A DNA stretch of 64,000 bases from Natrinema salifodinae (GTDB lineage: Archaea; Halobacteriota; Halobacteria; Halobacteriales; Natrialbaceae). This document shows, in pieces, positions 1 to 64,000 of this stretch. The DNA lies in NCBI RefSeq assembly GCF_900110455.1, contig NZ_FOIS01000001.1, positions 992,001-1,056,000 of the forward strand, given 5' to 3'. Position 1 is the first letter of the stretch. Every line of letters begins with the position of its first letter. A program made the position numbers and the translations under genes. The notes beneath the pieces are model-generated. The model saw only the letters and a program-made list of their open reading frames with translations. It was not told where the DNA came from and did not search any database.

Positions 1-78
1 AGGGCGTGACTTATATGACCTGCTATTAAATCCGTGAGATATCAGCTCTGAGAAAGATACCTTCGGTTTCGTGACCGG

Positions 79-429
79 TTAGGCCGTGTTGAGCGTCTCT
101 GCGAGCTCGTCGCGCTCCTCGAGCTCCTCGAGAATGTCAGAGCCACCGACGAATTCGCCGTCGACGAACGTCTGCGGAATCGTCTCCCAGTCGCTGCGTT
201 CCGACAGCGCCTGGCGGAACTCGTCGAGCGACTCGAGGACGTCGACGGTCTCGTACTCGTCGCGGTGGTGGTCGATCAGACCGAGCGCCTTACGGGAGTA
301 GCCACACTGGGGCATCAGCTCCGTCCCCTTCATGAAGAGGACGACCTCGTTGTTCTCGATGGCGTCGGCGACCTGCTCGTTGACCTCCTCCTGATCGAGA
401 CCCTGGTTCGGTGGGAATTCCATATCCAT
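79..429 (-). CDS. monothiol glutaredoxin (CGYS type)
   Basis: This 116-residue protein is a monothiol glutaredoxin, a thioredoxin-fold protein that in other organisms carries or transfers [2Fe-2S] clusters or reduces glutathione-type mixed disulfides. The active site CGYS (residues 42-45) is the single-cysteine variant of the CGFS motif and is preceded by FMKG. The cis-proline segment TIPQTFVDG and the GGSDIL thiol-binding motif follow near residues 83-99. The reading frame stays open far upstream (to about 912), but that extension is arginine-rich shadow sequence from the neighbouring gene. The ATG at 427-429, giving a family-typical length, is therefore the start. The cytosolic thiol of haloarchaea is usually gamma-glutamylcysteine rather than glutathione (family knowledge), so the physiological partner is uncertain. 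Confidence 0.9.
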   Translation of the reverse strand: MDMEFPPNQGLDQEEVNEQVADAIENNEVVLFMKGTELMPQCGYSRKALGLIDHHRDEYETVDVLESLDEFRQALSERSDWETIPQTFVDGEFVGGSDILEELEERDELAETLNTA

Positions 430-554
430 TCGTATGGCGGTGAGGGGGATATGCCTTGCGTCGTCGGCACCCCACGACGGCCACTCTCGCGGCGGAACTG
501 CCGAGCGGCGAGCACCGAACGACGACAACGCGGCCGAGCGGCGAGTAGAAGTGG

Positions 555-1364
555 TTAGTCCGACGTTGCGTCCGCCGATGCGGTCGTCTCGATGACGTCG
601 ACTTTCTCCGCCGCGTAACCGAAGACGTCCCGATAGCCGTTGGGCGACATGAGGACCGGGTAGAACGACTCGTCGGCGACCTGCTCGTCGCCGTCGGCCG
701 CGGCGAACGACGCGCCCGCCTCGACCGCCGTGAAGTTCTCGACGAAGACCTCGTAGGTGTCCGCCTGGTCCTTCCGGATGACGTCGGTGAGCCGATAGAC
801 AGGAAGGTCGCGCCGGACCGTATCTCCCGGCAGGGCGTCGACCGCGGTGAGGAAGGCGCGGGTCAGCCGGTCCGCGTTCTCGGCGGCCGTCTCGGAGCCC
901 TGGAGACCGCACTCGACTTCGATGGTGTCGATCGTGGAGAAGAGCCGTCCGTCCGCGAAGTTGCTCGTTTCGACCATCGCCGTCACGGGTAGCTGCGGGA
1001 CGACGTCTGTCGCCGTCTCGCTGACGCCGTTGACGATGGCGAAGGGGTCGGCGTGGCTCTGCGTGGAGTGCATCGAGAAGGTCAGACAGCCCTCGAGTTC
1101 GGAGACGAGTTCGTGTGCGAGGCTGCCTTCGTGGGTCTTCGCGTCCGGACTGCCCGGGAACGCGCGGTTGAGATCCTCGTCGATGAATCGTACTTGTCGC
1201 TCCAAGGCATCTTCGTTAGCGACGATGAGTTTGACGGGCCGTTCGACGGTCGGGCGGTCGTCGAGCAATCGCTCGACGGCCCGGACGCCGCAGGGTTCGT
1301 CCCCGTGGACGCCCGCGACGACTGCGATTTCCGGCGTTCCCGACCCGAGCTGTGCAACTCTCAT
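555..1364 (-). CDS. succinylglutamate desuccinylase/aspartoacylase family hydrolase
   Basis: This 269-residue protein is a zinc-dependent carboxypeptidase-fold (M14-like) hydrolase of the AstE/AspA group, which removes acyl groups from amino acids. The zinc ligands are visible in GVHGDEP (His20 and Glu23) and in the FSMHST segment near residue 97. The DLNRAFPG motif (about residues 62-70) and a conserved glutamate in VECGLQGSE are also family features. Start choice: the GTG at 1365-1367 directly precedes an ATG at 1362-1364, and the ATG (MRVAQLG) is preferred. A TATA-like element, read on the minus strand, lies near 1431-1438. The true substrate cannot be read from the sequence; N-acetyl- or succinyl-amino acids are possibilities. 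Confidence 0.85.
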   Translation of the reverse strand: MRVAQLGSGTPEIAVVAGVHGDEPCGVRAVERLLDDRPTVERPVKLIVANEDALERQVRFIDEDLNRAFPGSPDAKTHEGSLAHELVSELEGCLTFSMHSTQSHADPFAIVNGVSETATDVVPQLPVTAMVETSNFADGRLFSTIDTIEVECGLQGSETAAENADRLTRAFLTAVDALPGDTVRRDLPVYRLTDVIRKDQADTYEVFVENFTAVEAGASFAAADGDEQVADESFYPVLMSPNGYRDVFGYAAEKVDVIETTASADATSD

Positions 1365-1519
1365 CACTACGTAATTCGGCTGAGAGGGGAAAGGCGATTC
1401 GGTCTCTCACGGCCGTACGCGGCCGAAATCATATACTCGGTGACAACCCACACGTGGATATTCGGTGATAACCGCACGTGGGTGCGTGCCGGAGGGAGCC
1501 GTCGATTTCGGGGCGACGC

Positions 1520-2005
1520 CTACTCCTCGAGCGCGTCGGCGTACTCGTAATCGACGGCCCGCGCGGTCGGTCGCTCGCCGTCGAGGGGAATCCGCCACCC
1601 GTCTATGTGCGTCGGATCGGCGAGGGCGTTGGTGAGCGCGGTCCGGACCGCGAGCACGTCGACGCCGTAGTAGTCGCGCGGAATCCCCTGAAGATACTGC
1701 AGCGCCGTCTCGAAGAGGCTCCGCATCCCGTCGTCGTTCTCGAAATCGACGTGCTTGTAGGCGCCCGCAGCGACCTGGACCATTCCGTGGCAGAACTTGC
1801 TCTCGGCGGAGCCGCGTCCGTAGTTGTACCACTCGATCTCGAAGCAGTCGTGGGACTCGTGGAACGCGCCGTCGTTGAACAGTCGGACGCCGTGGGCCGT
1901 CGCCCGGCGCAGCGTCGCGTGCTCCCAGCGACCCGCGGCCGCATCCCAGCCGGTCGGCTCTCCGGCGGGCGCCTCGACGGTCGGATCGCGGGTGTGTTCG
2001 TCCAT
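1520..2005 (-). CDS. DUF309 family protein
   Basis: This 161-residue protein belongs to the DUF309 family of small helical proteins of unknown function found in archaea, cyanobacteria and other bacteria. The signature [14 protein letters not shown] (about residues 46-59) matches the family motif in which His and Glu could bind a metal. A second helix, [12 protein letters not shown], follows. An N-terminal extension of about 35 residues is acidic and probably disordered. The start at 2003-2005 gives MDEHTRDP. The frame is open to 2428, but the upstream part is low-complexity and overlaps the divergent zinc-ribbon gene. An A/T-rich box near 2070-2080 could drive both this gene and its divergent neighbour. 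Confidence 0.82.
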
Positions 2006-2106
2006 ACTTGATCGAACGCCCCTCGGGCGGGTAATTCCGTCGGTGATATCCCCGTGGAATGTGTAAGCGCCGTGTTTATTGCGGTGCAGTTCCGCACACC
2101 GAGTTG

Positions 2107-2235
2107 ATGCCCCAACCATACGGACGGTGCCAACACTGCGGGGAGCGCCTCTACGCCCACATCGAGGGCGGCTACCAGTGCCTGAACTGCGACAGCCGGT
2201 ACACCGAGACGGACCTCGAGGACCAGGCGGCCTGA
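2107..2235 (+). CDS. 42-residue zinc-ribbon protein
   Basis: This small open frame runs from ATG 2107 to TGA 2233-2235. It encodes a 42-residue protein with two CxxC knuckles, CQHC near residues 8-11 and CLNC near residues 26-29, spaced as in a rubredoxin-like zinc ribbon. It ends in an acidic tail. A TATA-like tttatt lies about 30 bases upstream (near 2073-2078), which would give an almost leaderless transcript as is common in haloarchaea. Such micro zinc-finger proteins are abundant in haloarchaea and mostly uncharacterised; nucleic-acid or protein binding is likely but not shown. It diverges from the DUF309 gene. Confidence 0.75.
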
Positions 2236-2663
2236 TCGAGACGGTCGTCAGGCTGACCGCGAATCGAGACGCCGGTCCGAGACCGGCAGGCGGTCGTGGC
2301 TCGCGCGAGCGCAGGAAGTGCAACCGCTGTAACGGCAACACAGCGGTATTGGCACTGGAAACGGCTGTTTCGAGCCGTGGCGAGACGTATCCGTATCGAT
2401 GCTCCCGGAGCCCGTCCGGACCCGACACGCGAATAAGAGTGGGGCCAGGCTACTCGCGGATCCCTGCTCGTCTTCGCGGGCTTCGCCAGGCGGCGATGGC
2501 AGGACTGAAGCTCTAGTTCGTCACGGCGTTGGGACGGCGATACGAGCCGCGAAACGGCGCGTCAGCGCCGAGCGAGCGGTTAGCAGTTGCGGACGCTCCG
2601 CACGTCGCGCCGGACGCGAATCGGACGATTTAACCGCGATGAGGGTTTCAGAGTCGACTGCGT
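2236..2663. other. intergenic stretch with two hairpins, no clear gene
   Basis: About 430 bases lie between the zinc ribbon and the tRNA. No convincing coding frame is seen. Two inverted repeats stand out: ACCGCTGT / ACAGCGGT (about 2324-2347) and, some 20 bases on, ACGGCT / AGCCGT. Close to the tRNA, gatttaacc at about 2626-2634 is a plausible TATA box for tRNA transcription. Confidence 0.5.
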
Positions 2664-2746
2664 GCGAGGGTAGCCAAGCGGTCAACGGCGGCGGACTCAA
2701 GATCCGCTCCCGTAGGGGTTCGTGGGTTCGATTCCCTCCCCTCGCA
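2664..2746 (+). tRNA. tRNA-Leu (CAA)
   Basis: The sequence folds as a class II tRNA. The seven-base acceptor stem GCGAGGG pairs with CCCTCGC. The anticodon stem GCGGA/TCCGC encloses the loop CTCAAGA with anticodon CAA (leucine, UUG codon). A long variable arm and the T-loop TTCGATT follow. There is no intron, and the 3' CCA is not encoded. One T-stem pair (50-64) is a T-T mismatch, which is unusual. A TATA-like box sits about 30 bases upstream, and a strong hairpin follows at 2760-2780. Confidence 0.9.
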
Positions 2747-2759
2747 CTCATCACAGTGC

Positions 2760-2780
2760 GGCAAGACGGAGCGTCTTGCC
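2760..2780 (+). terminator. perfect hairpin after tRNA-Leu
   Basis: A nine-base perfect stem (GGCAAGACG / CGTCTTGCC) with a three-base loop lies 13 bases after the tRNA 3' end. It may act as a processing or termination signal. Archaeal terminators are usually T-runs and none is present, so the role is uncertain. Confidence 0.5.
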
Positions 2781-2946
2781 CCCGCAAAGCTTCTGCGCGG
2801 TGGCGATCACTGTCCGAGAGACGGATCTCCAACGGCGTTACCGTTCGCTTCGGTTCAACGTGCTCTCCGGAGGCACAGTGCGTCGACGAGAGCTGATCCG
2901 ACAGACCAAGCAGGACCGATCGGGAATGCGTTTTGGCACCGCTCGG

Positions 2947-3600
2947 TCACTCGTGATACGTCAGGGTAGTGGGCGAGGTCTCATCGGGTTCTTCCGACGA
3001 AGGGGAGGCGGGAAACGTCGCGGCGGCCGTAGCGAGCGTGAACAGGATAAGGATAACCGTCGCCAGAAACCGGCCGGTGATCGGAACCAGGCCGATTACG
3101 GAGGCGGCCAGTAGGCTACTACTCGCACCGATAGCCATCACGTAATAGTCACCGACGGCCCGCTTCAGGAGGGAGGGGGCAGGGTCGGTGTCCGAGCGGT
3201 CGTCGCTATCGCTCCGGCCCGCTATCTCGAGATACGGTCGAAAGATCTCTAGCTGGTCAGTCGGTCGCACGATTCCGCGGGATTTGTTGTACTCGATGAT
3301 ACCTTTCTCGTCGAGTTTCGGCAGGTGCTTTTGGTACAGCGGGATGTAGACGCGCTGGCGCTGGGTGGACGTCAGTTCCGCGACGGTCGTTTCGTGTTCG
3401 TTCGCCGCGATCACCTCTGCGATATCGCGCATCTTGACGGGGTCCTCTCTGTCCAGCAGATACCTGATGGCGTCCCGTCTCCGGTTCGTCTGAAGGATGT
3501 GAAAGATTTCGCCTTGAGAGAGTTCCGGCGGCTCGTCGGACGGCGACTCGCTGGAAGCGCCGCCCGACGAGTTGGAGGGGTGGGCTGAATTGAGCGGCAT
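2947..3600 (-). CDS. DUF7344-like winged-helix membrane protein
   Basis: This 217-residue protein has a serine/proline-rich N-terminus (about 1-27). A winged-helix-like domain follows (about 28-120), containing LSQGEIFHILQTNRRRDAIR and a KHLPKLDEKGIIEYN recognition segment. Two hydrophobic helices near residues 150-195 come next (YVMAIGASSSLLAASVIGL and FLATVILILFTLATAAA). This architecture matches the haloarchaeal DUF7344 group, regarded as membrane-anchored or membrane-associated transcription regulators. The upstream 250 bases (3601-3850) are A/T-rich and likely contain its promoter. No obvious target or partner is adjacent. The family assignment is by recollection of the motif pattern. 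Confidence 0.75.
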   Translation of the reverse strand: MPLNSAHPSNSSGGASSESPSDEPPELSQGEIFHILQTNRRRDAIRYLLDREDPVKMRDIAEVIAANEHETTVAELTSTQRQRVYIPLYQKHLPKLDEKGIIEYNKSRGIVRPTDQLEIFRPYLEIAGRSDSDDRSDTDPAPSLLKRAVGDYYVMAIGASSSLLAASVIGLVPITGRFLATVILILFTLATAAATFPASPSSEEPDETSPTTLTYHE

Positions 3601-3795
3601 ATCCTATAATCGTAGAGGAATACCACCCCACCGTAAAGCTTTCGCAAACTCTATAGAAAAATATTCCTAGATCTGTGTTAATAAAATTGCTACGATGATG
3701 TGTATTCAGGGTTGCCAGACAGTTCGCGACGGCGAGTAAAAACCGTAGTGTGGTGGAAGAGCGGCTCTACAGTATGTCATCTGTGAATCTGTTTT

Positions 3796-4291
3796 CTATA
3801 TGGATTGTCTCGTCTCGATACGGTACTGCGCTGATACTGATAGTCTCCTAATGTATGCCACTCTCGGCGAATAGTATACGAATGAAGATCGGTACGAGAA
3901 AAGACGGACGATCAGGCCGACCGTTGCGGCGATGGCGGCGATTGCGGCGAGGCCGCCGAAGTCGGGCACGGCGTCCCGTCGACGGTGATCGTCGCGGCTG
4001 ACGCGAGCGTCGCCTCGATCGCGATCGTTCGTCGTTTCGATCTGTACCGGTTCGCCAGGCCGGCGCGGCGTCCGTCGTCGCGTTCGCGAGCGAGAGGGGC
4101 AGCGTCGCGCCCTCGGGCACGCCCGAGCCGTTCACTTCGAGAACGCCGGTGCCGCCCTCGACGGTCGGAACGCCGAACCGACCGTCGGCGGTCGTCGTCT
4201 CTGCGACGACGATGTCGTTGTGCGCGGCCCGGACGGCCAGGCCGTCCCGCACCGGCTCGCCGTTGACGGCGACGGTTCCGGCGTACCGCAC
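3796..4291 (-). pseudogene. frameshifted remnant of a secreted surface-protein gene
   Basis: From the ATG at 4289-4291 the frame encodes a beta-rich segment (MRYAGTVAVNGEPVRDG... GVLEVNGSG) typical of carboxypeptidase-regulatory or Ig-like domains in haloarchaeal surface proteins. Near 4049-4054 this frame turns into arginine-rich nonsense. Shifting by one base restores a sensible C-terminus: VPDFGGLAAIAAIAATVGL followed by basic residues, resembling the PGF-CTERM type of C-terminal sorting anchor, ending at the stop 3796-3798. No signal peptide is encoded upstream. The locus is therefore read as an N-terminally truncated, frameshifted remnant. A sequencing error at the shift point is the alternative explanation. 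Confidence 0.55.
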
Positions 4292-4338
4292 GGGCGGACA
4301 CCACGGCCACTTTTGCGGTCGGGCCGCCGAGAGAGGGT

Positions 4339-5139
4339 ATGAGCGCTATCGACGAATCCAGTCGCGCGGCCGTCGCCGCCGAGGCGGCACACGAGGGTGC
4401 CGCCGTCGCGGCGGACTCGTTCCGGACCGAACTCGCGGTCGAGTGGAAGGACGGCAAGACAGACGTCGTGACCCAGGTCGACCGAAACGCCCAGGAGACG
4501 GTCATCGAGGCCATCCGAGCAGCGTACCCGGACGATCCGATCGTCGGCGAGGAGGACGATGCGCTCAAGGAGGTCCCGGAAACCGGCCCGGCCTGGATCG
4601 TCGACCCCATCGACGGGACGAACAACTACGTCGACGGCATCCGCGCGTTCGGGACCGCCGTCGCGGCCGTCGCCGACGGCGAACCGGTCGGCGCCGCGAC
4701 GGTCTGTCCGGCCCTGGGCGACGCCTACCGAGTCGGTCCCGACGGCGCGTTCCTGAACGACGAACCGCTCTCGGTCAGCGACTGCGACGACCCCGAGGCG
4801 GCCACCGTCTGCCCGACCTTCTGGTGGGACTTCGACCAGCGCGACCAGTACGCGGCCGCTACTCGCGCGGTCGTCGAGCGGTTCGGCGACATGCGACGGT
4901 TCGGCTGCGCGCAACTCGAACTGGCGATGGTCGCGACGGGTGCGCTCGAGGGGGCGCTGACCAACCTGCGGGCCAACCCCTGGGACACCGTCGCCGGCGT
5001 CGAACTGATCCGCCAGGCCGGCGGCGTCGTCACCGACCTCGACGGCGATCGGTGGCGCCACGACAGCGAGGGCCTGGTCGCCTCGAACGGCGAGATCCAC
5101 GACGAGGTGCTCGCGGCGGCCCGCGAAATCGAGGGGTAG
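4339..5139 (+). CDS. inositol monophosphatase family protein
   Basis: This 266-residue enzyme belongs to the Mg2+-dependent, Li+-sensitive phosphatase superfamily that includes inositol monophosphatase and the archaeal dual IMPase/fructose-1,6-bisphosphatase. The metal-binding motifs are present: GEEDD (residues 70-74), WIVDPIDGTNNYV (86-98) and NPWDTVAGVELIRQAGG (near 213-230). The full family length is intact. The start at 4339 follows a purine-rich gagaggg. The sequence alone does not decide between inositol-1-phosphate, fructose-1,6-bisphosphate or PAP as substrate. Confidence 0.9.
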   Translation: MSAIDESSRAAVAAEAAHEGAAVAADSFRTELAVEWKDGKTDVVTQVDRNAQETVIEAIRAAYPDDPIVGEEDDALKEVPETGPAWIVDPIDGTNNYVDGIRAFGTAVAAVADGEPVGAATVCPALGDAYRVGPDGAFLNDEPLSVSDCDDPEAATVCPTFWWDFDQRDQYAAATRAVVERFGDMRRFGCAQLELAMVATGALEGALTNLRANPWDTVAGVELIRQAGGVVTDLDGDRWRHDSEGLVASNGEIHDEVLAAAREIEG

Positions 5140-5232
5140 AACGGTTGTCGCCCGCGGTCGGTCCCGCCGGCGCTGATAGTCACGCGTACTGAAACCGGAA
5201 ACGGTAAGCGGTCCCCCCTACGGGATTCGGAT

Positions 5233-6354
5233 ATGGACGACTTCATCGACCGGTACGGGGCCGAGCGCGTCTGGGCCGCGACCGTCGCGAGTCTCGCGAC
5301 CATCGTGGTCCTCGGCGCCGTCCTGTTCCCCCAGCGGGTGTACGTCGAGATCATCTGGCAGTACTTCTGGGGGCCGGTCGTCGCCGACGCCCACAGCGAG
5401 CCCTGTCTCGCCTGGGCCGACGGCCAACAGGTGCCCTGTGGCGACAATGTCAGCGGCCCAACCGCCGAGCCCGGCTACACGTTCGTCTCCTACGCCGGCT
5501 ACATCCCGACCCTGGTCCTGTTGCTGATCGGGGTCATCTTCCTCGTGCGCCGCCTCGAGATCGAGCGCTACCGGGCGGGCTTTTTCGCCCTGTTCCCGTT
5601 CATGCTGTTCGGCGGGGCCCTCCGCGTGGTCGAGGACGTCAACGCGACCGCCTACCAGGCGACCAATGAGATGGCCATCCAACTGCCGTGGTCCGGGTTC
5701 ATCATCAGCCCGCTGATCTACTTCACGGTCTTCTTCATCGCGCTGTTCGCGGTGGTGCTCTCCGTCTGGCTCGACCGTAGGGACTACGTCTCCGGCTACG
5801 AGTACCCGCTGGCCGGGGTCGGGACGGCCGCCCTCACCCTGACGATCGGCTATCTGGCCTACACTGCGGCGACGAAACCGTACGCGGAGTTTTACCCGCT
5901 GATCCCGCTGGTCGTCCTCGTCGGCGCGACGCTGACGACGGCGATCACCTGGGTCGCGATCGAACGGTACGCGCCCGAACTCAACCGCGGCACCCGGTAC
6001 ATGGGGATCGTGGTCATCTGGGCCCACGCGGTCGACGGCGTCGCGAACGTCGTCGGTCTCGACTGGGCGACCGCCCTCGGCCTGCCGGCCAACCTCGTGC
6101 CGAAACACCCGATCAACCGGGCGATCGATAACACGACGGCCGACGTATTGCCCGCCGGCGTCGTCGACATTATCGGCTCCGCCTGGCCGTTCCTGTTCGT
6201 GAAGGTCGCCGCGGCCGTCTTCGTCATCTGGATCTTCGACGAGACGGTCTTCGAGGACAGCCCCCGCTACGCAATCCTGCTCATGATCACCGTCGTCGCC
6301 GTCGGCCTCGGGCCCGGGACCCGTGACATGCTGCGGGCGACGTTTGGGGTCTGA
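5233..6354 (+). CDS. DUF63 family membrane protein
   Basis: This 373-residue polytopic membrane protein belongs to DUF63, an archaeal family of unknown function. About eight hydrophobic helices can be seen, beginning with one after the short N-terminal amphipathic stretch. The [14 protein letters not shown] motif near residues 263-276 is a family hallmark. The start ATG at 5233 is followed by a family-typical N-terminus. It stands alone between the IMPase-like gene and nop5, with about 90-100 bases on each side, so it is probably a single transcription unit. Confidence 0.88.
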
Positions 6355-6452
6355 CGTCGCCGTTCGCTCTTTTTCGGATCGAGCGCTCCCGTGGCCGCCG
6401 AGTCCCGACTGCGAACGGGGACTTTAATCGCCCGCGGCGGGAACGACCGAGC

Positions 6453-7331
6453 ATGACCGATACGGACGGGTGGTTCGCGGACGCCGACCGCGACGATCCC
6501 GACGCGACGGCGACCGCGATCCGCGAGGGCAGCGCCGACGAGCCCCGCGACTGGCCCGCCCTCGCGGTCGAGGCTGGATTCGCGAGCGACGAGGACGACT
6601 ACTACGACGCGCTCCGCGAGGCGACGACGGCCGCCGCACGAGCCGCCGTGACCGAGCGCGAGCGGGCCGACGACCGCCAGCTCGTCCACGCTGTGCGGGC
6701 GATGGACGACTGCAGCCGGACCGCCAACGAACTCGCCGAGCGCCTGGCCGAGTGGGCCGGCACCGTCGACCCCGACGCGGGGACCGGCGTCGAGTACGCC
6801 CGCGCCCTGGCGGCCGACGAGACCGAGACCGACGACCTCGCGGAGCCGGCGGTCCGCTCGCTCGCCGAGCGGGTGGCCGGCCTGGCCGACGAGGCCGACG
6901 ACCTGCGGGACTTCGTCGAACGACAGACGCCGGCCGTCGCGCCGAACCTGGCTGCCCTCGCCGAACCGGTCCTCGCAGCCAGGCTGATCTCGTTGGCCGG
7001 CGGCTTGGAGAACCTGGCGAAGAAACCCAGCGGCACGATCCAGGTGCTCGGCGCGGAGGACGCGCTGTTCGCGCACCTGCGGGGTCACGCACCCTCGCCG
7101 AAACACGGGATCATCTACACCCACGACGCGGTGCGGGGCACTCACCCCGAAAACCGGGGCTCGGCGGCGCGGGCCCTCGCCGGGAAGCTCGCCATCGCGG
7201 CCCGCGTCGACCACTACTCGGGCGAACCGAAGCCGGAACTCGAGGCCGAACTGGCTGAGAGAATCGAGACGATCCAGGCGCGGACGACCCACGACGACGC
7301 CGAGTCCGACGGGGGTGGCGACGATGAGTGA
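6453..7331 (+). CDS. nop5: Nop5/Nop56-like C/D box RNP protein
   Basis: This 292-residue protein is the archaeal Nop5 scaffold of box C/D ribonucleoproteins, which guide 2'-O-methylation of rRNA and tRNA. The N-terminal acidic domain and coiled-coil precede the NOP domain. Its signature (KKPSGTIQVLGAEDALF, then PSPKHGIIYTHDAVRG) spans about residues 190-230. The lysine-rich C-terminal tail of eukaryotic homologues is absent. The stop codon overlaps the start of the fibrillarin gene by eight bases, so the two partners are translationally coupled. L7Ae, the third core protein, is not in the window. Confidence 0.95.
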   Translation: MTDTDGWFADADRDDPDATATAIREGSADEPRDWPALAVEAGFASDEDDYYDALREATTAAARAAVTERERADDRQLVHAVRAMDDCSRTANELAERLAEWAGTVDPDAGTGVEYARALAADETETDDLAEPAVRSLAERVAGLADEADDLRDFVERQTPAVAPNLAALAEPVLAARLISLAGGLENLAKKPSGTIQVLGAEDALFAHLRGHAPSPKHGIIYTHDAVRGTHPENRGSAARALAGKLAIAARVDHYSGEPKPELEAELAERIETIQARTTHDDAESDGGGDDE

Positions 7332-7962
7332 GCCCGTTCTCCCCGACGGCGTCGAGCGCCGCGAGTTCGACGGCACCGAACGGCTGGCGACCCGCGGCGA
7401 CCCCGTCTACGGCGAGCCGACGGACGGCGAGTGGCGCGCCTGGAACCCGAACCGGTCGAAACTCGGCGCGATGCTGGAACTGGGGTTGGACACCGGGCTC
7501 GCGGGCGGCGAGACGGTTCTCTACCTGGGCGCCGCGAGCGGCACGACGGTGAGCCACGTCGCCGACTTCGCCGGGCCGACATACGCCGTCGAGTTCGCCG
7601 CGCGGCCGGTCAGGGACCTCCTCGACGCCGCCGACAGCCGCGATCAGCTGTTCCCGCTGTTGAAGGACGCTCGAAAGCCGGAGACCTACGCCCACGTCGT
7701 CGAGTCCGACGTCGACGTCGTCATCCAGGACGTCGCGACGCGCGGCCAGGCCCGCGTGGCGCTGGAGAACGGGCGGTTCCTGGCCGACGACGGCCGACTC
7801 CTGTTGGCGGTCAAGGCCCGAAGCGAAGACGTGACTCGAGAGCCGGCTGCCGTGTTCGAGGCCGTTCGTGAGGACCTTTCGGAAGGGTACGAGGTTTTGG
7901 AGGCAAACCGACTCGAACCGTATCACGCTGATCACCTCGGGATCGTCGCGCGCCCGCGGTGA
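7324..7962 (+). CDS. flpA: fibrillarin-like rRNA/tRNA 2'-O-methyltransferase
   Basis: This 212-residue protein is the catalytic subunit of the archaeal C/D box RNP, transferring a methyl group from S-adenosylmethionine to ribose 2'-OH at guided sites. The Rossmann-type SAM site is seen in VLYLGAASGTTVSHVAD, followed by YAVEFAARPVRDLL and a VIQDVATRGQ segment. ATG 7324 (MSEPVLPDG) is preferred over an upstream GTG at 7315, because it overlaps the nop5 stop in the usual way. It ends convergently with the injection-system operon that finishes at 8080. Confidence 0.95.
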   Translation: MSEPVLPDGVERREFDGTERLATRGDPVYGEPTDGEWRAWNPNRSKLGAMLELGLDTGLAGGETVLYLGAASGTTVSHVADFAGPTYAVEFAARPVRDLLDAADSRDQLFPLLKDARKPETYAHVVESDVDVVIQDVATRGQARVALENGRFLADDGRLLLAVKARSEDVTREPAAVFEAVREDLSEGYEVLEANRLEPYHADHLGIVARPR

Positions 7963-8079
7963 GTTAGCAGTGCCCGTCTCCGGGCACCGGTGCCGGACGG
8001 TGCGCGACGCGAAGCGGTCGCCCGTGACGACGAGTTCGTGTCCGACAGTGCCGAGTCGCAGACGAACAGCGGGTACCGG

Positions 8080-10428
8080 TCAGTCCGACTCGCGAGTCCC
8101 GAGGACCGTGTCCGCTCCGAGGATGGCCTCACCCATGGCGAACGTTCGCGTCTGCAACGCGGTGTTGAGACCGAGGAACGCGTCCCCGCCGAGTGTGAAC
8201 TCGTCCTCGAGCGCGAGCACGCGGGCATCGACGTGGGCCGGCGTCTCGGTCTCGACGATTTCTTCGACAGCCGCCCGATGAGTGGCGGATTCGAAGGGGC
8301 CACAGAACAGGACGACCGAGCGGTCGCCCGTCAACATCGAGGCGTACTCCTGTTTGGCGGACTCGCCGTCGGCTCGGTCGAGATCGGTCGGATCGAGGAA
8401 AAACAGGCGGTGGCCCGTGCCGATATCACCGGCCGCGTGGTCGCCACCGTCTCCGGGTCCGGTTGCACGTGACGCCGTCTCGTCGCCGGACCGATCGGAG
8501 GCGGTTCGTCTCCGCCGGTCGGACGGTGTCCCGGTCACGGGTTCGGTCCGGTCGGGAGCTGCGTGTCGTAAGTAGAGCTCGAGCGTCGCCCGCAGGCCGG
8601 CTCTCGTCCCGCGTTTCGCGTACAGTTCGGGAGCGCGCGCCAGGTACTCTCGGCGAGCGCTCTCCGGCCAGTCACGATACGCGTCGGCGGCGAGCCAGTC
8701 TTCGAGCCAGGCGAGCGAGTCGCTCGGGACCCCGTGGGGGTCGAAGTAGCGACTGATGTGCTCGATTTCAGATTCGATCTCGACGAACGATGTTTCGAAG
8801 ACGGACAGGAACCGTTCGAGAAACGCGGCCGATCGATCGTCCGCCTGGTAGAGTTCCGGCAGATACCGAAGGTACGATTGACGGGGGCAGTAGGCCGTCG
8901 CGGAATCGACCACCGGAGCGGCGGTCGGAGTGCCGACGAGTTCGATGGCGACGTACAGATATCGCCCCGTCGCGTCCCGGAGCAGGATATCCGTGGGGTC
9001 GATCTCGTCGACGCGTGTCCACTCCGATTCGACGTGATCGACCAGCGTATCGCCGGCGGTCTGCTGCCACGAGCGGACTTCGGCGGGCGTGAGTCGATCG
9101 CTGCGCGCAGCCAGTTGGGCGGCAGCCGTCGTTGTGAGCTCCCAGATCGAGTCCACGTTCGCTGCTTGCAGCGTCGCGAGGACATCCAAATCGATGGGAG
9201 CAGTACTGGCACTGGTTTCGTTCCCGTCGGATTCAGCACCGGTAGACCGCTCTCCGGGCTCGGTGACGGCGGCCGCGGGCGGCTCGTCGGTCCCGGTGGT
9301 CGAGCCATCGACACTCGCCGCGGGTTCGGTGGCAGTGCTCTGCGGGTCGTCGGTATCGAACGGCAGCAGCGCCGGGTCATCGGTCGCGTGGTACCGAACG
9401 CGAACCTGGGTACTCGCCCCGGATCGAGCGAGTTCGAGCGCTAGTCGATGCCACTCGACGCCGTCAACTCCGGAATCGTACCGGTGCACTGCCAGTCCGA
9501 CGTGCCGGTCCCGATCCGGGTGCCGGGCGTACTCCGCGACCTCCCGCAGCGCGTAGCAGGTTCGGTCCGCGCTACCGAGCGCGTAGAAGATCCGCCCGTC
9601 TCGGGCACCATCCCCGGGAGATCGACTGACGAGTTGATCGCAGCCGGCCTCGAGTTCGTGGAGGCGGTGGAACTCACCGGTGGCGGAGTCGAACTCGAAC
9701 AGTCCGTGTTCGTTCCGTTCCCCGACCGTTCCGGCGAGCACGATCGTTCCCTGTGGAGCCGTGACGGCGGTCGGAACGAACTCCTCGCCGTCAGCAACGA
9801 ACGCGTCCGTCGGTACGGGATACGTTTCGTCCCGAATCTCTTGGTCGCCCCGAAACGCCCGAACGGTCGGCACTCCGTCGACGACATCGAGGACGTACGC
9901 CAGACCGTCCGCGACCGCGAGATCGGCTGGCGAATGGAGCTGCCGGTCGATGCAGCGGTCGCCGTCACCGAGACAGACGATCCGTTCGTCGCCGTCGAGC
10001 GCGTAGATCGTCCCGCCGTCGGAGGTGAGTTCGACCGGCTCTGTCGCTCGCGACCGCAGCGTCCCGGTCTCGCGGCGGCGCCGAGGAGAGATCGTCACGA
10101 TCGTCCCGTCGGCGTCGTTGACGACGAACACTCGGTTGTCGCTGGCACAGACGGCGCGGGGCGACTCGATCGAAATCTCGTCGCCGTCGAGCAGGCGCTG
10201 TCTGGCATCGGCGGTCGGATCGTATCGATACAGCGCCCCTGACGGGTCGATGGTGTAGAGCAGCCCCGTCGGGTCGACGGCGAGATCGACGATCGAGGAG
10301 CCGAGGCTCGACTCGCGGATCGTCGTCGTCCGTGCGAGGGAGATGCCGCCATCGGCCACCTCGACGTTCCGAGTCGTCCACTCGGCCCAGTCGGATTCAC
10401 TCGTCGTCGTCGCGTACGAGAATTCCAC
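8080..10428 (-). CDS. beta-propeller fused to gpI-like phage tail protein
   Basis: This 782-residue protein is the last gene of the contractile injection operon. Residues 1-350 contain repeated short beta units with GLLYTIDP-, RVFVVND- and IYALDGD-type strands, suggesting a beta-propeller. A Ser/Thr/Pro/Glu linker spans 360-412. Residues 513-620 are a tail protein I domain (PRQSYLRYLPELYQADD, then FLSVFETSFVEIESEIEHI, FDPHGVPSD and ELYAKRGTRAGL), which in phages joins baseplate wedges to fibres. A second charged linker (about 625-672) leads to a conserved C-terminal domain that ends in repeated LG/T motifs. It starts with GTG two bases after the preceding gene. The propeller may bind a target-cell ligand or an anchor partner; this is inference. 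Confidence 0.85.
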   Translation of the reverse strand: MEFSYATTTSESDWAEWTTRNVEVADGGISLARTTTIRESSLGSSIVDLAVDPTGLLYTIDPSGALYRYDPTADARQRLLDGDEISIESPRAVCASDNRVFVVNDADGTIVTISPRRRRETGTLRSRATEPVELTSDGGTIYALDGDERIVCLGDGDRCIDRQLHSPADLAVADGLAYVLDVVDGVPTVRAFRGDQEIRDETYPVPTDAFVADGEEFVPTAVTAPQGTIVLAGTVGERNEHGLFEFDSATGEFHRLHELEAGCDQLVSRSPGDGARDGRIFYALGSADRTCYALREVAEYARHPDRDRHVGLAVHRYDSGVDGVEWHRLALELARSGASTQVRVRYHATDDPALLPFDTDDPQSTATEPAASVDGSTTGTDEPPAAAVTEPGERSTGAESDGNETSASTAPIDLDVLATLQAANVDSIWELTTTAAAQLAARSDRLTPAEVRSWQQTAGDTLVDHVESEWTRVDEIDPTDILLRDATGRYLYVAIELVGTPTAAPVVDSATAYCPRQSYLRYLPELYQADDRSAAFLERFLSVFETSFVEIESEIEHISRYFDPHGVPSDSLAWLEDWLAADAYRDWPESARREYLARAPELYAKRGTRAGLRATLELYLRHAAPDRTEPVTGTPSDRRRRTASDRSGDETASRATGPGDGGDHAAGDIGTGHRLFFLDPTDLDRADGESAKQEYASMLTGDRSVVLFCGPFESATHRAAVEEIVETETPAHVDARVLALEDEFTLGGDAFLGLNTALQTRTFAMGEAILGADTVLGTRESD

Positions 10429-10430
10429 TG

Positions 10431-12383
10431 TCAGCGCCCTCCGTCGTCCGTCATCGTCAGGTCCACGGTCACGTCTTCGACGGCGAACAGCGACGTTTCA
10501 TCGATCAACACGGTTCGTTCGTCGATGGTCGTGCCACCGTGGGCGGTGACCGTCACGTCGGTCACGCGGTCGATCGCGTCGAGTTCGCCGACCACAGCAG
10601 CCAGTTCCGATCCGTCGAGCGCGCGTCCGAACGGCCATCCGTCGCCGTCGTACCCGTACAGCGGGTGGAGATAGGACGTGACGGCCTCGGTGACGTCCGC
10701 TTCGTACCCCCCACTGGTGTACCGGGGACGAGTGCGCCCTGCGACGGTGAGTTCGAGCCGGACGTACCGCGGGCCGGTCACGTGGACGCGGTCCGTCAGC
10801 AGGGTTCGCTCTCGAAGGTGTCGCCGGACGGACTCGAGAAAGCCCTCACTCGGGTCCGGATTAGGAACGTCGGGTGGCGCGTACGGGACGACGACCACGG
10901 TGGTTCGGTCACCGTCGATCGAGACGTTCGTCCGGCTAATTCGAAGTCCGGGCGTCCGCGAGGCGAGGTGTCGATAGTCGCTCTCGGTGACCGCGCGAGA
11001 TGGCCGCCTGAGATCACGCCTGGCGCGTCGAAGGGTTGCCTCGATCGTCTCGTAGTCGGTGCCGCCGCTGGCTGCACGCAACGGGGTGACGTCGATGTCG
11101 GCCGGCGAGACGTCTGCCGGCAGTTGCGTACTCGAGTCCGTGAACTGCCAGACTGCGGTCGACGAGACGTTTCCTTCCTCGCCGCCGCCGTAGACGTAAT
11201 CAGCGGTGATCGTCGCGTCCGGTGCCGGGACACGACCGGCATCGCCATCGCCGAACGTCACGCGGCCACGCTCTCGGTCGAGTACGTAGTGTGGATCGTC
11301 GGGCCCCGACGCGTCGAAGTCGGAGACCTCGACGAACCGGTGACCGTCGACGCGTATCGTGGCCGAGAGGATCGGCCGGTTCGCGAACGCGTACGTCTGC
11401 CCGTCGAGTCTCGCCGATGCGTCCGTCCCGTTCGCGTTCCCCTCGGGAGACAATCGCTCGTCGGCGACCGATGCGGCGTGGCTGGCGGTGACGACGTTCG
11501 TCCTGATCGCGTCGACCTGTGGCGGAATCTCGTGGCCTGGCGTCTCGACGCGACACCGCACCCAGACGTAGTCGTCCGCTCCGTCGATCGGAAACTCGCA
11601 GTTCCGAGCCGGTGGCGGCGACGGAGTGGTGGCTCCGGCGAGTTCGATCGAGCCGCCCTCGTACAGGGCGTTCGTTTCGTCCTCAGCGACTGAGAGCGAT
11701 CGCCACCGCCCATCCCCGGGGTCGCGGTACTCCCAGGCGAGTTCGACCGACGGAGTAATCGTGACGGACCGATCCCCGGAGACCGGCGCTGGCTCCGGGA
11801 GATTGGCGTCGTGGTAGTCGATCGAGAGCGTGAGCCGGTCGGCGCTCTCGAACGGGTCGTAATCGAAGCCCAGATAGACGGCGTCACCTCGAGCGACGTC
11901 GTCGCCGAAGGGACGATAGAACATCCCGTCGGTCCGGTTCGCTTCCCCGTGTTCGGTCGATCCCGTTTCGTCGACGGTGACCACCCGCTCGATGGTGGCA
12001 GCGGTGAGAACCACCGTCCGGTCGGTCTCGAATCGATAGACGTCGCCGGTGCCATCGGTGACGGCCAGGCGCGTTCCGGCCGGCAGGCGTTCTCCCGTCG
12101 CCGCTGCGGGCGGCGACAGCTCAACCGCGGCCGTCGCCGGGGTCGGCGGACGACGGTCGTACCCGATCAGTCGCAGGTACTTCTCGCGGTGTTCGTCGGT
12201 GATCTGATCGAGTTGGTAGGTGTGCGTCTCGGTAAGCCAGGCGAGCACCTCGAGGATGGTGATTCCCGGATCGTGCGGGTTGAAGTCGGTCCACTCGTCC
12301 GAGTACGCCGGAATCCGTTTTTTCGCCTGTTCGAGCAACTCCTCGTACTCCCTATCGTCGAGATCTGGTACGTCGATTCCCAT
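10431..12383 (-). CDS. gpJ-like baseplate assembly protein (second wedge copy)
   Basis: This 650-residue protein is a putative baseplate wedge component related to phage P2 gpJ and T4 gp6/gp7. Near the N-terminus, YSDEWTDFNPHDPGITILEVLAW is the classic opening of the eCIS wedge protein; beta-rich insertions follow. The C-terminal third contains the J domain (LRRPSRAVTESDYRHLA, VVVVPYAPPD, then SYLHPLYGYDGDGWPFG). The YLHP-x-GDGW-FG segment is shared with the 1075-residue paralogue upstream, so the two are a heterodimeric or successive wedge pair. The start is ATG 12381-12383, six bases after the 39-residue gene. Confidence 0.88.
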   Translation of the reverse strand: MGIDVPDLDDREYEELLEQAKKRIPAYSDEWTDFNPHDPGITILEVLAWLTETHTYQLDQITDEHREKYLRLIGYDRRPPTPATAAVELSPPAAATGERLPAGTRLAVTDGTGDVYRFETDRTVVLTAATIERVVTVDETGSTEHGEANRTDGMFYRPFGDDVARGDAVYLGFDYDPFESADRLTLSIDYHDANLPEPAPVSGDRSVTITPSVELAWEYRDPGDGRWRSLSVAEDETNALYEGGSIELAGATTPSPPPARNCEFPIDGADDYVWVRCRVETPGHEIPPQVDAIRTNVVTASHAASVADERLSPEGNANGTDASARLDGQTYAFANRPILSATIRVDGHRFVEVSDFDASGPDDPHYVLDRERGRVTFGDGDAGRVPAPDATITADYVYGGGEEGNVSSTAVWQFTDSSTQLPADVSPADIDVTPLRAASGGTDYETIEATLRRARRDLRRPSRAVTESDYRHLASRTPGLRISRTNVSIDGDRTTVVVVPYAPPDVPNPDPSEGFLESVRRHLRERTLLTDRVHVTGPRYVRLELTVAGRTRPRYTSGGYEADVTEAVTSYLHPLYGYDGDGWPFGRALDGSELAAVVGELDAIDRVTDVTVTAHGGTTIDERTVLIDETSLFAVEDVTVDLTMTDDGGR

Positions 12384-12389
12384 ATCGTA

Positions 12390-12509
12390 TCACCTCTGGC
12401 CGCCCGTTCGACGGGGTGAGCGGCGAGCCCGTGATTCCGTTCTGTCGTCGATCGCGGCTTCGGTTGACAGCCGTCCGCGTTTTCGCCGCGACGGTCCCGG
12501 ACGCGTCAT
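12390..12509 (-). CDS. 39-residue Arg-rich protein, coupled inside baseplate operon
   Basis: An ATG at 12507-12509 overlaps the TAA stop of the 1075-residue gpJ-like gene (TAATG) and reads 39 codons to TGA at 12390-12392. The product is strongly basic (MTRPGPSRRKRGRLSTEAA... ending RRTGGQR), unlike the acidic haloarchaeal proteome. The frame fills the whole gap between the two wedge genes, leaving six bases before the next start. That supports a real coupled gene, although a basic peptide could also be a chance frame in GC-rich DNA. No homology is recognised. Confidence 0.45.
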   Translation of the reverse strand: MTRPGPSRRKRGRLSTEAAIDDRTESRARRSPRRTGGQR

Positions 12510-15500
12510 TACGTCGTCTCCTCCACGGTGACGGTGATCCGGTGAGAGCCGTTGCAGACGAGCGTGTCTCGTGGGAGCGAGCGGTGGGTCCCGTGTTCCG
12601 ACAGCGACCACCGTTCGCCGCCGGTCTCGATCGTGACGTCGAATTCGAGCACCTCGGCGACGGAATCGACGCCGGCGACGACCTCGGAGAGGTCGTCGAT
12701 ATCCGGGACGACACCGAAGTCCCAGCCGTCCCCATCGTTCCCCCGCAAGGGATGGAGATACTGGTCGAGACGACGCTCGACCGCGCCTTTGAGCAAGGAG
12801 ATGCTCTTGACGGTGGTCGCGTGGAGCGTCATCTCGATCGATAGCTCACCGTATCCCGGTCCGCGGACGACGATGTCCGCGTCGTCGGCGGCGACGAGCG
12901 ACGCCGGTGCGTGGTCGGACAACGTCTCGCGGACACGATGTTTGAGCTCCATCGACGGGACCGGCTTCTCCCGTTCGGTCTGTGGAACGATCAGCACCGT
13001 CACGCGCGAGCCGTCGCCCGCCCCGAGATCGGGATCGCACGTAACCCGGGCCAGTTCCGGGAACGCAGCTTTGGCGACCTGTTCGTAGTCACGAGGGGTT
13101 ACCGCCCTGCCGCGGTGTTTGAGTCGGTTCGTCGAGCGCGCGACGAGCGTCTCGGTCGATTCGACGTCGGCGCCGCCGTCGGCCGGCGTCGGGTTCGACA
13201 CCGACTCCACCAGGGCGACCGAACTCTTCAGATCGGATACCGTCTCGGCCTCGACGTTGCCGTCGCTTCCCCCACCAGTAGTATACGTGGCCCGTACGTT
13301 GTCCTGGCCGGCCGGCGGAATCGCGCCGTTGGTCCCGTCTCCGAACTCGACGACGCCGAGCGTTTGATTGACGACGTAGTGTCTGTCGGTCGGCTCCGAA
13401 TCGAGGAAGTCGGCGACTGCGGTCCAGCGGACCCAGAACGCGGTGAGTTCCTCCCGCGAGTTATACTCGGGTTCGACGACCGACGGGTTCTCAGCGATCA
13501 GTTCGCGGCGCTGTCCGGCCGGCAGGGTCGACAGTTCGTCTACCCACACATCAATGTCGATTACGGGGGCGTGCGCGCACCTGAACGACTGGTCGTGGGA
13601 ACCGTCGCTGGAGCCGAGTGTCTCGTCCTCGATCGTGACGGTGTTGTACGCCCACTGCGTGTTCGGATAGATCCCTTCGAGAACGGGCGGGGTCGTCGTC
13701 CGCTCGCTCGCGACGTCGGCCGGAACCGATTCCGCCGCGGGTTCGGTTCGGCCAGCGGGCTCCGAATCCGGTGTGACCGACTCCACTCGAGCGCCGTGAC
13801 GACCGCGATCGATAGCGAACTCGTTTTTGGTCACGCGGGCGCGGATCCAGTGGCGCTTCCGGTCGAACAACTCGACTGCGGTCGTCGAGTCGGGAAACGT
13901 GAGCGTGACGATCCCCCGTTCGGTCAGTCCACCGGTTCGGTCGTGGGCGTCGAGCTTTGCCCACTCGGATCCGGCAGCGTCGACGCAGTACTCCCACTGG
14001 ACTCCGGGATCGAACGACTGTGGATAGGTCGTGTCCGTAACCGGGACGAACAGCGTCAGCGGGCCGTTCTCCAGTACGTCGTCGAACCCGAAGTACAGCG
14101 CCTGGCGGGCGTCGGGCGTCTCGACGAACGGCGAAAACGCGCCCGGCCGGTTCGTGAGATCGTCGCTGTAGGCGGCATTGTTGTAGCTAAATACGGTTTC
14201 GAACGACTGGGCACCGCGGTCGTAGTGAACGCTGACGTCGCCGAACGCCGGCGCGTCGGGTTCGTCGACGAGCGCTCCGCGGCCCCCCTCACTCGTCACC
14301 TCGAACGACGGCTGGCCGTAATTGCCGCTGACCAGGCGGGCGCGGATCCAGACGTTCTCGTGCCCCGAGACCGTCGTAGGCGAAACGTCGTCCGGGACTT
14401 CGAATCGAACGACACCGGGAGTCCGAAGCGCGTCAGTTCCGTCCTCAATCGAATCCAATCGCGTCCACCCGTCACCGTTCCAGTACTCCCAGGAGAGTCT
14501 CGGAGACCCGCCGAGGACGCCGATACCGTCGGCTCCGGAGAGACCGGCTGTCGCCGCGTCGGCATCCCTACTCGAGGCCGTGACATCGTTCTCGTCGCTC
14601 GCCGCGTCGTCGGTCGGCGGCGAGACGAACTCGAGGTCCACGACGCCGCCGAGTTTTGTGAACGCCTCCTGGCAGGCCACGTAGAACGTCGCCGGCGGGT
14701 GTGGAATCCGACCGAACGGTCTGATGGGGCCATCGTCCGGCGAAAGCGGCACGTCGTTCGACAACAGCATGTCCGGGTCCAATCCGCCCTCCCGACCGGC
14801 GCTGGCGACGTGTACTGACAGCGACTCGATCGTCGTCGAGAGAACGCTCGACTCGCGGTCGTCGATAGAACACCGAACCCACCGGCTCTCGACGCCGTTG
14901 ACTTCGCGTTCGACCGTCGTTCCGGGGAGACGAAACGTCCGTTCGACACTGCTCTCGTTTCCGTTCCCGTTCCCGTTCGCCTGGCCCACCGTCGTCGAGC
15001 CGGACTGTAACCGTTCCTGAAGCGCCTCGACTCCGATTTCGGTGTCTCCACGGCGTCCGTCCGACGGGTGGACAAGCTCGTACCACCCTTCGTTCCCGTC
15101 CGCGTCCTCGCCGTAGTACTCCCAGACGGTCGCCTCGAAAAACCGTTCGGCGTCGCCAGCGGTCTCGACCGAGAGCGATAGCGACGAGCCTGCCTCGAGA
15201 TTGAGCGCGGCCTCGTTTCCCAGATAGAGGACGTGCGATTGCAGGTTTTTTCCGGTGAATAGTTCGGTCGATTCCGCTTCGAGGACGTCGCTGTGATCGA
15301 CGATGACGTCGGCACCCGGGTTGACGCCGACGACGTCCGTCAAACGAGCGGGCGTCGCCTCGAAGCCACCGTCCTGTGGGAGTTCGAATAGATGCGAATC
15401 ACCGCCGGCCGGATCGGCAATCGCCTGCGTTCCACCCGGAATCGGCACGTTTCTATCGATATCCGTCGAGATACGGAACGTGAGTGGCGTTCTCGCTGCC

Positions 15501-15736
15501 TGTGGTGGACAGCGATCGAAGTCGAGCGCGTCCAGAAAAGCGAGTAGGTGTTGCGCCGGAACTTCGTTCAGGCGCTTCCGAGTGTCGGCCTCGAACGACG
15601 AGAAGATCCGTAACAGCGTTCGCCCGACGTCGCTCGTGTTCGGATCCCACGTCTCGGTATACGCGTCAGCGCGTTCGAGTAGCGTCTCGAACAGTTCCTC
15701 CTGATTCCGCTCGTCGATGATCGGTTCGTCGTTCAT
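12509..15736 (-). CDS. gpJ-like baseplate assembly protein (large wedge copy)
   Basis: This 1075-residue protein is the large wedge protein of the contractile particle (Pvc11/Afp11-type, T4 gp6-like). The N-terminus contains the family pattern PNTSDVGRTLLRIFSSFEAD and LAFLDALDFDRCPPQAARTP. The middle holds several repeated beta domains that look like successive discoidin- or Ig-like insertions (LSWEYWNGDGWTRL, WEYCVDAAGSEWAKL, each followed by VWIRARLV- or HWIRARVT-type strands). The J domain is at about 850-1040 (HRGRAVTPRDYEQVAK, YLHPLRGNDGDGWDFG). The start ATG overlaps the stop of the 43-residue gene by ATGA. Confidence 0.9.
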   Translation of the reverse strand: MNDEPIIDERNQEELFETLLERADAYTETWDPNTSDVGRTLLRIFSSFEADTRKRLNEVPAQHLLAFLDALDFDRCPPQAARTPLTFRISTDIDRNVPIPGGTQAIADPAGGDSHLFELPQDGGFEATPARLTDVVGVNPGADVIVDHSDVLEAESTELFTGKNLQSHVLYLGNEAALNLEAGSSLSLSVETAGDAERFFEATVWEYYGEDADGNEGWYELVHPSDGRRGDTEIGVEALQERLQSGSTTVGQANGNGNGNESSVERTFRLPGTTVEREVNGVESRWVRCSIDDRESSVLSTTIESLSVHVASAGREGGLDPDMLLSNDVPLSPDDGPIRPFGRIPHPPATFYVACQEAFTKLGGVVDLEFVSPPTDDAASDENDVTASSRDADAATAGLSGADGIGVLGGSPRLSWEYWNGDGWTRLDSIEDGTDALRTPGVVRFEVPDDVSPTTVSGHENVWIRARLVSGNYGQPSFEVTSEGGRGALVDEPDAPAFGDVSVHYDRGAQSFETVFSYNNAAYSDDLTNRPGAFSPFVETPDARQALYFGFDDVLENGPLTLFVPVTDTTYPQSFDPGVQWEYCVDAAGSEWAKLDAHDRTGGLTERGIVTLTFPDSTTAVELFDRKRHWIRARVTKNEFAIDRGRHGARVESVTPDSEPAGRTEPAAESVPADVASERTTTPPVLEGIYPNTQWAYNTVTIEDETLGSSDGSHDQSFRCAHAPVIDIDVWVDELSTLPAGQRRELIAENPSVVEPEYNSREELTAFWVRWTAVADFLDSEPTDRHYVVNQTLGVVEFGDGTNGAIPPAGQDNVRATYTTGGGSDGNVEAETVSDLKSSVALVESVSNPTPADGGADVESTETLVARSTNRLKHRGRAVTPRDYEQVAKAAFPELARVTCDPDLGAGDGSRVTVLIVPQTEREKPVPSMELKHRVRETLSDHAPASLVAADDADIVVRGPGYGELSIEMTLHATTVKSISLLKGAVERRLDQYLHPLRGNDGDGWDFGVVPDIDDLSEVVAGVDSVAEVLEFDVTIETGGERWSLSEHGTHRSLPRDTLVCNGSHRITVTVEETT

Positions 15737-15864
15737 GGCGCCACGACCCTCCGTCCGAGGACACCGATCGGCGGCCGACCGACGACCGTCCGGGTCGATC
15801 GAACCGTGTCTACCTCGGGTTCGGCTCGTATCGGTTCCAGTGCGTCCATTTTCGGATCACCCAT
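15733..15864 (-). CDS. 43-residue small protein between gp25 and gpJ
   Basis: An open frame begins with ATG 15862-15864, inside the last codons of the gp25 gene, and ends with TGA at 15733-15735. That stop overlaps the start codon of the following 1075-residue gene (ATGA). Both ends are therefore translationally coupled, which is strong evidence for a real gene. The 43 residues (MGDPKMDALEPIRAEPEVDT, then a basic VVGRPPIGVLGRRVV tail) show no recognised domain. It may be a small linker or chaperone of the wedge. An internal ATG five codons in is an alternative start. Confidence 0.65.
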   Translation of the reverse strand: MGDPKMDALEPIRAEPEVDTVRSTRTVVGRPPIGVLGRRVVAP

Positions 15865-16255
15865 CTCCTTCCGTGATGTGAAACGGATAGACCATGTTCG
15901 CCAGGCTGTTCGTCGTCCGAACGCGGTAGTCGATCTCGATCAGAATTCTGTTCGGATCCTCGGCGTCGGTTCTGGCGGTAAGGTCCTCGACGTCGATCCG
16001 CGGCTCCCAGCGCACGAGCGCCTCGCGGACGCTACTCTCGATGAGATTCAGCGTCGACGGCGACGCGGACGAGTAGACGTGATCGTGGATGTCACAGCCG
16101 AACTCCGGGCGCATGATGCGCTCGCCTTTCGCCGTTCCGAGGATGATTCTGATCGCTTCCCGAATGTCGGCTTCGGCGTCGGAAAGTTCGATGTCGCCAC
16201 GCTGGTCTGACGTAACCGGGTACTGCCACCCGGTTCCGAGGAAGTCGTCCGCCAC
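15857..16255 (-). CDS. gp25/GPW baseplate wedge protein
   Basis: This 132-residue protein belongs to the gp25/gpW family, the small wedge protein that helps trigger sheath contraction. The diagnostic motif WEPRIDVEDL (the conserved EPR) is at about residues 86-95, preceded by REAIRIILGTAKGERIMRPEFG. It begins with a GTG at 16253-16255, four bases after the PAAR stop, and overlaps the next small gene by eight bases. The family motif implies that a contractile sheath exists or existed, although none is encoded in this window. Confidence 0.93.
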   Translation of the reverse strand: MADDFLGTGWQYPVTSDQRGDIELSDAEADIREAIRIILGTAKGERIMRPEFGCDIHDHVYSSASPSTLNLIESSVREALVRWEPRIDVEDLTARTDAEDPNRILIEIDYRVRTTNSLANMVYPFHITEGDG

Positions 16256-16258
16256 GGT

Positions 16259-16549
16259 TCACCCGATGTGAACGGTTGGACAGCCGCCAACGATCGTGTT
16301 TGGCGGCCCATTCTCGATTATTTTGTCGCCCATCCTCGCCGCCGGCAGTTTGTTGATCAACACGCTCTCGCTTCCCATCGCGACGGTACCGCCGACGTGC
16401 GGGACGGCCCCCGACGTCAGCGGACAGGTGTGAACGTCTGCGCCGGCGCGCCACGCTGGGCGCTTTCCTATCAACACGTTCGGACTCGCGGTACCGGTCA
16501 GCGGCGTTCCGTGTGCGGTCGCATCGCCAAGTCTTGCTGCGGGTTTCAT
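16259..16549 (-). CDS. PAAR-motif spike-tip protein
   Basis: This 96-residue protein is a PAAR-repeat cone that caps the spike of contractile machines and binds a metal ion with His/Cys. The opening KPAARLGDATAHGTP and the later LINKLPAARMGDKI are the two PAAR-type repeats; HTCPL and GGCPTVHIG supply likely metal ligands. There is no C-terminal effector extension, so cargo would have to ride elsewhere. It lies between the spike gene and gp25 in the usual order. Confidence 0.93.
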   Translation of the reverse strand: MKPAARLGDATAHGTPLTGTASPNVLIGKRPAWRAGADVHTCPLTSGAVPHVGGTVAMGSESVLINKLPAARMGDKIIENGPPNTIVGGCPTVHIG

Positions 16550-16604
16550 GTATCGATCAGCTGGTTCGTTCTCTCGTCCGTGTCTGTCGCAGTCGATTTG
16601 TCTC

Positions 16605-17342
16605 TCAGTTCAGTTGAATAATGGCGCCGCGGATCGTCAACGGTCCCGTCGAATCGATCCCCATCAGTCCGCTGCTCGAAATATCTAGCCGGGCCTTGCT
16701 CGACAGTTCGATCGTGTTCTTGCTCGAGATCGTGACGTCCGTGCCACCGGCGATTTCGACCGACTTCGATCCATCGATCGTGACGTTCGGGGCCGACAGA
16801 TCGAGTTCGTCGTCGGCGGCGATCGAAATCCGTCCCTTCGAGGAGTCGAGCGTGATGGTGTTGTCCCCCCGGTCGTCGCTGATCGTGATCGTCTCTACGC
16901 CGTTCGAATCGTCGACGATGATCTCGTGTCCGTCGCTCGTTCGGATCGTAATGCTCCCGTCGTCGCCGTCGTCGAACGCGATCGTATGTTCGCTTCGCGA
17001 CCGGATCTCGCGAATATCGTTGTTCCCGGCGTTTCGCCGTGGTGGCTTTTGCGCTCCGTTCCAGAGTGACCCGACGACGTACGGATTGTGGATGTCCCCG
17101 TTCTCGAACGCGACGAGCACCTCCTCGTCGACCTCGGGCAGAAAGTACGTCCCGTACTCGTCGCCCGCCATCGGTGCGGCGAGCCTGGCCCAGTGGCTCT
17201 CGTCGTCCGTATCTCGCCACGGGAACCGGAGCTTTACGCGACCCAGGTCTTTCGGATCCTCGTTGTCGGTAACGATGCCGACGACGACACCCTGAATACC
17301 GCCCTCGGAGGTCTCGCCGTCGAAGATGCCCGGATCGCTCAC
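16605..17342 (-). CDS. gpV/gp5-like spike protein
   Basis: This 245-residue protein corresponds to the baseplate assembly protein V or gp5/VgrG spike. An OB-fold domain (VVVGIVTDNEDPKDLGRVKL, PEVDEEVLVAFENGDIHNPY) covers roughly residues 15-115. A C-terminal triple-stranded beta-helix (about 125-240) is made of short repeated strands such as SITIRTSDGHEI, TITLDSSKG and VEIAGGTDVTISS. It begins with a GTG that overlaps the stop of the gpD-like gene (GTGA). No lysozyme domain is inserted, fitting an archaeal host or target without murein. Confidence 0.93.
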   Translation of the reverse strand: MSDPGIFDGETSEGGIQGVVVGIVTDNEDPKDLGRVKLRFPWRDTDDESHWARLAAPMAGDEYGTYFLPEVDEEVLVAFENGDIHNPYVVGSLWNGAQKPPRRNAGNNDIREIRSRSEHTIAFDDGDDGSITIRTSDGHEIIVDDSNGVETITISDDRGDNTITLDSSKGRISIAADDELDLSAPNVTIDGSKSVEIAGGTDVTISSKNTIELSSKARLDISSSGLMGIDSTGPLTIRGAIIQLN

Positions 17343-18364
17343 GATGACACCTCTACCGCCTCGAACGTGGTGCGGTAGCCTGCGGCGCCCATTCGGTGCG
17401 TCGCCTTCGTAACGTGGTAGTCCCCCGAGAAGCGGTCCCCGAGCTCGGCGAGTCGGATCGTTTCCCCGGCTCGTATCTCCGGGATGCCGTCGGCCTCGCC
17501 GTGAGCCTGAACGGTTCCGTCGGAGTACCGGTTGTGTTTCGTCTCTGCGATACGTTCGGCTTCGTCACGTGACATAGCTGGCACTCTAAACACCTCTTTG
17601 TGTGTCGCGTCGGAACTGCCCGCAGTCGCGACGATCTCCGTCTTTTTCCCGATGTCCCACGACCGGACCTCGACCTGGTAGTGACGTTTTCGCTGCGTGA
17701 TTTCGCCGAAGAAATCGTGGAGCGATTCCCCGTACCACAGTTCGGCGACCGGATCGTCGGTCACTGCTGACGATCGCGGAACGAACCTGACGGCGTCCCG
17801 TTTCGCGTAGAACTCGAATCCGTAGGTCGAAGCGAGATCGTGGATGAACCGATAATCGCTACAATCGTTTTGGATAAGTTTCTCGCGTTTGACGTCTGCA
17901 CTGTCTACCTCTATCGACGAGAACGGATACGACGACAGGACGTCCGTGACGGCATCGCCGATGGTGGTCGTCGACCACGAGTCCGAGCGGGTCCCTTGCA
18001 TCGCCTCCCAGAGCAATCCGTATCCGGACACCTGCACTGAGGGACCTCGATCAGCGGCGAACTCACCGGTTATCGACTGGATCTTACCGGTCAAAAGCGG
18101 CGTGAGTTGGCCATCGTCGCCGTAACCCATCGAAATGTCCACGTCGGTTCCGACGTCGAAGTCGTCCCACGACAGTCCGGCGAACTCGTCTAGTTCCTCG
18201 TCGAAGGGATAGTTCAACGTAAAGGAAAACCGGTCTGCCCCCTCGAAGGTCGTCTCCACCACGAGATCGGCTATCCTGCCGCCCGGCTCTTGGAACGTCT
18301 GATCGCCGATATCGACCTTGAATCGGGGTGAATATCGTGGATGGTTGTCCAATTCAGCGCTCAT
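17339..18364 (-). CDS. gpD/gp27-like hub protein
   Basis: This 341-residue protein is the phage late control D / gp27-like hub that adapts the tube to the spike. Typical parts are RYSPRFKVDIGDQTF at the N-terminus, VSGYGLLWEAMQ near residue 117, a SYPFSSIEV strand and DCSDYRFIHDLASTYGFEFY (about 160-185). It is full length for the family and is followed by the separate gpV gene with a four-base overlap. The hub and spike are thus split over two genes rather than fused as in VgrG. Confidence 0.92.
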   Translation of the reverse strand: MSAELDNHPRYSPRFKVDIGDQTFQEPGGRIADLVVETTFEGADRFSFTLNYPFDEELDEFAGLSWDDFDVGTDVDISMGYGDDGQLTPLLTGKIQSITGEFAADRGPSVQVSGYGLLWEAMQGTRSDSWSTTTIGDAVTDVLSSYPFSSIEVDSADVKREKLIQNDCSDYRFIHDLASTYGFEFYAKRDAVRFVPRSSAVTDDPVAELWYGESLHDFFGEITQRKRHYQVEVRSWDIGKKTEIVATAGSSDATHKEVFRVPAMSRDEAERIAETKHNRYSDGTVQAHGEADGIPEIRAGETIRLAELGDRFSGDYHVTKATHRMGAAGYRTTFEAVEVSS

Positions 18365-18416
18365 GAGTTCGAATATGATGTCGGCGTTGGAGTCGAGTTG
18401 ATCGTCGGTCGTGTCG

Positions 18417-19088
18417 CTACAGCGGCGGTAGTTCGAGCGTTTCCCCCGGCTCTATCGCGCGCGGGTTGGCGATGTCGTTCTGGTTTGCGATCGTTCGCCA
18501 GTGGGACGGGTCACCGTACTCCTCCGACGCAATGAGCCAGAGCGTGTCTCCCTCGGTTACCGTCCACACCTTGGTCTTGTCCGTCGATTCGGGGGCCACC
18601 TCCGACTTGTGATAGTCGGCCGTCTTGAACTCGGAGAAGACGATTGACACGCGAGCCCGGATCGGGATTCCGCTCGGAAGGAACTTGGTGAACTGTTTGT
18701 TAGCGCTCCGGACCAGCGCCGTGAAGTCGATTCCGTCACCCCAGACGAACCGGCAGACCGGCGGCGCGTGTAACTCTCCGTCGACCGACAGCAGCAGGTC
18801 GATGTACTTCGTGTACCGCTCGCGAACGTCGACTGCAGCGTCGTCGACATCGTCCGACTCGAGTTCGTCGGTCGTATCGAAGAACAGTTCCATCGAAAGC
18901 GTCTCCGCGTTCCCGTCCACGAACTGCATGATCGACGCCCCCGATCCCGTGGCTTTCATTTCGCCGTAGTTGACGCTCTTCTCGAGCGTGTAGGAGTTCG
19001 GGTTGAACTTACACTCGATCGTCTCTCCCTTTCGTTTCCCGTTTACGATCATGATCTGTGCCTTCTCGAGTTTGCCACCAGTCGCCAC
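18417..19088 (-). CDS. LysM-domain tail hub protein
   Basis: This 223-residue protein is the Pvc7/Afp7-like (T4 gp53-related) protein with an N-terminal tail-domain segment (IECKFNPNSYTLEKSVNYGE) and a C-terminal LysM module (KVWTVTEGDTLWLIASEEYG, about residues 172-223). In contractile machines this protein sits where the tube meets the baseplate. The start is GTG 19086-19088, directly adjoining the stop of the 1422-residue gene. LysM here binds other baseplate parts rather than murein (family knowledge). Confidence 0.92.
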   Translation of the reverse strand: MATGGKLEKAQIMIVNGKRKGETIECKFNPNSYTLEKSVNYGEMKATGSGASIMQFVDGNAETLSMELFFDTTDELESDDVDDAAVDVRERYTKYIDLLLSVDGELHAPPVCRFVWGDGIDFTALVRSANKQFTKFLPSGIPIRARVSIVFSEFKTADYHKSEVAPESTDKTKVWTVTEGDTLWLIASEEYGDPSHWRTIANQNDIANPRAIEPGETLELPPL

Positions 19089-22000
19089 CTAGAACCCCCT
19101 CCGTTCACGTTCGACTCGCTGTTTCCGTTCGATCTTCCGGTAGAGTCGTTCAACGAGCCGGTCTACGTCGGCCTCGAATTGGAGCGAGTTCCCGTCCCAC
19201 GGAAGTTCGGACGGCTCAGATCGATCGCGAGCGTCTCGTCGACCTCGGTCGTGACCGTCCGGATCGGACGGCTGCTCGCTTGCAGGCTTGCGCCCTGAAG
19301 CGGACCCATCGATACGGCCAACGCGTTGCGGGGTGTCTGCCGAGGAGGTGTTGGCGAGCCCTCTCGGTCGTCCGCGACCAGGTTCGTTCGTCGACTGTCG
19401 GCTTCCCCCGGCGTTGCCTCTCCGACGGTCGGCTGGACGCACCGTACCATCATCACGCTCTCCGGTCGAACCCGTCGTGCGTCCGTGGAGCCCCCGCCTC
19501 GCCGCCGTCGACCGCGAATCGTGCGAGCGTTCGGCGGCGTCGGCGAATCGATCGCGAGCGGATTCGCCGATGATCGATGTCCCCGCAGACTTCGTTTCGT
19601 CCGCTCTCGACCCAGTGGTGCCCGCTCTAGCGGAAACCGATGGTGTAGGGTCGCGATAGACGAGCGCTGGCCGATTGCTACTCGAGTTCATTCTGTTTCT
19701 CTCCGACCCCTCTCCGTTCACTTTTTTAGAATCTATTTTGTATTTAGTGATTTCGTTATCGTTACCAGACACGATCGGTACCGATCCGTCGATCCTGGTT
19801 GCCGTTGAGGTAGCCACCTGCCGTTCGGTCGCCGTGCTCGGGAGATCGACCTGCGCGCTGGTCGAGTCTCGAGGCGATCGCTCCATCGCCTGGCTCGCAC
19901 CGACGGTGTCCGACGCTACTATCGCCCGTGTATTGAGGTCAGATCTCCGCTCACCGTCGTCCAGCGGATCGGCTTCCGGCGTCTCGCTCGTCACCGTCCT
20001 GCCCTCGGTTCGCGCACCGCTTGCCAGCGGCGACGCTCGAACGGTCGCTCCGCCGCTCGTCGGCATCGGCCCCGCGACGTCGTCGGGGCCGTCGCTACTA
20101 CTGCGGCTGTCATCGGGCCCCGCTGACGCCACGCTACGTCGTCGTCGCACCGACGGCGACAGTCGACCAAGGTCCGTCATCCCGCTCGTCTGTGGCCGAA
20201 CTGGACGTGAATCAACGGCAGCTCCGATCGAGTCCTCCGGAGCGTCCGTATCGAAACGTGTTGCACGCTGCGACGGGGCCCAATTCGGATCGGCGACCGT
20301 AACGACCCTGGTCGCGGAGACCGCACCGTCGAAAGCGGTCCCATCCGGATCAAACCGCGTTCGATCGTCGGTCGCGTCGAACTCCGAGCGTCGGCCGCCG
20401 GTGTGTGGCCGCCGATCGACCGTCGACCGCGACTGCGTCTCGACGGGCTGCCTCTCGACGGGCGATCGAGTTCCCACGTCGTCAGTCGGCCGCCGTTCGT
20501 TGGGTCCATCGCGCGTCAGCTCGCCGCGATTTTGGTCGGTCGGTCCGCCCTCGGTGACCGAATCCGCCAGGCGCACCGCCGGCGACCCCAGCACTGATCC
20601 GTTCCCGTTCGCGGATCGCGAGTGATCCGCCTGAATGCGGCCGGACGGGTCGGGTCGACTGTCGCATCGATCGGTCGATTCGACCGAGTGGGTGTGGCCG
20701 GACGAGGGTCTGACCGAGCGCTGTGACGACGAAATCGAGTCCGTGCCCGAGGTCGCAACACGCGGTGTGAGCGGAGCCGTCGGACCGCCGGTCGTGATCA
20801 CCGGCTTCGACGGTCGATTACTGGCATTTCGGCGTCTTCTTCGGGCCGACCTGGGGATCGAACTAACGGGACCGAGATCGTGGGGACCGGACGCGGGCGC
20901 ATCCGTTTCTGCGGGTGCCGTCCCGTCCCTGTTCTCCGCCGTGCCGTCACGTTTGTTCACGCCTGGCGTCGCCGTCGTCTCCTGAGGTCGTGCTCCGTGA
21001 CCATCCCGATCCGCTGGCTCGGCGCGGGTAACGGAAGCGGACGCGGACGCCGTCGGAGTCGCGTCTGTAGCCGTTCTCGCTCGACCGACCGGATCGTCGC
21101 CGTTCGACGCTTCGACGGCGCGTCCGAGCCGAGACCCTCGTAGTGACGATGCCGACTCCGTTTGGGTTTCGATCGCGACGTCGGCCCCGGCAGAGACGGA
21201 GCGGGCAACCGACCGCTGAGCGGCCCTCGATCGTCCCGTGCCAGTACGACCGGCGTCGGTGTCGATACCGGTCCCGGTGACAGCAGTTGGGAACGGCCGG
21301 CTCGATCGGAACTGTGTCACAATTCTTGTCGTCGTGATCGCCGTCTCGAGACCGCCCTCGTCAATCACCTGCGCGAATCGGCGATCCGAACGACCCTGTG
21401 GACCATCGTCTCTCCGCGACGTTTCGGGGTCGGCGGCGTGAGCGGTTCGTATTCGCCGAGCGAACGAGTTCGAGAGACCCCCCGCCGGAGCAGTCGACCG
21501 ATCGAGGGGCCGCTCACCGTCGACGGGCGATCGGCCACCCTCGACAGAACGGCGGTTCGACGTCGTCAGCCCTGACGAGGAACGCGGTGTCGGTCGACTC
21601 GATCCGTTCCTCGATTCGGAATCTGCCACCCGAGACAGCGCCGGCAGGTTCCGTGATTCTGATGCCGCTCGGCCAGCCGTCGGCGATCGATCCGCCGGCG
21701 CTGGAGAAACTGGGCACCCGTCAGCGGTCTCGGCCGACACCAGGCGTCGGTCGTTCGCACCGACCGACGAATCCGTCCGCCGAACATCCGCGGTAACGCG
21801 AGCGTGATCGGACGGCCCAGATGACGCCGTTTTCCGGCTACTGTTCCCGCAGTCGTCGACGGGATCTCGGTCCGAACTGTCGGGATCGGTGTCAACTGGG
21901 TGTTCCGTCGGGACGTCCGTGGTGACGACTGATCGGCTCCGCGCGTCTCCGCCAGGCGAATCGTGATCCCCGTCAGTGACGGTCGCCGTCGACGGGCGTG

Positions 22001-23357
22001 AAGGGGTACTGCGAGCGGAATCGAGAGGCGCTCCGCCCGAGAGCAACCGTCGTCCGAAATCCGATCGTCGACGTGTAACAGTGGCCGCCGATCGGCTCCG
22101 ACCCTCTCCGTCGGTATCATCGGTCGGCGCAGTGTCGAATCCGGCGTCGCCCCGCCGCTCAATCGACCGCGACGGATCAGGTTCGTCGACCAGTACCGTA
22201 TACGCCGCCGAGTGTCGAGGAGACGATCGCCGGCCGGCACGACGCTGTGCCGACCGGGAATCGATCGCCGCGGCCGGATCAGCCAATTCGCCGATGGTCA
22301 CCCGGCGACGAACGGCATCGATCCCGACGGCGGTTCCGAACGGGGCCGTCCGCTCGCGGTGTCGGAATCGGGCGGTCGACCCCGTCGTGTCCTCCGGTCG
22401 ACCGGCGGCCTCACCGCGTCGCTCGAGTGCATCGGTAGCGGTCGGTGTCGGCGACCCGGACCGGGCACCGCTATCGCGGTCCGCCACGCGCGTCGGTGAT
22501 CCAATTACGACGCGTTCACCATCCTCCGTCGCCGTCGGTGACGGAACTGATGGCCGCAGTGGCGACTGAATCGAGTCGCCCACGTCCGGAGCGGCTCCCT
22601 CACCACCGATCGGTCGTGGCTCTCGGACGGGTCGGCCGGATCGAGTCATCGGAGCGTCGCGAGGCCGCCTGGCCGTCTCGCCGTCGGAGACCGTCCGGCG
22701 AGCGTCGGTTTCGGATTCACCGCTCCCCGCGGAGGCGACCGTTTCGAACCGCACACCGGCGACGCGGCCGGTGTCCGCACCCGAGTCCGAACGCGACTGC
22801 GTATCCGACATCGGTCCAGTGCGACCGGGCGACCGGGCGATCGTTCGTGATTCGCTCGTCCGAACGGCCGGCGCACCCGACCGGAGCCAGGCGGCCGATA
22901 GAGGGGATCGCCCGTCCTCGGCTGGCGAGTCGGACAGCGACGAGACTGGGGGGTGGCCCGTCTCCGACTCGTCCGCCGGAGCGGGGAGAAACGATCCGTC
23001 GGAAGCGTCAGCTTGTGATTCGGACGGTCTCGCGGCAGCTCGCGGTCGCGGGTGGACGCGAAACGTGAACTCGGCCGCCGCGTACCGGTTCCGGATCCGG
23101 AGGGCGAACCGATCGGCCAGGCGAGCGGGATCGATCGTTCCGATCGACCTGTGTCGACGATCCGGACCGTCGATCCGCAGTCGGTCCACCGCTCCGGCGG
23201 TCGTCACCGTGTCGGTGCTCCCTCCTCCCGGTACGCTGTGCCCGTCTCCATTGTCGTCGTCGCTGTTCGTCTCCGTCGCCACGCCGGACCAGGCGGTGCT
23301 TACGCTGATCTCGCGGAGTGCCGACGCTGCCGTCGAACCCGTCCACTCGCTCGTCAC
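19089..23357 (-). CDS. 1422-residue disordered Arg/Ser/Thr/Asp-rich protein of the injection operon
   Basis: This very long frame is uninterrupted for 4.2 kb and abuts the LysM gene. The N-terminal 110 residues may be folded (IGTIDPARLADRFALRIRNR, then YAAAEFTFRVHP). The rest is low-complexity sequence dominated by R, S, T, D, G, P and A, with recurring short beta-like units such as TRIVTQFRSS, TRVVTVADPN and RVVIGSPTRV. The last 30 residues (ADVDRLVERLYRKIERKQRV) form a strongly charged helix, which I recall as a common ending of small proteins at this position in other contractile operons. It starts with GTG 23355-23357 behind a TATA-like box at 23444-23452. It is not tape-measure-like, since it has no long hydrophobic helices. 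The function is unknown. Confidence 0.7.
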   Translation of the reverse strand: MTSEWTGSTAASALREISVSTAWSGVATETNSDDDNGDGHSVPGGGSTDTVTTAGAVDRLRIDGPDRRHRSIGTIDPARLADRFALRIRNRYAAAEFTFRVHPRPRAAARPSESQADASDGSFLPAPADESETGHPPVSSLSDSPAEDGRSPLSAAWLRSGAPAVRTSESRTIARSPGRTGPMSDTQSRSDSGADTGRVAGVRFETVASAGSGESETDARRTVSDGETARRPRDAPMTRSGRPVREPRPIGGEGAAPDVGDSIQSPLRPSVPSPTATEDGERVVIGSPTRVADRDSGARSGSPTPTATDALERRGEAAGRPEDTTGSTARFRHRERTAPFGTAVGIDAVRRRVTIGELADPAAAIDSRSAQRRAGRRSSPRHSAAYTVLVDEPDPSRSIERRGDAGFDTAPTDDTDGEGRSRSAATVTRRRSDFGRRLLSGGAPLDSARSTPSRPSTATVTDGDHDSPGGDARSRSVVTTDVPTEHPVDTDPDSSDRDPVDDCGNSSRKTASSGPSDHARVTADVRRTDSSVGANDRRLVSAETADGCPVSPAPADRSPTAGRAASESRNLPALSRVADSESRNGSSRPTPRSSSGLTTSNRRSVEGGRSPVDGERPLDRSTAPAGGLSNSFARRIRTAHAADPETSRRDDGPQGRSDRRFAQVIDEGGLETAITTTRIVTQFRSSRPFPTAVTGTGIDTDAGRTGTGRSRAAQRSVARSVSAGADVAIETQTESASSLRGSRLGRAVEASNGDDPVGRARTATDATPTASASASVTRAEPADRDGHGARPQETTATPGVNKRDGTAENRDGTAPAETDAPASGPHDLGPVSSIPRSARRRRRNASNRPSKPVITTGGPTAPLTPRVATSGTDSISSSQRSVRPSSGHTHSVESTDRCDSRPDPSGRIQADHSRSANGNGSVLGSPAVRLADSVTEGGPTDQNRGELTRDGPNERRPTDDVGTRSPVERQPVETQSRSTVDRRPHTGGRRSEFDATDDRTRFDPDGTAFDGAVSATRVVTVADPNWAPSQRATRFDTDAPEDSIGAAVDSRPVRPQTSGMTDLGRLSPSVRRRRSVASAGPDDSRSSSDGPDDVAGPMPTSGGATVRASPLASGARTEGRTVTSETPEADPLDDGERRSDLNTRAIVASDTVGASQAMERSPRDSTSAQVDLPSTATERQVATSTATRIDGSVPIVSGNDNEITKYKIDSKKVNGEGSERNRMNSSSNRPALVYRDPTPSVSARAGTTGSRADETKSAGTSIIGESARDRFADAAERSHDSRSTAARRGLHGRTTGSTGERDDGTVRPADRRRGNAGGSRQSTNEPGRGRPRGLANTSSADTPQRVGRIDGSASGRKPASEQPSDPDGHDRGRRDARDRSEPSELPWDGNSLQFEADVDRLVERLYRKIERKQRVERERRGF

Positions 23358-23443
23358 GATCGGAGCCCCCGTTGGATACCGACGGCAACCCCTACTCTCC
23401 CCGGTCGACCGTCGATCGTTTCTGCGACCATCACGTTGTTCGG

Positions 23444-23452
23444 TTTATAATT
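23444..23452 (-). promoter_or_regulatory. TATA-like box for the injection-system operon
   Basis: Read on the minus strand the sequence is aattataaa, within a local A/T-rich patch between the membrane-protein stop and the 1422-residue gene. It lies about 90 bases upstream of the GTG start. It is the only clear archaeal promoter candidate for the chain of closely spaced genes down to 8080. Confidence 0.5.
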
Positions 23453-23501
23453 CACGGAAACTTAATTGTTTTCAGACACTATCGTCCCGATCCGATGTTC
23501 G

Positions 23502-24692
23502 TTAGTTCTGTGACGGATTAGCGACGGAATCTCGCGGTGTCGCGTCGACGTCTGACTCCCGAGACGAAGCCGATCGATCGGGATCGGGAGCGGTCGAATC
23601 GGCGTCCTGCTCGGCCGCCGTCCGGCCCTCTGAACTGGCCGCCTGTGCAGTTCCGTCGTTCGACCACTGAAGGGGATATATATCGCCGCTTTTCGTGAAA
23701 AGCGTCGGCGTCTCCTCGCCGCGTTTGAGACTGTACCCCAGCGGTAGATCGATCGAATCGTCGTTCGGTTCGAGCGAGAACGACTCGGGAATCTCGAAGG
23801 TACAGACCGCACCTGGCCGCAGCGTGAGGTCGACGCCGAGTCGGTAGAGGTCGAACTCGGTATCTCGGATCCGGGACTCCGAGAGGTCGACCGACGTTGC
23901 CGCTCGGTTTTTGATGCTCAGTTCCCGGGTCGGACGCGATTCGGGCGCGCTGACTGTGACGATCGCGATATCGGTTCGGTGCGTCGTCGTAGCCTCGTAT
24001 CGATTGTACACGAGTACCGTGGCGCCGATCCAGAGCAGGATCGATCCGAGGACCGTCGCCGAGACGCGAAAGTAGCCGAAGTACCAGAGACCGACGTACC
24101 GGAGAGCGAGACCGCCGAGGACGGCGATCAGGAAGCCGACGATGACCGACAGGGTTCGACTCTCGAGCCCTTTCGTGTGAACGTATCCGGTCTTGACGGA
24201 CGAAAGAGACGAGTCCGCGCCGAAACGCCGTCGATCCTGCAGGAGTAGCAGACCGGACGAGAGCGGCCAACTGACCAGAAATCCGAGGACGACGGCGGAG
24301 GGATGAACGCGACCGAGCAGCGCTGCGCCGCCGAGGGCAGCCATCACGACGATGGCACAGAGACAGCCGACGAGCATCGACTGGGCCCACGTCGAGTACT
24401 GCTCCCAGCGCTCGTGGATCGGATCGCGGTAGGTGCGATAGCACAGATAGCACGCACCGACGAGCACACCCGTGGCGAACGACGCGAGGAACACCACCGC
24501 CGCCGGCGAAAGGGTTCGCGACAGAAGCGGGAGGGAAACGGACGGGACACCGACGTTAGGCGCAACCACTCTGAAGAGGGCAGTCACCACGAGTGCGAAC
24601 GGCACCGCGCCGACCAGTACGAGGAGGACCGGAACGAGACGTTTTCGGGTGTCTTCGCCGAAAACCGTCGGTAGTCGATTCGTGACACTCAT
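23502..24692 (-). CDS. six-helix membrane protein with lamin-tail-like domain
   Basis: This 396-residue protein has six predicted transmembrane helices at about 18-42, 62-84, 104-127, 130-152, 180-206 and 208-230. A beta-rich domain follows (about 240-345) with ELSIKNRAATSVDLSESRI, VDLTLRPGAVCTFEIP and TKSGDIYPLQW strands, resembling lamin-tail domains. The tail (346-396) is disordered and Ser/Asp/Ala-rich, in the style of the next gene. It is the same strand as, and 144 bases upstream of, the injection operon, but a promoter lies in between. A role as membrane anchor or docking platform for the particle is inference only. No family name is recognised. Confidence 0.65.
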   Translation of the reverse strand: MSVTNRLPTVFGEDTRKRLVPVLLVLVGAVPFALVVTALFRVVAPNVGVPSVSLPLLSRTLSPAAVVFLASFATGVLVGACYLCYRTYRDPIHERWEQYSTWAQSMLVGCLCAIVVMAALGGAALLGRVHPSAVVLGFLVSWPLSSGLLLLQDRRRFGADSSLSSVKTGYVHTKGLESRTLSVIVGFLIAVLGGLALRYVGLWYFGYFRVSATVLGSILLWIGATVLVYNRYEATTTHRTDIAIVTVSAPESRPTRELSIKNRAATSVDLSESRIRDTEFDLYRLGVDLTLRPGAVCTFEIPESFSLEPNDDSIDLPLGYSLKRGEETPTLFTKSGDIYPLQWSNDGTAQAASSEGRTAAEQDADSTAPDPDRSASSRESDVDATPRDSVANPSQN

Positions 24693-25231
24693 CGCTCTCT
24701 CGTGCTCCGTTCGTGTTTCCGGATAGCCTTCGGCTCGCGATCGCCTACCGTCGCCGTCGAGACCGCCCTCGAGCGTCTCTCGGACGAAATGGCGTCACAG
24801 CCACGGTCGTGACAGAAATCCCACCCAGCACAATCGTACATATGAGTCAGTTGTTATCTCAAGTTGCGTTTAGGATTATAAAGACTCTGATCGAGACTCA
24901 CGATAAATTAATGCCGGATTCCGTTAATATGTGATCGCGCGGCCGCGTACGATGACGTCGAGTGGTATGTTTGGCGAACCGAAGCGTCACAGCCGTCGAA
25001 CGGAGACGTCAAACGGCGCGATACTGCCAGCGGCGGCGAGCAGACGAAAGCGGTACGTGCACACCCGCGCTACCGATCGCGGTCGATCGGCGAAGGCGTT
25101 CTCCGTCCGCGCACGATTCCGACAGCGACTAAACCTTGTTTGGACTTGAGAAACGTAGCTTGTATTAGGGTGGACGGTATGGTATAGACCGTGAGGTCGC
25201 ATATGTGCACTGTTCGCGACGGAGGGACACG
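24693..25231. other. 540-base divergent promoter region
   Basis: No convincing gene is present. The middle (about 24830-24935) is notably A/T-rich. On the minus strand it has a tttataat element near 24875-24883 that may serve the membrane-protein gene. Towards cbiG an inverted repeat sits at 25174-25192. A 31-codon AT-rich frame from 24842 was judged not to be a gene. Confidence 0.5.
25174..25192 (+). promoter_or_regulatory. inverted repeat upstream of cbiG
   Basis: ACGGT and ACCGT form a five-base inverted repeat separated by nine A/T-rich bases, about 40 bases before the cbiG start codon. A regulator of cobalamin synthesis could bind here. No B12 riboswitch motif is visible in the leader. 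Confidence 0.35.
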
Positions 25232-26197
25232 ATGAGTTCCGGAACGGACGAGGACAGCAGTCACTGTTCGACGCCGGACAGCGACGGGGAAGTTGCGTCG
25301 GAGATCGCGATCATCTCCTTCGAACGCAAACTGGACACTGCCGAGAAGATCAAAGCCGAGATCGGTGACCGCTACGACGCGGTCGACATCATCGAGTACC
25401 ACGGCGACGTCTTCGAGGAGCACTGGGGCGAGTACGACTGCTTCGTCGGCCTGATGGCCTCCGGGATCGCGATGCGGAAGACGGCCCACCTGCTCGACGA
25501 CAAGTGGGACGACCCCGCGATCTGTGTCGTCGACGAGGAACTGACCTGGGCCATCCCGATCACCGGCGGCCACCACGGCGCCAATCAGGTCGCCCAGGAC
25601 TTAGCGACGATGGGCGCCGTCCCGGCGATGACCACCGCCTCGGAGGCCGCGGGCAAGCAGGGCGTCGAATCGAAGGCGAAGGCGATGGACGCCCACGTCG
25701 TCAACGGCGACTCGACGGTCAAGACGAATCTGGCCGTCCTCGACGAGAACCTCGGGCCCGTCGCGCGACTCGACGGCCCTCGGGCCGTGCTGGTCAGCGA
25801 CGACGTGACGGTTCTCAAGCGCAACAAAGACGACGGCGTCGTCATCGGCACCGGCAGCGTCTCCGGCGCGGACAAGGAGGCGTTCCTCGCCGCCTGGCGG
25901 AAAGCGCTCGACCAAACGGAGTACGACGTCGACGACGTCGAGTTCGTCGGCACCGCGACGCGGAAGGAAGACGAGGACGGACTACTCGAAGCCGCGCAGG
26001 AACTCGACCTCGGCGTCGTCGCTTTCGACAAGGAGACGCTGCTCGATCACGAGGGGCCGACGCCCTCGAAATCCAAGGAACTGATCGGGTGGCCAGGCGT
26101 CTCCGAAGCCTCGGCCATCGCGGGCGGGCGCGAACGGGAACTGGTCCTCGAGAAGATCAGCTACGAGGACGAGGTCACGGTGGCGATCGGCAAATGA
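25232..26197 (+). CDS. cbiG: cobalt-precorrin-5A hydrolase CbiG
   Basis: This 321-residue protein is CbiG, which opens the delta-lactone of cobalt-precorrin-5A in the anaerobic corrin pathway. The N-terminal domain has [17 protein letters not shown]. The central [14 protein letters not shown] stretch and a C-terminal domain with [16 protein letters not shown] and [15 protein letters not shown] are typical. ATG 25232 ([10 protein letters not shown]) is preferred over a GTG at 25205, because a good Shine-Dalgarno sequence (ggaggg) lies 5-11 bases before it. It is the first gene of the corrin operon and overlaps the next start by ATGA. Confidence 0.92.
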
Positions 26198-27090
26198 GCG
26201 GGCGCGAGAGCGACGCCGCGGCCACGGACGCTGCGGATGCGACGACTGACGGCACGCCCGACGATCACGGGACCCTCTACGTCGTCGGCATCGGACCCGG
26301 GCTGCCGGATCACATGACCACGAAGGCCAAGCGGGTCATCGAATCCGCCGACGTCGTTATCGCCTCGAGCCTCTACCAGGCGTTCCTGCGCGACGACGGG
26401 ACGATTCCGCAGGAGGAGCGAACGGACGAGGACGGGATCGCCACCCGCGAGGACGGCACCGAACAGGAGATCGTCCGCTCGACGATGGGGCGACAGATCG
26501 AACTCGCCCGCGCGGCGTTCGACTACGTCCGCGAGGGAAAGACGGTTGCCCACATCTCCGGCGGCGACCCCTCCGTGTACGGCAAATCGGACCTCATCTT
26601 CAAGATGGCCGAGGAGGAGGACGCGACGGACGTCCCCATCGAGATCGTTCCCGGCCTCACCGCCGCGCTGGGCGGCGCGGCCAACGTCGGCGCGCCGCTT
26701 TGCAACGACTTCTGTACCGTCTCGCTGTCGGACAAGTGGCGCGGCTGGGACGAGATCGAGGAGAAGCTTCGCGCGGCCGCGATCAGTGACTTCGTGATCG
26801 TCCTCTACAACTGCTGGCGCAACTACGAGAAGGCCGTCGAGATCGTCCGCGAGGAGCGGACCGACGACGCCCTCGTGGCGATCGTCAACGACGCCGGCCG
26901 CGAGGACGCCGGCCGGAACGGCGAGAGCCAGCACATTACAACCCTCGGCGAGGCCGCCGACCACGACGACAAGGTCTCCGGGATGGGCACCTCGCTGATC
27001 ATCGGCAACCACGAAACCGAGACCTGGCGCAACGACGACCGAACGTATCTGGTCACCCCGCGCGGCGGGCGTGACGTCGACGACTTCTGA
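26194..27090 (+). CDS. cbiH: precorrin-3B C17-methyltransferase (CbiH, copy 1)
   Basis: This 298-residue SAM-dependent methyltransferase contracts the corrin ring at cobalt-precorrin-3B (C17 methylation). The tetrapyrrole-methylase motif YVVGIGPGLPDHMT lies at about residues 28-41. HISGGDPSVYG (P-loop equivalent) and EIVPGLTAALGGAANVGAPL follow. The start is ATG 26194 overlapping the cbiG stop; the longer open frame upstream is the shadow of cbiG. The first 27 residues are an acidic, alanine/threonine-rich haloarchaeal extension. A diverged paralogue follows immediately. Confidence 0.9.
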   Translation: MSGRESDAAATDAADATTDGTPDDHGTLYVVGIGPGLPDHMTTKAKRVIESADVVIASSLYQAFLRDDGTIPQEERTDEDGIATREDGTEQEIVRSTMGRQIELARAAFDYVREGKTVAHISGGDPSVYGKSDLIFKMAEEEDATDVPIEIVPGLTAALGGAANVGAPLCNDFCTVSLSDKWRGWDEIEEKLRAAAISDFVIVLYNCWRNYEKAVEIVREERTDDALVAIVNDAGREDAGRNGESQHITTLGEAADHDDKVSGMGTSLIIGNHETETWRNDDRTYLVTPRGGRDVDDF

Positions 27091-27110
27091 TCCAGACACA
27101 CGATTCAGCC

Positions 27111-28154
27111 ATGAGTACGGACACTAACCCCGACGCTGACGACGAATCGACTTCGAAGTGCGGCGCACCGACGAGCGACGCCGATACCGAGGCCTCGAGT
27201 TCGGGCTCCAAGTGCGGCGGCTCCTCGAGCAACGCCGACGACTCCAGCGGGTCGAAGTGCGGCGCCTCCTCGAGTTCGTCTTCCTCTTCGAGTTCGAAGT
27301 GCGGCGCCTCGAGTTCGAGTGACGACGACTCGGGCAGCAACGAGAAAGAGGTCGGCGCGACGATCGAGGACTTCGACGCCGAGCCCGGCCAGCTGATCGC
27401 CGTCGGCCTCGGCCCCGGCCACCCCGAAGGGATGACCGAGCGCGCGAAGGACGCGCTGCTCGAGGCCGACCACATCGTCGGCTACACGACCTACATCGAA
27501 CTCATCCCGGACGAGATCACCGAGCAGGCCGACGACATCTACGACACGCCGATGTGCGGCGAAGTCTCCCGGACCGAGGAGTCGATCGACCGCGCGCTGG
27601 CGGGCAACGACGTCGCCATCGTCGGCAGCGGCGATCCCAACGTCTACGCGCTGGCCGGCCTGGCGCTCGAGATCCTCGAGTCGAAGGGCGCGACGGCCAC
27701 CATGGTCGACTTCGAGGTCGTGCCCGGCGTCCCGGCGGCCCAGTCCTGCGCCGCGCGCCTGGGTGCCCCCCTCGTGAACGACACCGTCTCGATCTCGCTG
27801 TCGGACCACCTGGTGCCGATGCCCGAGATCGAGTCGCGGCTGCACTCCGTGGCGAAGGAGAACTTCACGATCACGATCTACAACCCCTGGAGCCGCAAGC
27901 GCCGCGAGAACTTCGAGAAGGCCTGCGAGATCCTCCTGACCCACCGCGACCCCGACACGCCGGTCGGCATCGTCCACGGCGCGGGCCGCGAGGACGAACA
28001 GGTGCTGATCACCGACCTCGCCGAACTCGAGGAACTCGGCGAGAGCGAGATCATCGACATGACGACGACGATCGTCGTCGGCACCGAGGACACCTACGTC
28101 TGGGACGACCGGATGGTCACGCCGCGGGGCTACGAGACGAAGTACGACTACTGA
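27111..28154 (+). CDS. cbiH2: precorrin-3B C17-methyltransferase (CbiH, copy 2) with SKCG repeats
   Basis: This 347-residue protein is a second CbiH-like methyltransferase. The catalytic domain begins near residue 93 (QLIAVGLGPGHPEGMTERAK) with IVGSGDPNVYALAGLALE and VVPGVPAAQSCAARLGAPL further on. The first 80 residues are a Ser/Asp-rich disordered tail carrying four SKCG units with cysteines at 17, 35, 50 and 64. Such a cysteine array could bind a metal, perhaps cobalt in transit, but this is inference. It starts 20 bases after copy 1. The two copies may act as a heteromer or at different ring-contraction substrates. Confidence 0.88.
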   Translation: MSTDTNPDADDESTSKCGAPTSDADTEASSSGSKCGGSSSNADDSSGSKCGASSSSSSSSSSKCGASSSSDDDSGSNEKEVGATIEDFDAEPGQLIAVGLGPGHPEGMTERAKDALLEADHIVGYTTYIELIPDEITEQADDIYDTPMCGEVSRTEESIDRALAGNDVAIVGSGDPNVYALAGLALEILESKGATATMVDFEVVPGVPAAQSCAARLGAPLVNDTVSISLSDHLVPMPEIESRLHSVAKENFTITIYNPWSRKRRENFEKACEILLTHRDPDTPVGIVHGAGREDEQVLITDLAELEELGESEIIDMTTTIVVGTEDTYVWDDRMVTPRGYETKYDY

Positions 28155-28181
28155 GCGCTGCACAGCGGTTTCCCAACTACA

Positions 28182-28448
28182 ATGCCACGATACGAAGTCA
28201 CCATCGAGAAAGACGCCTGCGACGGCATCTTCGCCTGTCTGACCCGGGACCCGCGGTTCGTCGAGGGCGCGGACGGCCTGGCGACCGTCGATCCCGACGC
28301 GGACCCGGTCTACGACTGTGAGGGAGAAGTCACCGACAACGCGGAGCGAGTCGTCGCGACGTTCGACGACGACCGCATCGACGAGGCTCGCCAGGCCGCC
28401 GCGGCCTGCCCGACGGACGCCATCGTCGTCCGGGAGGTGGGCGAATGA
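28182..28448 (+). CDS. [3Fe-4S]-type ferredoxin in corrin operon
   Basis: This 88-residue ferredoxin has cysteines at 13, 19, 46 and 76. The C-x5-C...C-P pattern (CDGIFAC, later AACPTDAI) is that of single-cluster ferredoxins of the [3Fe-4S] type, in which the central ligand is missing. Cys46 lies in a haloarchaeal insertion (YDCEGEV) and could serve as a fourth ligand. It is translationally coupled to the next gene by ATGA and probably delivers electrons to a corrin-ring step such as cobalt reduction or ring contraction. Confidence 0.8.
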   Translation: MPRYEVTIEKDACDGIFACLTRDPRFVEGADGLATVDPDADPVYDCEGEVTDNAERVVATFDDDRIDEARQAAAACPTDAIVVREVGE

Positions 28449-29200
28449 GCGACGCCGAGAGCGAGACCGGCGACGAGCCGGTCGCGATCGAGGTCCCGTC
28501 GGATCCGCTCGCGGGCCACCCCGCGACGGCGTACTTCTGGGGCCACGTTGCCGGTAGCGGCGAGGTTTCGGATGGCGCGGTTCGGAACGAAGTGAGAACC
28601 GCGGACGGCGCACGGCGCAGCCGTGCGCACATCGAGGTTGTGACCAACGACGAGGAGTCCGCCCGGGTGCTCGCCGCGGTCGTGGGCGGCGACCTCGAAC
28701 ACGACACGATCAGTCGCGACTACGCGCACGACACGTCCATCACGCGCACTGAAGACGAGTACACGCTGTCTGTCGACGGCGACGAATCCGGACTCCTCGG
28801 CCGCAGCGGCGCGCTCGGCCTCCCCGTCGACGGCCGCGGCAACTACCGCTTCGGCGCGTTCTCGGAATACGACCGGGAACTGCTCCGCGGGCTGCTCGAG
28901 GGCTGTGGCACGATCTGCTTCAAGTCCTCCAGTGGCACCGTGGGCATCTCCTTCGTCCACGACGATCGCGAACTGCTCGAACTCGTACAGGAGCTGATCG
29001 ACGGCTGTCCGGTCGGGGCCCCGTACGACGACCTCTCCGAAACGTCATCGGGCGGCTACTGGTTTGGCGTCGACGACGACGCCGCGCCCGCGTTCGGCAC
29101 CTGGCTCTACGAGAACTGCGAGGCAACCGGGCTGTTCGCGCCCAGTCGCCGCCGCAAGCTCGAGAAGAGCCTTGAGCAGGCGGAGGCGTACGACGAGTAA
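28445..29200 (+). CDS. conserved cobalamin-cluster protein with LAGLIDADG-like repeats
   Basis: This 251-residue protein is recalled as a conserved member of haloarchaeal cobalamin clusters, without an assigned reaction. Two segments look like LAGLIDADG helices followed by beta strands: TAYFWGHVAGSGEVSDG (about residues 29-45) and LLRGLLEGCGTICFKSSSG (about 138-156), each followed by a hydrophobic strand and a charged helix. Acidic catalytic residues of homing endonucleases are not kept at the usual positions, so a non-nuclease, possibly nucleic-acid-binding or structural role is more likely. It overlaps the ferredoxin by four bases and precedes cbiX. This fold assignment is a hypothesis from motif resemblance. 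Confidence 0.6.
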   Translation: MSDAESETGDEPVAIEVPSDPLAGHPATAYFWGHVAGSGEVSDGAVRNEVRTADGARRSRAHIEVVTNDEESARVLAAVVGGDLEHDTISRDYAHDTSITRTEDEYTLSVDGDESGLLGRSGALGLPVDGRGNYRFGAFSEYDRELLRGLLEGCGTICFKSSSGTVGISFVHDDRELLELVQELIDGCPVGAPYDDLSETSSGGYWFGVDDDAAPAFGTWLYENCEATGLFAPSRRRKLEKSLEQAEAYDE

Positions 29201-29234
29201 GCGACCGACACACGAGTCACGAATCCCACTCACG

Positions 29235-30464
29235 ATGAGCACACCCGACGAACCCGCGTCCGGCTCCGCCGCGTTCGACGACGAGGCCGTCCTGCTGGTC
29301 GGCCACGGCTCCCGGCGCGAGAAGTCCAACGAACAGGTCCGCGACCTGGCCGCCGGCCTCGAGTCCCGTCTGGGAATCCCGGTCGACGCCGCGTTCCTCG
29401 AACTCGCGGAGCCGGCGATCGACGACGCCGTCGCAAGTCTGGCGCCCGTCGCCGACCGGGTGACGGTCGTCCACTGCTCGCTGTTCGCGGCGAGCCACGT
29501 CAAGAACGACGTGCCGCTGGCGATCGACCAGGCCCGCGCCGAGCACGACCTCGAGATCGACAACGGCGCGCACCTGGGAATCCACCCCGCGATCCTGGAC
29601 TTGCTGGACGACCGCGCCGCCGCGGTCGCGTCGGAGCTGGGCGTCGACCGCGAGGCAGACGACGTCGCGGTCGTCCTCTGTGGCCGCGGGTCGAGCGATC
29701 CGGACGCCAACGGCGACGTCCACAAGCTCGCCAGGCTGCTCTACGAGGGCCGGGCGTTCGACCGCGTCGAAGCGACCTTCATCGGCGTCACGGAGCCGAC
29801 GCTCGAGGACACCCTCCACGGGCTCTCGAAGCACCGGCCTGACGCGGTCGTCGTCCTCCCCTACATGCTGGGAGACGGCGTCCTCACCCAGCGGGTCCGC
29901 GACCGGACGGCGGAGTTCGACGAGGAGTACCCCTACGTCGACGCGCTGGCCGGGGATCCGCTCGGGACCGACTCGCGGCTGCTGGACGTCTTCGCCGACC
30001 GCTGGCAGGAGGCCAGGTCCGGAAGCGTCGAGATGTCCTGTGACACGTGCAAGTACAAGGTCGATCTCGAGGGCTACGAGGAGGACGTCGGCGGCGCTCG
30101 CGCGATGTTACGGGCGCTGGCCCATCAGGAGGCCCACGCCGACCGCGAGGACGTCGACGACGAACCCCACAGCCACGACGCGCCGGAGAAACACGTCGCG
30201 GTCTGTACCAACCGGACCTGCGCCGAGATGGGGTCGCCGGCGGTGCTCGAGCGACTCCGACAGGAAGCCCGCGACTCCGAGCACTGCGACGCCCGCATCA
30301 CCCGCTCGTCGTGTCTCGGCCGCTGCGGCGACGGGCCGATGGTCGCCGTCTACCCGGACGGGGTCTGGTACGGCGACGTCGAAAGCGAGGACGCCGAACG
30401 GATCGTCGCCGACCACCTCGATCGGGATCGCATCGTCAGCGACCTCGTCGATCAGACGCTGTAG
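29235..30464 (+). CDS. cbiX: CbiX cobaltochelatase fused to a 2Fe-2S thioredoxin-like domain
   Basis: This 409-residue protein inserts Co2+ into sirohydrochlorin at the start of the anaerobic B12 pathway. The first CbiX domain keeps the catalytic histidines (LLVGHGSRR and AASHVKNDVP). The second has lost them (LCGRGSS and YMLGDGVL), so only one half is likely active. A cysteine pair follows (CDTCKYKVDL), then a His/Asp/Glu-rich linker (EPHSHD region). The C-terminal thioredoxin-like [2Fe-2S] domain has VCTNRTCAEMG and SSCLGRCGDGP. The start is ATG 29235; the longer frame upstream is a shadow. The ferredoxin domain may supply electrons or sense redox. Confidence 0.9.
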   Translation: MSTPDEPASGSAAFDDEAVLLVGHGSRREKSNEQVRDLAAGLESRLGIPVDAAFLELAEPAIDDAVASLAPVADRVTVVHCSLFAASHVKNDVPLAIDQARAEHDLEIDNGAHLGIHPAILDLLDDRAAAVASELGVDREADDVAVVLCGRGSSDPDANGDVHKLARLLYEGRAFDRVEATFIGVTEPTLEDTLHGLSKHRPDAVVVLPYMLGDGVLTQRVRDRTAEFDEEYPYVDALAGDPLGTDSRLLDVFADRWQEARSGSVEMSCDTCKYKVDLEGYEEDVGGARAMLRALAHQEAHADREDVDDEPHSHDAPEKHVAVCTNRTCAEMGSPAVLERLRQEARDSEHCDARITRSSCLGRCGDGPMVAVYPDGVWYGDVESEDAERIVADHLDRDRIVSDLVDQTL

Positions 30465-30519
30465 TACCGAGACGAAAGACACGACACTGCCGATTCGATA
30501 CGACCATCCACCAACACCC

Positions 30520-30891
30520 ATGAGCTGCTACGAAATCGAAGCACTGCGACTCGGACTGATGAACGTCCTCGGCGTCGGGGACCAGCACGCCCGCGAGCAC
30601 GCGGAGAAAGAACTCGAAGGGAACCTCGAGGGGCCGATCGAGGGCCTGGCGAACGCCGAGAGCGTAGCGGAAATCGAGCGCCACCTCGACGCCGCCCTCG
30701 TCGATCTGGAAGAGGAAGTCGCCGCGATGGCCGCCGACGACCCCGAGTACGACTACACGCGGGGTCGGCTGCTGGCCGTCCGCGACGCCGAGCGCGCCGT
30801 CCAGCGGCTGCAAACGCAGGGCGAAAGCATCGTCGACGGCCTCGGGGACGCCCACGACACCCTTCACGAGACCTTCCCGGTCGAGGAGTAA
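30520..30891 (+). CDS. DUF3209 family protein
   Basis: This 123-residue helical protein belongs to DUF3209, a family that in haloarchaea accompanies corrin genes. It begins MSCYEIEALRLGLMNVLGVG and is composed of amphipathic helices with many conserved acidic residues and histidines (DQHAREHAEKELEG). The length is typical. It starts 55 bases after cbiX and is followed after six bases by the beta-propeller gene. A cobalt-handling or chelatase-partner role is inferred from context only. Confidence 0.8.
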   Translation: MSCYEIEALRLGLMNVLGVGDQHAREHAEKELEGNLEGPIEGLANAESVAEIERHLDAALVDLEEEVAAMAADDPEYDYTRGRLLAVRDAERAVQRLQTQGESIVDGLGDAHDTLHETFPVEE

Positions 30892-30897
30892 GCGACG

Positions 30898-32271
30898 ATG
30901 GCCGACACCGAGAGCCAGACCGACCGCGAGACCGCGACCGACGGCTCGGCCGAGTTCCGCCGAGCGCCCCTCGGCGAGATCGAACCCGCCCGCAGCCGGC
31001 ACATGTGGACCAGGTCCGCCGTGCACGCGACCGCGACCGACGGCCTGGTCGTCGCGGGGCAGTGGGACGGGACCGTGACCGCCTACGACGTCGACGTACT
31101 CAACGGGGACGCGCCCGAGTCCGACTCCGATCCGGACCCGCGATGGACGGTCGACCATCCGGACCACGCGGTCGGTATCGCGTCGCTCGGAGCTGGCACA
31201 GGCGAGGGCGACGGATCGATCGTCGTCGCCGGCCGCGGTGACCGCGGAACGATCACGGCCTACGACGCCGTGACGGGCGACCGGCGCTGGCGCTACGATA
31301 CCGCCGACGACGTCGGCGACCCCGTCAAGGACACCGTCTTCTACCTGCCCTACGTCGTCGCCCTCGAGACCAGCGTAGACGCCGATGGAACGGATCGGCT
31401 CTACGCCGCCGCGCGACGCTACGAGCGCGACGGCGAGACCCGACGCTGGGACAGCACCGTGTATTCGTTCGACCCCGACGGGGAGGTTCGGTGGCGCTAC
31501 GAAACCGACGCTTCCCCGATCGCGCTCGACCTCGCCGCCGACGGCGAGCGCCTGGCGGTCGGCTACAACCGCTGTCTGGGCGACCACGACGTCAGCCTGG
31601 TCGTCCTCGATACCGACACGGGAGAGCTGACGTGGACCTGGGACCCCGGGACCGAGGGCGACCGCCGGGTCGGCGACGTCTCGTTCGACGGGGAGACGAT
31701 CGCCGTCGCGAGCCACGGCGACAAGCGCGGCTACCTCCTGGGATCGGGCGGCGCCGAGCGCTGGCGTGTCGACCTCGCCGTGGAGACCGAGATCGACGGC
31801 GAGCGGTTGTACGCGTATCCGAACCACGTCCACGCGGGCGACGGCCGCGTGGCGTTCGTGACCGGCAACACCTACGCGGTCGAGAGCCGCGAGACCGAGA
31901 GTCGCCATCCGAACGAACACCGGATCGCCGCGTTCGACGCTGACGGCGAACCCCTGTGGGACGACCCGGTCCGCGGCTTCGTCCACGGCCTGGCCGCCGA
32001 CGGCGAGCGGCTCGTGGCCCCCTGCGCCCAGAACTTCCGGGTGCGCGACCCCGAGACCCACGCCGTCCGCTGGTTCGACCTCGGTTCCGGGGCGGGCGGC
32101 GTCGAGCGCGTCGACGGCATCGCGACGGCGGCGAGCCTGGCCGGCGACGTCGTCACCGCCGTCGAGGAACCAGTTCGGTATCACGACGACGACGAAACCC
32201 GCGGCGAGTACGCGCTCCGAGTCGGCACCCTCGCGGAGACCTCATCGGCAGCACCGATCGAACGTCGCTGA
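30898..32271 (+). CDS. PQQ-type beta-propeller protein in corrin operon
   Basis: This 457-residue protein consists of repeated beta-propeller blades with tryptophan motifs (TAYDVDVLNG, VTGDRRWRYDT, DPDGEVRWRYET, DTGELTWTWDP). This is typical of PQQ-like quinoprotein repeats that mostly lack the cofactor. There is no signal peptide, so it is probably cytosolic. It lies six bases after DUF3209, so it is probably the last gene of the operon. The propeller may scaffold the chelatase or other corrin enzymes; no catalytic residues are identifiable. Confidence 0.75.
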   Translation: MADTESQTDRETATDGSAEFRRAPLGEIEPARSRHMWTRSAVHATATDGLVVAGQWDGTVTAYDVDVLNGDAPESDSDPDPRWTVDHPDHAVGIASLGAGTGEGDGSIVVAGRGDRGTITAYDAVTGDRRWRYDTADDVGDPVKDTVFYLPYVVALETSVDADGTDRLYAAARRYERDGETRRWDSTVYSFDPDGEVRWRYETDASPIALDLAADGERLAVGYNRCLGDHDVSLVVLDTDTGELTWTWDPGTEGDRRVGDVSFDGETIAVASHGDKRGYLLGSGGAERWRVDLAVETEIDGERLYAYPNHVHAGDGRVAFVTGNTYAVESRETESRHPNEHRIAAFDADGEPLWDDPVRGFVHGLAADGERLVAPCAQNFRVRDPETHAVRWFDLGSGAGGVERVDGIATAASLAGDVVTAVEEPVRYHDDDETRGEYALRVGTLAETSSAAPIERR

Positions 32272-32302
32272 CCGGGTTTCGCACGGTATTCCGATTTTCT
32301 CG

Positions 32303-32318
32303 CTATCGTGTTCGATAG
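32303..32318 (+). promoter_or_regulatory. CTATCG/CGATAG inverted repeat between operons
   Basis: A perfect six-base inverted repeat with a four-base spacer lies between the end of the corrin operon and the first acidic gene. It could be an operator for the acidic cluster or an RNA hairpin at the end of the corrin transcript. Confidence 0.3.
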
Positions 32319-32374
32319 TCGCACACGCAAGGGCAACCACCACAACGCTCACTCCCGTCTTTTCGTTCCGTACA

Positions 32375-33373
32375 ATGACAGCGGATCTCGAACCTGACGG
32401 CGAGGATCGTTCGGATCCCGAGAGGGACGAGCGCTCCGCGGGCCGTTCACGAGCGGACGAGCAGACTGGTCCCCCGCAGCGGGTGCTGACCGACGGCGGC
32501 CAGGCGGAGATGGAAGAAGAAGCCGAAGAGACGGACGCCGACGAGGAAGCCGAACCGGACGAGGACGACGCGGAGGCCGAGGAGGCGGGAGACGAAGAGA
32601 GCGAGGAACCGGCGGACGAAGACGTAACGGACGAGGAATCCGCCGACGAAGACGAAACGGAGACCGAGAGCGAATCCGAGGACGAGACGGACGAGGAGGA
32701 AGGTGAAGCACCGGAAGAGGAGACGGAAGAAGAGGAAGGGGAAGAGGACGTAGAAGGTGAAGCTCCGGAAGAGGAAGAGGAATACCACGTCGAAGGCGCC
32801 GACGACGTCTACCAGAGCGACGAGACGTCGGGCGTCCTCCACCTCGACCTCGACGGGCTGTTCCTCGATCTGCTCGGACTCGAGGTCAACCTCGATCCGG
32901 TCACGCTGGACGTCTCGGCGCGACCCGGCGAGAACAACCTGCTCGGAAACCTGCTGTCCGCGGTCTCGGGACTGCTGGACGGCCCGGGTGCCATGGTCGA
33001 TAAGGCGAAGTCGATGCTCGGCAAGCCGATCGAGTTCGTCAAGAACCTGCTGAACAAGCCCGTCGAGCGGCTCACCGGGCTCTTCGGCGGGGGCGAGGAA
33101 GCACCCGACGAGGAGGGTGAAGAGACCGAGGCCGAAGACGAGTCGCCTGGCCGGATCGCCTCGGCGGTAAGCCGGCTGAAGGCGGGCGTCTCATCGGCGG
33201 TGAGCGGGCTGAAGCAGCGCCTGGCCGGGCTCGTACCTAGCTTCCCGACCGAGGAGATCGTGTCGGCGATCGTGAGCGCGATCCTCGAACAGCTGCTCGA
33301 GCAACTCGAACCGGACCGCGACGAAGAGGCCGGCGGACAGCCGGAACCGTCACAGGCGGAGGCATCATCATGA
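32375..33373 (+). CDS. acidic-cluster protein 1 (LLGL/NLLGNLL domain)
   Basis: This 332-residue protein has a very acidic N-terminal half (residues 40-145 are almost entirely Glu, Asp, Ala and Ser). A folded segment follows at about 150-185 (VLHLDLDGLFLDLLGLEVNL ... VSARPGENNLLGNLLSAV). I recall the same motif from secreted bacterial proteins of unknown function, where it usually reads NLLCAV; the cysteine is serine here. Amphipathic helices follow (KAKSMLGKPIEFVKNLLNK, IASAVSRLKAGVSSAVSGLK) and a hydrophobic helix (EEIVSAIVSAILEQLLEQL). No signal peptide is seen. It overlaps the next gene by ATGA. The function is unknown; membrane-surface or protein-shell association is a guess from the amphipathic helices. 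Confidence 0.75.
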   Translation: MTADLEPDGEDRSDPERDERSAGRSRADEQTGPPQRVLTDGGQAEMEEEAEETDADEEAEPDEDDAEAEEAGDEESEEPADEDVTDEESADEDETETESESEDETDEEEGEAPEEETEEEEGEEDVEGEAPEEEEEYHVEGADDVYQSDETSGVLHLDLDGLFLDLLGLEVNLDPVTLDVSARPGENNLLGNLLSAVSGLLDGPGAMVDKAKSMLGKPIEFVKNLLNKPVERLTGLFGGGEEAPDEEGEETEAEDESPGRIASAVSRLKAGVSSAVSGLKQRLAGLVPSFPTEEIVSAIVSAILEQLLEQLEPDRDEEAGGQPEPSQAEASS

Positions 33374-33870
33374 GCGACGAATCGACAAGCGACGACTCGG
33401 AGTCACTGTCCCAGCGCATCGACGCGGAAAAGATTACCGACAACGTCGACGTCGAGAACCTGGTCGAGGGCACTCAGTGGGAAGACGAGATCGACGAGGA
33501 CAAGCCCCTCGGCGAGGCCTTGGGCGGTCAGATCGGCGCGATCCTCGGGCGAGCGATCGGCGAGTCCCTCGGCCGGACGATCGGGAACATGGTCGTCGAC
33601 GAACTGCTCAGTCCCGACGAGGAAGAAGCGGAAGAGGAGGACGCCGAAGAAGCTGAGGAATCCGAAGGAGAAGAAGAGACCGAAGCCGAGGACGAGGAGA
33701 CAGCCGACGGAGACGAATCGGAGAGCGACGGCGAAGGGGACGAATCGGAAGCCGAGGACGGCGGTGAAGGCGACGGCGAAAACGGAGACGAAGCCGAAGA
33801 CGGATCGGACGCGGACGACGCCGAGGAACAGGAGCAAGACCAAGAAGCGGAAGCCGAAGCGGAGGAGTAA
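33370..33870 (+). CDS. acidic-cluster protein 2 (glycine-zipper)
   Basis: This 166-residue protein has a short N-terminal domain (ITDNVDVENLVEGTQWEDE). A glycine-zipper helix follows (LGGQIGAILGRAIGESLGRT, about residues 52-75) with Gly every four residues. The tail of about 80 residues consists almost only of Glu, Asp, Ala, Gly and Ser. The same N-terminal and zipper arrangement recurs in protein 3, showing paralogy by duplication. Glycine zippers mediate tight helix packing or membrane insertion in other families. It is translationally coupled to protein 1 and has no recognised homologue. Confidence 0.72.
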   Translation: MSDESTSDDSESLSQRIDAEKITDNVDVENLVEGTQWEDEIDEDKPLGEALGGQIGAILGRAIGESLGRTIGNMVVDELLSPDEEEAEEEDAEEAEESEGEEETEAEDEETADGDESESDGEGDESEAEDGGEGDGENGDEAEDGSDADDAEEQEQDQEAEAEAEE

Positions 33871-33935
33871 GACCGTGACCGTGATCGAAACGAGGGGGAA
33901 CTTCCCCGACCGTGGAGCCGCACGAGGTGATCGCC

Positions 33936-34940
33936 GTGAGTGACGGAGCCGGCCTGAAGAGCATGGTCGCCAAGGAAGTCAGTAACCAGGTCGACGTCGC
34001 GGATATGCTCAGCGACGGGAGTCTCGAGGACAGCATCGACGGCGGCGAGATCGGCGCCGCGGTCGGTCGCCGGTTCGGCGAGCAGTTCGGCCGCGAACTC
34101 GGCGCGTCGATCGGCCGCGAGGTCCACGAGACGATCGCGGACGGCGTCGAGGAAGGGAAGGAACTCGGCGAGATTCGGACCGACCTGGCGACGGCGATTC
34201 AGAACGCCATGCGCGAATCGGTCTCGGATATCGAGGGACGCGACTCGCTCGAATCGCTGGCCGAGGGCGTGAGCGAAGGCGGCGGCGTCGAGGGGCTCGT
34301 AGACGGTATCGGAAGCGCCATCAGCGGCGAGAGCGACGAAGCGGCCGACGCCGACGAAGCAGACGAGGACGAGACCGAAAGCGACGCGGAAGCGGCCGCC
34401 GACGAGACGGACGAATCCGAGAGCAAGGCGGCCAGCGCTCGAGACGCGGTCGAGTCGGCCGCCGAGTCGGCCGGCGAGGCCGCCGAATCGGCCGGGGAGG
34501 CCACCGGACTCGGCGACGTGCTCGGAAGCGACGAGGGCGAGAGCGACGCCGAGTCCGTGCCGGAAGCCGAAAGCGATGAGGAAACGACGACCGAGGACGA
34601 ATCCGAAAGCGAGGTCGAAGCCGACGAAACGGAAGCCGAGGAAGAGCCGACGGACGAGGCGGAAGCCGAGAGCGGGGACGAAGCCGAAGCCGCGACCGAA
34701 GAGAGCGACGAGAGCGACGAACCCGAGCCGTCGATGGACGATCTCGAGGATCTCAGGCGGGACACGCTCGAGGACTTCCTCGGGATCATGTCCTACAGCG
34801 ATCTGCAGTCGATCGCCAAGGACGTCGGCGTGAAGGCCAACCTCAGCCGCGAGGAGATGACCGCGGAGATCATCGAGACGGTGACGGACGACGAGTCGGA
34901 TTCGGAGTCCGACTCGGAAGCGGAAGCAGAGGCCGAGTGA
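33936..34940 (+). CDS. acidic-cluster protein 3 (glycine-zipper plus C-terminal helical domain)
   Basis: The chosen GTG start at 33936 (MSDGAGLKSMVAKEVSNQVD, 334 residues) has a Shine-Dalgarno-like gaggtga 5-11 bases upstream; a GTG at 33912 is possible. The N-terminal VDVADML-x-LEDSIDGGEIG and the zipper IGAAVGRRFGEQFGRELGAS align with protein 2. A long acidic Ala/Glu/Asp/Ser region follows, with a phase of heptad-like AESAGEAAESAGEA. The last 70 residues include a folded helical domain, DLRRDTLEDFLGIMSYSDLQ followed by IAKDVGVKANLSREEM, reminiscent of SAP or Rho-N helical modules. The function is unknown. Confidence 0.72.
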   Translation: MSDGAGLKSMVAKEVSNQVDVADMLSDGSLEDSIDGGEIGAAVGRRFGEQFGRELGASIGREVHETIADGVEEGKELGEIRTDLATAIQNAMRESVSDIEGRDSLESLAEGVSEGGGVEGLVDGIGSAISGESDEAADADEADEDETESDAEAAADETDESESKAASARDAVESAAESAGEAAESAGEATGLGDVLGSDEGESDAESVPEAESDEETTTEDESESEVEADETEAEEEPTDEAEAESGDEAEAATEESDESDEPEPSMDDLEDLRRDTLEDFLGIMSYSDLQSIAKDVGVKANLSREEMTAEIIETVTDDESDSESDSEAEAEAE

Positions 34941-35030
34941 TCGACCGAACGGCTCGCCGGTTCCCGATTCCGAACCGGCCGGCCAGGCGGCCGTGAGCGA
35001 ACCGCGGCGAGCGATACCGGAGCCAAACCC

Positions 35031-35915
35031 ATGACCGAGACCGATCACGACCAACTACGCGACCGCGTACGCGAGGTACTGAACGCGGCCGATACGTCCA
35101 GCGGATCGCTTATCGGGGGCGATTCGGACGGCGAGGAAATCGAGGAACGCGGAGACGAATCGGCCGAGACCGACCTGCTCGAGACCGCCAGACGAGCCAG
35201 CGACATCCTCGAGTCGTCCGACCCGGACGAGTTGCTCGACGCGGTCGGCTTGGATACGCTTGCGGACGGGACCGAACCGGACTCGATTCCGGAGGCCATC
35301 ACCAAGGGTGAGCAGGAGAACGTCGAGGACCTCCGTCGGCTGTTGAACCTCGCGAACCTGGCCGACCAGGCCGACGACGACGGCCTCGGTGACGCCGTCG
35401 GCGAGCTCCGGGAGGCGATTAGCGAACATCGGGCGAGCGCCGACGAGTCGGCCGCGGAGGTGTCCGGTGATGGGACCGAAGGGGAAGACGACGGAGGATC
35501 GGCCGGCGAGCCCGATCAGGCGACCGACGACGACGGTGACGCGAGCGGCGACCTTCAGGACCGGCTCCGGTCGGCGATGAGTTCCTCGTTCACAGACTTC
35601 GGCGACGAAGTCCAGCAGTTGCGGGATCGACTCGAGGAGGCGAGCGGCGGCGCCATCGGCGACGACGAAGCGGACGAGAGCGAGGCGGACGAAGCGGAGG
35701 AGACGGCGGCCGACGCCGAGGCCGAGACGGAGGACGAAGCGGACGAGGAGGAAGACGAAGGCCTGCTGGGATCGGGACTCGGCTCGGGTCGGGACCGCGG
35801 GACATCCACCGGCGGCGCGTCCCGTCATTCGACGATGGCGCCGCCGCCGTCCAAACGGGCGGACATGCGCAGCCCGGCACGGTTCTCGACGATGCCCGAC
35901 AAGCACCGCGACTGA
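35031..35915 (+). CDS. acidic-cluster protein 4 (RxSTM tail)
   Basis: This 294-residue acidic protein has two helical regions: DQLRDRVREVLNAADTSSG at the start and ENVEDLRRLLNLANLADQAD near residue 103. A predicted coiled coil follows (DFGDEVQQLRDRLEEASGG, about 186-204). The C-terminus changes abruptly to a basic/proline-rich tail containing two similar units, RHSTMAPPPSKRADM and ARFSTMPDKHRD. Such a repeated short tail could be a docking or sorting peptide (inference). It lies 90 bases after protein 3 and is the last gene of the cluster. Confidence 0.72.
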   Translation: MTETDHDQLRDRVREVLNAADTSSGSLIGGDSDGEEIEERGDESAETDLLETARRASDILESSDPDELLDAVGLDTLADGTEPDSIPEAITKGEQENVEDLRRLLNLANLADQADDDGLGDAVGELREAISEHRASADESAAEVSGDGTEGEDDGGSAGEPDQATDDDGDASGDLQDRLRSAMSSSFTDFGDEVQQLRDRLEEASGGAIGDDEADESEADEAEETAADAEAETEDEADEEEDEGLLGSGLGSGRDRGTSTGGASRHSTMAPPPSKRADMRSPARFSTMPDKHRD

Positions 35916-36448
35916 ACGGGATGCAAGCCGTCGCGGTCGCCCGCACTCGGTCGCGGCCGATTCGGTGAGCCAGTGGCGACCGGTGACGTTCGCGGATCGA
36001 GGCGGGCCGACGCGCGCTGCAATCACAGCTCCGCGCTCGTAGACGGCCGGGTATGGCGAGACGCATCGGCGAAACTTGGGTACGCCACTGGCTGGGCGAC
36101 CATCAGGGATCACGTGCCACGCCGATGAGGACATCGCATTCAATTCGCAGTTTCAGGGGTGGTCGGAGTAAATTCTCAGTCCGCTCCGTTGCGAACCACG
36201 AATCCGATCTCTACGTAGAGAGACCGCTGTATCTGAGAGCAGCGTATCACGACCGCTCGAGTCGGTCACGCTACGAGAATCACAGATGATCCTTCGGGTC
36301 CCTTTTCGACGACGCAAAAGACGACAGTTGTGGCCCGGATCGGCCCCCAGACGGGGGAGATTGCGCCCGCGATCCGGCGACAGCAGCGACCCGAGCGAGC
36401 AAACGCGGGCCGCGAGCATTTACCGAGCAGTCCGGTACCCGGCGATGG
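35916..36448. other. 530-base gap with palindromes, no gene seen
   Basis: No convincing coding frame is present; a 78-codon plus-strand frame from 36053 lacks any protein-like pattern. The base composition is less GC-rich around 36130-36300. A 14-base perfect palindrome lies at 36208-36221, and an imperfect one centred on CTCGAG lies about 35 bases downstream. The region probably holds the promoter and operator of the transporter gene. Confidence 0.45.
36208..36221. promoter_or_regulatory. 14-base perfect palindrome upstream of transporter
   Basis: TCTCTACGTAGAGA is self-complementary over all 14 bases, in a locally A/T-richer stretch about 230 bases upstream of the transporter start. It could be a binding site for a dimeric regulator. 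Confidence 0.35.
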
Positions 36449-37732
36449 ATGGTACGAACTGACGCCGACAGGAATCGCTGGCTGATCGCGCTCTCAGCAG
36501 TGGCGATCCACCTGTCGATCGGTTCGATTTACGCGTATAGCGTGTATCAGAACCCGTTGCGCGACGAGTTGGGGTGGGCGATCTCGGACGTGTCGCTCGC
36601 GTTTACCGTCGCCATCGTCTTCCTCGCGTTGTCAGCGGCGTTTCTCGGCGGCTTCGTCGAGCGACACGGCCCGCGGATATCGGGGCTGCTCGCCGCGGCG
36701 ACCTTCGGTCTCGGCATCGTCGGCGCGGGGGTCAGCGTCCAACTCGGGAGTTACGTCGGGTTCCTGCTGACCTTCGGCGTGATCAGCGGGATCGGGATCG
36801 GGCTGGGATACATCTCCCCGATTTCGACGCTGGTTCAGTGGTTCCCCGACCGGCGGGGGATGGCTACCGGGCTCGCGGTAATGGGTTTTGGTGCCGGCGC
36901 GCTCGTAACCGGCCCCATCGCGAACGCCATCATCGAGGCCGCGAGCATCCCGGTCACCTTCTACGCGCTCGGGGTCGCCTACTTCGCCCTGATGGCCGCG
37001 GGCGCGAGCTATCTGCAGAAGCCGCCGGCCGACTGGGTCCCAGAGGGTGTCGACGAGAGCGAAATCGACACCGACGCAGAGAAGGGCGTCTCCGTCAACA
37101 CCGACCTCGAAGAACTGACCGCAAGCGAGGCGCTGCGGACGCCGCGGTACTACCTCGTGTGGCTGGTCATGTTCATCAACATCTCGGCCGGGATCATGCT
37201 GCTGTCCGTCGCCTCGCCGATGACACAGGTCATCGCCGAGGTCGACGCGGCGACCGCGGCGTCGGTCGTCGGTCTCATCGGCATCTTCAACGGCGGCGGT
37301 CGCATCTTCTGGGCGACCGTCTCCGACTACATCGGGCGGACGACCACGTACGGGACGTTCTTCGGCCTCCAGATCGCCGCCTTCCTGCTGATGCCCCAGA
37401 TCACCCACCTCTGGCTGTTCGCGGGGCTGCTGTTCCTCATCATCAGCGTTTACGGCGGCGGGTTCGCCTGCTTACCGGCGTATCTGGGCGACCTATTCGG
37501 CACGAGGGAACTCAGCGCGATCCACGGCTACACCCTGACGGCCTGGGGCGCCGCCGGCGTCGCGGGACCGATGCTCATCTCTGAGATCGTCGAACGGACC
37601 GGCAGCTACGTCATGTCGTTCTACGTCATCACCGGTGCGTTAACCGTCGGGCTGTTCGCCGTGGGCCTGCTGTACTACCGGATCGAGGACGTCCGGGAGT
37701 CCACCCACCGGGCCGAGCCGGAGGCGGTCTGA
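36449..37732 (+). CDS. OFA-family MFS transporter
   Basis: This 427-residue protein has twelve hydrophobic helices and the hallmark of the oxalate/formate antiporter (OFA) family at its N-terminus (AIHLSIGSIYAYSVYQNPLR). The MFS loop motif GLGYISPISTLVQWFPDRRG lies near residue 116-135. ATG 36449 is taken; an overlapping ATG at 36445 is in another frame. Its position upstream of a formate-dehydrogenase-like pair suggests formate, oxalate or another small carboxylate as substrate, but OFA members also carry other monocarboxylates. Confidence 0.85.
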   Translation: MVRTDADRNRWLIALSAVAIHLSIGSIYAYSVYQNPLRDELGWAISDVSLAFTVAIVFLALSAAFLGGFVERHGPRISGLLAAATFGLGIVGAGVSVQLGSYVGFLLTFGVISGIGIGLGYISPISTLVQWFPDRRGMATGLAVMGFGAGALVTGPIANAIIEAASIPVTFYALGVAYFALMAAGASYLQKPPADWVPEGVDESEIDTDAEKGVSVNTDLEELTASEALRTPRYYLVWLVMFINISAGIMLLSVASPMTQVIAEVDAATAASVVGLIGIFNGGGRIFWATVSDYIGRTTTYGTFFGLQIAAFLLMPQITHLWLFAGLLFLIISVYGGGFACLPAYLGDLFGTRELSAIHGYTLTAWGAAGVAGPMLISEIVERTGSYVMSFYVITGALTVGLFAVGLLYYRIEDVRESTHRAEPEAV

Positions 37733-37848
37733 TCGGTTCGGTTTCGCGGATCCGGACTCGTCCTCAACCTCGCAGCGTCCCGTCCCTACCCCTTCCCTTG
37801 CGCCGTGACGGACGAAAGCCTATCCGTGACGGCGGGGAACGGTGACTC

Positions 37849-38010
37849 ATGTTCGGCGATCGAACGCCGTCGGAAGCGACAGCGCAACCGGACCGCGGCC
37901 GACGCGGGCGACCGTTCCCCCTCGCGCTCGCCGCGCTTCTTACCGCAGTCGCCCTGCTGGCCCTCCGCGTTCGTCGCAGGGACGAGTCGACGCTGGACCC
38001 GCCCTTCTGA
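37849..38010 (+). CDS. 53-residue single-span membrane protein
   Basis: This short frame runs from ATG 37849 to TGA 38008-38010. It encodes 23 hydrophilic, arginine-rich residues, one hydrophobic helix (FPLALAALLTAVALLALRV), then a basic RRRDES and a short tail. The basic residues on both sides of the helix and a gcgggg-rich sequence before the start support a real small membrane protein. It lies between the transporter and the NuoF-like gene. It could be an accessory membrane anchor, but no homologue is recognised. Confidence 0.5.
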   Translation: MFGDRTPSEATAQPDRGRRGRPFPLALAALLTAVALLALRVRRRDESTLDPPF

Positions 38011-38132
38011 TCGTCCGCCGAGTAGCGACGCGAACTCGCCGCAGACATTTGTTATATTAGTGATGTTATTCGAATCGGCCGCTCCCATTACAAGCCGTGC
38101 TTTTTCGGACGATGACATACCACCAGTGTCTG

Positions 38133-39752
38133 ATGGACAAACGGAGCGAGTCGACCGACGGAGAGCTGGTCGTCCGCGTCGCCGGCGGATCGCGGCGCAG
38201 ACGACGGAAGCAGCGCGCGCTCGACGAGATTCGCTCGGTGGCCGAGGACGTCCGCGTCGTCGAGACCGGTCCGACCGGAATCCGGAGCCACGAACCGCTC
38301 ATCCTTTTGACTCGCGACGGCCGGACGGCGTTCTATCCGGCACCCGTCACGGGACGGGTTCAGTCGCTGGTCGAGACCCTAGAGCGCGGCGATCTTCCGA
38401 CCGACAACGCCGTTGCAGTCGTCGAACACGACACCGACCCGACGTCGCTCCCGACGCCGGACGACGGCCCGCTCTCGGTGGGCCGACGCCGCGTCCTCGG
38501 TCGCTGCGGCTGGATCGAGCCCGCATCGATCCCCGACGACTCGGCGGCCGAGCTGGCGAGCGACCGTCCCGACGAGGCCCGGTCGCGCGTCCGAGAGATT
38601 GGCCTGCTGGGTCGCGGGCGAGGCGACTGGAGCACCGACGACCCGGTCGGAGACGAATGGGAACTCGCTCGCCAGGCGGCCGCGGCGGGCGACGCCGAGT
38701 CCGATACCGACGTCGACGCCGCTGCCGACGATCCGATCGTCGTCGTCAACGCGAACGAGAGCGACGACCGCAACGAGACCGACCGGACGCTTCTGGAGGG
38801 CGCGCCAGGCGAGGTGCTCGACGGGGCACTCGCGGTCGCCGAACTGGTCGGGGCCGCGGACGTCGTCGTCTACTGCAACGAGGCCGACGATCGGGCTCGC
38901 GAGCGCGTCCACGAGGCCGCCCAGGCCCTCTCGGAAACGCTAGCCGACCGGATCGGCCGGGAGGAACGCCCGGAGGTCGTCGTCGGGCCGGACCGGTACA
39001 TCGCCGGCGAGCCGACGATGGCTCTCGAGGCGATGGAGGGCAACGACCGCCTCGAGGCCCGCCTTCGGCCCCCCTCGCCGGCCGAACACGGGCTCTACGG
39101 CCGGCCGACCGTCATCCACACGCCGCGGACGATGGCCCAGGTCCGCCAGGCGATGCTCTCCCCCGAGGCGTTCGACGCCGACGACGCCGATCCCGGGACG
39201 CGCCTGGTCACCGCGACCGGCGACGTCGACGCGACGGCGACCGTGGAACTGCCGACCGGCGGGAGCCTCGAGGACGTTCGCGAGGCGGTCGACGTTGAGG
39301 GCCAGTTCAAGATGGCCTGCGTCGGCGGGCAGTTTGGCGGGTTCGCGCGGTCGCTCTCGCACTCTCCGTCGGCGCCCGCGCTCGAGGGGGCCGGCCTCGG
39401 GACGGAGGGCGTGGTCGAACTGCTGAACGGAGACAATTGCGTCCTCGCGACGGCCGGGCGCAGGGCGAACTTCGCGATGGAGGAGAACTGCGGTCGCTGC
39501 GTCACCTGTCGCGAGGGAACTCAGGAACTCACGAACATGCTCCGAGACATCTACGACGGCGAGTACAGGGACGCGACGGTGCGCGAACTGACCCGCGTGA
39601 TGGGCGAGACGAGCATCTGCCGGTTCGGCCGCACGGCGATCCGGCCGGCCGTCACGGGGATGAGCGAGTTCGAGCGGGAAGTGGCCGCCCACGCCGAGGG
39701 GCGCTGTCCCAGCGGCGAGTGCGAAGCCGGTAGCGTCGGAGGGGGACGATGA
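38133..39752 (+). CDS. NuoF-like subunit of formate-dehydrogenase-like complex (copy 1)
   Basis: This 539-residue protein is related to NuoF/HoxF/FdsB, the flavin and iron-sulfur subunit that normally passes electrons to NAD. The domain order is kept: an N-terminal domain of 80 residues, a degenerate Rossmann region (LLGRGRGDWSTDDP where NuoF has a Gly-rich NADH loop, and VVVNANESDDRNETDR where NuoF has NADEGEPG), then EAMEGNDRLEARLRPPSPAE and GLYGRPTVIHTPRTMAQV. The C-terminal four-cysteine [4Fe-4S] motif is intact (NCGRCVTCREG and ETSICRFG). The start at 38133 (MDKRSES) matches the second copy; an ATG at 38112 is possible. It overlaps the next gene by ATGA. Confidence 0.82.
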   Translation: MDKRSESTDGELVVRVAGGSRRRRRKQRALDEIRSVAEDVRVVETGPTGIRSHEPLILLTRDGRTAFYPAPVTGRVQSLVETLERGDLPTDNAVAVVEHDTDPTSLPTPDDGPLSVGRRRVLGRCGWIEPASIPDDSAAELASDRPDEARSRVREIGLLGRGRGDWSTDDPVGDEWELARQAAAAGDAESDTDVDAAADDPIVVVNANESDDRNETDRTLLEGAPGEVLDGALAVAELVGAADVVVYCNEADDRARERVHEAAQALSETLADRIGREERPEVVVGPDRYIAGEPTMALEAMEGNDRLEARLRPPSPAEHGLYGRPTVIHTPRTMAQVRQAMLSPEAFDADDADPGTRLVTATGDVDATATVELPTGGSLEDVREAVDVEGQFKMACVGGQFGGFARSLSHSPSAPALEGAGLGTEGVVELLNGDNCVLATAGRRANFAMEENCGRCVTCREGTQELTNMLRDIYDGEYRDATVRELTRVMGETSICRFGRTAIRPAVTGMSEFEREVAAHAEGRCPSGECEAGSVGGGR

Positions 39753-42700
39753 GCGGCACGGACCCGGCGAGTCACGTCGACGACGCGGAGACCGAGCGGC
39801 GGCCGACGTCGGTCGAGCGACTCCCGTCGGTGCCGGACGTGACCGATCCGCGGCCGAGCACGCCCCTGACCGAGCAGTTCGAGACCGGCACCGCCAACGA
39901 CCCGGACGTGACCTCCGACGGCGACCAGATGACCCACCTCACGGTCGATGGCACGTCCGTCGCGGTGCCGCCGGATTCGACGATCATCGACGCGATCGAG
40001 GCGACGGAGCCGGCCGACGAGATCGCCGCGCTCTGTTACTACGACCGAGACACGGACCAGGCCGATCAGATCGGGCCGCGGGGCGAGTGCCGGACCTGTA
40101 CCGTCCACACCGAGGAGCACGGGCTCGTCCCGGCCTGCTCGTTCCCGGCCGAAGACGGCCTCGCGGTTCGGACCGATCAGGACGACGCCGCGGAGGCCCG
40201 CGAGGTGAACCTCGATCTCCAGCTGTCGGATCACAACCTCCGCTGTACGACTTGCGGCCAGAACGGCCGCTGCGAACTGCAGGACACCTCGATCGAGCAG
40301 GACGTCGAGGAGCCCCGGTGGGGCGTCTTCGAGGACCGCGACCAGTACGAGCCCCTCGACGACACCTCGCCGGCCATCCAGATCGACCGCAACAAGTGCA
40401 TCCTCTGTAATCGCTGCGTCGAGGCCTGCAACGACGTGCAGGTCGAGGGCGTCCTCCGCATGGAGGGCAACGGCCAGGACACCCGCATCGCCTTCCAGAA
40501 CGACGAGGAGACCTTCGACGAGTCCACCTGCGTCTCCTGCGGTCACTGCGCCACTGTCTGCCCGACCGGCGCCTTGGTCGAGCAGGGACTGACCGACATC
40601 GCGACGATTCCCCTTCCTGGGTTCACACAGGAGAACTCCATCGGCGAGGTCTTAGAGAGCCCGAAGGCGGAGACGGCCGACCAGACGGAGGCACCGAACC
40701 GCGACCTGCCGTACGATACCGAACCCAGCGAGGCCGACGCAATCGAGGAGAAGTCCGGCGTCGCCCGCTTCATGTCGGTGGCGAAGGCCCGCGCCGGAGA
40801 CGCGGCGCAGCACGCCGGCGACGCCGTCAAGCGGGCCGGCGACCGCGCGCTCGAGGAGTTCGAACACGTCTCCGAGGGGATCGCCAGCGAGGCGATGCCG
40901 GCAGGCCGCCTGTTCGACGTCGCGACGACGATCGGCGACGCGCGCCTCTCGCAGGTCACGAAGGCCGAGACGACCTGCAACTACTGCGCGGTCGGCTGTC
41001 GCTTCGACCTCTACGGCAAGGACGGCGAAGTGGTGGGCGTCCGGCCCGCCGACCCCGACTCGGCGCCAGCTAACGACTTCTCGACCTGCGTGAAAGGCAA
41101 GTTCGGCTACGACTACGTCGACGCCGACGACCGACTCGAGCAGCCGCTGATCCGGAAGGAAGACGCCCCCGACGGGCCTGTCGGTCGCGAGGGGTTCCGC
41201 GAGGCTTCGTGGAAGGAAGCCATCGAGCGCGTCTACGAGGGGCTCTCCGAGATCCGCGAGGAACACGGAAGCGATTTCCTCTCGGTTGTCTCCTCCTCGA
41301 AGACGACCAACGAGGAGAACTTCTTAAACCAGAAGTTCGCCCGCCAGGTGCTCGGGACGCCCCACGTCGACAACTGCGCGCGGCTCTGTCACTCCTCGAC
41401 GGTGGCGGGGCTGCAGCAGACGGTCGGCTACGGCGCCATGACCAACCGGATCAACGAGGACATCGGCGAGACGGACTGTTACCTCATCACCGGCTCGAAC
41501 ACGACCGAGTCCCACCCCGTCCTCGCCACGCGTATCAAGCAGAACGTCCGCGACGGCGCGGACCTCATCGTCTTCGATCCGCGCGAGATCGGCATGGCCG
41601 AACACGCCGACCAGTACGTCCGGACGACCCCCGGCGAGGACGTGGCGTGGATCAACGGGATGATCCGGTACATCGTCGAGAACGACCTCCACGACGAGGC
41701 GTTCATCGAGGAGCGGACCAAGAACTTCGACGACCTAAAGGAGAAGGTCGAACCGTTCACGCCAGAGAAGGTCGAGGAGCTGACGGCCGTCCCCGCCGAG
41801 GAACTGAAGAAAGCCGCCGAGACGATCGCCACCGCGGACACCTGCATCTTCGGATGGGCGATGGGTCTGACCCAGCACACCACCGGGACGCGGAACGTGC
41901 TGGCCATCGCCGACCTCGCGCTGGTGACGGGTCACCTCGGCAAACCCCGCGCCGGCCTCTCGCCGTTCCGCGGGCAGAACAACGTCCAGGGTGGCGGGGG
42001 CGACATGGGACCGGCCCCGCACAACCTCCCCGGCTATCAGGACCTCGGTGACGACGAGGTGCTGGACAAGTTCGAGGACGAGTGGGGCGTCCGTCCGCCG
42101 AACGACGTCGGGCTTCGACTTCCCGAGCAGTTCCACGCCATTTCCGACGGGGACCTCCGCGGGATGTTCATCATGGGCGAGAACCCCGTCCTCTCGGAGC
42201 CCGACCTCGACAACGCCGAGCAGGCGCTGCGGAAGCTCGACTTCCTCGCCGTCCAGGACATCTTCCTGACCGAGACGGCCGAGTACGCCGACGTCGTCCT
42301 CCCGGCCGCCTCCGCCGCCGAGAAGTCGGGGACGTTCACCAACACCGAGCGGCGCATCCAGCGGGTCCGCCCCGTGGTCGACTCGCCAGGCGAAGCGAAA
42401 GCGGACCGGAAGATCCTCACCCAGCTCGCAAAGCGCTTCGGCTACGACTGGGACTACGACGGGCCGGCCGACGTGATGGAGGAAATCAACTCTCTCGTGC
42501 CCATCTACGGCGGCGTCACCTACGAGCGCTTGGAGGAGGAGACGAAGGGCATCCAGTGGCCCTGCTTCGACGAGGACGATCCCGGGACGCCGTACCTCTA
42601 CGAGGACGAGTTCAACTTCGAGGACGGAAAGGCCCGGTTCGTCCCTGCCGACTACGCCAACCCGCCGGAGATGCCCGACGAGGAGTACCCGCTGACCCTC

Positions 42701-43138
42701 TCTTCGGGCCGGGTGCTCTACCACTGGCACACCGGCACGATGACCAGGCGGGTCGGGACGCTGATGAATCACGTCCCGGAGAGCTTCGTCACGATCCACC
42801 CCGAGATGGCCGAGGAGTTGGGTATCGACGATCAGGAGTACGTCCGGGTCCAGTCGCGCCAGGGTGAGATCGTCGTGAAGGCGAACGTCGAGGACATGTC
42901 CGACCCCGGCGTCATCTACATCCCGATGCACTTCCCGCAGGGGGCGATCAACAAGCTCACCCAGCACGAACTCGATCCAACGTCGTTCATTCCGCAGTAC
43001 AAGGTGACGAGCGTCCGCATCACGCCGCTGGACGTCGACCCCGAGGAAGCGGCCAACGTGGTCTCGCCGACGCCTGGCCAGCTCGAGGGGCAGCAGGGCG
43101 ACCCCGAGGAGGTCGGCGGCCGCAGCGCCGACGACTGA
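39749..43138 (+). CDS. fdhA: formate dehydrogenase alpha-like subunit (copy 1)
   Basis: This 1129-residue molybdopterin oxidoreductase has a NuoG-type N-terminus. It contains a [2Fe-2S] domain (ECRTCTVHTEEHG and flanking Cys), a His-Cys motif (HNLRCTTCGQNGRCELQ) and two [4Fe-4S] motifs (CILCNRCVEAC, CVSCGHCATVCP). An insertion of amphipathic helices (about 330-400) follows, then the Mo-site [4Fe-4S] (TTCNYCAVGCRFDLYGKDG). The Mo/W ligand cysteine is in CARLCHSSTVAGL near residue 546. The C-terminal dinucleotide-binding domain has YPLTLSSGRVLYHWHTGTMT. The layout is that of cytosolic FdhA/FdsA. There is no signal peptide. Substrate is inferred as formate; electrons leave through the NuoF-like partner. 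Confidence 0.9.
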   Translation: MSGTDPASHVDDAETERRPTSVERLPSVPDVTDPRPSTPLTEQFETGTANDPDVTSDGDQMTHLTVDGTSVAVPPDSTIIDAIEATEPADEIAALCYYDRDTDQADQIGPRGECRTCTVHTEEHGLVPACSFPAEDGLAVRTDQDDAAEAREVNLDLQLSDHNLRCTTCGQNGRCELQDTSIEQDVEEPRWGVFEDRDQYEPLDDTSPAIQIDRNKCILCNRCVEACNDVQVEGVLRMEGNGQDTRIAFQNDEETFDESTCVSCGHCATVCPTGALVEQGLTDIATIPLPGFTQENSIGEVLESPKAETADQTEAPNRDLPYDTEPSEADAIEEKSGVARFMSVAKARAGDAAQHAGDAVKRAGDRALEEFEHVSEGIASEAMPAGRLFDVATTIGDARLSQVTKAETTCNYCAVGCRFDLYGKDGEVVGVRPADPDSAPANDFSTCVKGKFGYDYVDADDRLEQPLIRKEDAPDGPVGREGFREASWKEAIERVYEGLSEIREEHGSDFLSVVSSSKTTNEENFLNQKFARQVLGTPHVDNCARLCHSSTVAGLQQTVGYGAMTNRINEDIGETDCYLITGSNTTESHPVLATRIKQNVRDGADLIVFDPREIGMAEHADQYVRTTPGEDVAWINGMIRYIVENDLHDEAFIEERTKNFDDLKEKVEPFTPEKVEELTAVPAEELKKAAETIATADTCIFGWAMGLTQHTTGTRNVLAIADLALVTGHLGKPRAGLSPFRGQNNVQGGGGDMGPAPHNLPGYQDLGDDEVLDKFEDEWGVRPPNDVGLRLPEQFHAISDGDLRGMFIMGENPVLSEPDLDNAEQALRKLDFLAVQDIFLTETAEYADVVLPAASAAEKSGTFTNTERRIQRVRPVVDSPGEAKADRKILTQLAKRFGYDWDYDGPADVMEEINSLVPIYGGVTYERLEEETKGIQWPCFDEDDPGTPYLYEDEFNFEDGKARFVPADYANPPEMPDEEYPLTLSSGRVLYHWHTGTMTRRVGTLMNHVPESFVTIHPEMAEELGIDDQEYVRVQSRQGEIVVKANVEDMSDPGVIYIPMHFPQGAINKLTQHELDPTSFIPQYKVTSVRITPLDVDPEEAANVVSPTPGQLEGQQGDPEEVGGRSADD

Positions 43139-43436
43139 GCGCGGATTAACAAAGGAGAGACGAACCGGTATCCTGGACCCAGAAACACCATCTTCTTGCG
43201 TTTAAGGTCCGAATTCGAATAACGTACTTCATTTATCAGTGAAGTCTTCAAACGTGTTAGAGATCCGTGGATCAACGCTTCGCGTTTCTCTAGGAACTCA
43301 GGAAAGTTGTCTATTCGATAGAGTCTCTTCTCATTCGGGATGCAATGGCGTGCTCTGTAGTCGTCGGTGCGAGTAGCGATCTTCTATCCTGCTGAACAGC
43401 AGTAGATATAAGACACTATGGGTCAACAATCAGAAC
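43139..43436. other. non-coding gap after fdhA
   Basis: No gene is seen in these 300 bases. A short inverted repeat (CTTCA...TGAAG) near 43228-43246 in an A/T-rich stretch could end the fdhA transcript. The right end carries the palindrome and TATA box described for the candidate RNA. Confidence 0.5.
43389..43413 (+). promoter_or_regulatory. palindrome plus TATA-like box
   Basis: CTGCTG and CAGCAG form a six-base palindrome with a two-base spacer (43389-43402), immediately followed by gatataaga at 43405-43413. A start of transcription about 25 bases further on would fall at about 43435, at the first base of the candidate RNA stem. Confidence 0.5.
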
Positions 43437-43514
43437 GGAAGCCGCGCTCCAGCCGTCGCAGGGGGCATGCGCCGAAATGCCCCGGGTGGAACCAGCACCC
43501 GAGACGTGGCTTCC
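43437..43514 (+). ncRNA. candidate structured RNA with three-way junction
   Basis: Ten bases at 43437-43446 pair with 43505-43514 (one G-T pair). Inside lie two further hairpins: GGGGCAT / ATGCCCC (43462-43468 with 43477-43483) and GGGTG / CACCC (43484-43488 with 43496-43500). The junction segments are ctccagccgtcgcag and gaga. A TATA-like box lies about 25-30 bases upstream. No known RNA family (tRNA, RNase P, SRP, TPP or cobalamin riboswitch) was recognised. A minus-strand transcript is also possible, since a second TATA-like tttatat is readable near 43558-43565 in that direction. Confidence 0.5.
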
Positions 43515-43685
43515 ATCCCACACGGGATTCGAAGCCATGATTGCGTACATTCTACCGGGATATAAACGTCCCGCACGACCGACGAGTCGCCCGCCTCGAG
43601 CGTCTTTGCTACCGTCGCTCGATACCGACGCAGCCGGCTCTCCCGCCGCCCGAATCCGAGCCGCGATCCGCGAACGGGGGTCGCG
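43515..43685 (+). promoter_or_regulatory. promoter region of the 70-residue zinc protein gene
   Basis: A TATA-like atataaac at about 43559-43566 is flanked by an inverted repeat, GGGA...TCCC, which could allow a repressor to cover the box. A gggggt Shine-Dalgarno-like sequence lies just before the ATG at 43686. No gene is seen in between. Confidence 0.4.
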
Positions 43686-43898
43686 ATGAGCGGTGACCGC
43701 CAGGCGGATGTCGACGCCAACGCTGACGCCGCCGCCGACACCGACGCCGGGGACGATGAGAGACGAACGCGACCCGACTGTCCGAACTGCGGACAGCCGG
43801 TGGGGATCGTGACGGTCATCGGACCGACCGACGCTATCGCGGCGCCCTGTGGCTGTCGCGTGCCGGCCGACGCGCTTGCGGTGCCGCGACTCGAGTAA
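43686..43898 (+). CDS. 70-residue zinc-ribbon protein
   Basis: This small protein has an acidic, disordered first half (Asp/Ala-rich, DADAAADTDAGDDE). A zinc-ribbon-like half follows, with CPNCGQPVG near residues 36-44 and PCGCRVP near 57-62. The start ATG 43686 is preceded by a good purine-rich site. The neighbour on the other side is convergent. The role is unknown; micro zinc proteins are common in haloarchaea. Confidence 0.65.
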   Translation: MSGDRQADVDANADAAADTDAGDDERRTRPDCPNCGQPVGIVTVIGPTDAIAAPCGCRVPADALAVPRLE

Positions 43899-43952
43899 GG
43901 CGACCGCGAGCGTCGAATCGGTATTCCGCTCTCTTACTCGGTGAAGCCGAAA

Positions 43953-44267
43953 TCAGTCAGTCTCCTCGAGCCACGCCTGCATCCGCGCGACCAGCGCCTC
44001 GGCGAGGGCTTCGCCGAGCCGTTCCGGCGCGTCGGAGAGGTCCCAGACGTAGTCGCCGCCCCGGGAGATCGTCTCCCACTCGAGGTAGTTGCGGCGGTCC
44101 AGTTCGAGCAAGAGATCCTCGAAGATGGCGTCGTTAAGACGGAGGCCGATCGCGTCCTCGATCGACGCGGTCAGCTGCGACGTCGTCGCGACAGTGCGCT
44201 CCTCGGCGGCAGCGGCGATCGAAGCCGTCGGTGTCGGCGTCGACGGTGTCGGCGGCCGTTCGGTCAT
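43953..44267 (-). CDS. conserved small haloarchaeal protein, unknown function
   Basis: This 104-residue protein has a proline/threonine-rich N-terminus (to about residue 20). A compact helical domain follows (VATTSQLTASIEDAIGLRLN, then IFEDLLLELDRRNYLEWETI). It ends in an amphipathic helix, ALAEALVARMQAWLEETD. The pattern of helix, helix and a short strand (GGDYVWDLS) resembles a small winged-helix domain. No family name is recognised. It is a single gene, convergent with the zinc protein. Confidence 0.6.
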   Translation of the reverse strand: MTERPPTPSTPTPTASIAAAAEERTVATTSQLTASIEDAIGLRLNDAIFEDLLLELDRRNYLEWETISRGGDYVWDLSDAPERLGEALAEALVARMQAWLEETD

Positions 44268-44467
44268 TGTCGCCCGCCGGTTGTGACCCGGTCGTATTAA
44301 TCCCCGTGGTAGTCATCGGAGCCCGACCGTGCGAATCGATTGAGAATCCCACACGCTCGTGGGACGCGTGCTCCGTCGCTCGATCGGAGGCGTCGATCCC
44401 TCCAGAATTCAGGATCGGTTACGATCGCCCCGCGGTTTACGTTCTTCCGCCAGTTCCCACTTCCCTC

Positions 44468-46519
44468 CTACGTCGTCCCCTCTCCATTACCGACAGGAAT
44501 CGTGAAGAAGAACGTTGTTCCTTCGCCTGGCTCGGACTCGACCCAGATTCGGCCATCGTGAGTCATCACGATGCGTTCGCAGATGGCGAGCCCGATACCG
44601 GTTCCCTCGCGCTCGTCGGGAGCGTGGAGGCGGTTGAATACCTCGAATATTTCGTCCGTCTTCTCCGAGTCGATCCCGATTCCGTCGTCGCGAACCGAAA
44701 ACAGCCACTCGCCGTCCCGTCGCTCGGCGGAGACGTGGATGGTCGGCGGGCCATCGCCCGCATACGTGATGGCGTTGTCAAGGAGGTTCTGGAAGAGCTG
44801 GATAAGCTGGCGTTCATCGCCGCTCACGGAGGGCAGTTCGTCCGACGTGATAGTGGCATCATGTTCGTCGATTGCCATCTGGAGGTTCTCCATCGCCTGG
44901 TCGAGGACTGTCTCGCAGTCAACCGGCTCAAAATCCTCTCCATCGGTGTTTACCCGCGAATATTCGAGCAATGCATTGACCATCTCCCGCATCCGGTCTG
45001 CGCCGTCGACGGCGAACTCGATGAACTCCATTGCGTCAGCATCGAGGTCGTCTCCGTAGCGATTTTCGAGTAGCTGGAGATAGCTAGAAACCATCCGTAA
45101 CGGCTCTTGCAGGTCGTGGGAGGCGGCGTGGGCAAATCGCTTGAGTTCCGCGTTCGAGCGTTTCAGTTTGGCGTTGGCTTGTTCGAGTTCCCGCTCGTAT
45201 CGTTTGCGCTCTGTGATGTCGCTTGCCATACCAACCCACTCGACGATCTCGCCGTCTTCGTCCAGCATCGGCACCGCACGCGAGAACGTCCAGCCCAGGC
45301 TCCCATCGACTTGCTCTACCTGGTGTTCCAGTTCGAAGATGCTCTTGGTTCGGATCGCTTCGTCGATGGCCTCCTTGACGCGCTCCTGGTCGTCCGGATG
45401 GATGTATTTCTCGAGCCAATCGCTGGTCGATTCGCGCGTATCGGCGATGAACTCCTTGCCTTCGAGGTGGTGCATTTCGCTCCAATCGGGGCTCATTCGG
45501 TACACGACGTCCGAGCTAGCGGTGATCAACGCGCGGAACCGCTCCTCGCTCTCCTGAAGCGCCTCCTCGGCCTCCTTGCGCTCGGTGATATCGCGCGTCG
45601 TCCCGGCGATGGCCTCGACTTCCCCCTCGTCGTTGAGTACCGGTGCGAAGATGTAGTCGTAGATTCGGCGGCCGAGCTCGGCGTGGTGAAACGCCACCTC
45701 GCCGCGGACGGGCTCTTTCGTCTCCACGACCCGATCGATCTCGCGTTTGTGCATCTCCGCGTGCCACTCCTTGTAGCCGTTTTCCCGCAGGGTCTTTCCG
45801 ATGGACTCCTCGAAGGTTTGCCCCCACATCTCCAGCAGTGCGTCGTTGGCGAATATGAAGCGATAGTCGAGGTCGAACGCGTAGACAAGGTCGGGCGTAC
45901 TTGAGATGAGAGTCTCGTAGAGCCGCCGCTCCTGCTCGGACTCGGCGGGCACTCTCGTCATCTCAGCCTCCGCTTCCTCGCGTTCGGCGCGATCGGTATT
46001 CGCGACCGGCTCCGCGTTTTCGAAGGCGTACGCGATCGTTGCCCCTAACTCTGCGAGCGATGCTCGCTCGGCCGCGCCGAATCCGTGCGGTCGGTCGGTA
46101 GCCAGGTGCAAGACACCGTACAGCGTCTCCTCGTAAACGAGGGGGATGACCGCGCAGGTTCGATCGTCGTGTTCGAGGGCGCGGTCGCGCCGATCCTCGT
46201 AAAGCGGGTCGTCCACGGGATTCTCTTCGACCGCGAGCTCCCGTGTGCGCACGGCCTCGCTCGTCAGTTCCGCTCGGCGTGAGTCCTCGGTGATGGAGAC
46301 TCCATCGAGCGTCTCCTCCGCAATCCCGGCGGAGGCCGTCGGAACTACCTCCTCGTGCTCCGGATTATAGCGGCCAATCCACGCAAAGGCGTACACCTCC
46401 GATGCCGCGAACCGCTCGCAAACGCGTTGTCGGATCTCGTGTTTGGTGATGGCCGGAATCAACGCTCGGGTGACTTCTCCTCTCACCTCATTTATATACT
46501 GTTGGCCGTCACGACTCAT
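44468..46519 (-). CDS. GAF/PAS sensor histidine kinase
   Basis: This 683-residue cytosolic sensor kinase has a GAF-type domain at about 20-175. Two PAS/PAC domains follow at about 195-440 (LVYAFDLDYRFIFANDALLE, then VYRMSPDWSEMHHLEG), each ended by GTTRDITERK- or ASDITERK-type linkers. A HisKA-like dimerisation helix carries the phospho-acceptor His468 in AHAASHDLQEPLRMV. The ATPase domain has the N box NLLDNA (near 578), DDGIGI (near 612) and GTGIGLAI (near 640). There is no transmembrane segment and no adjacent response regulator, as is usual for haloarchaeal PAS kinases. The signal is unknown. Confidence 0.9.
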   Translation of the reverse strand: MSRDGQQYINEVRGEVTRALIPAITKHEIRQRVCERFAASEVYAFAWIGRYNPEHEEVVPTASAGIAEETLDGVSITEDSRRAELTSEAVRTRELAVEENPVDDPLYEDRRDRALEHDDRTCAVIPLVYEETLYGVLHLATDRPHGFGAAERASLAELGATIAYAFENAEPVANTDRAEREEAEAEMTRVPAESEQERRLYETLISSTPDLVYAFDLDYRFIFANDALLEMWGQTFEESIGKTLRENGYKEWHAEMHKREIDRVVETKEPVRGEVAFHHAELGRRIYDYIFAPVLNDEGEVEAIAGTTRDITERKEAEEALQESEERFRALITASSDVVYRMSPDWSEMHHLEGKEFIADTRESTSDWLEKYIHPDDQERVKEAIDEAIRTKSIFELEHQVEQVDGSLGWTFSRAVPMLDEDGEIVEWVGMASDITERKRYERELEQANAKLKRSNAELKRFAHAASHDLQEPLRMVSSYLQLLENRYGDDLDADAMEFIEFAVDGADRMREMVNALLEYSRVNTDGEDFEPVDCETVLDQAMENLQMAIDEHDATITSDELPSVSGDERQLIQLFQNLLDNAITYAGDGPPTIHVSAERRDGEWLFSVRDDGIGIDSEKTDEIFEVFNRLHAPDEREGTGIGLAICERIVMTHDGRIWVESEPGEGTTFFFTIPVGNGEGTT

Positions 46520-46847
46520 TTTGTCACACTATATCACAGAATTGGTTTACCCCTATCGATTTCTGAAGACGAGAGCACTCCCGGATTTCAGCGGTCGTAC
46601 AGAAGGACATCGGAGTCATCTATCACGCAGCCGAAATGATAGTCACTCACGCCGGCGGCGCCGACGCGGCCAGCGCCGAGGCATTTCCCGATCGTCGTTC
46701 TATTCAGCACGGCTTGCGATACATTTTTTCAATTTGATAAAATCGGCGTCACTCACTTTGCATGCGTCGTTACCAACCGCCCCGATCCAGTTCGCGTATG
46801 GATCAGGAGACGGAAGCTCTGCGACTAGTACTGCTATCGTCGCTCGC
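46520..46847. other. 330-base gap, promoter of the kinase, no gene seen
   Basis: The kinase-proximal part contains an A/T-rich tgatatagtg element read on the minus strand. The middle has a run of six T on the plus strand (near 46724) that could end transcripts from the left. No convincing coding frame was found on either strand. Confidence 0.45.
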
Positions 46848-48185
46848 TCACTCGGCGGCCACGAGCTTGTACCCGCCGCCGTCGTCGTCGACGGCGTCCG
46901 CCGACCCCGCGTCCGCCGGCGGGTTCGGCGCACGCTCGGCGTAGTAGATCGCGCCGTCGATCACGCGCGGCGTGCTCGTGACCACGCCGTCGTGGTCGCG
47001 CTCCCAGACCAACTCGCCCGTGCGCTTTTCGAGCTCGTAGAGCCCGCTGTCCTTCGAGCCGACCAGCACCCGGTCGCCGCAGACGGTCGGACAGCCCGTG
47101 ATCGGGCGATCGGTCTCGAACGACCAGTAGCGCTCGCCGGACCCCGCGTCGAGCGCGTACAGATTCCCGTCGTGGCTCCCGACGAACACCGCGTTCAGGT
47201 CGGGATCGATCGCCGGGCCCGACATCACCAGGTCGCCCGTCTCGAACGACCAGTCCTCGGTGCCGTCCTCGAGATCGACCCGGTAGACGTGGTGGTCCCA
47301 CGAGCCGAAGTAGGCTCCGCCGTCGTAGGTCGCGATCGGCCCCTTGATCTCGCCGGCGTTGCCGGGGCTCTCGGTCTCGAACGACCAGGCGAACTCGAGA
47401 TCGGGGTAGGACCAGCCGTACAGGAGGCCGTCGTTCGAGCCACAGACCAGGCGACCGGCCGCGGAGTCGATCGCCGGCGTCGAGTGGGGGTGGTCGGTCG
47501 GCCGCCGCTCGGGGTCCTCCCAGAGGACCTCGCCGCCGTCCGCGTCGAGGACGAAGATACTCCCGTCCGGATCGGGGTACTCGACCGCCATAACGATCTT
47601 CCCGTCGTGATACAGCGGACTCGAGCCGATGGCGCCTCCGAGATCGCGCCGCCAGACGACGTCGCCCGTCTCGAGGTCGACGGCGTAGAGCGCGCCGTCG
47701 TAGGCACCGATGTAGGCTCGCCCGTCGGCGACCGCGGGCGTCCCGTGGATGCCTCGGCCGTCGGTGTCGGTCCCCGCGCGCCAGCGCTCCTCGCCGTCGG
47801 CGTCGAGGGCGATCAGGTAGCCGGTGTCGCCTGGGAAGACGACCCCGCCGTCGGGCAGGGGCACGGCGCTGGCCTTCGCCGCGGAGTGCGAGCCCGTGTT
47901 GAGCCGGTCGAGTCGCCAGGCCTGGTCGACGTCGTCGGGGACCGACACGTCGGGGTAGTACCCCCACCGCTCGAGCGAGTGGCGGAACTGGGCGACGCCG
48001 TCGGGAACCGTCTGTTCACGGCCGGTCTCCGCGAGGGGGATCTCCTCGTCGCCGCTCCACCCCTGACCGAGACAGCCGGCGAGCGAGGCCGACGCTCCGG
48101 CCGCGGTGCCGATCGTCCGGAGGACGCCTCGTCGACTGCGGGGTCGCTCGGCCGCCCCGCCGACGGGGTGCGGATCGTTCGTCAT
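46848..48185 (-). CDS. Tat-exported PQQ-type beta-propeller lipoprotein
   Basis: This 445-residue protein has a twin-arginine signal (SRRGVLRTIG, residues 17-26) followed by a lipobox LAGC with the modified cysteine at position 38. It is probably lipid-anchored outside the cell. The rest is a seven- or eight-bladed beta-propeller with clear PQQ-type repeats: ALDADGEERWRAGTD, DLETGDVVWRRDLGG, DLEDGTEDWSFETGD, DAGSGERYWSFETDR, EKRTGELVWERDHDG. Catalytic quinoprotein residues are not evident, so a scaffolding or BamB-like role is as likely as a dehydrogenase. It is separate from the corrin-operon propeller. Confidence 0.9.
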   Translation of the reverse strand: MTNDPHPVGGAAERPRSRRGVLRTIGTAAGASASLAGCLGQGWSGDEEIPLAETGREQTVPDGVAQFRHSLERWGYYPDVSVPDDVDQAWRLDRLNTGSHSAAKASAVPLPDGGVVFPGDTGYLIALDADGEERWRAGTDTDGRGIHGTPAVADGRAYIGAYDGALYAVDLETGDVVWRRDLGGAIGSSPLYHDGKIVMAVEYPDPDGSIFVLDADGGEVLWEDPERRPTDHPHSTPAIDSAAGRLVCGSNDGLLYGWSYPDLEFAWSFETESPGNAGEIKGPIATYDGGAYFGSWDHHVYRVDLEDGTEDWSFETGDLVMSGPAIDPDLNAVFVGSHDGNLYALDAGSGERYWSFETDRPITGCPTVCGDRVLVGSKDSGLYELEKRTGELVWERDHDGVVTSTPRVIDGAIYYAERAPNPPADAGSADAVDDDGGGYKLVAAE

Positions 48186-48320
48186 GTCCCGGTGCTCGCC
48201 GCGGAGGACAACCAGTGTTACTGTTGCGGGTACGTCGCGCCGGCTCCGAGCCCCCCATTCGCGGGCCTGGCCGCGCGAACTTGCAGGATTCGACAGCCGT
48301 CTCGGGAACTAAGCGAACCG

Positions 48321-48986
48321 CTACACGTCGACGTCGGGGCCGTCGTTGATGATGACGACGGCCTCGCCGTCGATGACCGTCTCGTCGTCCTCGCCGATGA
48401 CGGTCGTGTGCAATCGGTATCGGTCGCCGCCGAGGGCCTCGACGATCTCGCACTCGGCGGTGACAGTGTCGCCGATCTCGACCGGACCGGTGAACGACAG
48501 GTCCTGCGAGAGGTAGATCGTCACGCCCGGAAACCGCGCCAGTGCGGCGCTGATCGTCCCGGCGACGAGCGTTCCGTGGGCGATCCGGCCGCCGAACCGG
48601 GTGTTTTCGGCGAAGTCGGGCTCGAGGTGGAGCCGGTTCGTGTCGCCGGATACCTGGGAAAAGGCGGTGACGTCGGCGTCGACGATCGGCTTGCTGAAGC
48701 GGACGTAGTCACCGACGCCGAGCGAGTCGTAGTCGTCCGTCGACCGTTCCATGATCCAGCTCTCGTCGCCGAACGAGACTTCGGCGACCGACGACGATAC
48801 TGTCGTGTCGTCGTCCGGGACCGTCCGAGACGGGTCGTCGTCCACGGAACTGCTGAGCCCCATCGCGGCGAGGAGTGCGTTGTTGGCCTCGACGTAGCTA
48901 TTGAACACGTGTTTCGAGACGTTCGTCCAGTGGTCGGTCGCGTGAGCCGCGTTGGCGGTGTCGGTATCCGGATGGTGACTGCTCAT
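48321..48986 (-). CDS. MaoC-like (R)-enoyl-CoA hydratase with N-terminal helical extension
   Basis: This 221-residue hot-dog-fold hydratase keeps the hydratase-2 motif with catalytic Asp and His (SQVSGDTNRLHLEPDFAEN near residues 109-127) and FGGRIAHGTLVAG. The first 40 residues form a helical extension, HWTNVSKHVFNSYVEANNAL, resembling a phasin or PhaE-like helix. In haloarchaea, related proteins accompany polyhydroxyalkanoate synthase genes and draw on beta-oxidation (family knowledge). No synthase is adjacent here. ATG 48986 is chosen (MSSHHPD); the upstream frame is probably not translated. Confidence 0.85.
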   Translation of the reverse strand: MSSHHPDTDTANAAHATDHWTNVSKHVFNSYVEANNALLAAMGLSSSVDDDPSRTVPDDDTTVSSSVAEVSFGDESWIMERSTDDYDSLGVGDYVRFSKPIVDADVTAFSQVSGDTNRLHLEPDFAENTRFGGRIAHGTLVAGTISAALARFPGVTIYLSQDLSFTGPVEIGDTVTAECEIVEALGGDRYRLHTTVIGEDDETVIDGEAVVIINDGPDVDV

Positions 48987-49132
48987 AGATAGTGTGGTAG
49001 TGGATCCCGGTTGACGTGGTTCGGCGGTGCCGAATAGCCGTTTCACGCTTTCCCCCTTGGCGGTATCGCCAAATCACATTGGAGTGGAAACGATGACTGT
49101 CCCGATCTCTGACCGGTCGCGTCGGGTCGGGG

Positions 49133-49969
49133 TCACGCCGCGGCCAGGCCGTCTAGAAATGCGGCCGTCGCCGCGTTGAACGTTCGCGGCCGATCCCGAT
49201 TGACGAGATGGCCCGACTCCGACAGCACCAGGCACTCGCCGTCGGCGACGGCCGAGGCGATCTGCCGACCCTGGCGCTTAACCGGCGGAGCCTCCTGATC
49301 GCCGTGGACGACGAGCGTCGGCGTCTCGACGTCGGTTAGCGCGGGCGGGTCGTAGCGGTAGAGCGCACCGAAGATTTTCAGGAATTCGTTCGCAGCGATG
49401 TCGCCGACGTCGGCGATCGCGTCGGCCCTGACCTCGGGATCGACGGACAGCCACCGCTCGCCGGTCGTCGCCTGAATCGATCGCAGCATCGTTCGGAACG
49501 TCCGCTCCGGTCCGGACAGCGACAGCGACGCGGACAGCGCGGGCAGCGGCGACCAGAACGGCTTCAGTGGCGTCGGCAGGTCGACCGGCGGCATCGAGCG
49601 GACCGCGCCGCCGAGAATCGCACCCGCCGCGCCGTCGGAACGCTCGGGATGGCGATCCAGATACTCCTGGACGACCATCGATCCTAGCGAGAGGCCACAG
49701 AGGAGCGGCCGGTCGATCTCGAGGTGGGCGAGCAGCGCCTCGAGGTCGTCGGTGAAGAGTTCGATCGAGTACCGGTCCAGTTCGGTGACGCCGGTCTCGC
49801 CGTGGCCCCGAACGTCGAGCGTGACGACCCGGTACTCGTCGGCGAAGCGATCGACCTGCGGGTTCCAGGCCCGCCCGTTCATCCAGCCGCCGTGAACGAA
49901 CACCAGCGGCGGACCGTCGCCAACCGTCTCGTACCAGATCGTCCCGTCCGCGAGTGCGAGTTCCGCCAT
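49133..49969 (-). CDS. alpha/beta hydrolase
   Basis: This 278-residue protein has the complete alpha/beta-hydrolase pattern: oxyanion loop VFVHGGWMNG, nucleophile elbow LCGLSLGSMVVQ (Ser near residue 97), a helical cap (about 130-185), the acidic residue in LVVHGDQEAPP and the histidine in LSESGHLVNRDRP. The ATG at 49967-49969 (MAELALADG) gives the usual start; an ATG further upstream (50044) would add 25 residues without homology. It is cytosolic, with unknown substrate; esterase or enol-lactonase activities are typical for the family. Confidence 0.88.
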   Translation of the reverse strand: MAELALADGTIWYETVGDGPPLVFVHGGWMNGRAWNPQVDRFADEYRVVTLDVRGHGETGVTELDRYSIELFTDDLEALLAHLEIDRPLLCGLSLGSMVVQEYLDRHPERSDGAAGAILGGAVRSMPPVDLPTPLKPFWSPLPALSASLSLSGPERTFRTMLRSIQATTGERWLSVDPEVRADAIADVGDIAANEFLKIFGALYRYDPPALTDVETPTLVVHGDQEAPPVKRQGRQIASAVADGECLVLSESGHLVNRDRPRTFNAATAAFLDGLAAA

Positions 49970-50073
49970 CGGCACCGTCTGCCAGCCGCGGACGCTTAGA
50001 AGAACGGGTTGCGTTAGCATCTCTGAGAAAACGGGTCGAACCACGTCTCACGCCGACGCGCGGATGCGGCCCC

Positions 50074-51660
50074 TCAGCGGTCACCGCCCGCCTCGCCGCC
50101 GATCCAGCGGTCCCAGAACGACTCGAACTCGGACTCGTCTTCGGTGATGCGCTCCCACTCCGCGAGACCGCGTTCCTCGCGGGTTCCCGGGATCGTGTTG
50201 TCGAAGAACAGCGCCGCGATCCCGCCGACGGCCATCCCGGTCGAGCCGATGATGTAGACCGTGTCGACGACGGCCTGGCCGGCGGCTTCGATCCAGGTCG
50301 CGGTCGTTCCCGCGGCGCCGGTCGCGTCGACCACCGACGCGATCGCCCCCTCGAGCCCGACGGCCTGGCGGAACTCGAGCGTGGTCTCGAAGTTGCCCAT
50401 GTACGCCGGGATCGCCAGGCCGACAAACAGCGCGAAGCCGATGATGAAGGCGTTGCGCGAGGAGTCGAGGTCGACGTGGCGCAGGTTCGAGATTCCGACG
50501 GCGACGATCTGGCCGAACATGGCGATGAACAGGCCGCCGACGATCGGGTCCGGGATCGTCGCGATCAGCTGGCCGAAGTAGCCGATGAAGCCGACGAACA
50601 GCATGACGACGGCGCCGAACTGGACGACGTACCGCGAGGCGACGCCGGTCAGTCCGATTGCGCCGATGTTCTCGGAGTAGGAAGTCGAGCCGGCGGTGCC
50701 CATCACGCCCGAGAAGACGTTCATCAGTCCCTCCATCCCGATGCCGTGGTTGATCCGGCGCTCGCTGGGCGCGCCGGAGCCGGTCAGGTTCGCCACCGCG
50801 TAGTAGTCGCCGATGCTCTCGACGATCGAGGCCAACACGCCGGCGAACATTCCGACGACGAACGCGGTCGTGATCTCGGGCGTCCCCCACTGGAAGGGGT
50901 AGATCGGGAAGAACGGCTGCGTCTCGGTGATGTCGCCGAGAGCGACGTACCCCGGGTGGCCGCTGCCGATCACTCCGAATATCGACAGCGCCGCGGCGAC
51001 GGCCCAGGCGATGCCCAGTGCCAGGATGACCGGGTACAGGCGGAACGCCCTGTGCTTGACGTCGAGGTACTGGGAGAACAGCAGGATGAGGCCGAGCGTG
51101 AGCGCGAGCAACAGCCAGCTCTGGTTCGGCGTCGTGATCTGGGGCGAGTTGAACAGCGAGAGGCCGATCAGCGCGATCGTCGGCGCGACGACCACCGGCG
51201 AGAGGTACCGGCGGAGCTTCCCGACCAGGCCGAAGTAGCCCATCGCGACCTCGACGATCGCGGCGACGATGATCGCGCCCTGTAACTGCAAGAGCGCGGC
51301 TTCCCATCCGGGTTGGCCTTGGACGCCGCCGGCGGTGACGACGCCGACGATGGCCAGTGCCGGCGCGAGCATCGAGAACGGCGCGCCCTGGACGATCGGG
51401 TACCGGTTTCCGAACGTCGTCTGGGCGAGCGTCGCGATTCCGGAAACGACGAAGAACGTGCCGATGAACCTGGCCGTCACACCGGGGGGCATCCCCATCG
51501 CGTTCGCCAGGATCAGCGGGACCGCGATGTTCGCGCCGACCATCGTCAGGTAGTGTTGCATCCCCAGTACGAACGATTCGTGTATCGGCGGCCGCTCGTC
51601 GATCCCGTATTCGATATCGGACCCGACGGCGTCGTCGGTCGCTGACTCGTCCCCCGTCAT
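50074..51660 (-). CDS. NCS2-family nucleobase permease (uracil/xanthine type)
   Basis: This 528-residue integral membrane protein has about fourteen hydrophobic helices and the NCS2/UraA sequence pattern. It contains an N-terminal FVLGMQHYLTMVGANIAVPL, the TM3 and TM10 half-helices with GSTSYSENIGAIGLTGVASR, and an acidic ESIGDYYAVANLTG motif. It is longer than the typical 430 residues because of an extra hydrophobic segment near residues 430-500 (VDATGAAGTTATWIEAAGQA followed by VVDTVYIIGSTGMAVGGIAA). Transport of uracil, xanthine or uric acid driven by a cation gradient is expected; the exact base is not readable. Confidence 0.9.
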   Translation of the reverse strand: MTGDESATDDAVGSDIEYGIDERPPIHESFVLGMQHYLTMVGANIAVPLILANAMGMPPGVTARFIGTFFVVSGIATLAQTTFGNRYPIVQGAPFSMLAPALAIVGVVTAGGVQGQPGWEAALLQLQGAIIVAAIVEVAMGYFGLVGKLRRYLSPVVVAPTIALIGLSLFNSPQITTPNQSWLLLALTLGLILLFSQYLDVKHRAFRLYPVILALGIAWAVAAALSIFGVIGSGHPGYVALGDITETQPFFPIYPFQWGTPEITTAFVVGMFAGVLASIVESIGDYYAVANLTGSGAPSERRINHGIGMEGLMNVFSGVMGTAGSTSYSENIGAIGLTGVASRYVVQFGAVVMLFVGFIGYFGQLIATIPDPIVGGLFIAMFGQIVAVGISNLRHVDLDSSRNAFIIGFALFVGLAIPAYMGNFETTLEFRQAVGLEGAIASVVDATGAAGTTATWIEAAGQAVVDTVYIIGSTGMAVGGIAALFFDNTIPGTREERGLAEWERITEDESEFESFWDRWIGGEAGGDR

Positions 51661-51720
51661 CGATCTCCCTCGGATAACAGCGGAGGGCGCTCAAAGGGGT
51701 GTTGATACGCCGCGGCCGCG

Positions 51721-51852
51721 TCAAAAGACGACGTTCCAGATATGCCCGCAGTTCTCGCACTCGAACGTCTTCTGCAGGCCGGACTCGAGGATGTTCCGTT
51801 CGATCTCGATTCCCGCGTCGGCCAGGCACTCCGGACACTGGACGGTCGTCAC
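51721..51852 (-). CDS. 43-residue zinc-ribbon protein
   Basis: This short frame starts with GTG at 51850-51852 and ends with TGA at 51721-51723. The 43 residues include CPEC (positions 6-9) and CENCGHIW (32-39) separated by about 22 residues, a classic zinc ribbon. It lies between the permease and the chelatase genes with its own A/T-rich upstream region (51870-51910). The role is unknown. It resembles other single-ribbon proteins of haloarchaea. Confidence 0.7.
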   Translation of the reverse strand: MTTVQCPECLADAGIEIERNILESGLQKTFECENCGHIWNVVF

Positions 51853-51969
51853 TGCCTGTGTCGAGGCGACGAATTACCGTAAATTGCGCACCAATGTAAT
51901 TTGGGGCGAACGTAGCGAGAGATTGAATTATCAACGCTGACGACTTTCGGCGGGCCGCCCTGGCTACCG

Positions 51970-54213
51970 CTAGGTCCGGTCCTCGGACGCCGCGCGCTCG
52001 GCGGCGGCCCGCACCCGCTCGGTCGACAGCGCGGCCAGGTCGACCAGGTCGCCCCCGGTCTCGCCGGCGACCGTCTCCGTGAGACCCGCCCGAGAGTCGT
52101 CGCCGGCGTCGACGACGATCACCCGTGCGTCGGTGGCCGCGAGCGCGCAGGCCGCGGCCCGCGTGTCGGCGGTCGGACTCCCGTCGGCGACGGTCGCCCG
52201 GCCGTCGGTGACGAGGACGACGACCGCCGCATCGGTGTCGGCGCGCTCGACGACTCGCCGCGAGGTCTCGAGGCCGGCCGGCAGCGGTGTTCGATCGCCC
52301 GAGGGAAGATCCTTGAGGTGGCGCGCGGCCAGGGAAACGCTGTCGGTCGGCGGCAACAGGACGTCGGCGTCCTCCCCGGCGAAGGCGACGAACGCGACCT
52401 CGTCGCGGTGCTCGTAGCTGTCGCGCAGCAACTCGAGGACGACCCCCTTGGCGGTCCGCATCGCCGGCCGCATCGAGGCGCTGGCGTCGACCGCGAAGAC
52501 GATCGTCACCGACGTCTCGCCGGCGCGAACGGACCGGCGGAGATCCTCCGTCTCGACCCGCGACTCGCCGCGAGCCGCCGCCGAGCGAACGGACGCCGCG
52601 GCGTCGATCGGACCGTCACCCGACGCGGGTTCGGTGCGGACTCGGGCCCCCCGGTTGTCCGCACTCGGCGTTGTGTTCGCGCGCGAGCCTGTCGCCGCGT
52701 CGCCGGTGTTGCCCTCGGCGGACGGCGTCTCGATTTCGGGCGCCGTGGCCTCGCCGATTCCGGCCCGCTGCTGGCCCGGGACCAACGGTTGGGCCGTCTC
52801 GTCCTCCTCGCCGCCTTCGCTCGACTCGCCGGAATCGGACTCGGACCCTGAGGCCCGATCGCCCGCGTTCCCCTCCGAATTTCCGGCGCCGGTTTCGGCC
52901 GGCGCCTGCGCCTGGTCGCCCGCCGTCGATCGCTCGTCCTCCGTCGGCCCCTGATCGGGACCCGCTCCGTCGCCGTCGGAATCGGGCTCGCTCTCCGAAT
53001 CGCCGCCGTCGGCGCGATCACCACTGTCGTCGTCGGCACCGTCCCCCTCGTCCCGATCGCCCGTCTCGTCTCCGTCCCCGGACTCGGGGTTCGATTCGTC
53101 ACCGTCGTTCCCGTCGCCGTTCTCATCGTCGGCGTCGCCTCCATCGGAGTCGGGTTCCTCGCCGTCTTCCCGCTCGGGGGACTGCTCGTCGAACCGATCC
53201 TCGAGCAACTCGTCGAGATCGGGTTCGTCCTCGAACGGGGTGCTCCGGAGTCGGTGGGGCAGCGCGTAGGTGGCGGCCTCGTGGACGTCGGACTCGATAA
53301 CCGTCGTTCGGCCCTCGAGTGCGGCCAAGGTCATGGCGGTCCGGGCCGTCGCCACGTCCCCGCGGTGGCCGTCGACGCCGGCCTCGAGGCAGAGGTCGGC
53401 GATCTCCTCCTTGAACTCGGTCGGGAGGGCGACGTCCGAGCGCCGGTCGCGGGCGGCGGTCAGGTCCTCGCGCAGCGCCGCGACCTCGTCGGCGTACTCC
53501 GTCCGCGGGTCCGTTCCGTCGTCGGTCGCGAGCGCGCGGTCGATGATCTCGACGCGGTCGTCGATCTCGCGACAGCCCTCGACGGTCGCTCGGAGTGCGA
53601 ACCGGTCGCGCAGTTGGGGCCGCAGGTCGCCCTCCTCGGGGTTCATCGTGCCGATCAGGGTGACGTTCGCGGGGTGGGAGACGCTGATCCCGTCGCGCTC
53701 GACGGTGTTGACGCCGCTGGCGGCCGCATCCAGGATGACGTCGACCAGGTGATCGTCCAGCAGGTTGACCTCGTCGACGTAGAGGATCCCGCGGTTCGCG
53801 CGGGCCAACAGGCCGGGATCGAAGTCGGCCTGGCCGGCCAGCGCGTCCTCGATCGAGAGGGTGCCGACGACCCGGTCGCGGGTCGCGCCCAGCGGTAGGG
53901 TCACGAGCGGGACAGGCCTGGTCTCGATCGGTAGCTCTTCGGGATCGCGCTCGCGGCAGTCCGCACACTGCAGGCTCGGATCGTCCGGTGCGCAGCCGTA
54001 CGGGCAGTCCGCGACGGCCCGCTGCTCGGGCAGGAGATCCACCAGCGCCCGGACGGCGGTCGACTTCGCGGTTCCCTTCTCCCCGACGATCAGGGCCCCG
54101 TCGAGGCCGTCGTCGGCCGCGACGGCCAACAGCACGCGCTTCAGGTCGTCCTGTCCGACGATCGCCGGAAAGGGGAGTGACGATAGCTTTTTGTCTCCGG
54201 CCTCTACAACCAT
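51970..54213 (-). CDS. chlID: fused ChlI/ChlD-type cobalt chelatase ATPase subunit
   Basis: This 747-residue protein fuses the AAA+ ATPase (ChlI/CobS-like) and the integrin-I (ChlD/CobT-like) parts that power metal insertion with CobN. Walker A is GEKGTAKST (residues 44-52). The insertion CPYGCAPDDPSLQCADC holds four cysteines that probably bind zinc. Walker B is GILYVDEVNLLDD. An acidic, low-complexity linker (about 340-500) joins to the VWA domain, whose metal site is DASAS near residue 573. The start ATG at 54211-54213 diverges from cobN with only 34 bases in between. Cobalt rather than magnesium is inferred from the neighbouring cobN. Confidence 0.92.
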   Translation of the reverse strand: MVVEAGDKKLSSLPFPAIVGQDDLKRVLLAVAADDGLDGALIVGEKGTAKSTAVRALVDLLPEQRAVADCPYGCAPDDPSLQCADCRERDPEELPIETRPVPLVTLPLGATRDRVVGTLSIEDALAGQADFDPGLLARANRGILYVDEVNLLDDHLVDVILDAAASGVNTVERDGISVSHPANVTLIGTMNPEEGDLRPQLRDRFALRATVEGCREIDDRVEIIDRALATDDGTDPRTEYADEVAALREDLTAARDRRSDVALPTEFKEEIADLCLEAGVDGHRGDVATARTAMTLAALEGRTTVIESDVHEAATYALPHRLRSTPFEDEPDLDELLEDRFDEQSPEREDGEEPDSDGGDADDENGDGNDGDESNPESGDGDETGDRDEGDGADDDSGDRADGGDSESEPDSDGDGAGPDQGPTEDERSTAGDQAQAPAETGAGNSEGNAGDRASGSESDSGESSEGGEEDETAQPLVPGQQRAGIGEATAPEIETPSAEGNTGDAATGSRANTTPSADNRGARVRTEPASGDGPIDAAASVRSAAARGESRVETEDLRRSVRAGETSVTIVFAVDASASMRPAMRTAKGVVLELLRDSYEHRDEVAFVAFAGEDADVLLPPTDSVSLAARHLKDLPSGDRTPLPAGLETSRRVVERADTDAAVVVLVTDGRATVADGSPTADTRAAACALAATDARVIVVDAGDDSRAGLTETVAGETGGDLVDLAALSTERVRAAAERAASEDRT

Positions 54214-54247
54214 ACTTGAGCTAATACAACAGAGGTTTAAAAAGTCG
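54214..54247. promoter_or_regulatory. 34-base divergent promoter between chlID and cobN
   Basis: The short gap holds two TATA-like boxes: ctaatac at about 54221-54227, about 25 bases before the cobN ATG, and tttaaaaa at 54236-54243, about 25 bases from the chlID ATG on the minus strand. Both genes could therefore be transcribed as leaderless mRNAs from overlapping promoters. Confidence 0.5.
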
Positions 54248-57200
54248 ATGACAACGATCGCGATCTACACCGCGACGGAGAACGAACTCGGCTCGATCGG
54301 CCGGGCCGCCCGGCGGCTCGAGGACGTCGACCTGGTCGTTCGCTCGGAGAGCAACCTCGACGACGAGGCCGACGTCGAGGAGTTCGTCGAGGAATCGACC
54401 GACGCCGCGGCGGCGATTTGCTGGCTGCACGGGGCCGAAGACAGCATGCCGGGCTACGACTACGCGACGGGCGCGCTCGAAGAGGCGGGCGTTCCGCTGA
54501 TCGTCAAGTCGACCGGCGACGCCTTCGCGTTCGAGGACACGACGGTCGCCGAGGCGCACCGCGACCGCGCCTACGAGTACCTGGAGAAGGGCGGGACGAT
54601 CAACGTCGAGAACTGCTGTCGGTTCCTGGCCGCGGAGTACGAGGGCCGCGATCTCGAGTACGACGAGCCCGCGGAACTCCCCACGGAGGGCGTCTACCAC
54701 CCCGATCATCCGGGCATCGAGTACGAGGAACTGCTCGAGACCCACGACCCCGAGAAGCCGACGGTTGCGGTCTGGTTCTACGAGTCCCACTGGACCCACG
54801 AGAACACCCGCTACGTCGACGCCCAGGTCCGGGCGCTCGAGGAGCAGGGGGCCAACGCCCTGCCGATCTTCTGTAACCCGGCAACGGACACCGACGAACA
54901 GGAAGACGCTGAGTGGGTCACGGACAACTGGCTCGTCGATGATGCGGAAGAGCCCATCGTCGACGCCGTGCTCTCCTCCTTTATGTTCTCGCTCTCGATG
55001 GACGAGCGCGGCCGCAGCGCCAGCGACGAGGGCGATTCCGCGGAGGACGTCTTCCTCGACCGCCTGGGCGTCCCGGTGCTCCAGACGGTCACCACGATGC
55101 GGTCCCGGTCGCGCTACGAGTCCAGCGACACGGGCGTGATGGGCTTCGAACTCGCGCTCTCGGTCGCGCTGCCGGAGTTCGACGGTAACGTCATCACCCA
55201 CCCCATCTCGGGGAAGGAACGAACCGACGACGAGGCCGGCATCGGCTCCGCGCCGAAACACCACTTCCCGATCGAGGACCGGATCGATCACGCGACCCGC
55301 CTGGCGGTCAACTGGGCGAAACTACGGCACACCCCGAACGAGGACAAACGGGTCGCAGTCGTCCTGCACAACTACCCGCCGAGCGACGACGGGATCGGGA
55401 CCGCGTTCGGTCTCGACAGTCCGGAGTCGACGGTCAACCTGCTCGAGGAACTCGACGTTCGAGGGTACGACCTCGGCGGCGAGGCGCCCGACGACGGCCA
55501 GGCGCTCGTCGAGAAACTCACGTCGCAACTCACCCTGGAGGACCGCTGGGTCGCGCCGGAGGACGTCCGCGAGCTGTCGGTCGACGTGGTCTCCCCGGAC
55601 ACCTACGAGGCCTGGTTCGAGTCCGCCGACGAGCGGTTCCGGGAGAACGTCGTCGAGGAGTGGGGCGAGGTCCCCGACCGCCCGTTCGCGATTCCGGGCG
55701 TCGAGTTCGGCAACGTGCTCGTCACCGTCCAGCCCCCGCGCGGATTCGGGATGGACCCCTCGAAAGTCTACCACGACTCGGACCTCCAGCCGCCCCACGA
55801 CTACTTCGCCTTCTACGGCTGGCTTCGCAACGCGTACGACGCTGACGCGGTCGTCCACCTGGGCACCCACGGCAGCCTCGAGTGGCTCCCCGGCAAGACC
55901 GTCGGCCTGAACGGCGAGAGCGCACCTGATCAGCTGATCGACGACATCCCGAACGTCTACCCCTACATCGTGAACAACCCCGGCGAGGGGACCCAGGCCA
56001 AACGGCGCTCCTACGCCGCCATCGTCGACTACCTGACCCCGGTCATGCGAAACGCCGGAACGTACGACGAACTCTCAGAGCTCGAGGAGCTCGCGAACCA
56101 GTACCGCGAGGCCGGGATGGAAGACGCTCGCGCCGACGACGGCGACCACCTCGAGACGCTCATCCGGGAGGCGGTCGAGGAACTCGATCTCGCGGTCGAA
56201 CTCGGGATTGCGGGGACGATTGACGAGAAGGCCGACGTCCGCGGCCCGGACGAGGCCGGCTCGACGCTCGCGGAGGGTAACGTGGACGGCGACGACGTCG
56301 ATATCGACGAACTCGTCGAACGCGTCCACGAGTACCTCACCGACGTCAAGACGACCCAGATCCGACTCGGACTCCACACCATGTCCGAGCCGCCGGCCGA
56401 CGAGCGCCTGGTCGAGTACCTCGTCGCGCTCACCCGTCTCGAGAACCCCGGCGCGCCGAGTCTGCGCGAGAGTGTGGCCGGCGCGCTCGGCGTCGATTAC
56501 GACAAAATGCTGAACGCGCCTGGCGAGTACGACGAGGCCCTCGGCATGACCTACGCCGAAGCCGCCGACGTCGTCCACGAGACGAGCCTCGACCTGGTCG
56601 AGACGCTGGCCGAACACGACTTCGATATCCCCGAATCCGAGCGCCAGGCCGGCGCGGACGACGAGGTGAACATGAACCTGCTCGTCGTCGACCTCGAGAC
56701 GATCGGCGACGCGCGGGCGAAATCGGGCGCTCACGACTACCTGCGGGAGGCGCTGGCCTACATCTGCGAGGAGGCCCAGCCCCGCGTCCAGGGCGCCGAA
56801 GACGAGATTCCCCGCACTGCAGATGCGCTCTCGGGCGAGTACGTCCCGCCTGGCGGCTCCGGTGCACCGACCCGCGGCGGCGTCGACCTCCTCCCCACGG
56901 CGCGGAACTTCTACACGCTCGATCCGCGGAAGGTGCCAGCCAAGCCCGCCTGGCAGGTCGGCCGCGAGGTCGCAGAGGGTGTCCTCGAGCGTCACCGCTC
57001 CGAGAACGGCGAGTACCCCGAAGAGATCGGCGTCGTCGCCTGGGGCACCCCGACGGTGCGCACCCGCGGCGAGACCATCGCTCAGGTGCTCGCGATGATG
57101 GGCGTCGAACCGCAGTGGACCGACGCCGGCCGGATCGACGACGTCGAACCGATCCCGCTCGACGAGTTGGAGCGACCCAGAATCGACGTGACGACGCGCG

Positions 57201-58144
57201 TTTCCGGCCTCTTCCGGGATGCCTTCCCGGCCGCGGCAGGGGTCATCCACGACGCCGTGGACGCGGTCGTCGACCTCGACGAACCCCGCGACATGAACTA
57301 CGTCAAGAAGCACGTCGAGGAGGATGCCGAAGAGTTGCAGAACGAGGAAGGACTCGACGAATCCGACGCCCGCACGGCCGCCAAGCATCGGGTCTTCACG
57401 ACCAGGCCAGGCGGCTACGGCGCCGGGACGAACAAGGCCGTCGACGAGGGCAACTGGGACGACCGCTCGGACCTCGCCTCGGTTTACGTCCAGTGGGGCG
57501 GGTACGCGATGGGCTCCAGAGGGCGCGTCTCGGACGCCCACGACGCCTTCGAGCGGCGGCTCTCGAGCGTCGACGCGACGGTCAAACTCGAGGACACGAT
57601 GGAGCAAGACGAGTTCGACTCCTCGGACTGGTACGCCTTCCACGGCGGCTTCATTTCCGCCGTGAGCGAGATCTCGGGCGAGGAACCGGCCTCCTACGTC
57701 GGCGACTCCTCGGACCCGGACAACGTCGACGTCTACACGAACGAGGAGAAGGTCCGCAAGGCGATGCGCTCGCGGGTCCTGAACCCCGACTGGCTCGACT
57801 CCATGGAGGAGCACGGTTACAAGGGCGCGGGCGACCTCTCGACGACCGTCGACGTGACGCTTGGCTGGGACGCCACCACCGGCGTCGTCTCCGAGACGCT
57901 CTGGGAGGAAGTCGCCGAAAAGTACGCCTTCGACGAGGATCGCCAGGCCTGGCTGCGCGACGTCAACCCGTGGGCGCTGGAGTCCATCACGGACACCTTG
58001 CTCGAGGCGATCGAGCGCGACCTGTGGGACGCCGACGACGAGACGGTCGACCGACTGCGCGACCTGAACCTCGCGGTCGAGGGCGATCTCGAGGCGCGGA
58101 CGACCAACGAAGCCGTCGGCGCGGAGGTGTCGACCGATGACTGA
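54248..58144 (+). CDS. cobN: cobaltochelatase large subunit CobN
   Basis: This 1298-residue protein is the CobN/BchH-type large subunit that binds the tetrapyrrole and cobalt. Landmarks are the N-terminal MTTIAIYTATENELG, the central VVHLGTHGSLEWLPGKTVGL (porphyrin-binding region, around residue 535-555), LLPTARNFYTLDPRKVPAK and the C-terminal VQWGGYAMGSRGRVSDAH and GYKGAGDLSTTVDVTLGW. The frame is open to 53861, but ATG 54248 is the conserved start. The stop overlaps cbiC by eight bases. It works with the divergent chlID ATPase. Confidence 0.95.
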   Translation: MTTIAIYTATENELGSIGRAARRLEDVDLVVRSESNLDDEADVEEFVEESTDAAAAICWLHGAEDSMPGYDYATGALEEAGVPLIVKSTGDAFAFEDTTVAEAHRDRAYEYLEKGGTINVENCCRFLAAEYEGRDLEYDEPAELPTEGVYHPDHPGIEYEELLETHDPEKPTVAVWFYESHWTHENTRYVDAQVRALEEQGANALPIFCNPATDTDEQEDAEWVTDNWLVDDAEEPIVDAVLSSFMFSLSMDERGRSASDEGDSAEDVFLDRLGVPVLQTVTTMRSRSRYESSDTGVMGFELALSVALPEFDGNVITHPISGKERTDDEAGIGSAPKHHFPIEDRIDHATRLAVNWAKLRHTPNEDKRVAVVLHNYPPSDDGIGTAFGLDSPESTVNLLEELDVRGYDLGGEAPDDGQALVEKLTSQLTLEDRWVAPEDVRELSVDVVSPDTYEAWFESADERFRENVVEEWGEVPDRPFAIPGVEFGNVLVTVQPPRGFGMDPSKVYHDSDLQPPHDYFAFYGWLRNAYDADAVVHLGTHGSLEWLPGKTVGLNGESAPDQLIDDIPNVYPYIVNNPGEGTQAKRRSYAAIVDYLTPVMRNAGTYDELSELEELANQYREAGMEDARADDGDHLETLIREAVEELDLAVELGIAGTIDEKADVRGPDEAGSTLAEGNVDGDDVDIDELVERVHEYLTDVKTTQIRLGLHTMSEPPADERLVEYLVALTRLENPGAPSLRESVAGALGVDYDKMLNAPGEYDEALGMTYAEAADVVHETSLDLVETLAEHDFDIPESERQAGADDEVNMNLLVVDLETIGDARAKSGAHDYLREALAYICEEAQPRVQGAEDEIPRTADALSGEYVPPGGSGAPTRGGVDLLPTARNFYTLDPRKVPAKPAWQVGREVAEGVLERHRSENGEYPEEIGVVAWGTPTVRTRGETIAQVLAMMGVEPQWTDAGRIDDVEPIPLDELERPRIDVTTRVSGLFRDAFPAAAGVIHDAVDAVVDLDEPRDMNYVKKHVEEDAEELQNEEGLDESDARTAAKHRVFTTRPGGYGAGTNKAVDEGNWDDRSDLASVYVQWGGYAMGSRGRVSDAHDAFERRLSSVDATVKLEDTMEQDEFDSSDWYAFHGGFISAVSEISGEEPASYVGDSSDPDNVDVYTNEEKVRKAMRSRVLNPDWLDSMEEHGYKGAGDLSTTVDVTLGWDATTGVVSETLWEEVAEKYAFDEDRQAWLRDVNPWALESITDTLLEAIERDLWDADDETVDRLRDLNLAVEGDLEARTTNEAVGAEVSTDD

Positions 58145-58895
58145 CGGCGGACAGCAAGAGTTCGAGGAGGAGTACGCCGACCTAGGCGCGACGACCCAGA
58201 ACGCGATGGACATCGCGGAGACCAGCATGGACATCGTCCGGCAGTTCGTGCCGGACGAGACGCTGGCGGACCGGATCCGCCAGAAGTCGGTCCACTCGAT
58301 GGGCGACATCGAGTTCCAGCACCTGATCGAGTTCACCGGGAGCGACGACCGCGGCGACGACGAAGACGCACCGGTTCGCGCCGGCGCGCGGGCCGTCCTC
58401 GACGAGGCGACCATCGTCACCGACATTACGATGTCCAAGGCCGGGATTACCTCCCGCGGCCACGACTGCGAGAAGCGCAAGGCGATCGGCAACGGCGCCG
58501 AACTGGCGAAGGAGACAGGCATGACCCGGACCGCCGCCTCGGTGCTCGAACTCGACAAGCAAGGCGTCTACGACGGCGCGATCGCGACGATCGGCAACGC
58601 GCCGACGGCCGCCTTCGCGCTCGCGGACTGCATCGAGAACGGCACCAGGCCCGCCGCCGTCGTCGCCACGCCCGTCGGCTTCGTCAAGGCAGAGGAGAGC
58701 CGCCAGCGCATCCGCGAGGTCAGCGCAGCGTACGACGTCCCCGCGATCACCAACGTCGGCCGCCGCGGCGGGAGCGGCCTGGCCGCCGCGCTGACGAACG
58801 AGTTGATCCACGTCGCGAAAGACGTCCGAACCGGCGACGTGGAGCTGGACCGCACGGCTGCGGACCGCTCGGCGGCGACCGGCGAGGACGACTGA
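58137..58895 (+). CDS. cbiC: precorrin-8X methylmutase CbiC
   Basis: This 252-residue enzyme moves the C11 methyl group to C12 of cobalt-precorrin-8 to give cobyrinate. Motifs include IVTDITMSKAGITSRG (about residue 98-113), AIATIGNAPTAAFALADCIE (about 155-175) and AVVATPVGFVKAEESRQR. An N-terminal helix of 40 residues is rich in acidic residues. Its start lies inside the end of cobN and its stop abuts cbiE (TGATG), so the trio is one operon. Confidence 0.92.
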   Translation: MTDGGQQEFEEEYADLGATTQNAMDIAETSMDIVRQFVPDETLADRIRQKSVHSMGDIEFQHLIEFTGSDDRGDDEDAPVRAGARAVLDEATIVTDITMSKAGITSRGHDCEKRKAIGNGAELAKETGMTRTAASVLELDKQGVYDGAIATIGNAPTAAFALADCIENGTRPAAVVATPVGFVKAEESRQRIREVSAAYDVPAITNVGRRGGSGLAAALTNELIHVAKDVRTGDVELDRTAADRSAATGEDD

Positions 58896-59710
58896 TGAGC
58901 GGCGAGTACGACCTCGACGCGGGACCGGATCCGGCGACGGTCGCGGCCGCGGATCCGGAACCCGACATCGACGAGGAGACTGACGAACCCGTCTACGCCG
59001 TCGGCGTCGGTCCGGGCAACCCGGAGTATCTCACGCCTCGCGGCGAGCGCGCGATTCGCCAGGCGGACGTCGTCGTTGGCTTCACGACCGTCGTGGAGTT
59101 CGTCGAGGACGAGACCGACGCCGAGCTGTTGACCTGCGGGTACAAAGACGAAGCCGAGGCGCTTGCGGAATTCGGCGAGCGCGTCGCCGCCGGCGAGACG
59201 GGGACCGCGGTCGCGATGGGCGACCCCAACCACTCGGGCTACCAGTTCGTCGGGAAGGTTCAGGATGCCGTCGAGCGTCAGGACCCCGAAATACCGGTGC
59301 GGGTCATCCCCGGCATTTCGTCGCTCCAGCTGGCCGCGAGCCGCGCCCGGACGCCGATGGAGGACACCGAATTCGTCACGCTCCACAAGAGCGGCGACCT
59401 CGGGGCCGACATGGACCGGCTTGCGGCCGCGGTGACGACGGAGGACCGCCACCTGCTCGTGCTCCCCCGGCCGTTCGATCGGATGCCGGGCGACATCGCC
59501 GAATTTCTGCTCGATCGGGGCGCTGACCCGGATCTCGAGGCCCTCGTGCTCGAGAAGCTGACCCACGACGACGAGCGGATCCATCGGTTCGCGCTCGCGG
59601 ACCTGGCGGACCACGCCGGCGGGACCGGGCGGGAGGACACGCCGTTTTCCGATCTGGTCGTGCTCGCCGTTCGACAGCCGGTCTCGTCGGGCCGGCCGCT
59701 CGATCGGTGA
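58895..59710 (+). CDS. cbiE: cobalt-precorrin-7 C5-methyltransferase CbiE
   Basis: This 271-residue SAM-dependent methyltransferase acts late in corrin synthesis with CbiT. It has the tetrapyrrole-methylase opening VYAVGVGPGNPEYLTPRGER (about residue 32-51), TGTAVAMGDPNHSGYQF, a PVRVIPGISSLQLAASRA region, and a C-terminal acidic helix. The N-terminal 30 residues are an acidic extension. CbiT is not in the window, unlike species where CbiE and CbiT are fused. This is the last corrin gene seen here. Confidence 0.9.
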   Translation: MSGEYDLDAGPDPATVAAADPEPDIDEETDEPVYAVGVGPGNPEYLTPRGERAIRQADVVVGFTTVVEFVEDETDAELLTCGYKDEAEALAEFGERVAAGETGTAVAMGDPNHSGYQFVGKVQDAVERQDPEIPVRVIPGISSLQLAASRARTPMEDTEFVTLHKSGDLGADMDRLAAAVTTEDRHLLVLPRPFDRMPGDIAEFLLDRGADPDLEALVLEKLTHDDERIHRFALADLADHAGGTGREDTPFSDLVVLAVRQPVSSGRPLDR

Positions 59711-59775
59711 GCGGAACCCGGCGGTATTCGGCGGACCCGGTTCCGACCGAGAGGACGATAAAAAACGGCCGCTCG

Positions 59776-59940
59776 CTATTTATCTCGGGTGTATTCGCGA
59801 AGCACCGTCGAGACGGTGTTCGAGACCTCCTCGATGACGACGGCGTTCGTCTTCCTGAGATCCCCGTCCTGCGCTTCGCTGAGGTGTTGTAGTGCCTCTC
59901 GAAGGTGGTACTCGGTCTCGGTGGTGGTGTCCCCACTCAT
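59776..59940 (-). CDS. 54-residue helical haloarchaeal protein
   Basis: An ATG at 59938-59940 opens a frame of 54 codons ending with TAG at 59776-59778, on the opposite strand to cbiE. The product (MSGDTTTETEYHLREALQHL, then VVIEEVSNTVSTVLREYTRD) is predicted to be two amphipathic helices with an acidic spacer. Such short helical proteins are common in haloarchaea and their role is unknown. The palindrome ggaacgttcc at 59951-59960 lies ten bases upstream and may be an operator. Confidence 0.65.
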   Translation of the reverse strand: MSGDTTTETEYHLREALQHLSEAQDGDLRKTNAVVIEEVSNTVSTVLREYTRDK

Positions 59941-59950
59941 AGTGATCAAG

Positions 59951-59960
59951 GGAACGTTCC
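59951..59960. promoter_or_regulatory. 10-base palindrome upstream of the 54-residue gene
   Basis: GGAACGTTCC is a perfect palindrome located immediately upstream of the start codon. Its position would let a bound protein block transcription or translation initiation. Confidence 0.35.
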
Positions 59961-60217
59961 TAACCGACTCGCCCTGTTAAGTTCGTTGGTGAGACGGCTG
60001 CCTGCCGTTCGAGCGCGTCTCGAACCGCTTCCCGCCGGTTCCGAACGCGGTCGCGGCCGGTCCGGCCGTCGGATCTCACCCGCACCGAACGCGATGTCCG
60101 CATCCCGAATATCTGACGGCCTCGTACCGGGTGCTGCCGTTTTCTCGTCTCGATACGGACGCCTGGCTGGCACAGGACTGCATCATGCTTTTAGACGTCT
60201 CTGTCAAGCGCATAGCT

Positions 60218-61813
60218 ATGCCTGAACAGAGGGGAGCGGTCGGCCGAGCCCCGGCCGTTCGAATCAGCAGTTCTGCGGTCACCGCTTCGGAAGCCGTCCT
60301 CGACGAAGCGCGCGAGGTGGCCGAAACGACACACGTCGTCGAGGTCGGTCCGGTCGGAATTCCCCGATTCGAGCCGCTCGTGATGGCGACGTCCGAGGGG
60401 ACGACCGCGTTCCACACCAACGTCTCTCCGCGCGAGGCGCAGTCGCTCGTCGAACTGCTCGAATCGGGGGAGCCGCCGACCGACGGAGCGCACGCCACCG
60501 TTTCGCACGACCCCGAGACGGCGACGCTGCCGCGTCCCGAGGAGGGACCGCTCGCAGTCGGTGAGCGCGTCGCGCTCGCGCGGTGCGGATGGGTCGTTCC
60601 CGCGAGCGTCGCCGATTACGACGGCGGCGATGGGCTCGTCTCCGCGTCCACCGACGCCGACGACGCTCACGAACGGATCGGCGAACTCGGCCTCCGCGGA
60701 CGCGGCCGCGGCGACGGAAGCACCGATGAGCCGATCGCGGAGACGTGGACGACGGTTCGGGAGACGCCAGGCGACCCGGTCGTCGTCGTCAACGCGAACG
60801 AAGCGGACGAGAACGCGCGCTCGGATTCGCTGCTGTTGGAGGGCGCGCCGATCGACGTGTTGGACGGGGCGAGAGTCGTCGCGTCGATCCTCGAGACGCC
60901 CGACGTCGTCGTCTATCTCAACGACGAGGACGAGCTGGCGCGCGAGCGCGTCGAGCGGGCGGCGGGGGCGATGGACCGCACCGTCGACGGACTGAACGTA
61001 CAGGTCACCAGCGGCCCCGATACGTACAGGGCGGGGGAGATGACGATGGCGCTCGAGTCGCTCGAGGGAAACGACCGTCTCGAGGCGCGCCGCCGACCGC
61101 CGGGGCCCGCGGAGTACGGCCTGTTCGGTCGACCGACCGCGATCCACACGCCCCGCACACTCGCACAGGTTCGGGCCGCCCTCGCGACGCCCGAGGCGAT
61201 GGCGACCCAGGAGTCCGATCCCGGCACGCGGCTCGTGACTGTCGCCGGCGACGTCGAGTCACCGGCGACGGTCGAACTTCCCACGGACGGCGCGCTCGAA
61301 ACCGCGTTCGAAGCCGTCCTCGGCGACGGGCAGTTCAAAGCCGCCTGCGTCGGCGGCGTCTTCGGGGGCATCACCCGCGATATCCGCGTGGCGCCGAGCG
61401 CTGGATCGCTCCGCTCGTCGAACCTCGGGACCAACGGCATCGTCGAGCGGCTCAACCACGATCGGTGCATGGTCGCGTTCGCCGGGAAACGCGCGAAGTT
61501 CGCCCGTGAGGGCAACTGCGGACGCTGCGTGCCGGGTCGCGAGGGGACCAAACAGCTCGTCGAACTCCTGCGGAACATCTACGACGGCGACTACGACCGC
61601 GGCATGATCGAAGAACTCGCTCGCGTGATGCGTCGGTCGTCGATCTGCGACTTCGGCCGCACCGCGCCGCGGCCGACGACGACCGCGATCTCGAACTTCG
61701 ACAGCGAGTTCACCGCCCACACTGAGGGGTACTGTCCGGCCGGATTCTGCGAAGCCCACGCGGAAACCGAGCGCCGAACCGAACCGCGACGACCCGAGTC
61801 TACCACCCAATGA
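60218..61813 (+). CDS. NuoF-like subunit of formate-dehydrogenase-like complex (copy 2)
   Basis: This 531-residue paralogue of the 38.1 kb NuoF-like protein shares its entire layout. The NADH/FMN loops are diverged in the same way (LRGRGRGDGSTDEPI, VVVNANEADENARSDS). The iron-sulfur motif here reads CGRCVPGREGTK, so the third cysteine of the C-x2-C-x2-C cluster is glycine, whereas copy 1 keeps CGRCVTC; the fourth ligand (SSICDFG) is present. The ATG at 60218 is preferred, since a TATA-like cttttaga lies about 28 bases before it. Earlier ATG/GTG codons would add an unconserved tail. It overlaps the next gene by ATGA. Confidence 0.82.
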   Translation: MPEQRGAVGRAPAVRISSSAVTASEAVLDEAREVAETTHVVEVGPVGIPRFEPLVMATSEGTTAFHTNVSPREAQSLVELLESGEPPTDGAHATVSHDPETATLPRPEEGPLAVGERVALARCGWVVPASVADYDGGDGLVSASTDADDAHERIGELGLRGRGRGDGSTDEPIAETWTTVRETPGDPVVVVNANEADENARSDSLLLEGAPIDVLDGARVVASILETPDVVVYLNDEDELARERVERAAGAMDRTVDGLNVQVTSGPDTYRAGEMTMALESLEGNDRLEARRRPPGPAEYGLFGRPTAIHTPRTLAQVRAALATPEAMATQESDPGTRLVTVAGDVESPATVELPTDGALETAFEAVLGDGQFKAACVGGVFGGITRDIRVAPSAGSLRSSNLGTNGIVERLNHDRCMVAFAGKRAKFAREGNCGRCVPGREGTKQLVELLRNIYDGDYDRGMIEELARVMRRSSICDFGRTAPRPTTTAISNFDSEFTAHTEGYCPAGFCEAHAETERRTEPRRPESTTQ

Positions 61814-64000
61814 GCGGCTACAAAGATCCACACCCGCACGTTCCGAACATCGACGACCCGCAACCGGAGACCCCGCTGACCGAGGACTTCAACAAGGGGA
61901 CCGCGAACGACCCGAACGTCGACGTGACGACGGCGACGACCGAGATCAGCGTCGACGGCGAGCAACTAACAATGCGCCCGGGGGCGACCATCCTCGACGC
62001 CATCGAGGGAACCGACGCTCACGAGGACGTCCCCGCCCTCTGTCACTACGAACGGGGCGACGAGGGCGATTCCGGCGATCACGGCCGCTACGAAATCGGG
62101 CCGCGAAGCGAGTGCCGAACGTGCATGGTCGAGACGGACAAGTACGGCCTGGTCCCGTCGTGTAGCTTCCCGGCGGAGGACGGCCTGACCGTCGAGACGG
62201 ACACGGCCGATGCGATGGAAGCGCGGGACGTCAACCTCGACCTCCTCCTCTCGAATCACAACCTTCGGTGTACCACGTGTTCGAAAAACGGCTGGTGCGA
62301 GCTGCAGGATGCGTCGATTCAGCAGGGCGTCGAGCACCCGCGCTACGGCGTCTTCGACGACCGCGACGAGTACGAACCGATCGACTCGACGTCGTCGTTC
62401 ATCCAGATCGATCGGAACAAGTGCATTCTCTGTAATCGGTGCGTCGAAGCCTGCAGCGACGTGCAGGTCGCGGGCGTGCTCCGCATGGAGGGCAACGGCC
62501 CGGACACCCGCATCGGCTTCCAGAGCGAGGCCGAAACGATGGCCGACTCGAACTGCATCTCCTGTGGCCACTGCGCGACGGTCTGTCCGACCGGGTCGAT
62601 CGTCGAAGAGGGCCTCACCGACATGACGACGCTGCCGCTGCCCGGATTCGATCAGGAGAACTCCATCGGCAAGGTGATCCGCGGGGAGCGAGCCGACACG
62701 ATCGAGACGAGCGAGTCGCCGAACCGGGCGGTCACGGGACGGGTGCCCACCGACGTCAACGTCGCCAGGCAATCGGGCGTCGCAAAGATGATGGCCCGAG
62801 CGAAACGGCAAGCCGGGAGCACGCGAAAACTGGCGAGCGAGAAGGCCCGCGAGGCGGCGGATATGGTCCTCGAGGGAACGGAACACACGGCCGAGTTCGT
62901 CGCGGCGAACTCCCTCCCCGAGGGGATGCTGTTCGATATCGGCCACGCGGTGGGCGACCAGCGACTCAAGCGGGTGAACAAAGCCGAGACCACCTGCGGC
63001 TACTGTGCGGTGGGCTGTCGGTTCGATCTCTACGGGAAAGACGGCGAGGTCCTCGGGACGCGGCCGGCCGACCCCGACGCCACGCCCGCGAACGGCTACT
63101 CGACCTGCGTCAAGGGCAAGTTCGGCTACGACTTCGCCAACAGCGACGAACGAATCACAACCCCGCTCATCAGAGAGGACGGCGAGTTCCGCGAGGCGTC
63201 CTGGGAGGAGGCGCTCTCTCGCGTCGTCGACGAGTTGACGGACGCGCGCGAGACTCACGGGCAGGACTCGCTCGCGGTGTTCTCCTCGTCGAAGGCGACC
63301 AACGAGGAGAACTTCCTGATGCAGAAGTTCGCCAGGCAGGTATTGGAAACGAAGAACATCGACAACTGTACGCGGCTCTGTCACTCCTCGACGGTGGCGG
63401 CGCTGAAACAGACGATGGGGTACGGCGCGATGACCAACCGGATCAAGGACGTCGGCAACGCCGACTGCTACCTCATCACGGGTTCGAACACGACCGAGAG
63501 CCATCCCGTGCTGGCGACGAAGCTCAAACAGAACGTTCGGGACGGGGCCGACCTGTTCGTCTTCGAGCCCCGGCGGATCGAGCTCGCCGAACACGCCGAC
63601 CAGTTCACGCGCACGGAGGGCGGACACGACATCGCGTGGATCAACGGCATGATCCGCTACATCATCGAGAACGACCTGCACGACGAGGCGTTCATCGAGG
63701 AGCGCACGAGGGGCTTCGAGGACGTCAAGGAGAAGGTCCAGCCGTTTACTCCCGACAAGGTCGAAGAACTCACGAGCGTCTCGCCCGAGGAGCTCGAAAA
63801 TGCCGCCGAAACGATCGCCACGGCCGACACGTGCGTGTTCGGCTGGGCGATGGGAATCTCCCAGCACACCTACGGCACGCAGACGGTGCTCGCGCTCGCC
63901 GATCTCGCGCTCGTAACCGGCCACGTGGGCAAACCGAACGCGGGGATGTCGCCGTTCCGCGGCCAGAACAACGTGCAAGGGGGCGGTGGCGACATGGGAA
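61810..64000 (+). CDS. formate dehydrogenase alpha-like subunit (copy 2), cut by window end
   Basis: This partial frame (at least 730 residues, no stop before the window end) is the paralogue of the 39.7 kb FdhA-like protein. The [2Fe-2S] domain (SECRTCMVETDKYG), the His-Cys motif (HNLRCTTCSKNGWCELQ), the two [4Fe-4S] motifs (CILCNRCVEAC, CISCGHCATVC), the Mo-proximal cluster (TTCGYCAVGCRF near residue 395) and the Mo-ligand cysteine (CTRLCHSSTVAAL near residue 525) are all present. The N-terminus is shorter by about 20 residues. The C-terminal third lies beyond the edge. Confidence 0.9.
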   Translation, partial: MSGYKDPHPHVPNIDDPQPETPLTEDFNKGTANDPNVDVTTATTEISVDGEQLTMRPGATILDAIEGTDAHEDVPALCHYERGDEGDSGDHGRYEIGPRSECRTCMVETDKYGLVPSCSFPAEDGLTVETDTADAMEARDVNLDLLLSNHNLRCTTCSKNGWCELQDASIQQGVEHPRYGVFDDRDEYEPIDSTSSFIQIDRNKCILCNRCVEACSDVQVAGVLRMEGNGPDTRIGFQSEAETMADSNCISCGHCATVCPTGSIVEEGLTDMTTLPLPGFDQENSIGKVIRGERADTIETSESPNRAVTGRVPTDVNVARQSGVAKMMARAKRQAGSTRKLASEKAREAADMVLEGTEHTAEFVAANSLPEGMLFDIGHAVGDQRLKRVNKAETTCGYCAVGCRFDLYGKDGEVLGTRPADPDATPANGYSTCVKGKFGYDFANSDERITTPLIREDGEFREASWEEALSRVVDELTDARETHGQDSLAVFSSSKATNEENFLMQKFARQVLETKNIDNCTRLCHSSTVAALKQTMGYGAMTNRIKDVGNADCYLITGSNTTESHPVLATKLKQNVRDGADLFVFEPRRIELAEHADQFTRTEGGHDIAWINGMIRYIIENDLHDEAFIEERTRGFEDVKEKVQPFTPDKVEELTSVSPEELENAAETIATADTCVFGWAMGISQHTYGTQTVLALADLALVTGHVGKPNAGMSPFRGQNNVQGGGGDMG

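Follow-up and report, generated by a model that had tools for sequence, protein, structure and literature searches.

A conserved four-gene module, apparently tied to gas vesicles and encoded away from the vac region in Natrinema salifodinae

The genetics of archaeal gas vesicles has been built on Halobacterium and Haloferax, in systems that include GvpC. In Halobacterium the vesicle exterior is stabilised by GvpC, and GvpN, O, F, H, I and L all bind to the C-terminal domain of this protein (PMC9372576); GvpI binds GvpH, GvpL and GvpC, and its deletion leads to very long vesicles (PMC7688916; PMC4390858; PMC9501494). Vac regions without gvpC and gvpDE occur in Natrialba magadii, Halopiger, Natrinema pellirubrum and Natronobacterium gregoryi, and species carrying such regions have been reported as Vac- (PMC4390858; PMC3403918). 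The genome of Natrinema salifodinae belongs to this type, with a vac region comprising gvpO, N, A, F, G, H, I, J, K, L and M, but neither gvpC nor gvpDE (genes assigned mostly by Pfam, GvpH and GvpI by custom profiles, and gvpN from its position together with an AAA match). A GvpC profile found no match anywhere in this genome. Some 350 kb from its gvpA (C1:675,168), at C1:1,024,375, lie four genes, here P1 to P4, within the analysed window, a stretch of 64,000 nucleotides. We consider it very probable that these genes belong to the gas-vesicle system, and assign a probability of roughly 60% to their being a detached second operon that encodes an accessory or coat module of gvpC-less haloarchaeal gas vesicles.

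A codon-usage gene caller placed P1–P4 as consecutive genes on the plus strand at 32375-35915. P1 (32375..33373, 332 aa) has an acidic N-terminus with a VLTDGG motif, an LLGL/NLLGNLL core and amphipathic helices, and its end overlaps the start of P2 (33370..33870, 166 aa) by ATGA at 33370-33373, as an earlier sequence-only reading had described. In P2 a glycine-zipper helix (~33508-33609) is followed by an acidic tail. P3, which carries a glycine-zipper helix, an acidic linker and a C-terminal SAP-like domain, was called at 33912-34940; because most of its relatives begin at GTG 33936, we moved the start to that codon, which is the more likely one and gives a protein of 334 aa (33936..34940). 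P4 (35031..35915, 294 aa) is related to GvpI and ends in a basic tail of STM repeats (35823-35912). Aspartate and glutamate together make up 33.4, 43.4, 33.3 and 29.9% of P1, P2, P3 and P4, respectively, above every one of the 42 other genes of the window (mean 18.2%, maximum 26.7%), so that the four proteins are acidic even for a haloarchaeon. Taken alone, this acidity says little. The order P1-P2-P3-P4 is kept in nearly all examined loci of Natrialbaceae and also in other families, and such conservation of order and orientation indicates that the cluster is not a product of chance. Searches of the full proteins against Pfam, NCBIfam and PHROG returned no family above cut-off, phasins and other granule-coat families gave no Pfam or NCBIfam match at E<=1 for any of the four, and the open-access literature searched by full text held no description of P1–P3 or of the detached cluster, which are apparently undescribed and without a library family. 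The earlier picture of four consecutive genes with long Glu/Asp tracts is borne out by codon usage, composition and conservation across relatives, and its suggestion of an undescribed set also appears right.

One link to gas vesicles within the cluster is P4, which on sequence grounds is an ancient paralogue of GvpI. A profile built exclusively from vac-locus GvpI proteins matched P4 of the window at E=4.7e-12 and recovered all 28 detached P4 proteins, the worst at 2e-5, against 0.003 for the best protein other than P4 and 0.0099 for the best reversed control. The match covers residues 3-128, with a weaker one in the tail, where P4 ends in ...SRHSTMAPPPSKRADMRSPARFSTMPDKHRD with the STM unit doubled, as the sequence-only reading had noted; GvpI proteins have a similar basic tail of STM/NPT type. 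In a tree, the P4 proteins, L067_8 and L069_8 included, form one clade (100/100) apart from vac GvpI, and L066_6 groups with GvpI. The gvpH-gvpJ interval of the own vac region (L076) holds a separate GvpI (L076:11767-12684), so P4, encoded away from gvpFGHIJKLM, is a paralogue and does not occupy the orthologous position. The two proteins also differ in charge: Halobacterium GvpI has a pI of 10.8, whereas P4 is acidic overall (29.9% Asp/Glu against 8.2% Lys/Arg) and basic in its tail only.

Distribution across Halobacteria follows that of gas-vesicle genes. A search of 242 genomes with the P1 core yielded 80 matches, 78 of them strong, and PF00741 (gas-vesicle family) was present in 97 genomes, including 78/78 of those with a strong P1 match (Fisher 1e-45). 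The relation holds within Natrialbaceae (52/0/3/6 genomes with both, P1 only, PF00741 only and neither; p=1.5e-6) as well as in other families (26/0/16/139; p=9e-21). A P3 profile identified the same 78 genomes and one more, G192, which keeps P2–P4 intact and has a P1 from which the core has been lost; counting this genome, the module is present in 79/97 gvp-positive and 0/145 gvp-negative genomes. Weak P1 matches in G059 and G114, and C-terminal-only P3 matches in the gvp-negative G021 and G217, were left out as unrelated or generic SAP-like hits. Further matches to the P3 profile were a 30-residue stretch with a stop in G176 and a remnant in G092, a gvp-negative congener whose syntenic site retains a core-less P1 and a frameshifted P3 without its zipper, P2 and P4 being gone. 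In three other gvp-negative relatives (G028, G203 and G213) the site beside a beta-propeller gene is empty. Decayed and empty sites of this kind are what one would predict for a module that has no use where gas-vesicle genes are absent.

Gene neighbourhoods point in the same direction. The Natrialbaceae module has the beta-propeller gene and cobalamin genes as neighbours and is distant from the vac region; a link to the contractile injection genes of the window was rejected, as the cobalamin genes intervene. In other families the module adjoins gvp operons or lies inside them (L051-L055, L057, L058, L060, L064, L067, L069 and L070). It adjoins gvpO (gvp identity by Pfam) in Halohasta (L067), Halalkalicoccus (L051, L052, L058 and L060) and a metagenome-assembled genome (L054), and in Halococcus (L064 and L070) P1 and a zipper protein are found inside the operon, between gvpH and gvpI. 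Given the GvpI homology of P4, the occurrence with gvp genes only and the linkage to gvp operons, the module adds a new part to an organelle already known and does not amount to a compartment of a new kind. The sequence-only reading had recognised no gas-vesicle family in the cluster, and on this point it was mistaken, P4 being a GvpI paralogue in a module that travels with gvp genes and elsewhere lies in or next to their operons. Placement in a described family extends to one of the four proteins, P4, and not to P1–P3. The roles then suggested were those of a membrane assembly, granule coat or condensate; acting on a proteinaceous shell fits the evidence, whereas a stand-alone system does not.

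Occurrence of the module and of GvpC is almost mutually exclusive. PF01304, the Pfam family for GvpC, matched in no genome, haloarchaeal GvpC lying outside its coverage, and was replaced by a profile from an alignment of vac-locus GvpCs, three weak matches of which (1e-6, in very large ORFs) were left out. This profile marks 13 gvp-positive genomes, 12 of them without the module; G005, the sole genome with both, carries gvpC in one of its two vac regions. Across the 97 gvp-positive genomes, 1 has module and GvpC, 78 have the module only, 12 have GvpC only and 6 have neither (p=3e-10), the last group indicating that neither is universally needed. In a tree of GvpF, rooted at the midpoint only, the vac loci with gvpC form a single clade (SH-aLRT 90), with module-bearing loci around it. 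The exclusion therefore amounts to about one switch, not many independent ones, and a functional replacement between module and GvpC is not independently replicated.

The module and GvpC resemble each other in architecture. Like P3, haloarchaeal GvpC combines a helical part, an acidic linker and a small C-terminal domain, and it has amphipathic-helix repeats as does P1; unlike GvpC, the module is without the repeats of 32-40 residues, the zinc finger and full-length homology. P3 has a SAP-like end in place of the C-terminal zinc finger, and some GvpCs have a C-terminus related to its tail: in a profile comparison, one side of which consisted of two sequences, the tail aligned with the C-termini of the G005 and G238 GvpCs (prob 77, E 2e-5), both without the usual zinc finger. 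The C-terminal domain of P3 (LEDLRRDTLEDFLGIMSYSDLQSIAKDVGVKANLSREEMTAEIIETVTDD, 34743..34892, plus strand) was predicted by AF2 at high confidence as a three-helix SAP-like fold (pLDDT 91.3, pTM 0.72), in agreement with the SAP/Rho-N-like helical domain proposed earlier. Top folds were the SAP domains of DEK, PIAS1, Tho1 and FAN1, and Rho-N; Foldseek gave TM 0.6-0.8 to many SAP domains, yet at E>1, and the tail scored below cut-off against Pfam SAP_new25 and Rho_N.

The zipper modules attributed to P2 and P3 as paralogues are indeed common to both, since the two proteins match each other by profile and each contains an excess of GxxxGxxxG motifs (5 in P2 against 0.39 expected from shuffles, 8 in P3 against 0.62, both beyond 2000 shuffles); in P3 the zipper is GGEIGAAVGRRFGEQFGRELGASIGREVHET at 34041..34133 (plus strand). 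Among described glycine-zipper domains, PF13488 matched P2 weakly (E 0.06, below the gathering score), and P2 differs in having neither signal peptide nor outer membrane. The P1 core, LHLDLDGLFLDLLGLEVNLDPVTLDVSARPGENNLLGNLLSAVSGLLDG (32831..32983, plus strand), delimited from alignments, is kept in 78 genomes and had no match among PDB sequences. The core itself is older, and a homologous one occurs in secreted Salipaludibacillus proteins that, unlike P1, have a signal peptide, no acidic tract and no gvp neighbours. It is followed by the amphipathic helical part (32984..33320, plus strand), with KP units 11 residues apart and strong 11-mer repeats in relatives. Hydrophobic-moment and autocorrelation tests detected amphipathic periodicity of 11 residues in relatives L031, L032 and L038 and of 18 residues in L057, L058 and L060 (z 3.8-7.8); the tested segment of the window's own P1 gave a non-significant z=0.9, and the claim of amphipathic repeats therefore rests on the relatives. 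AF2 modelled the P1 helices at low to moderate confidence (whole-protein pTM 0.25). The anatomy described previously, an LLGL/NLLGNLL domain with amphipathic helices, is correct. The 11-residue amphipathic helices with proline in L031, L032 and L038 resemble those of apolipoprotein- and perilipin-type proteins, with which P1 shares no sequence homology, the likeness being one of principle only.

The surface location and mechanism that we infer for an accessory or coat module would run as follows. The vac region (gvpO-N-A / F-G-H-I-J-K-L-M) would build the GvpA shell, P4 would join the GvpF/H/L accessory complex and tune assembly or length, and P1–P3 may act on the shell surface in the place of GvpC. 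Amphipathic helix repeats of P1 could lie on the vesicle wall and the glycine-zipper helices of P2 and P3 could pack into oligomers, with the acidic linker and SAP-like tail of P3 forming a putative docking hub, much as the GvpC C-terminus does in Halobacterium. We hold this GvpC-like surface role only tentatively. More speculative is the proposal that a widespread and possibly ancestral type of haloarchaeal vesicle has a coat unrelated to GvpC, in which the apolipoprotein-like repeat protein P1 acts with the zipper and SAP-tail proteins P2 and P3 under the guidance of a second GvpI, and that a single replacement of this coat by GvpC took place in the ancestry of all laboratory models.

The strongest competitor, which we consider somewhat unlikely, is that the module supplies assembly factors for nucleation, chaperoning or length control and is not a coat, with P4 acting as GvpI does and P1–P3 keeping the hydrophobic GvpA, GvpJ and GvpM soluble or aiding the GvpF/L complex. 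The GvpI-like nature of P4 would suit such a role, as would the binding partners and deletion phenotype of Halobacterium GvpI cited above and the position of P1 and a zipper protein between gvpH and gvpI in Halococcus, but the near absence of genomes with both module and GvpC, and the likeness of the P3 C-terminal module to that of GvpC, point, weakly, to the surface. Regulation of vac expression by P1–P3, or use of the SAP-like domain to tether vesicles to DNA, in replacement of GvpD and GvpE, appears improbable: the P3 tail does resemble DNA-binding SAP domains and the vac regions concerned are without gvpDE, yet hyperacidic proteins with zippers do not look like transcription factors, folds of the SAP type bind proteins too, and no operator common with gvpA was found. 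That the cluster is unrelated to gas vesicles (a granule coat, condensate or membrane assembly co-occurring by lineage only) is largely refuted, for although in Natrialbaceae it lies apart from the vac region and the P1 core is also present in secreted proteins of bacteria, unconnected with gvp genes, the intact module is found in 0/145 gvp-negative genomes, was lost along with gvp genes inside a single family and a single genus, leaving visible remnants, and is fused to gvp operons in other families, with a GvpI paralogue as its fourth gene.

If the module belongs to gas vesicles as proposed, Vac- verdicts may predate the knowledge that part of the gas-vesicle gene set lies elsewhere. The majority type among the genomes sampled (79/97 gvp-positive) carries four more conserved genes that are missing from the laboratory models and would be left out of any heterologous test that uses just the 11-gene vac region. 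If coat or assembly factors, P1–P4 could help to account for gvpC-less clusters having been described as non-functional, and would be new shell-modifying parts for gas-vesicle engineering.

Upstream of P1, a conserved element (GCAYACGCAAGGNNAANNACCACAACG, 32321..32347, plus strand) is near-identical in Natrialbaceae loci and is a probable promoter or operator of the P1–P4 operon. A GCA-N2-CGCA motif seen by eye in the promoters of both P1 and gvpA was no better than shuffles and was discarded. The element itself occurs as a single copy in the whole genome with <=3 mismatches allowed, and it is still present upstream of P1 in the degraded module locus of G092.

Among haloarchaeal relatives of the module, P1 of Halalkalicoccus/Halococcus is 600–840 aa long (L057:7334-9151, L058:6517-9039 and L060:6588-8903). 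Its core is preceded by repeated Ig-like (carboxypeptidase-regulatory-like) units and followed by amphipathic repeats of 18 residues punctuated by Pro. In Haladaptatus halobius, two plasmids encode relatives of P1 in addition to those on the chromosome (L136, L140). The core itself (LDLLGLxLDLxxIxLDLSAVPGPGNLLGNLLSAVAGLLDG) is present in small signal-peptide proteins of Salipaludibacillus (ORFs near 5641-6231 in L151 and L176), and gvp genes were absent from the neighbourhoods of these ORFs at both loci.

Upstream of P1, a 27-bp element (window 32321-32347) is almost unvarying across Natrialbaceae and occurs as a single copy in the genome of the window. In Halalkalicoccus, a conserved protein of ~112 aa with CxxC pairs is encoded between gvpO and P1 (L051:8458-8796, − strand; equivalents in L052, L058 and L060), and is possibly a further gene of the module.

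Two haloarchaeal GvpC proteins (L102:9054-10076, − strand; L093:11683-12933, + strand) carry at their C-terminal end a SAP/Rho-N-like module, QYGKLKQAANRVGYDGNLNAAKKDELVAFL, in place of the zinc finger that ends Halobacterium-type GvpC. The Natrialbaceae genome G005 has two vac (gas-vesicle gene) regions, L101 and L102, one with gvpC and the other gvpC-less.

Elsewhere in the window, contractile injection system genes occupy 8080-19088 (− strand), comprising a CIS tube+LysM gene (18417-19052, − strand), a GPD hub, a baseplate V spike, gp25, two Baseplate_J genes and Tail_P2_I; they are followed by an Arg/Ser/Pro-rich ORF of 1422 aa (19089-23357).
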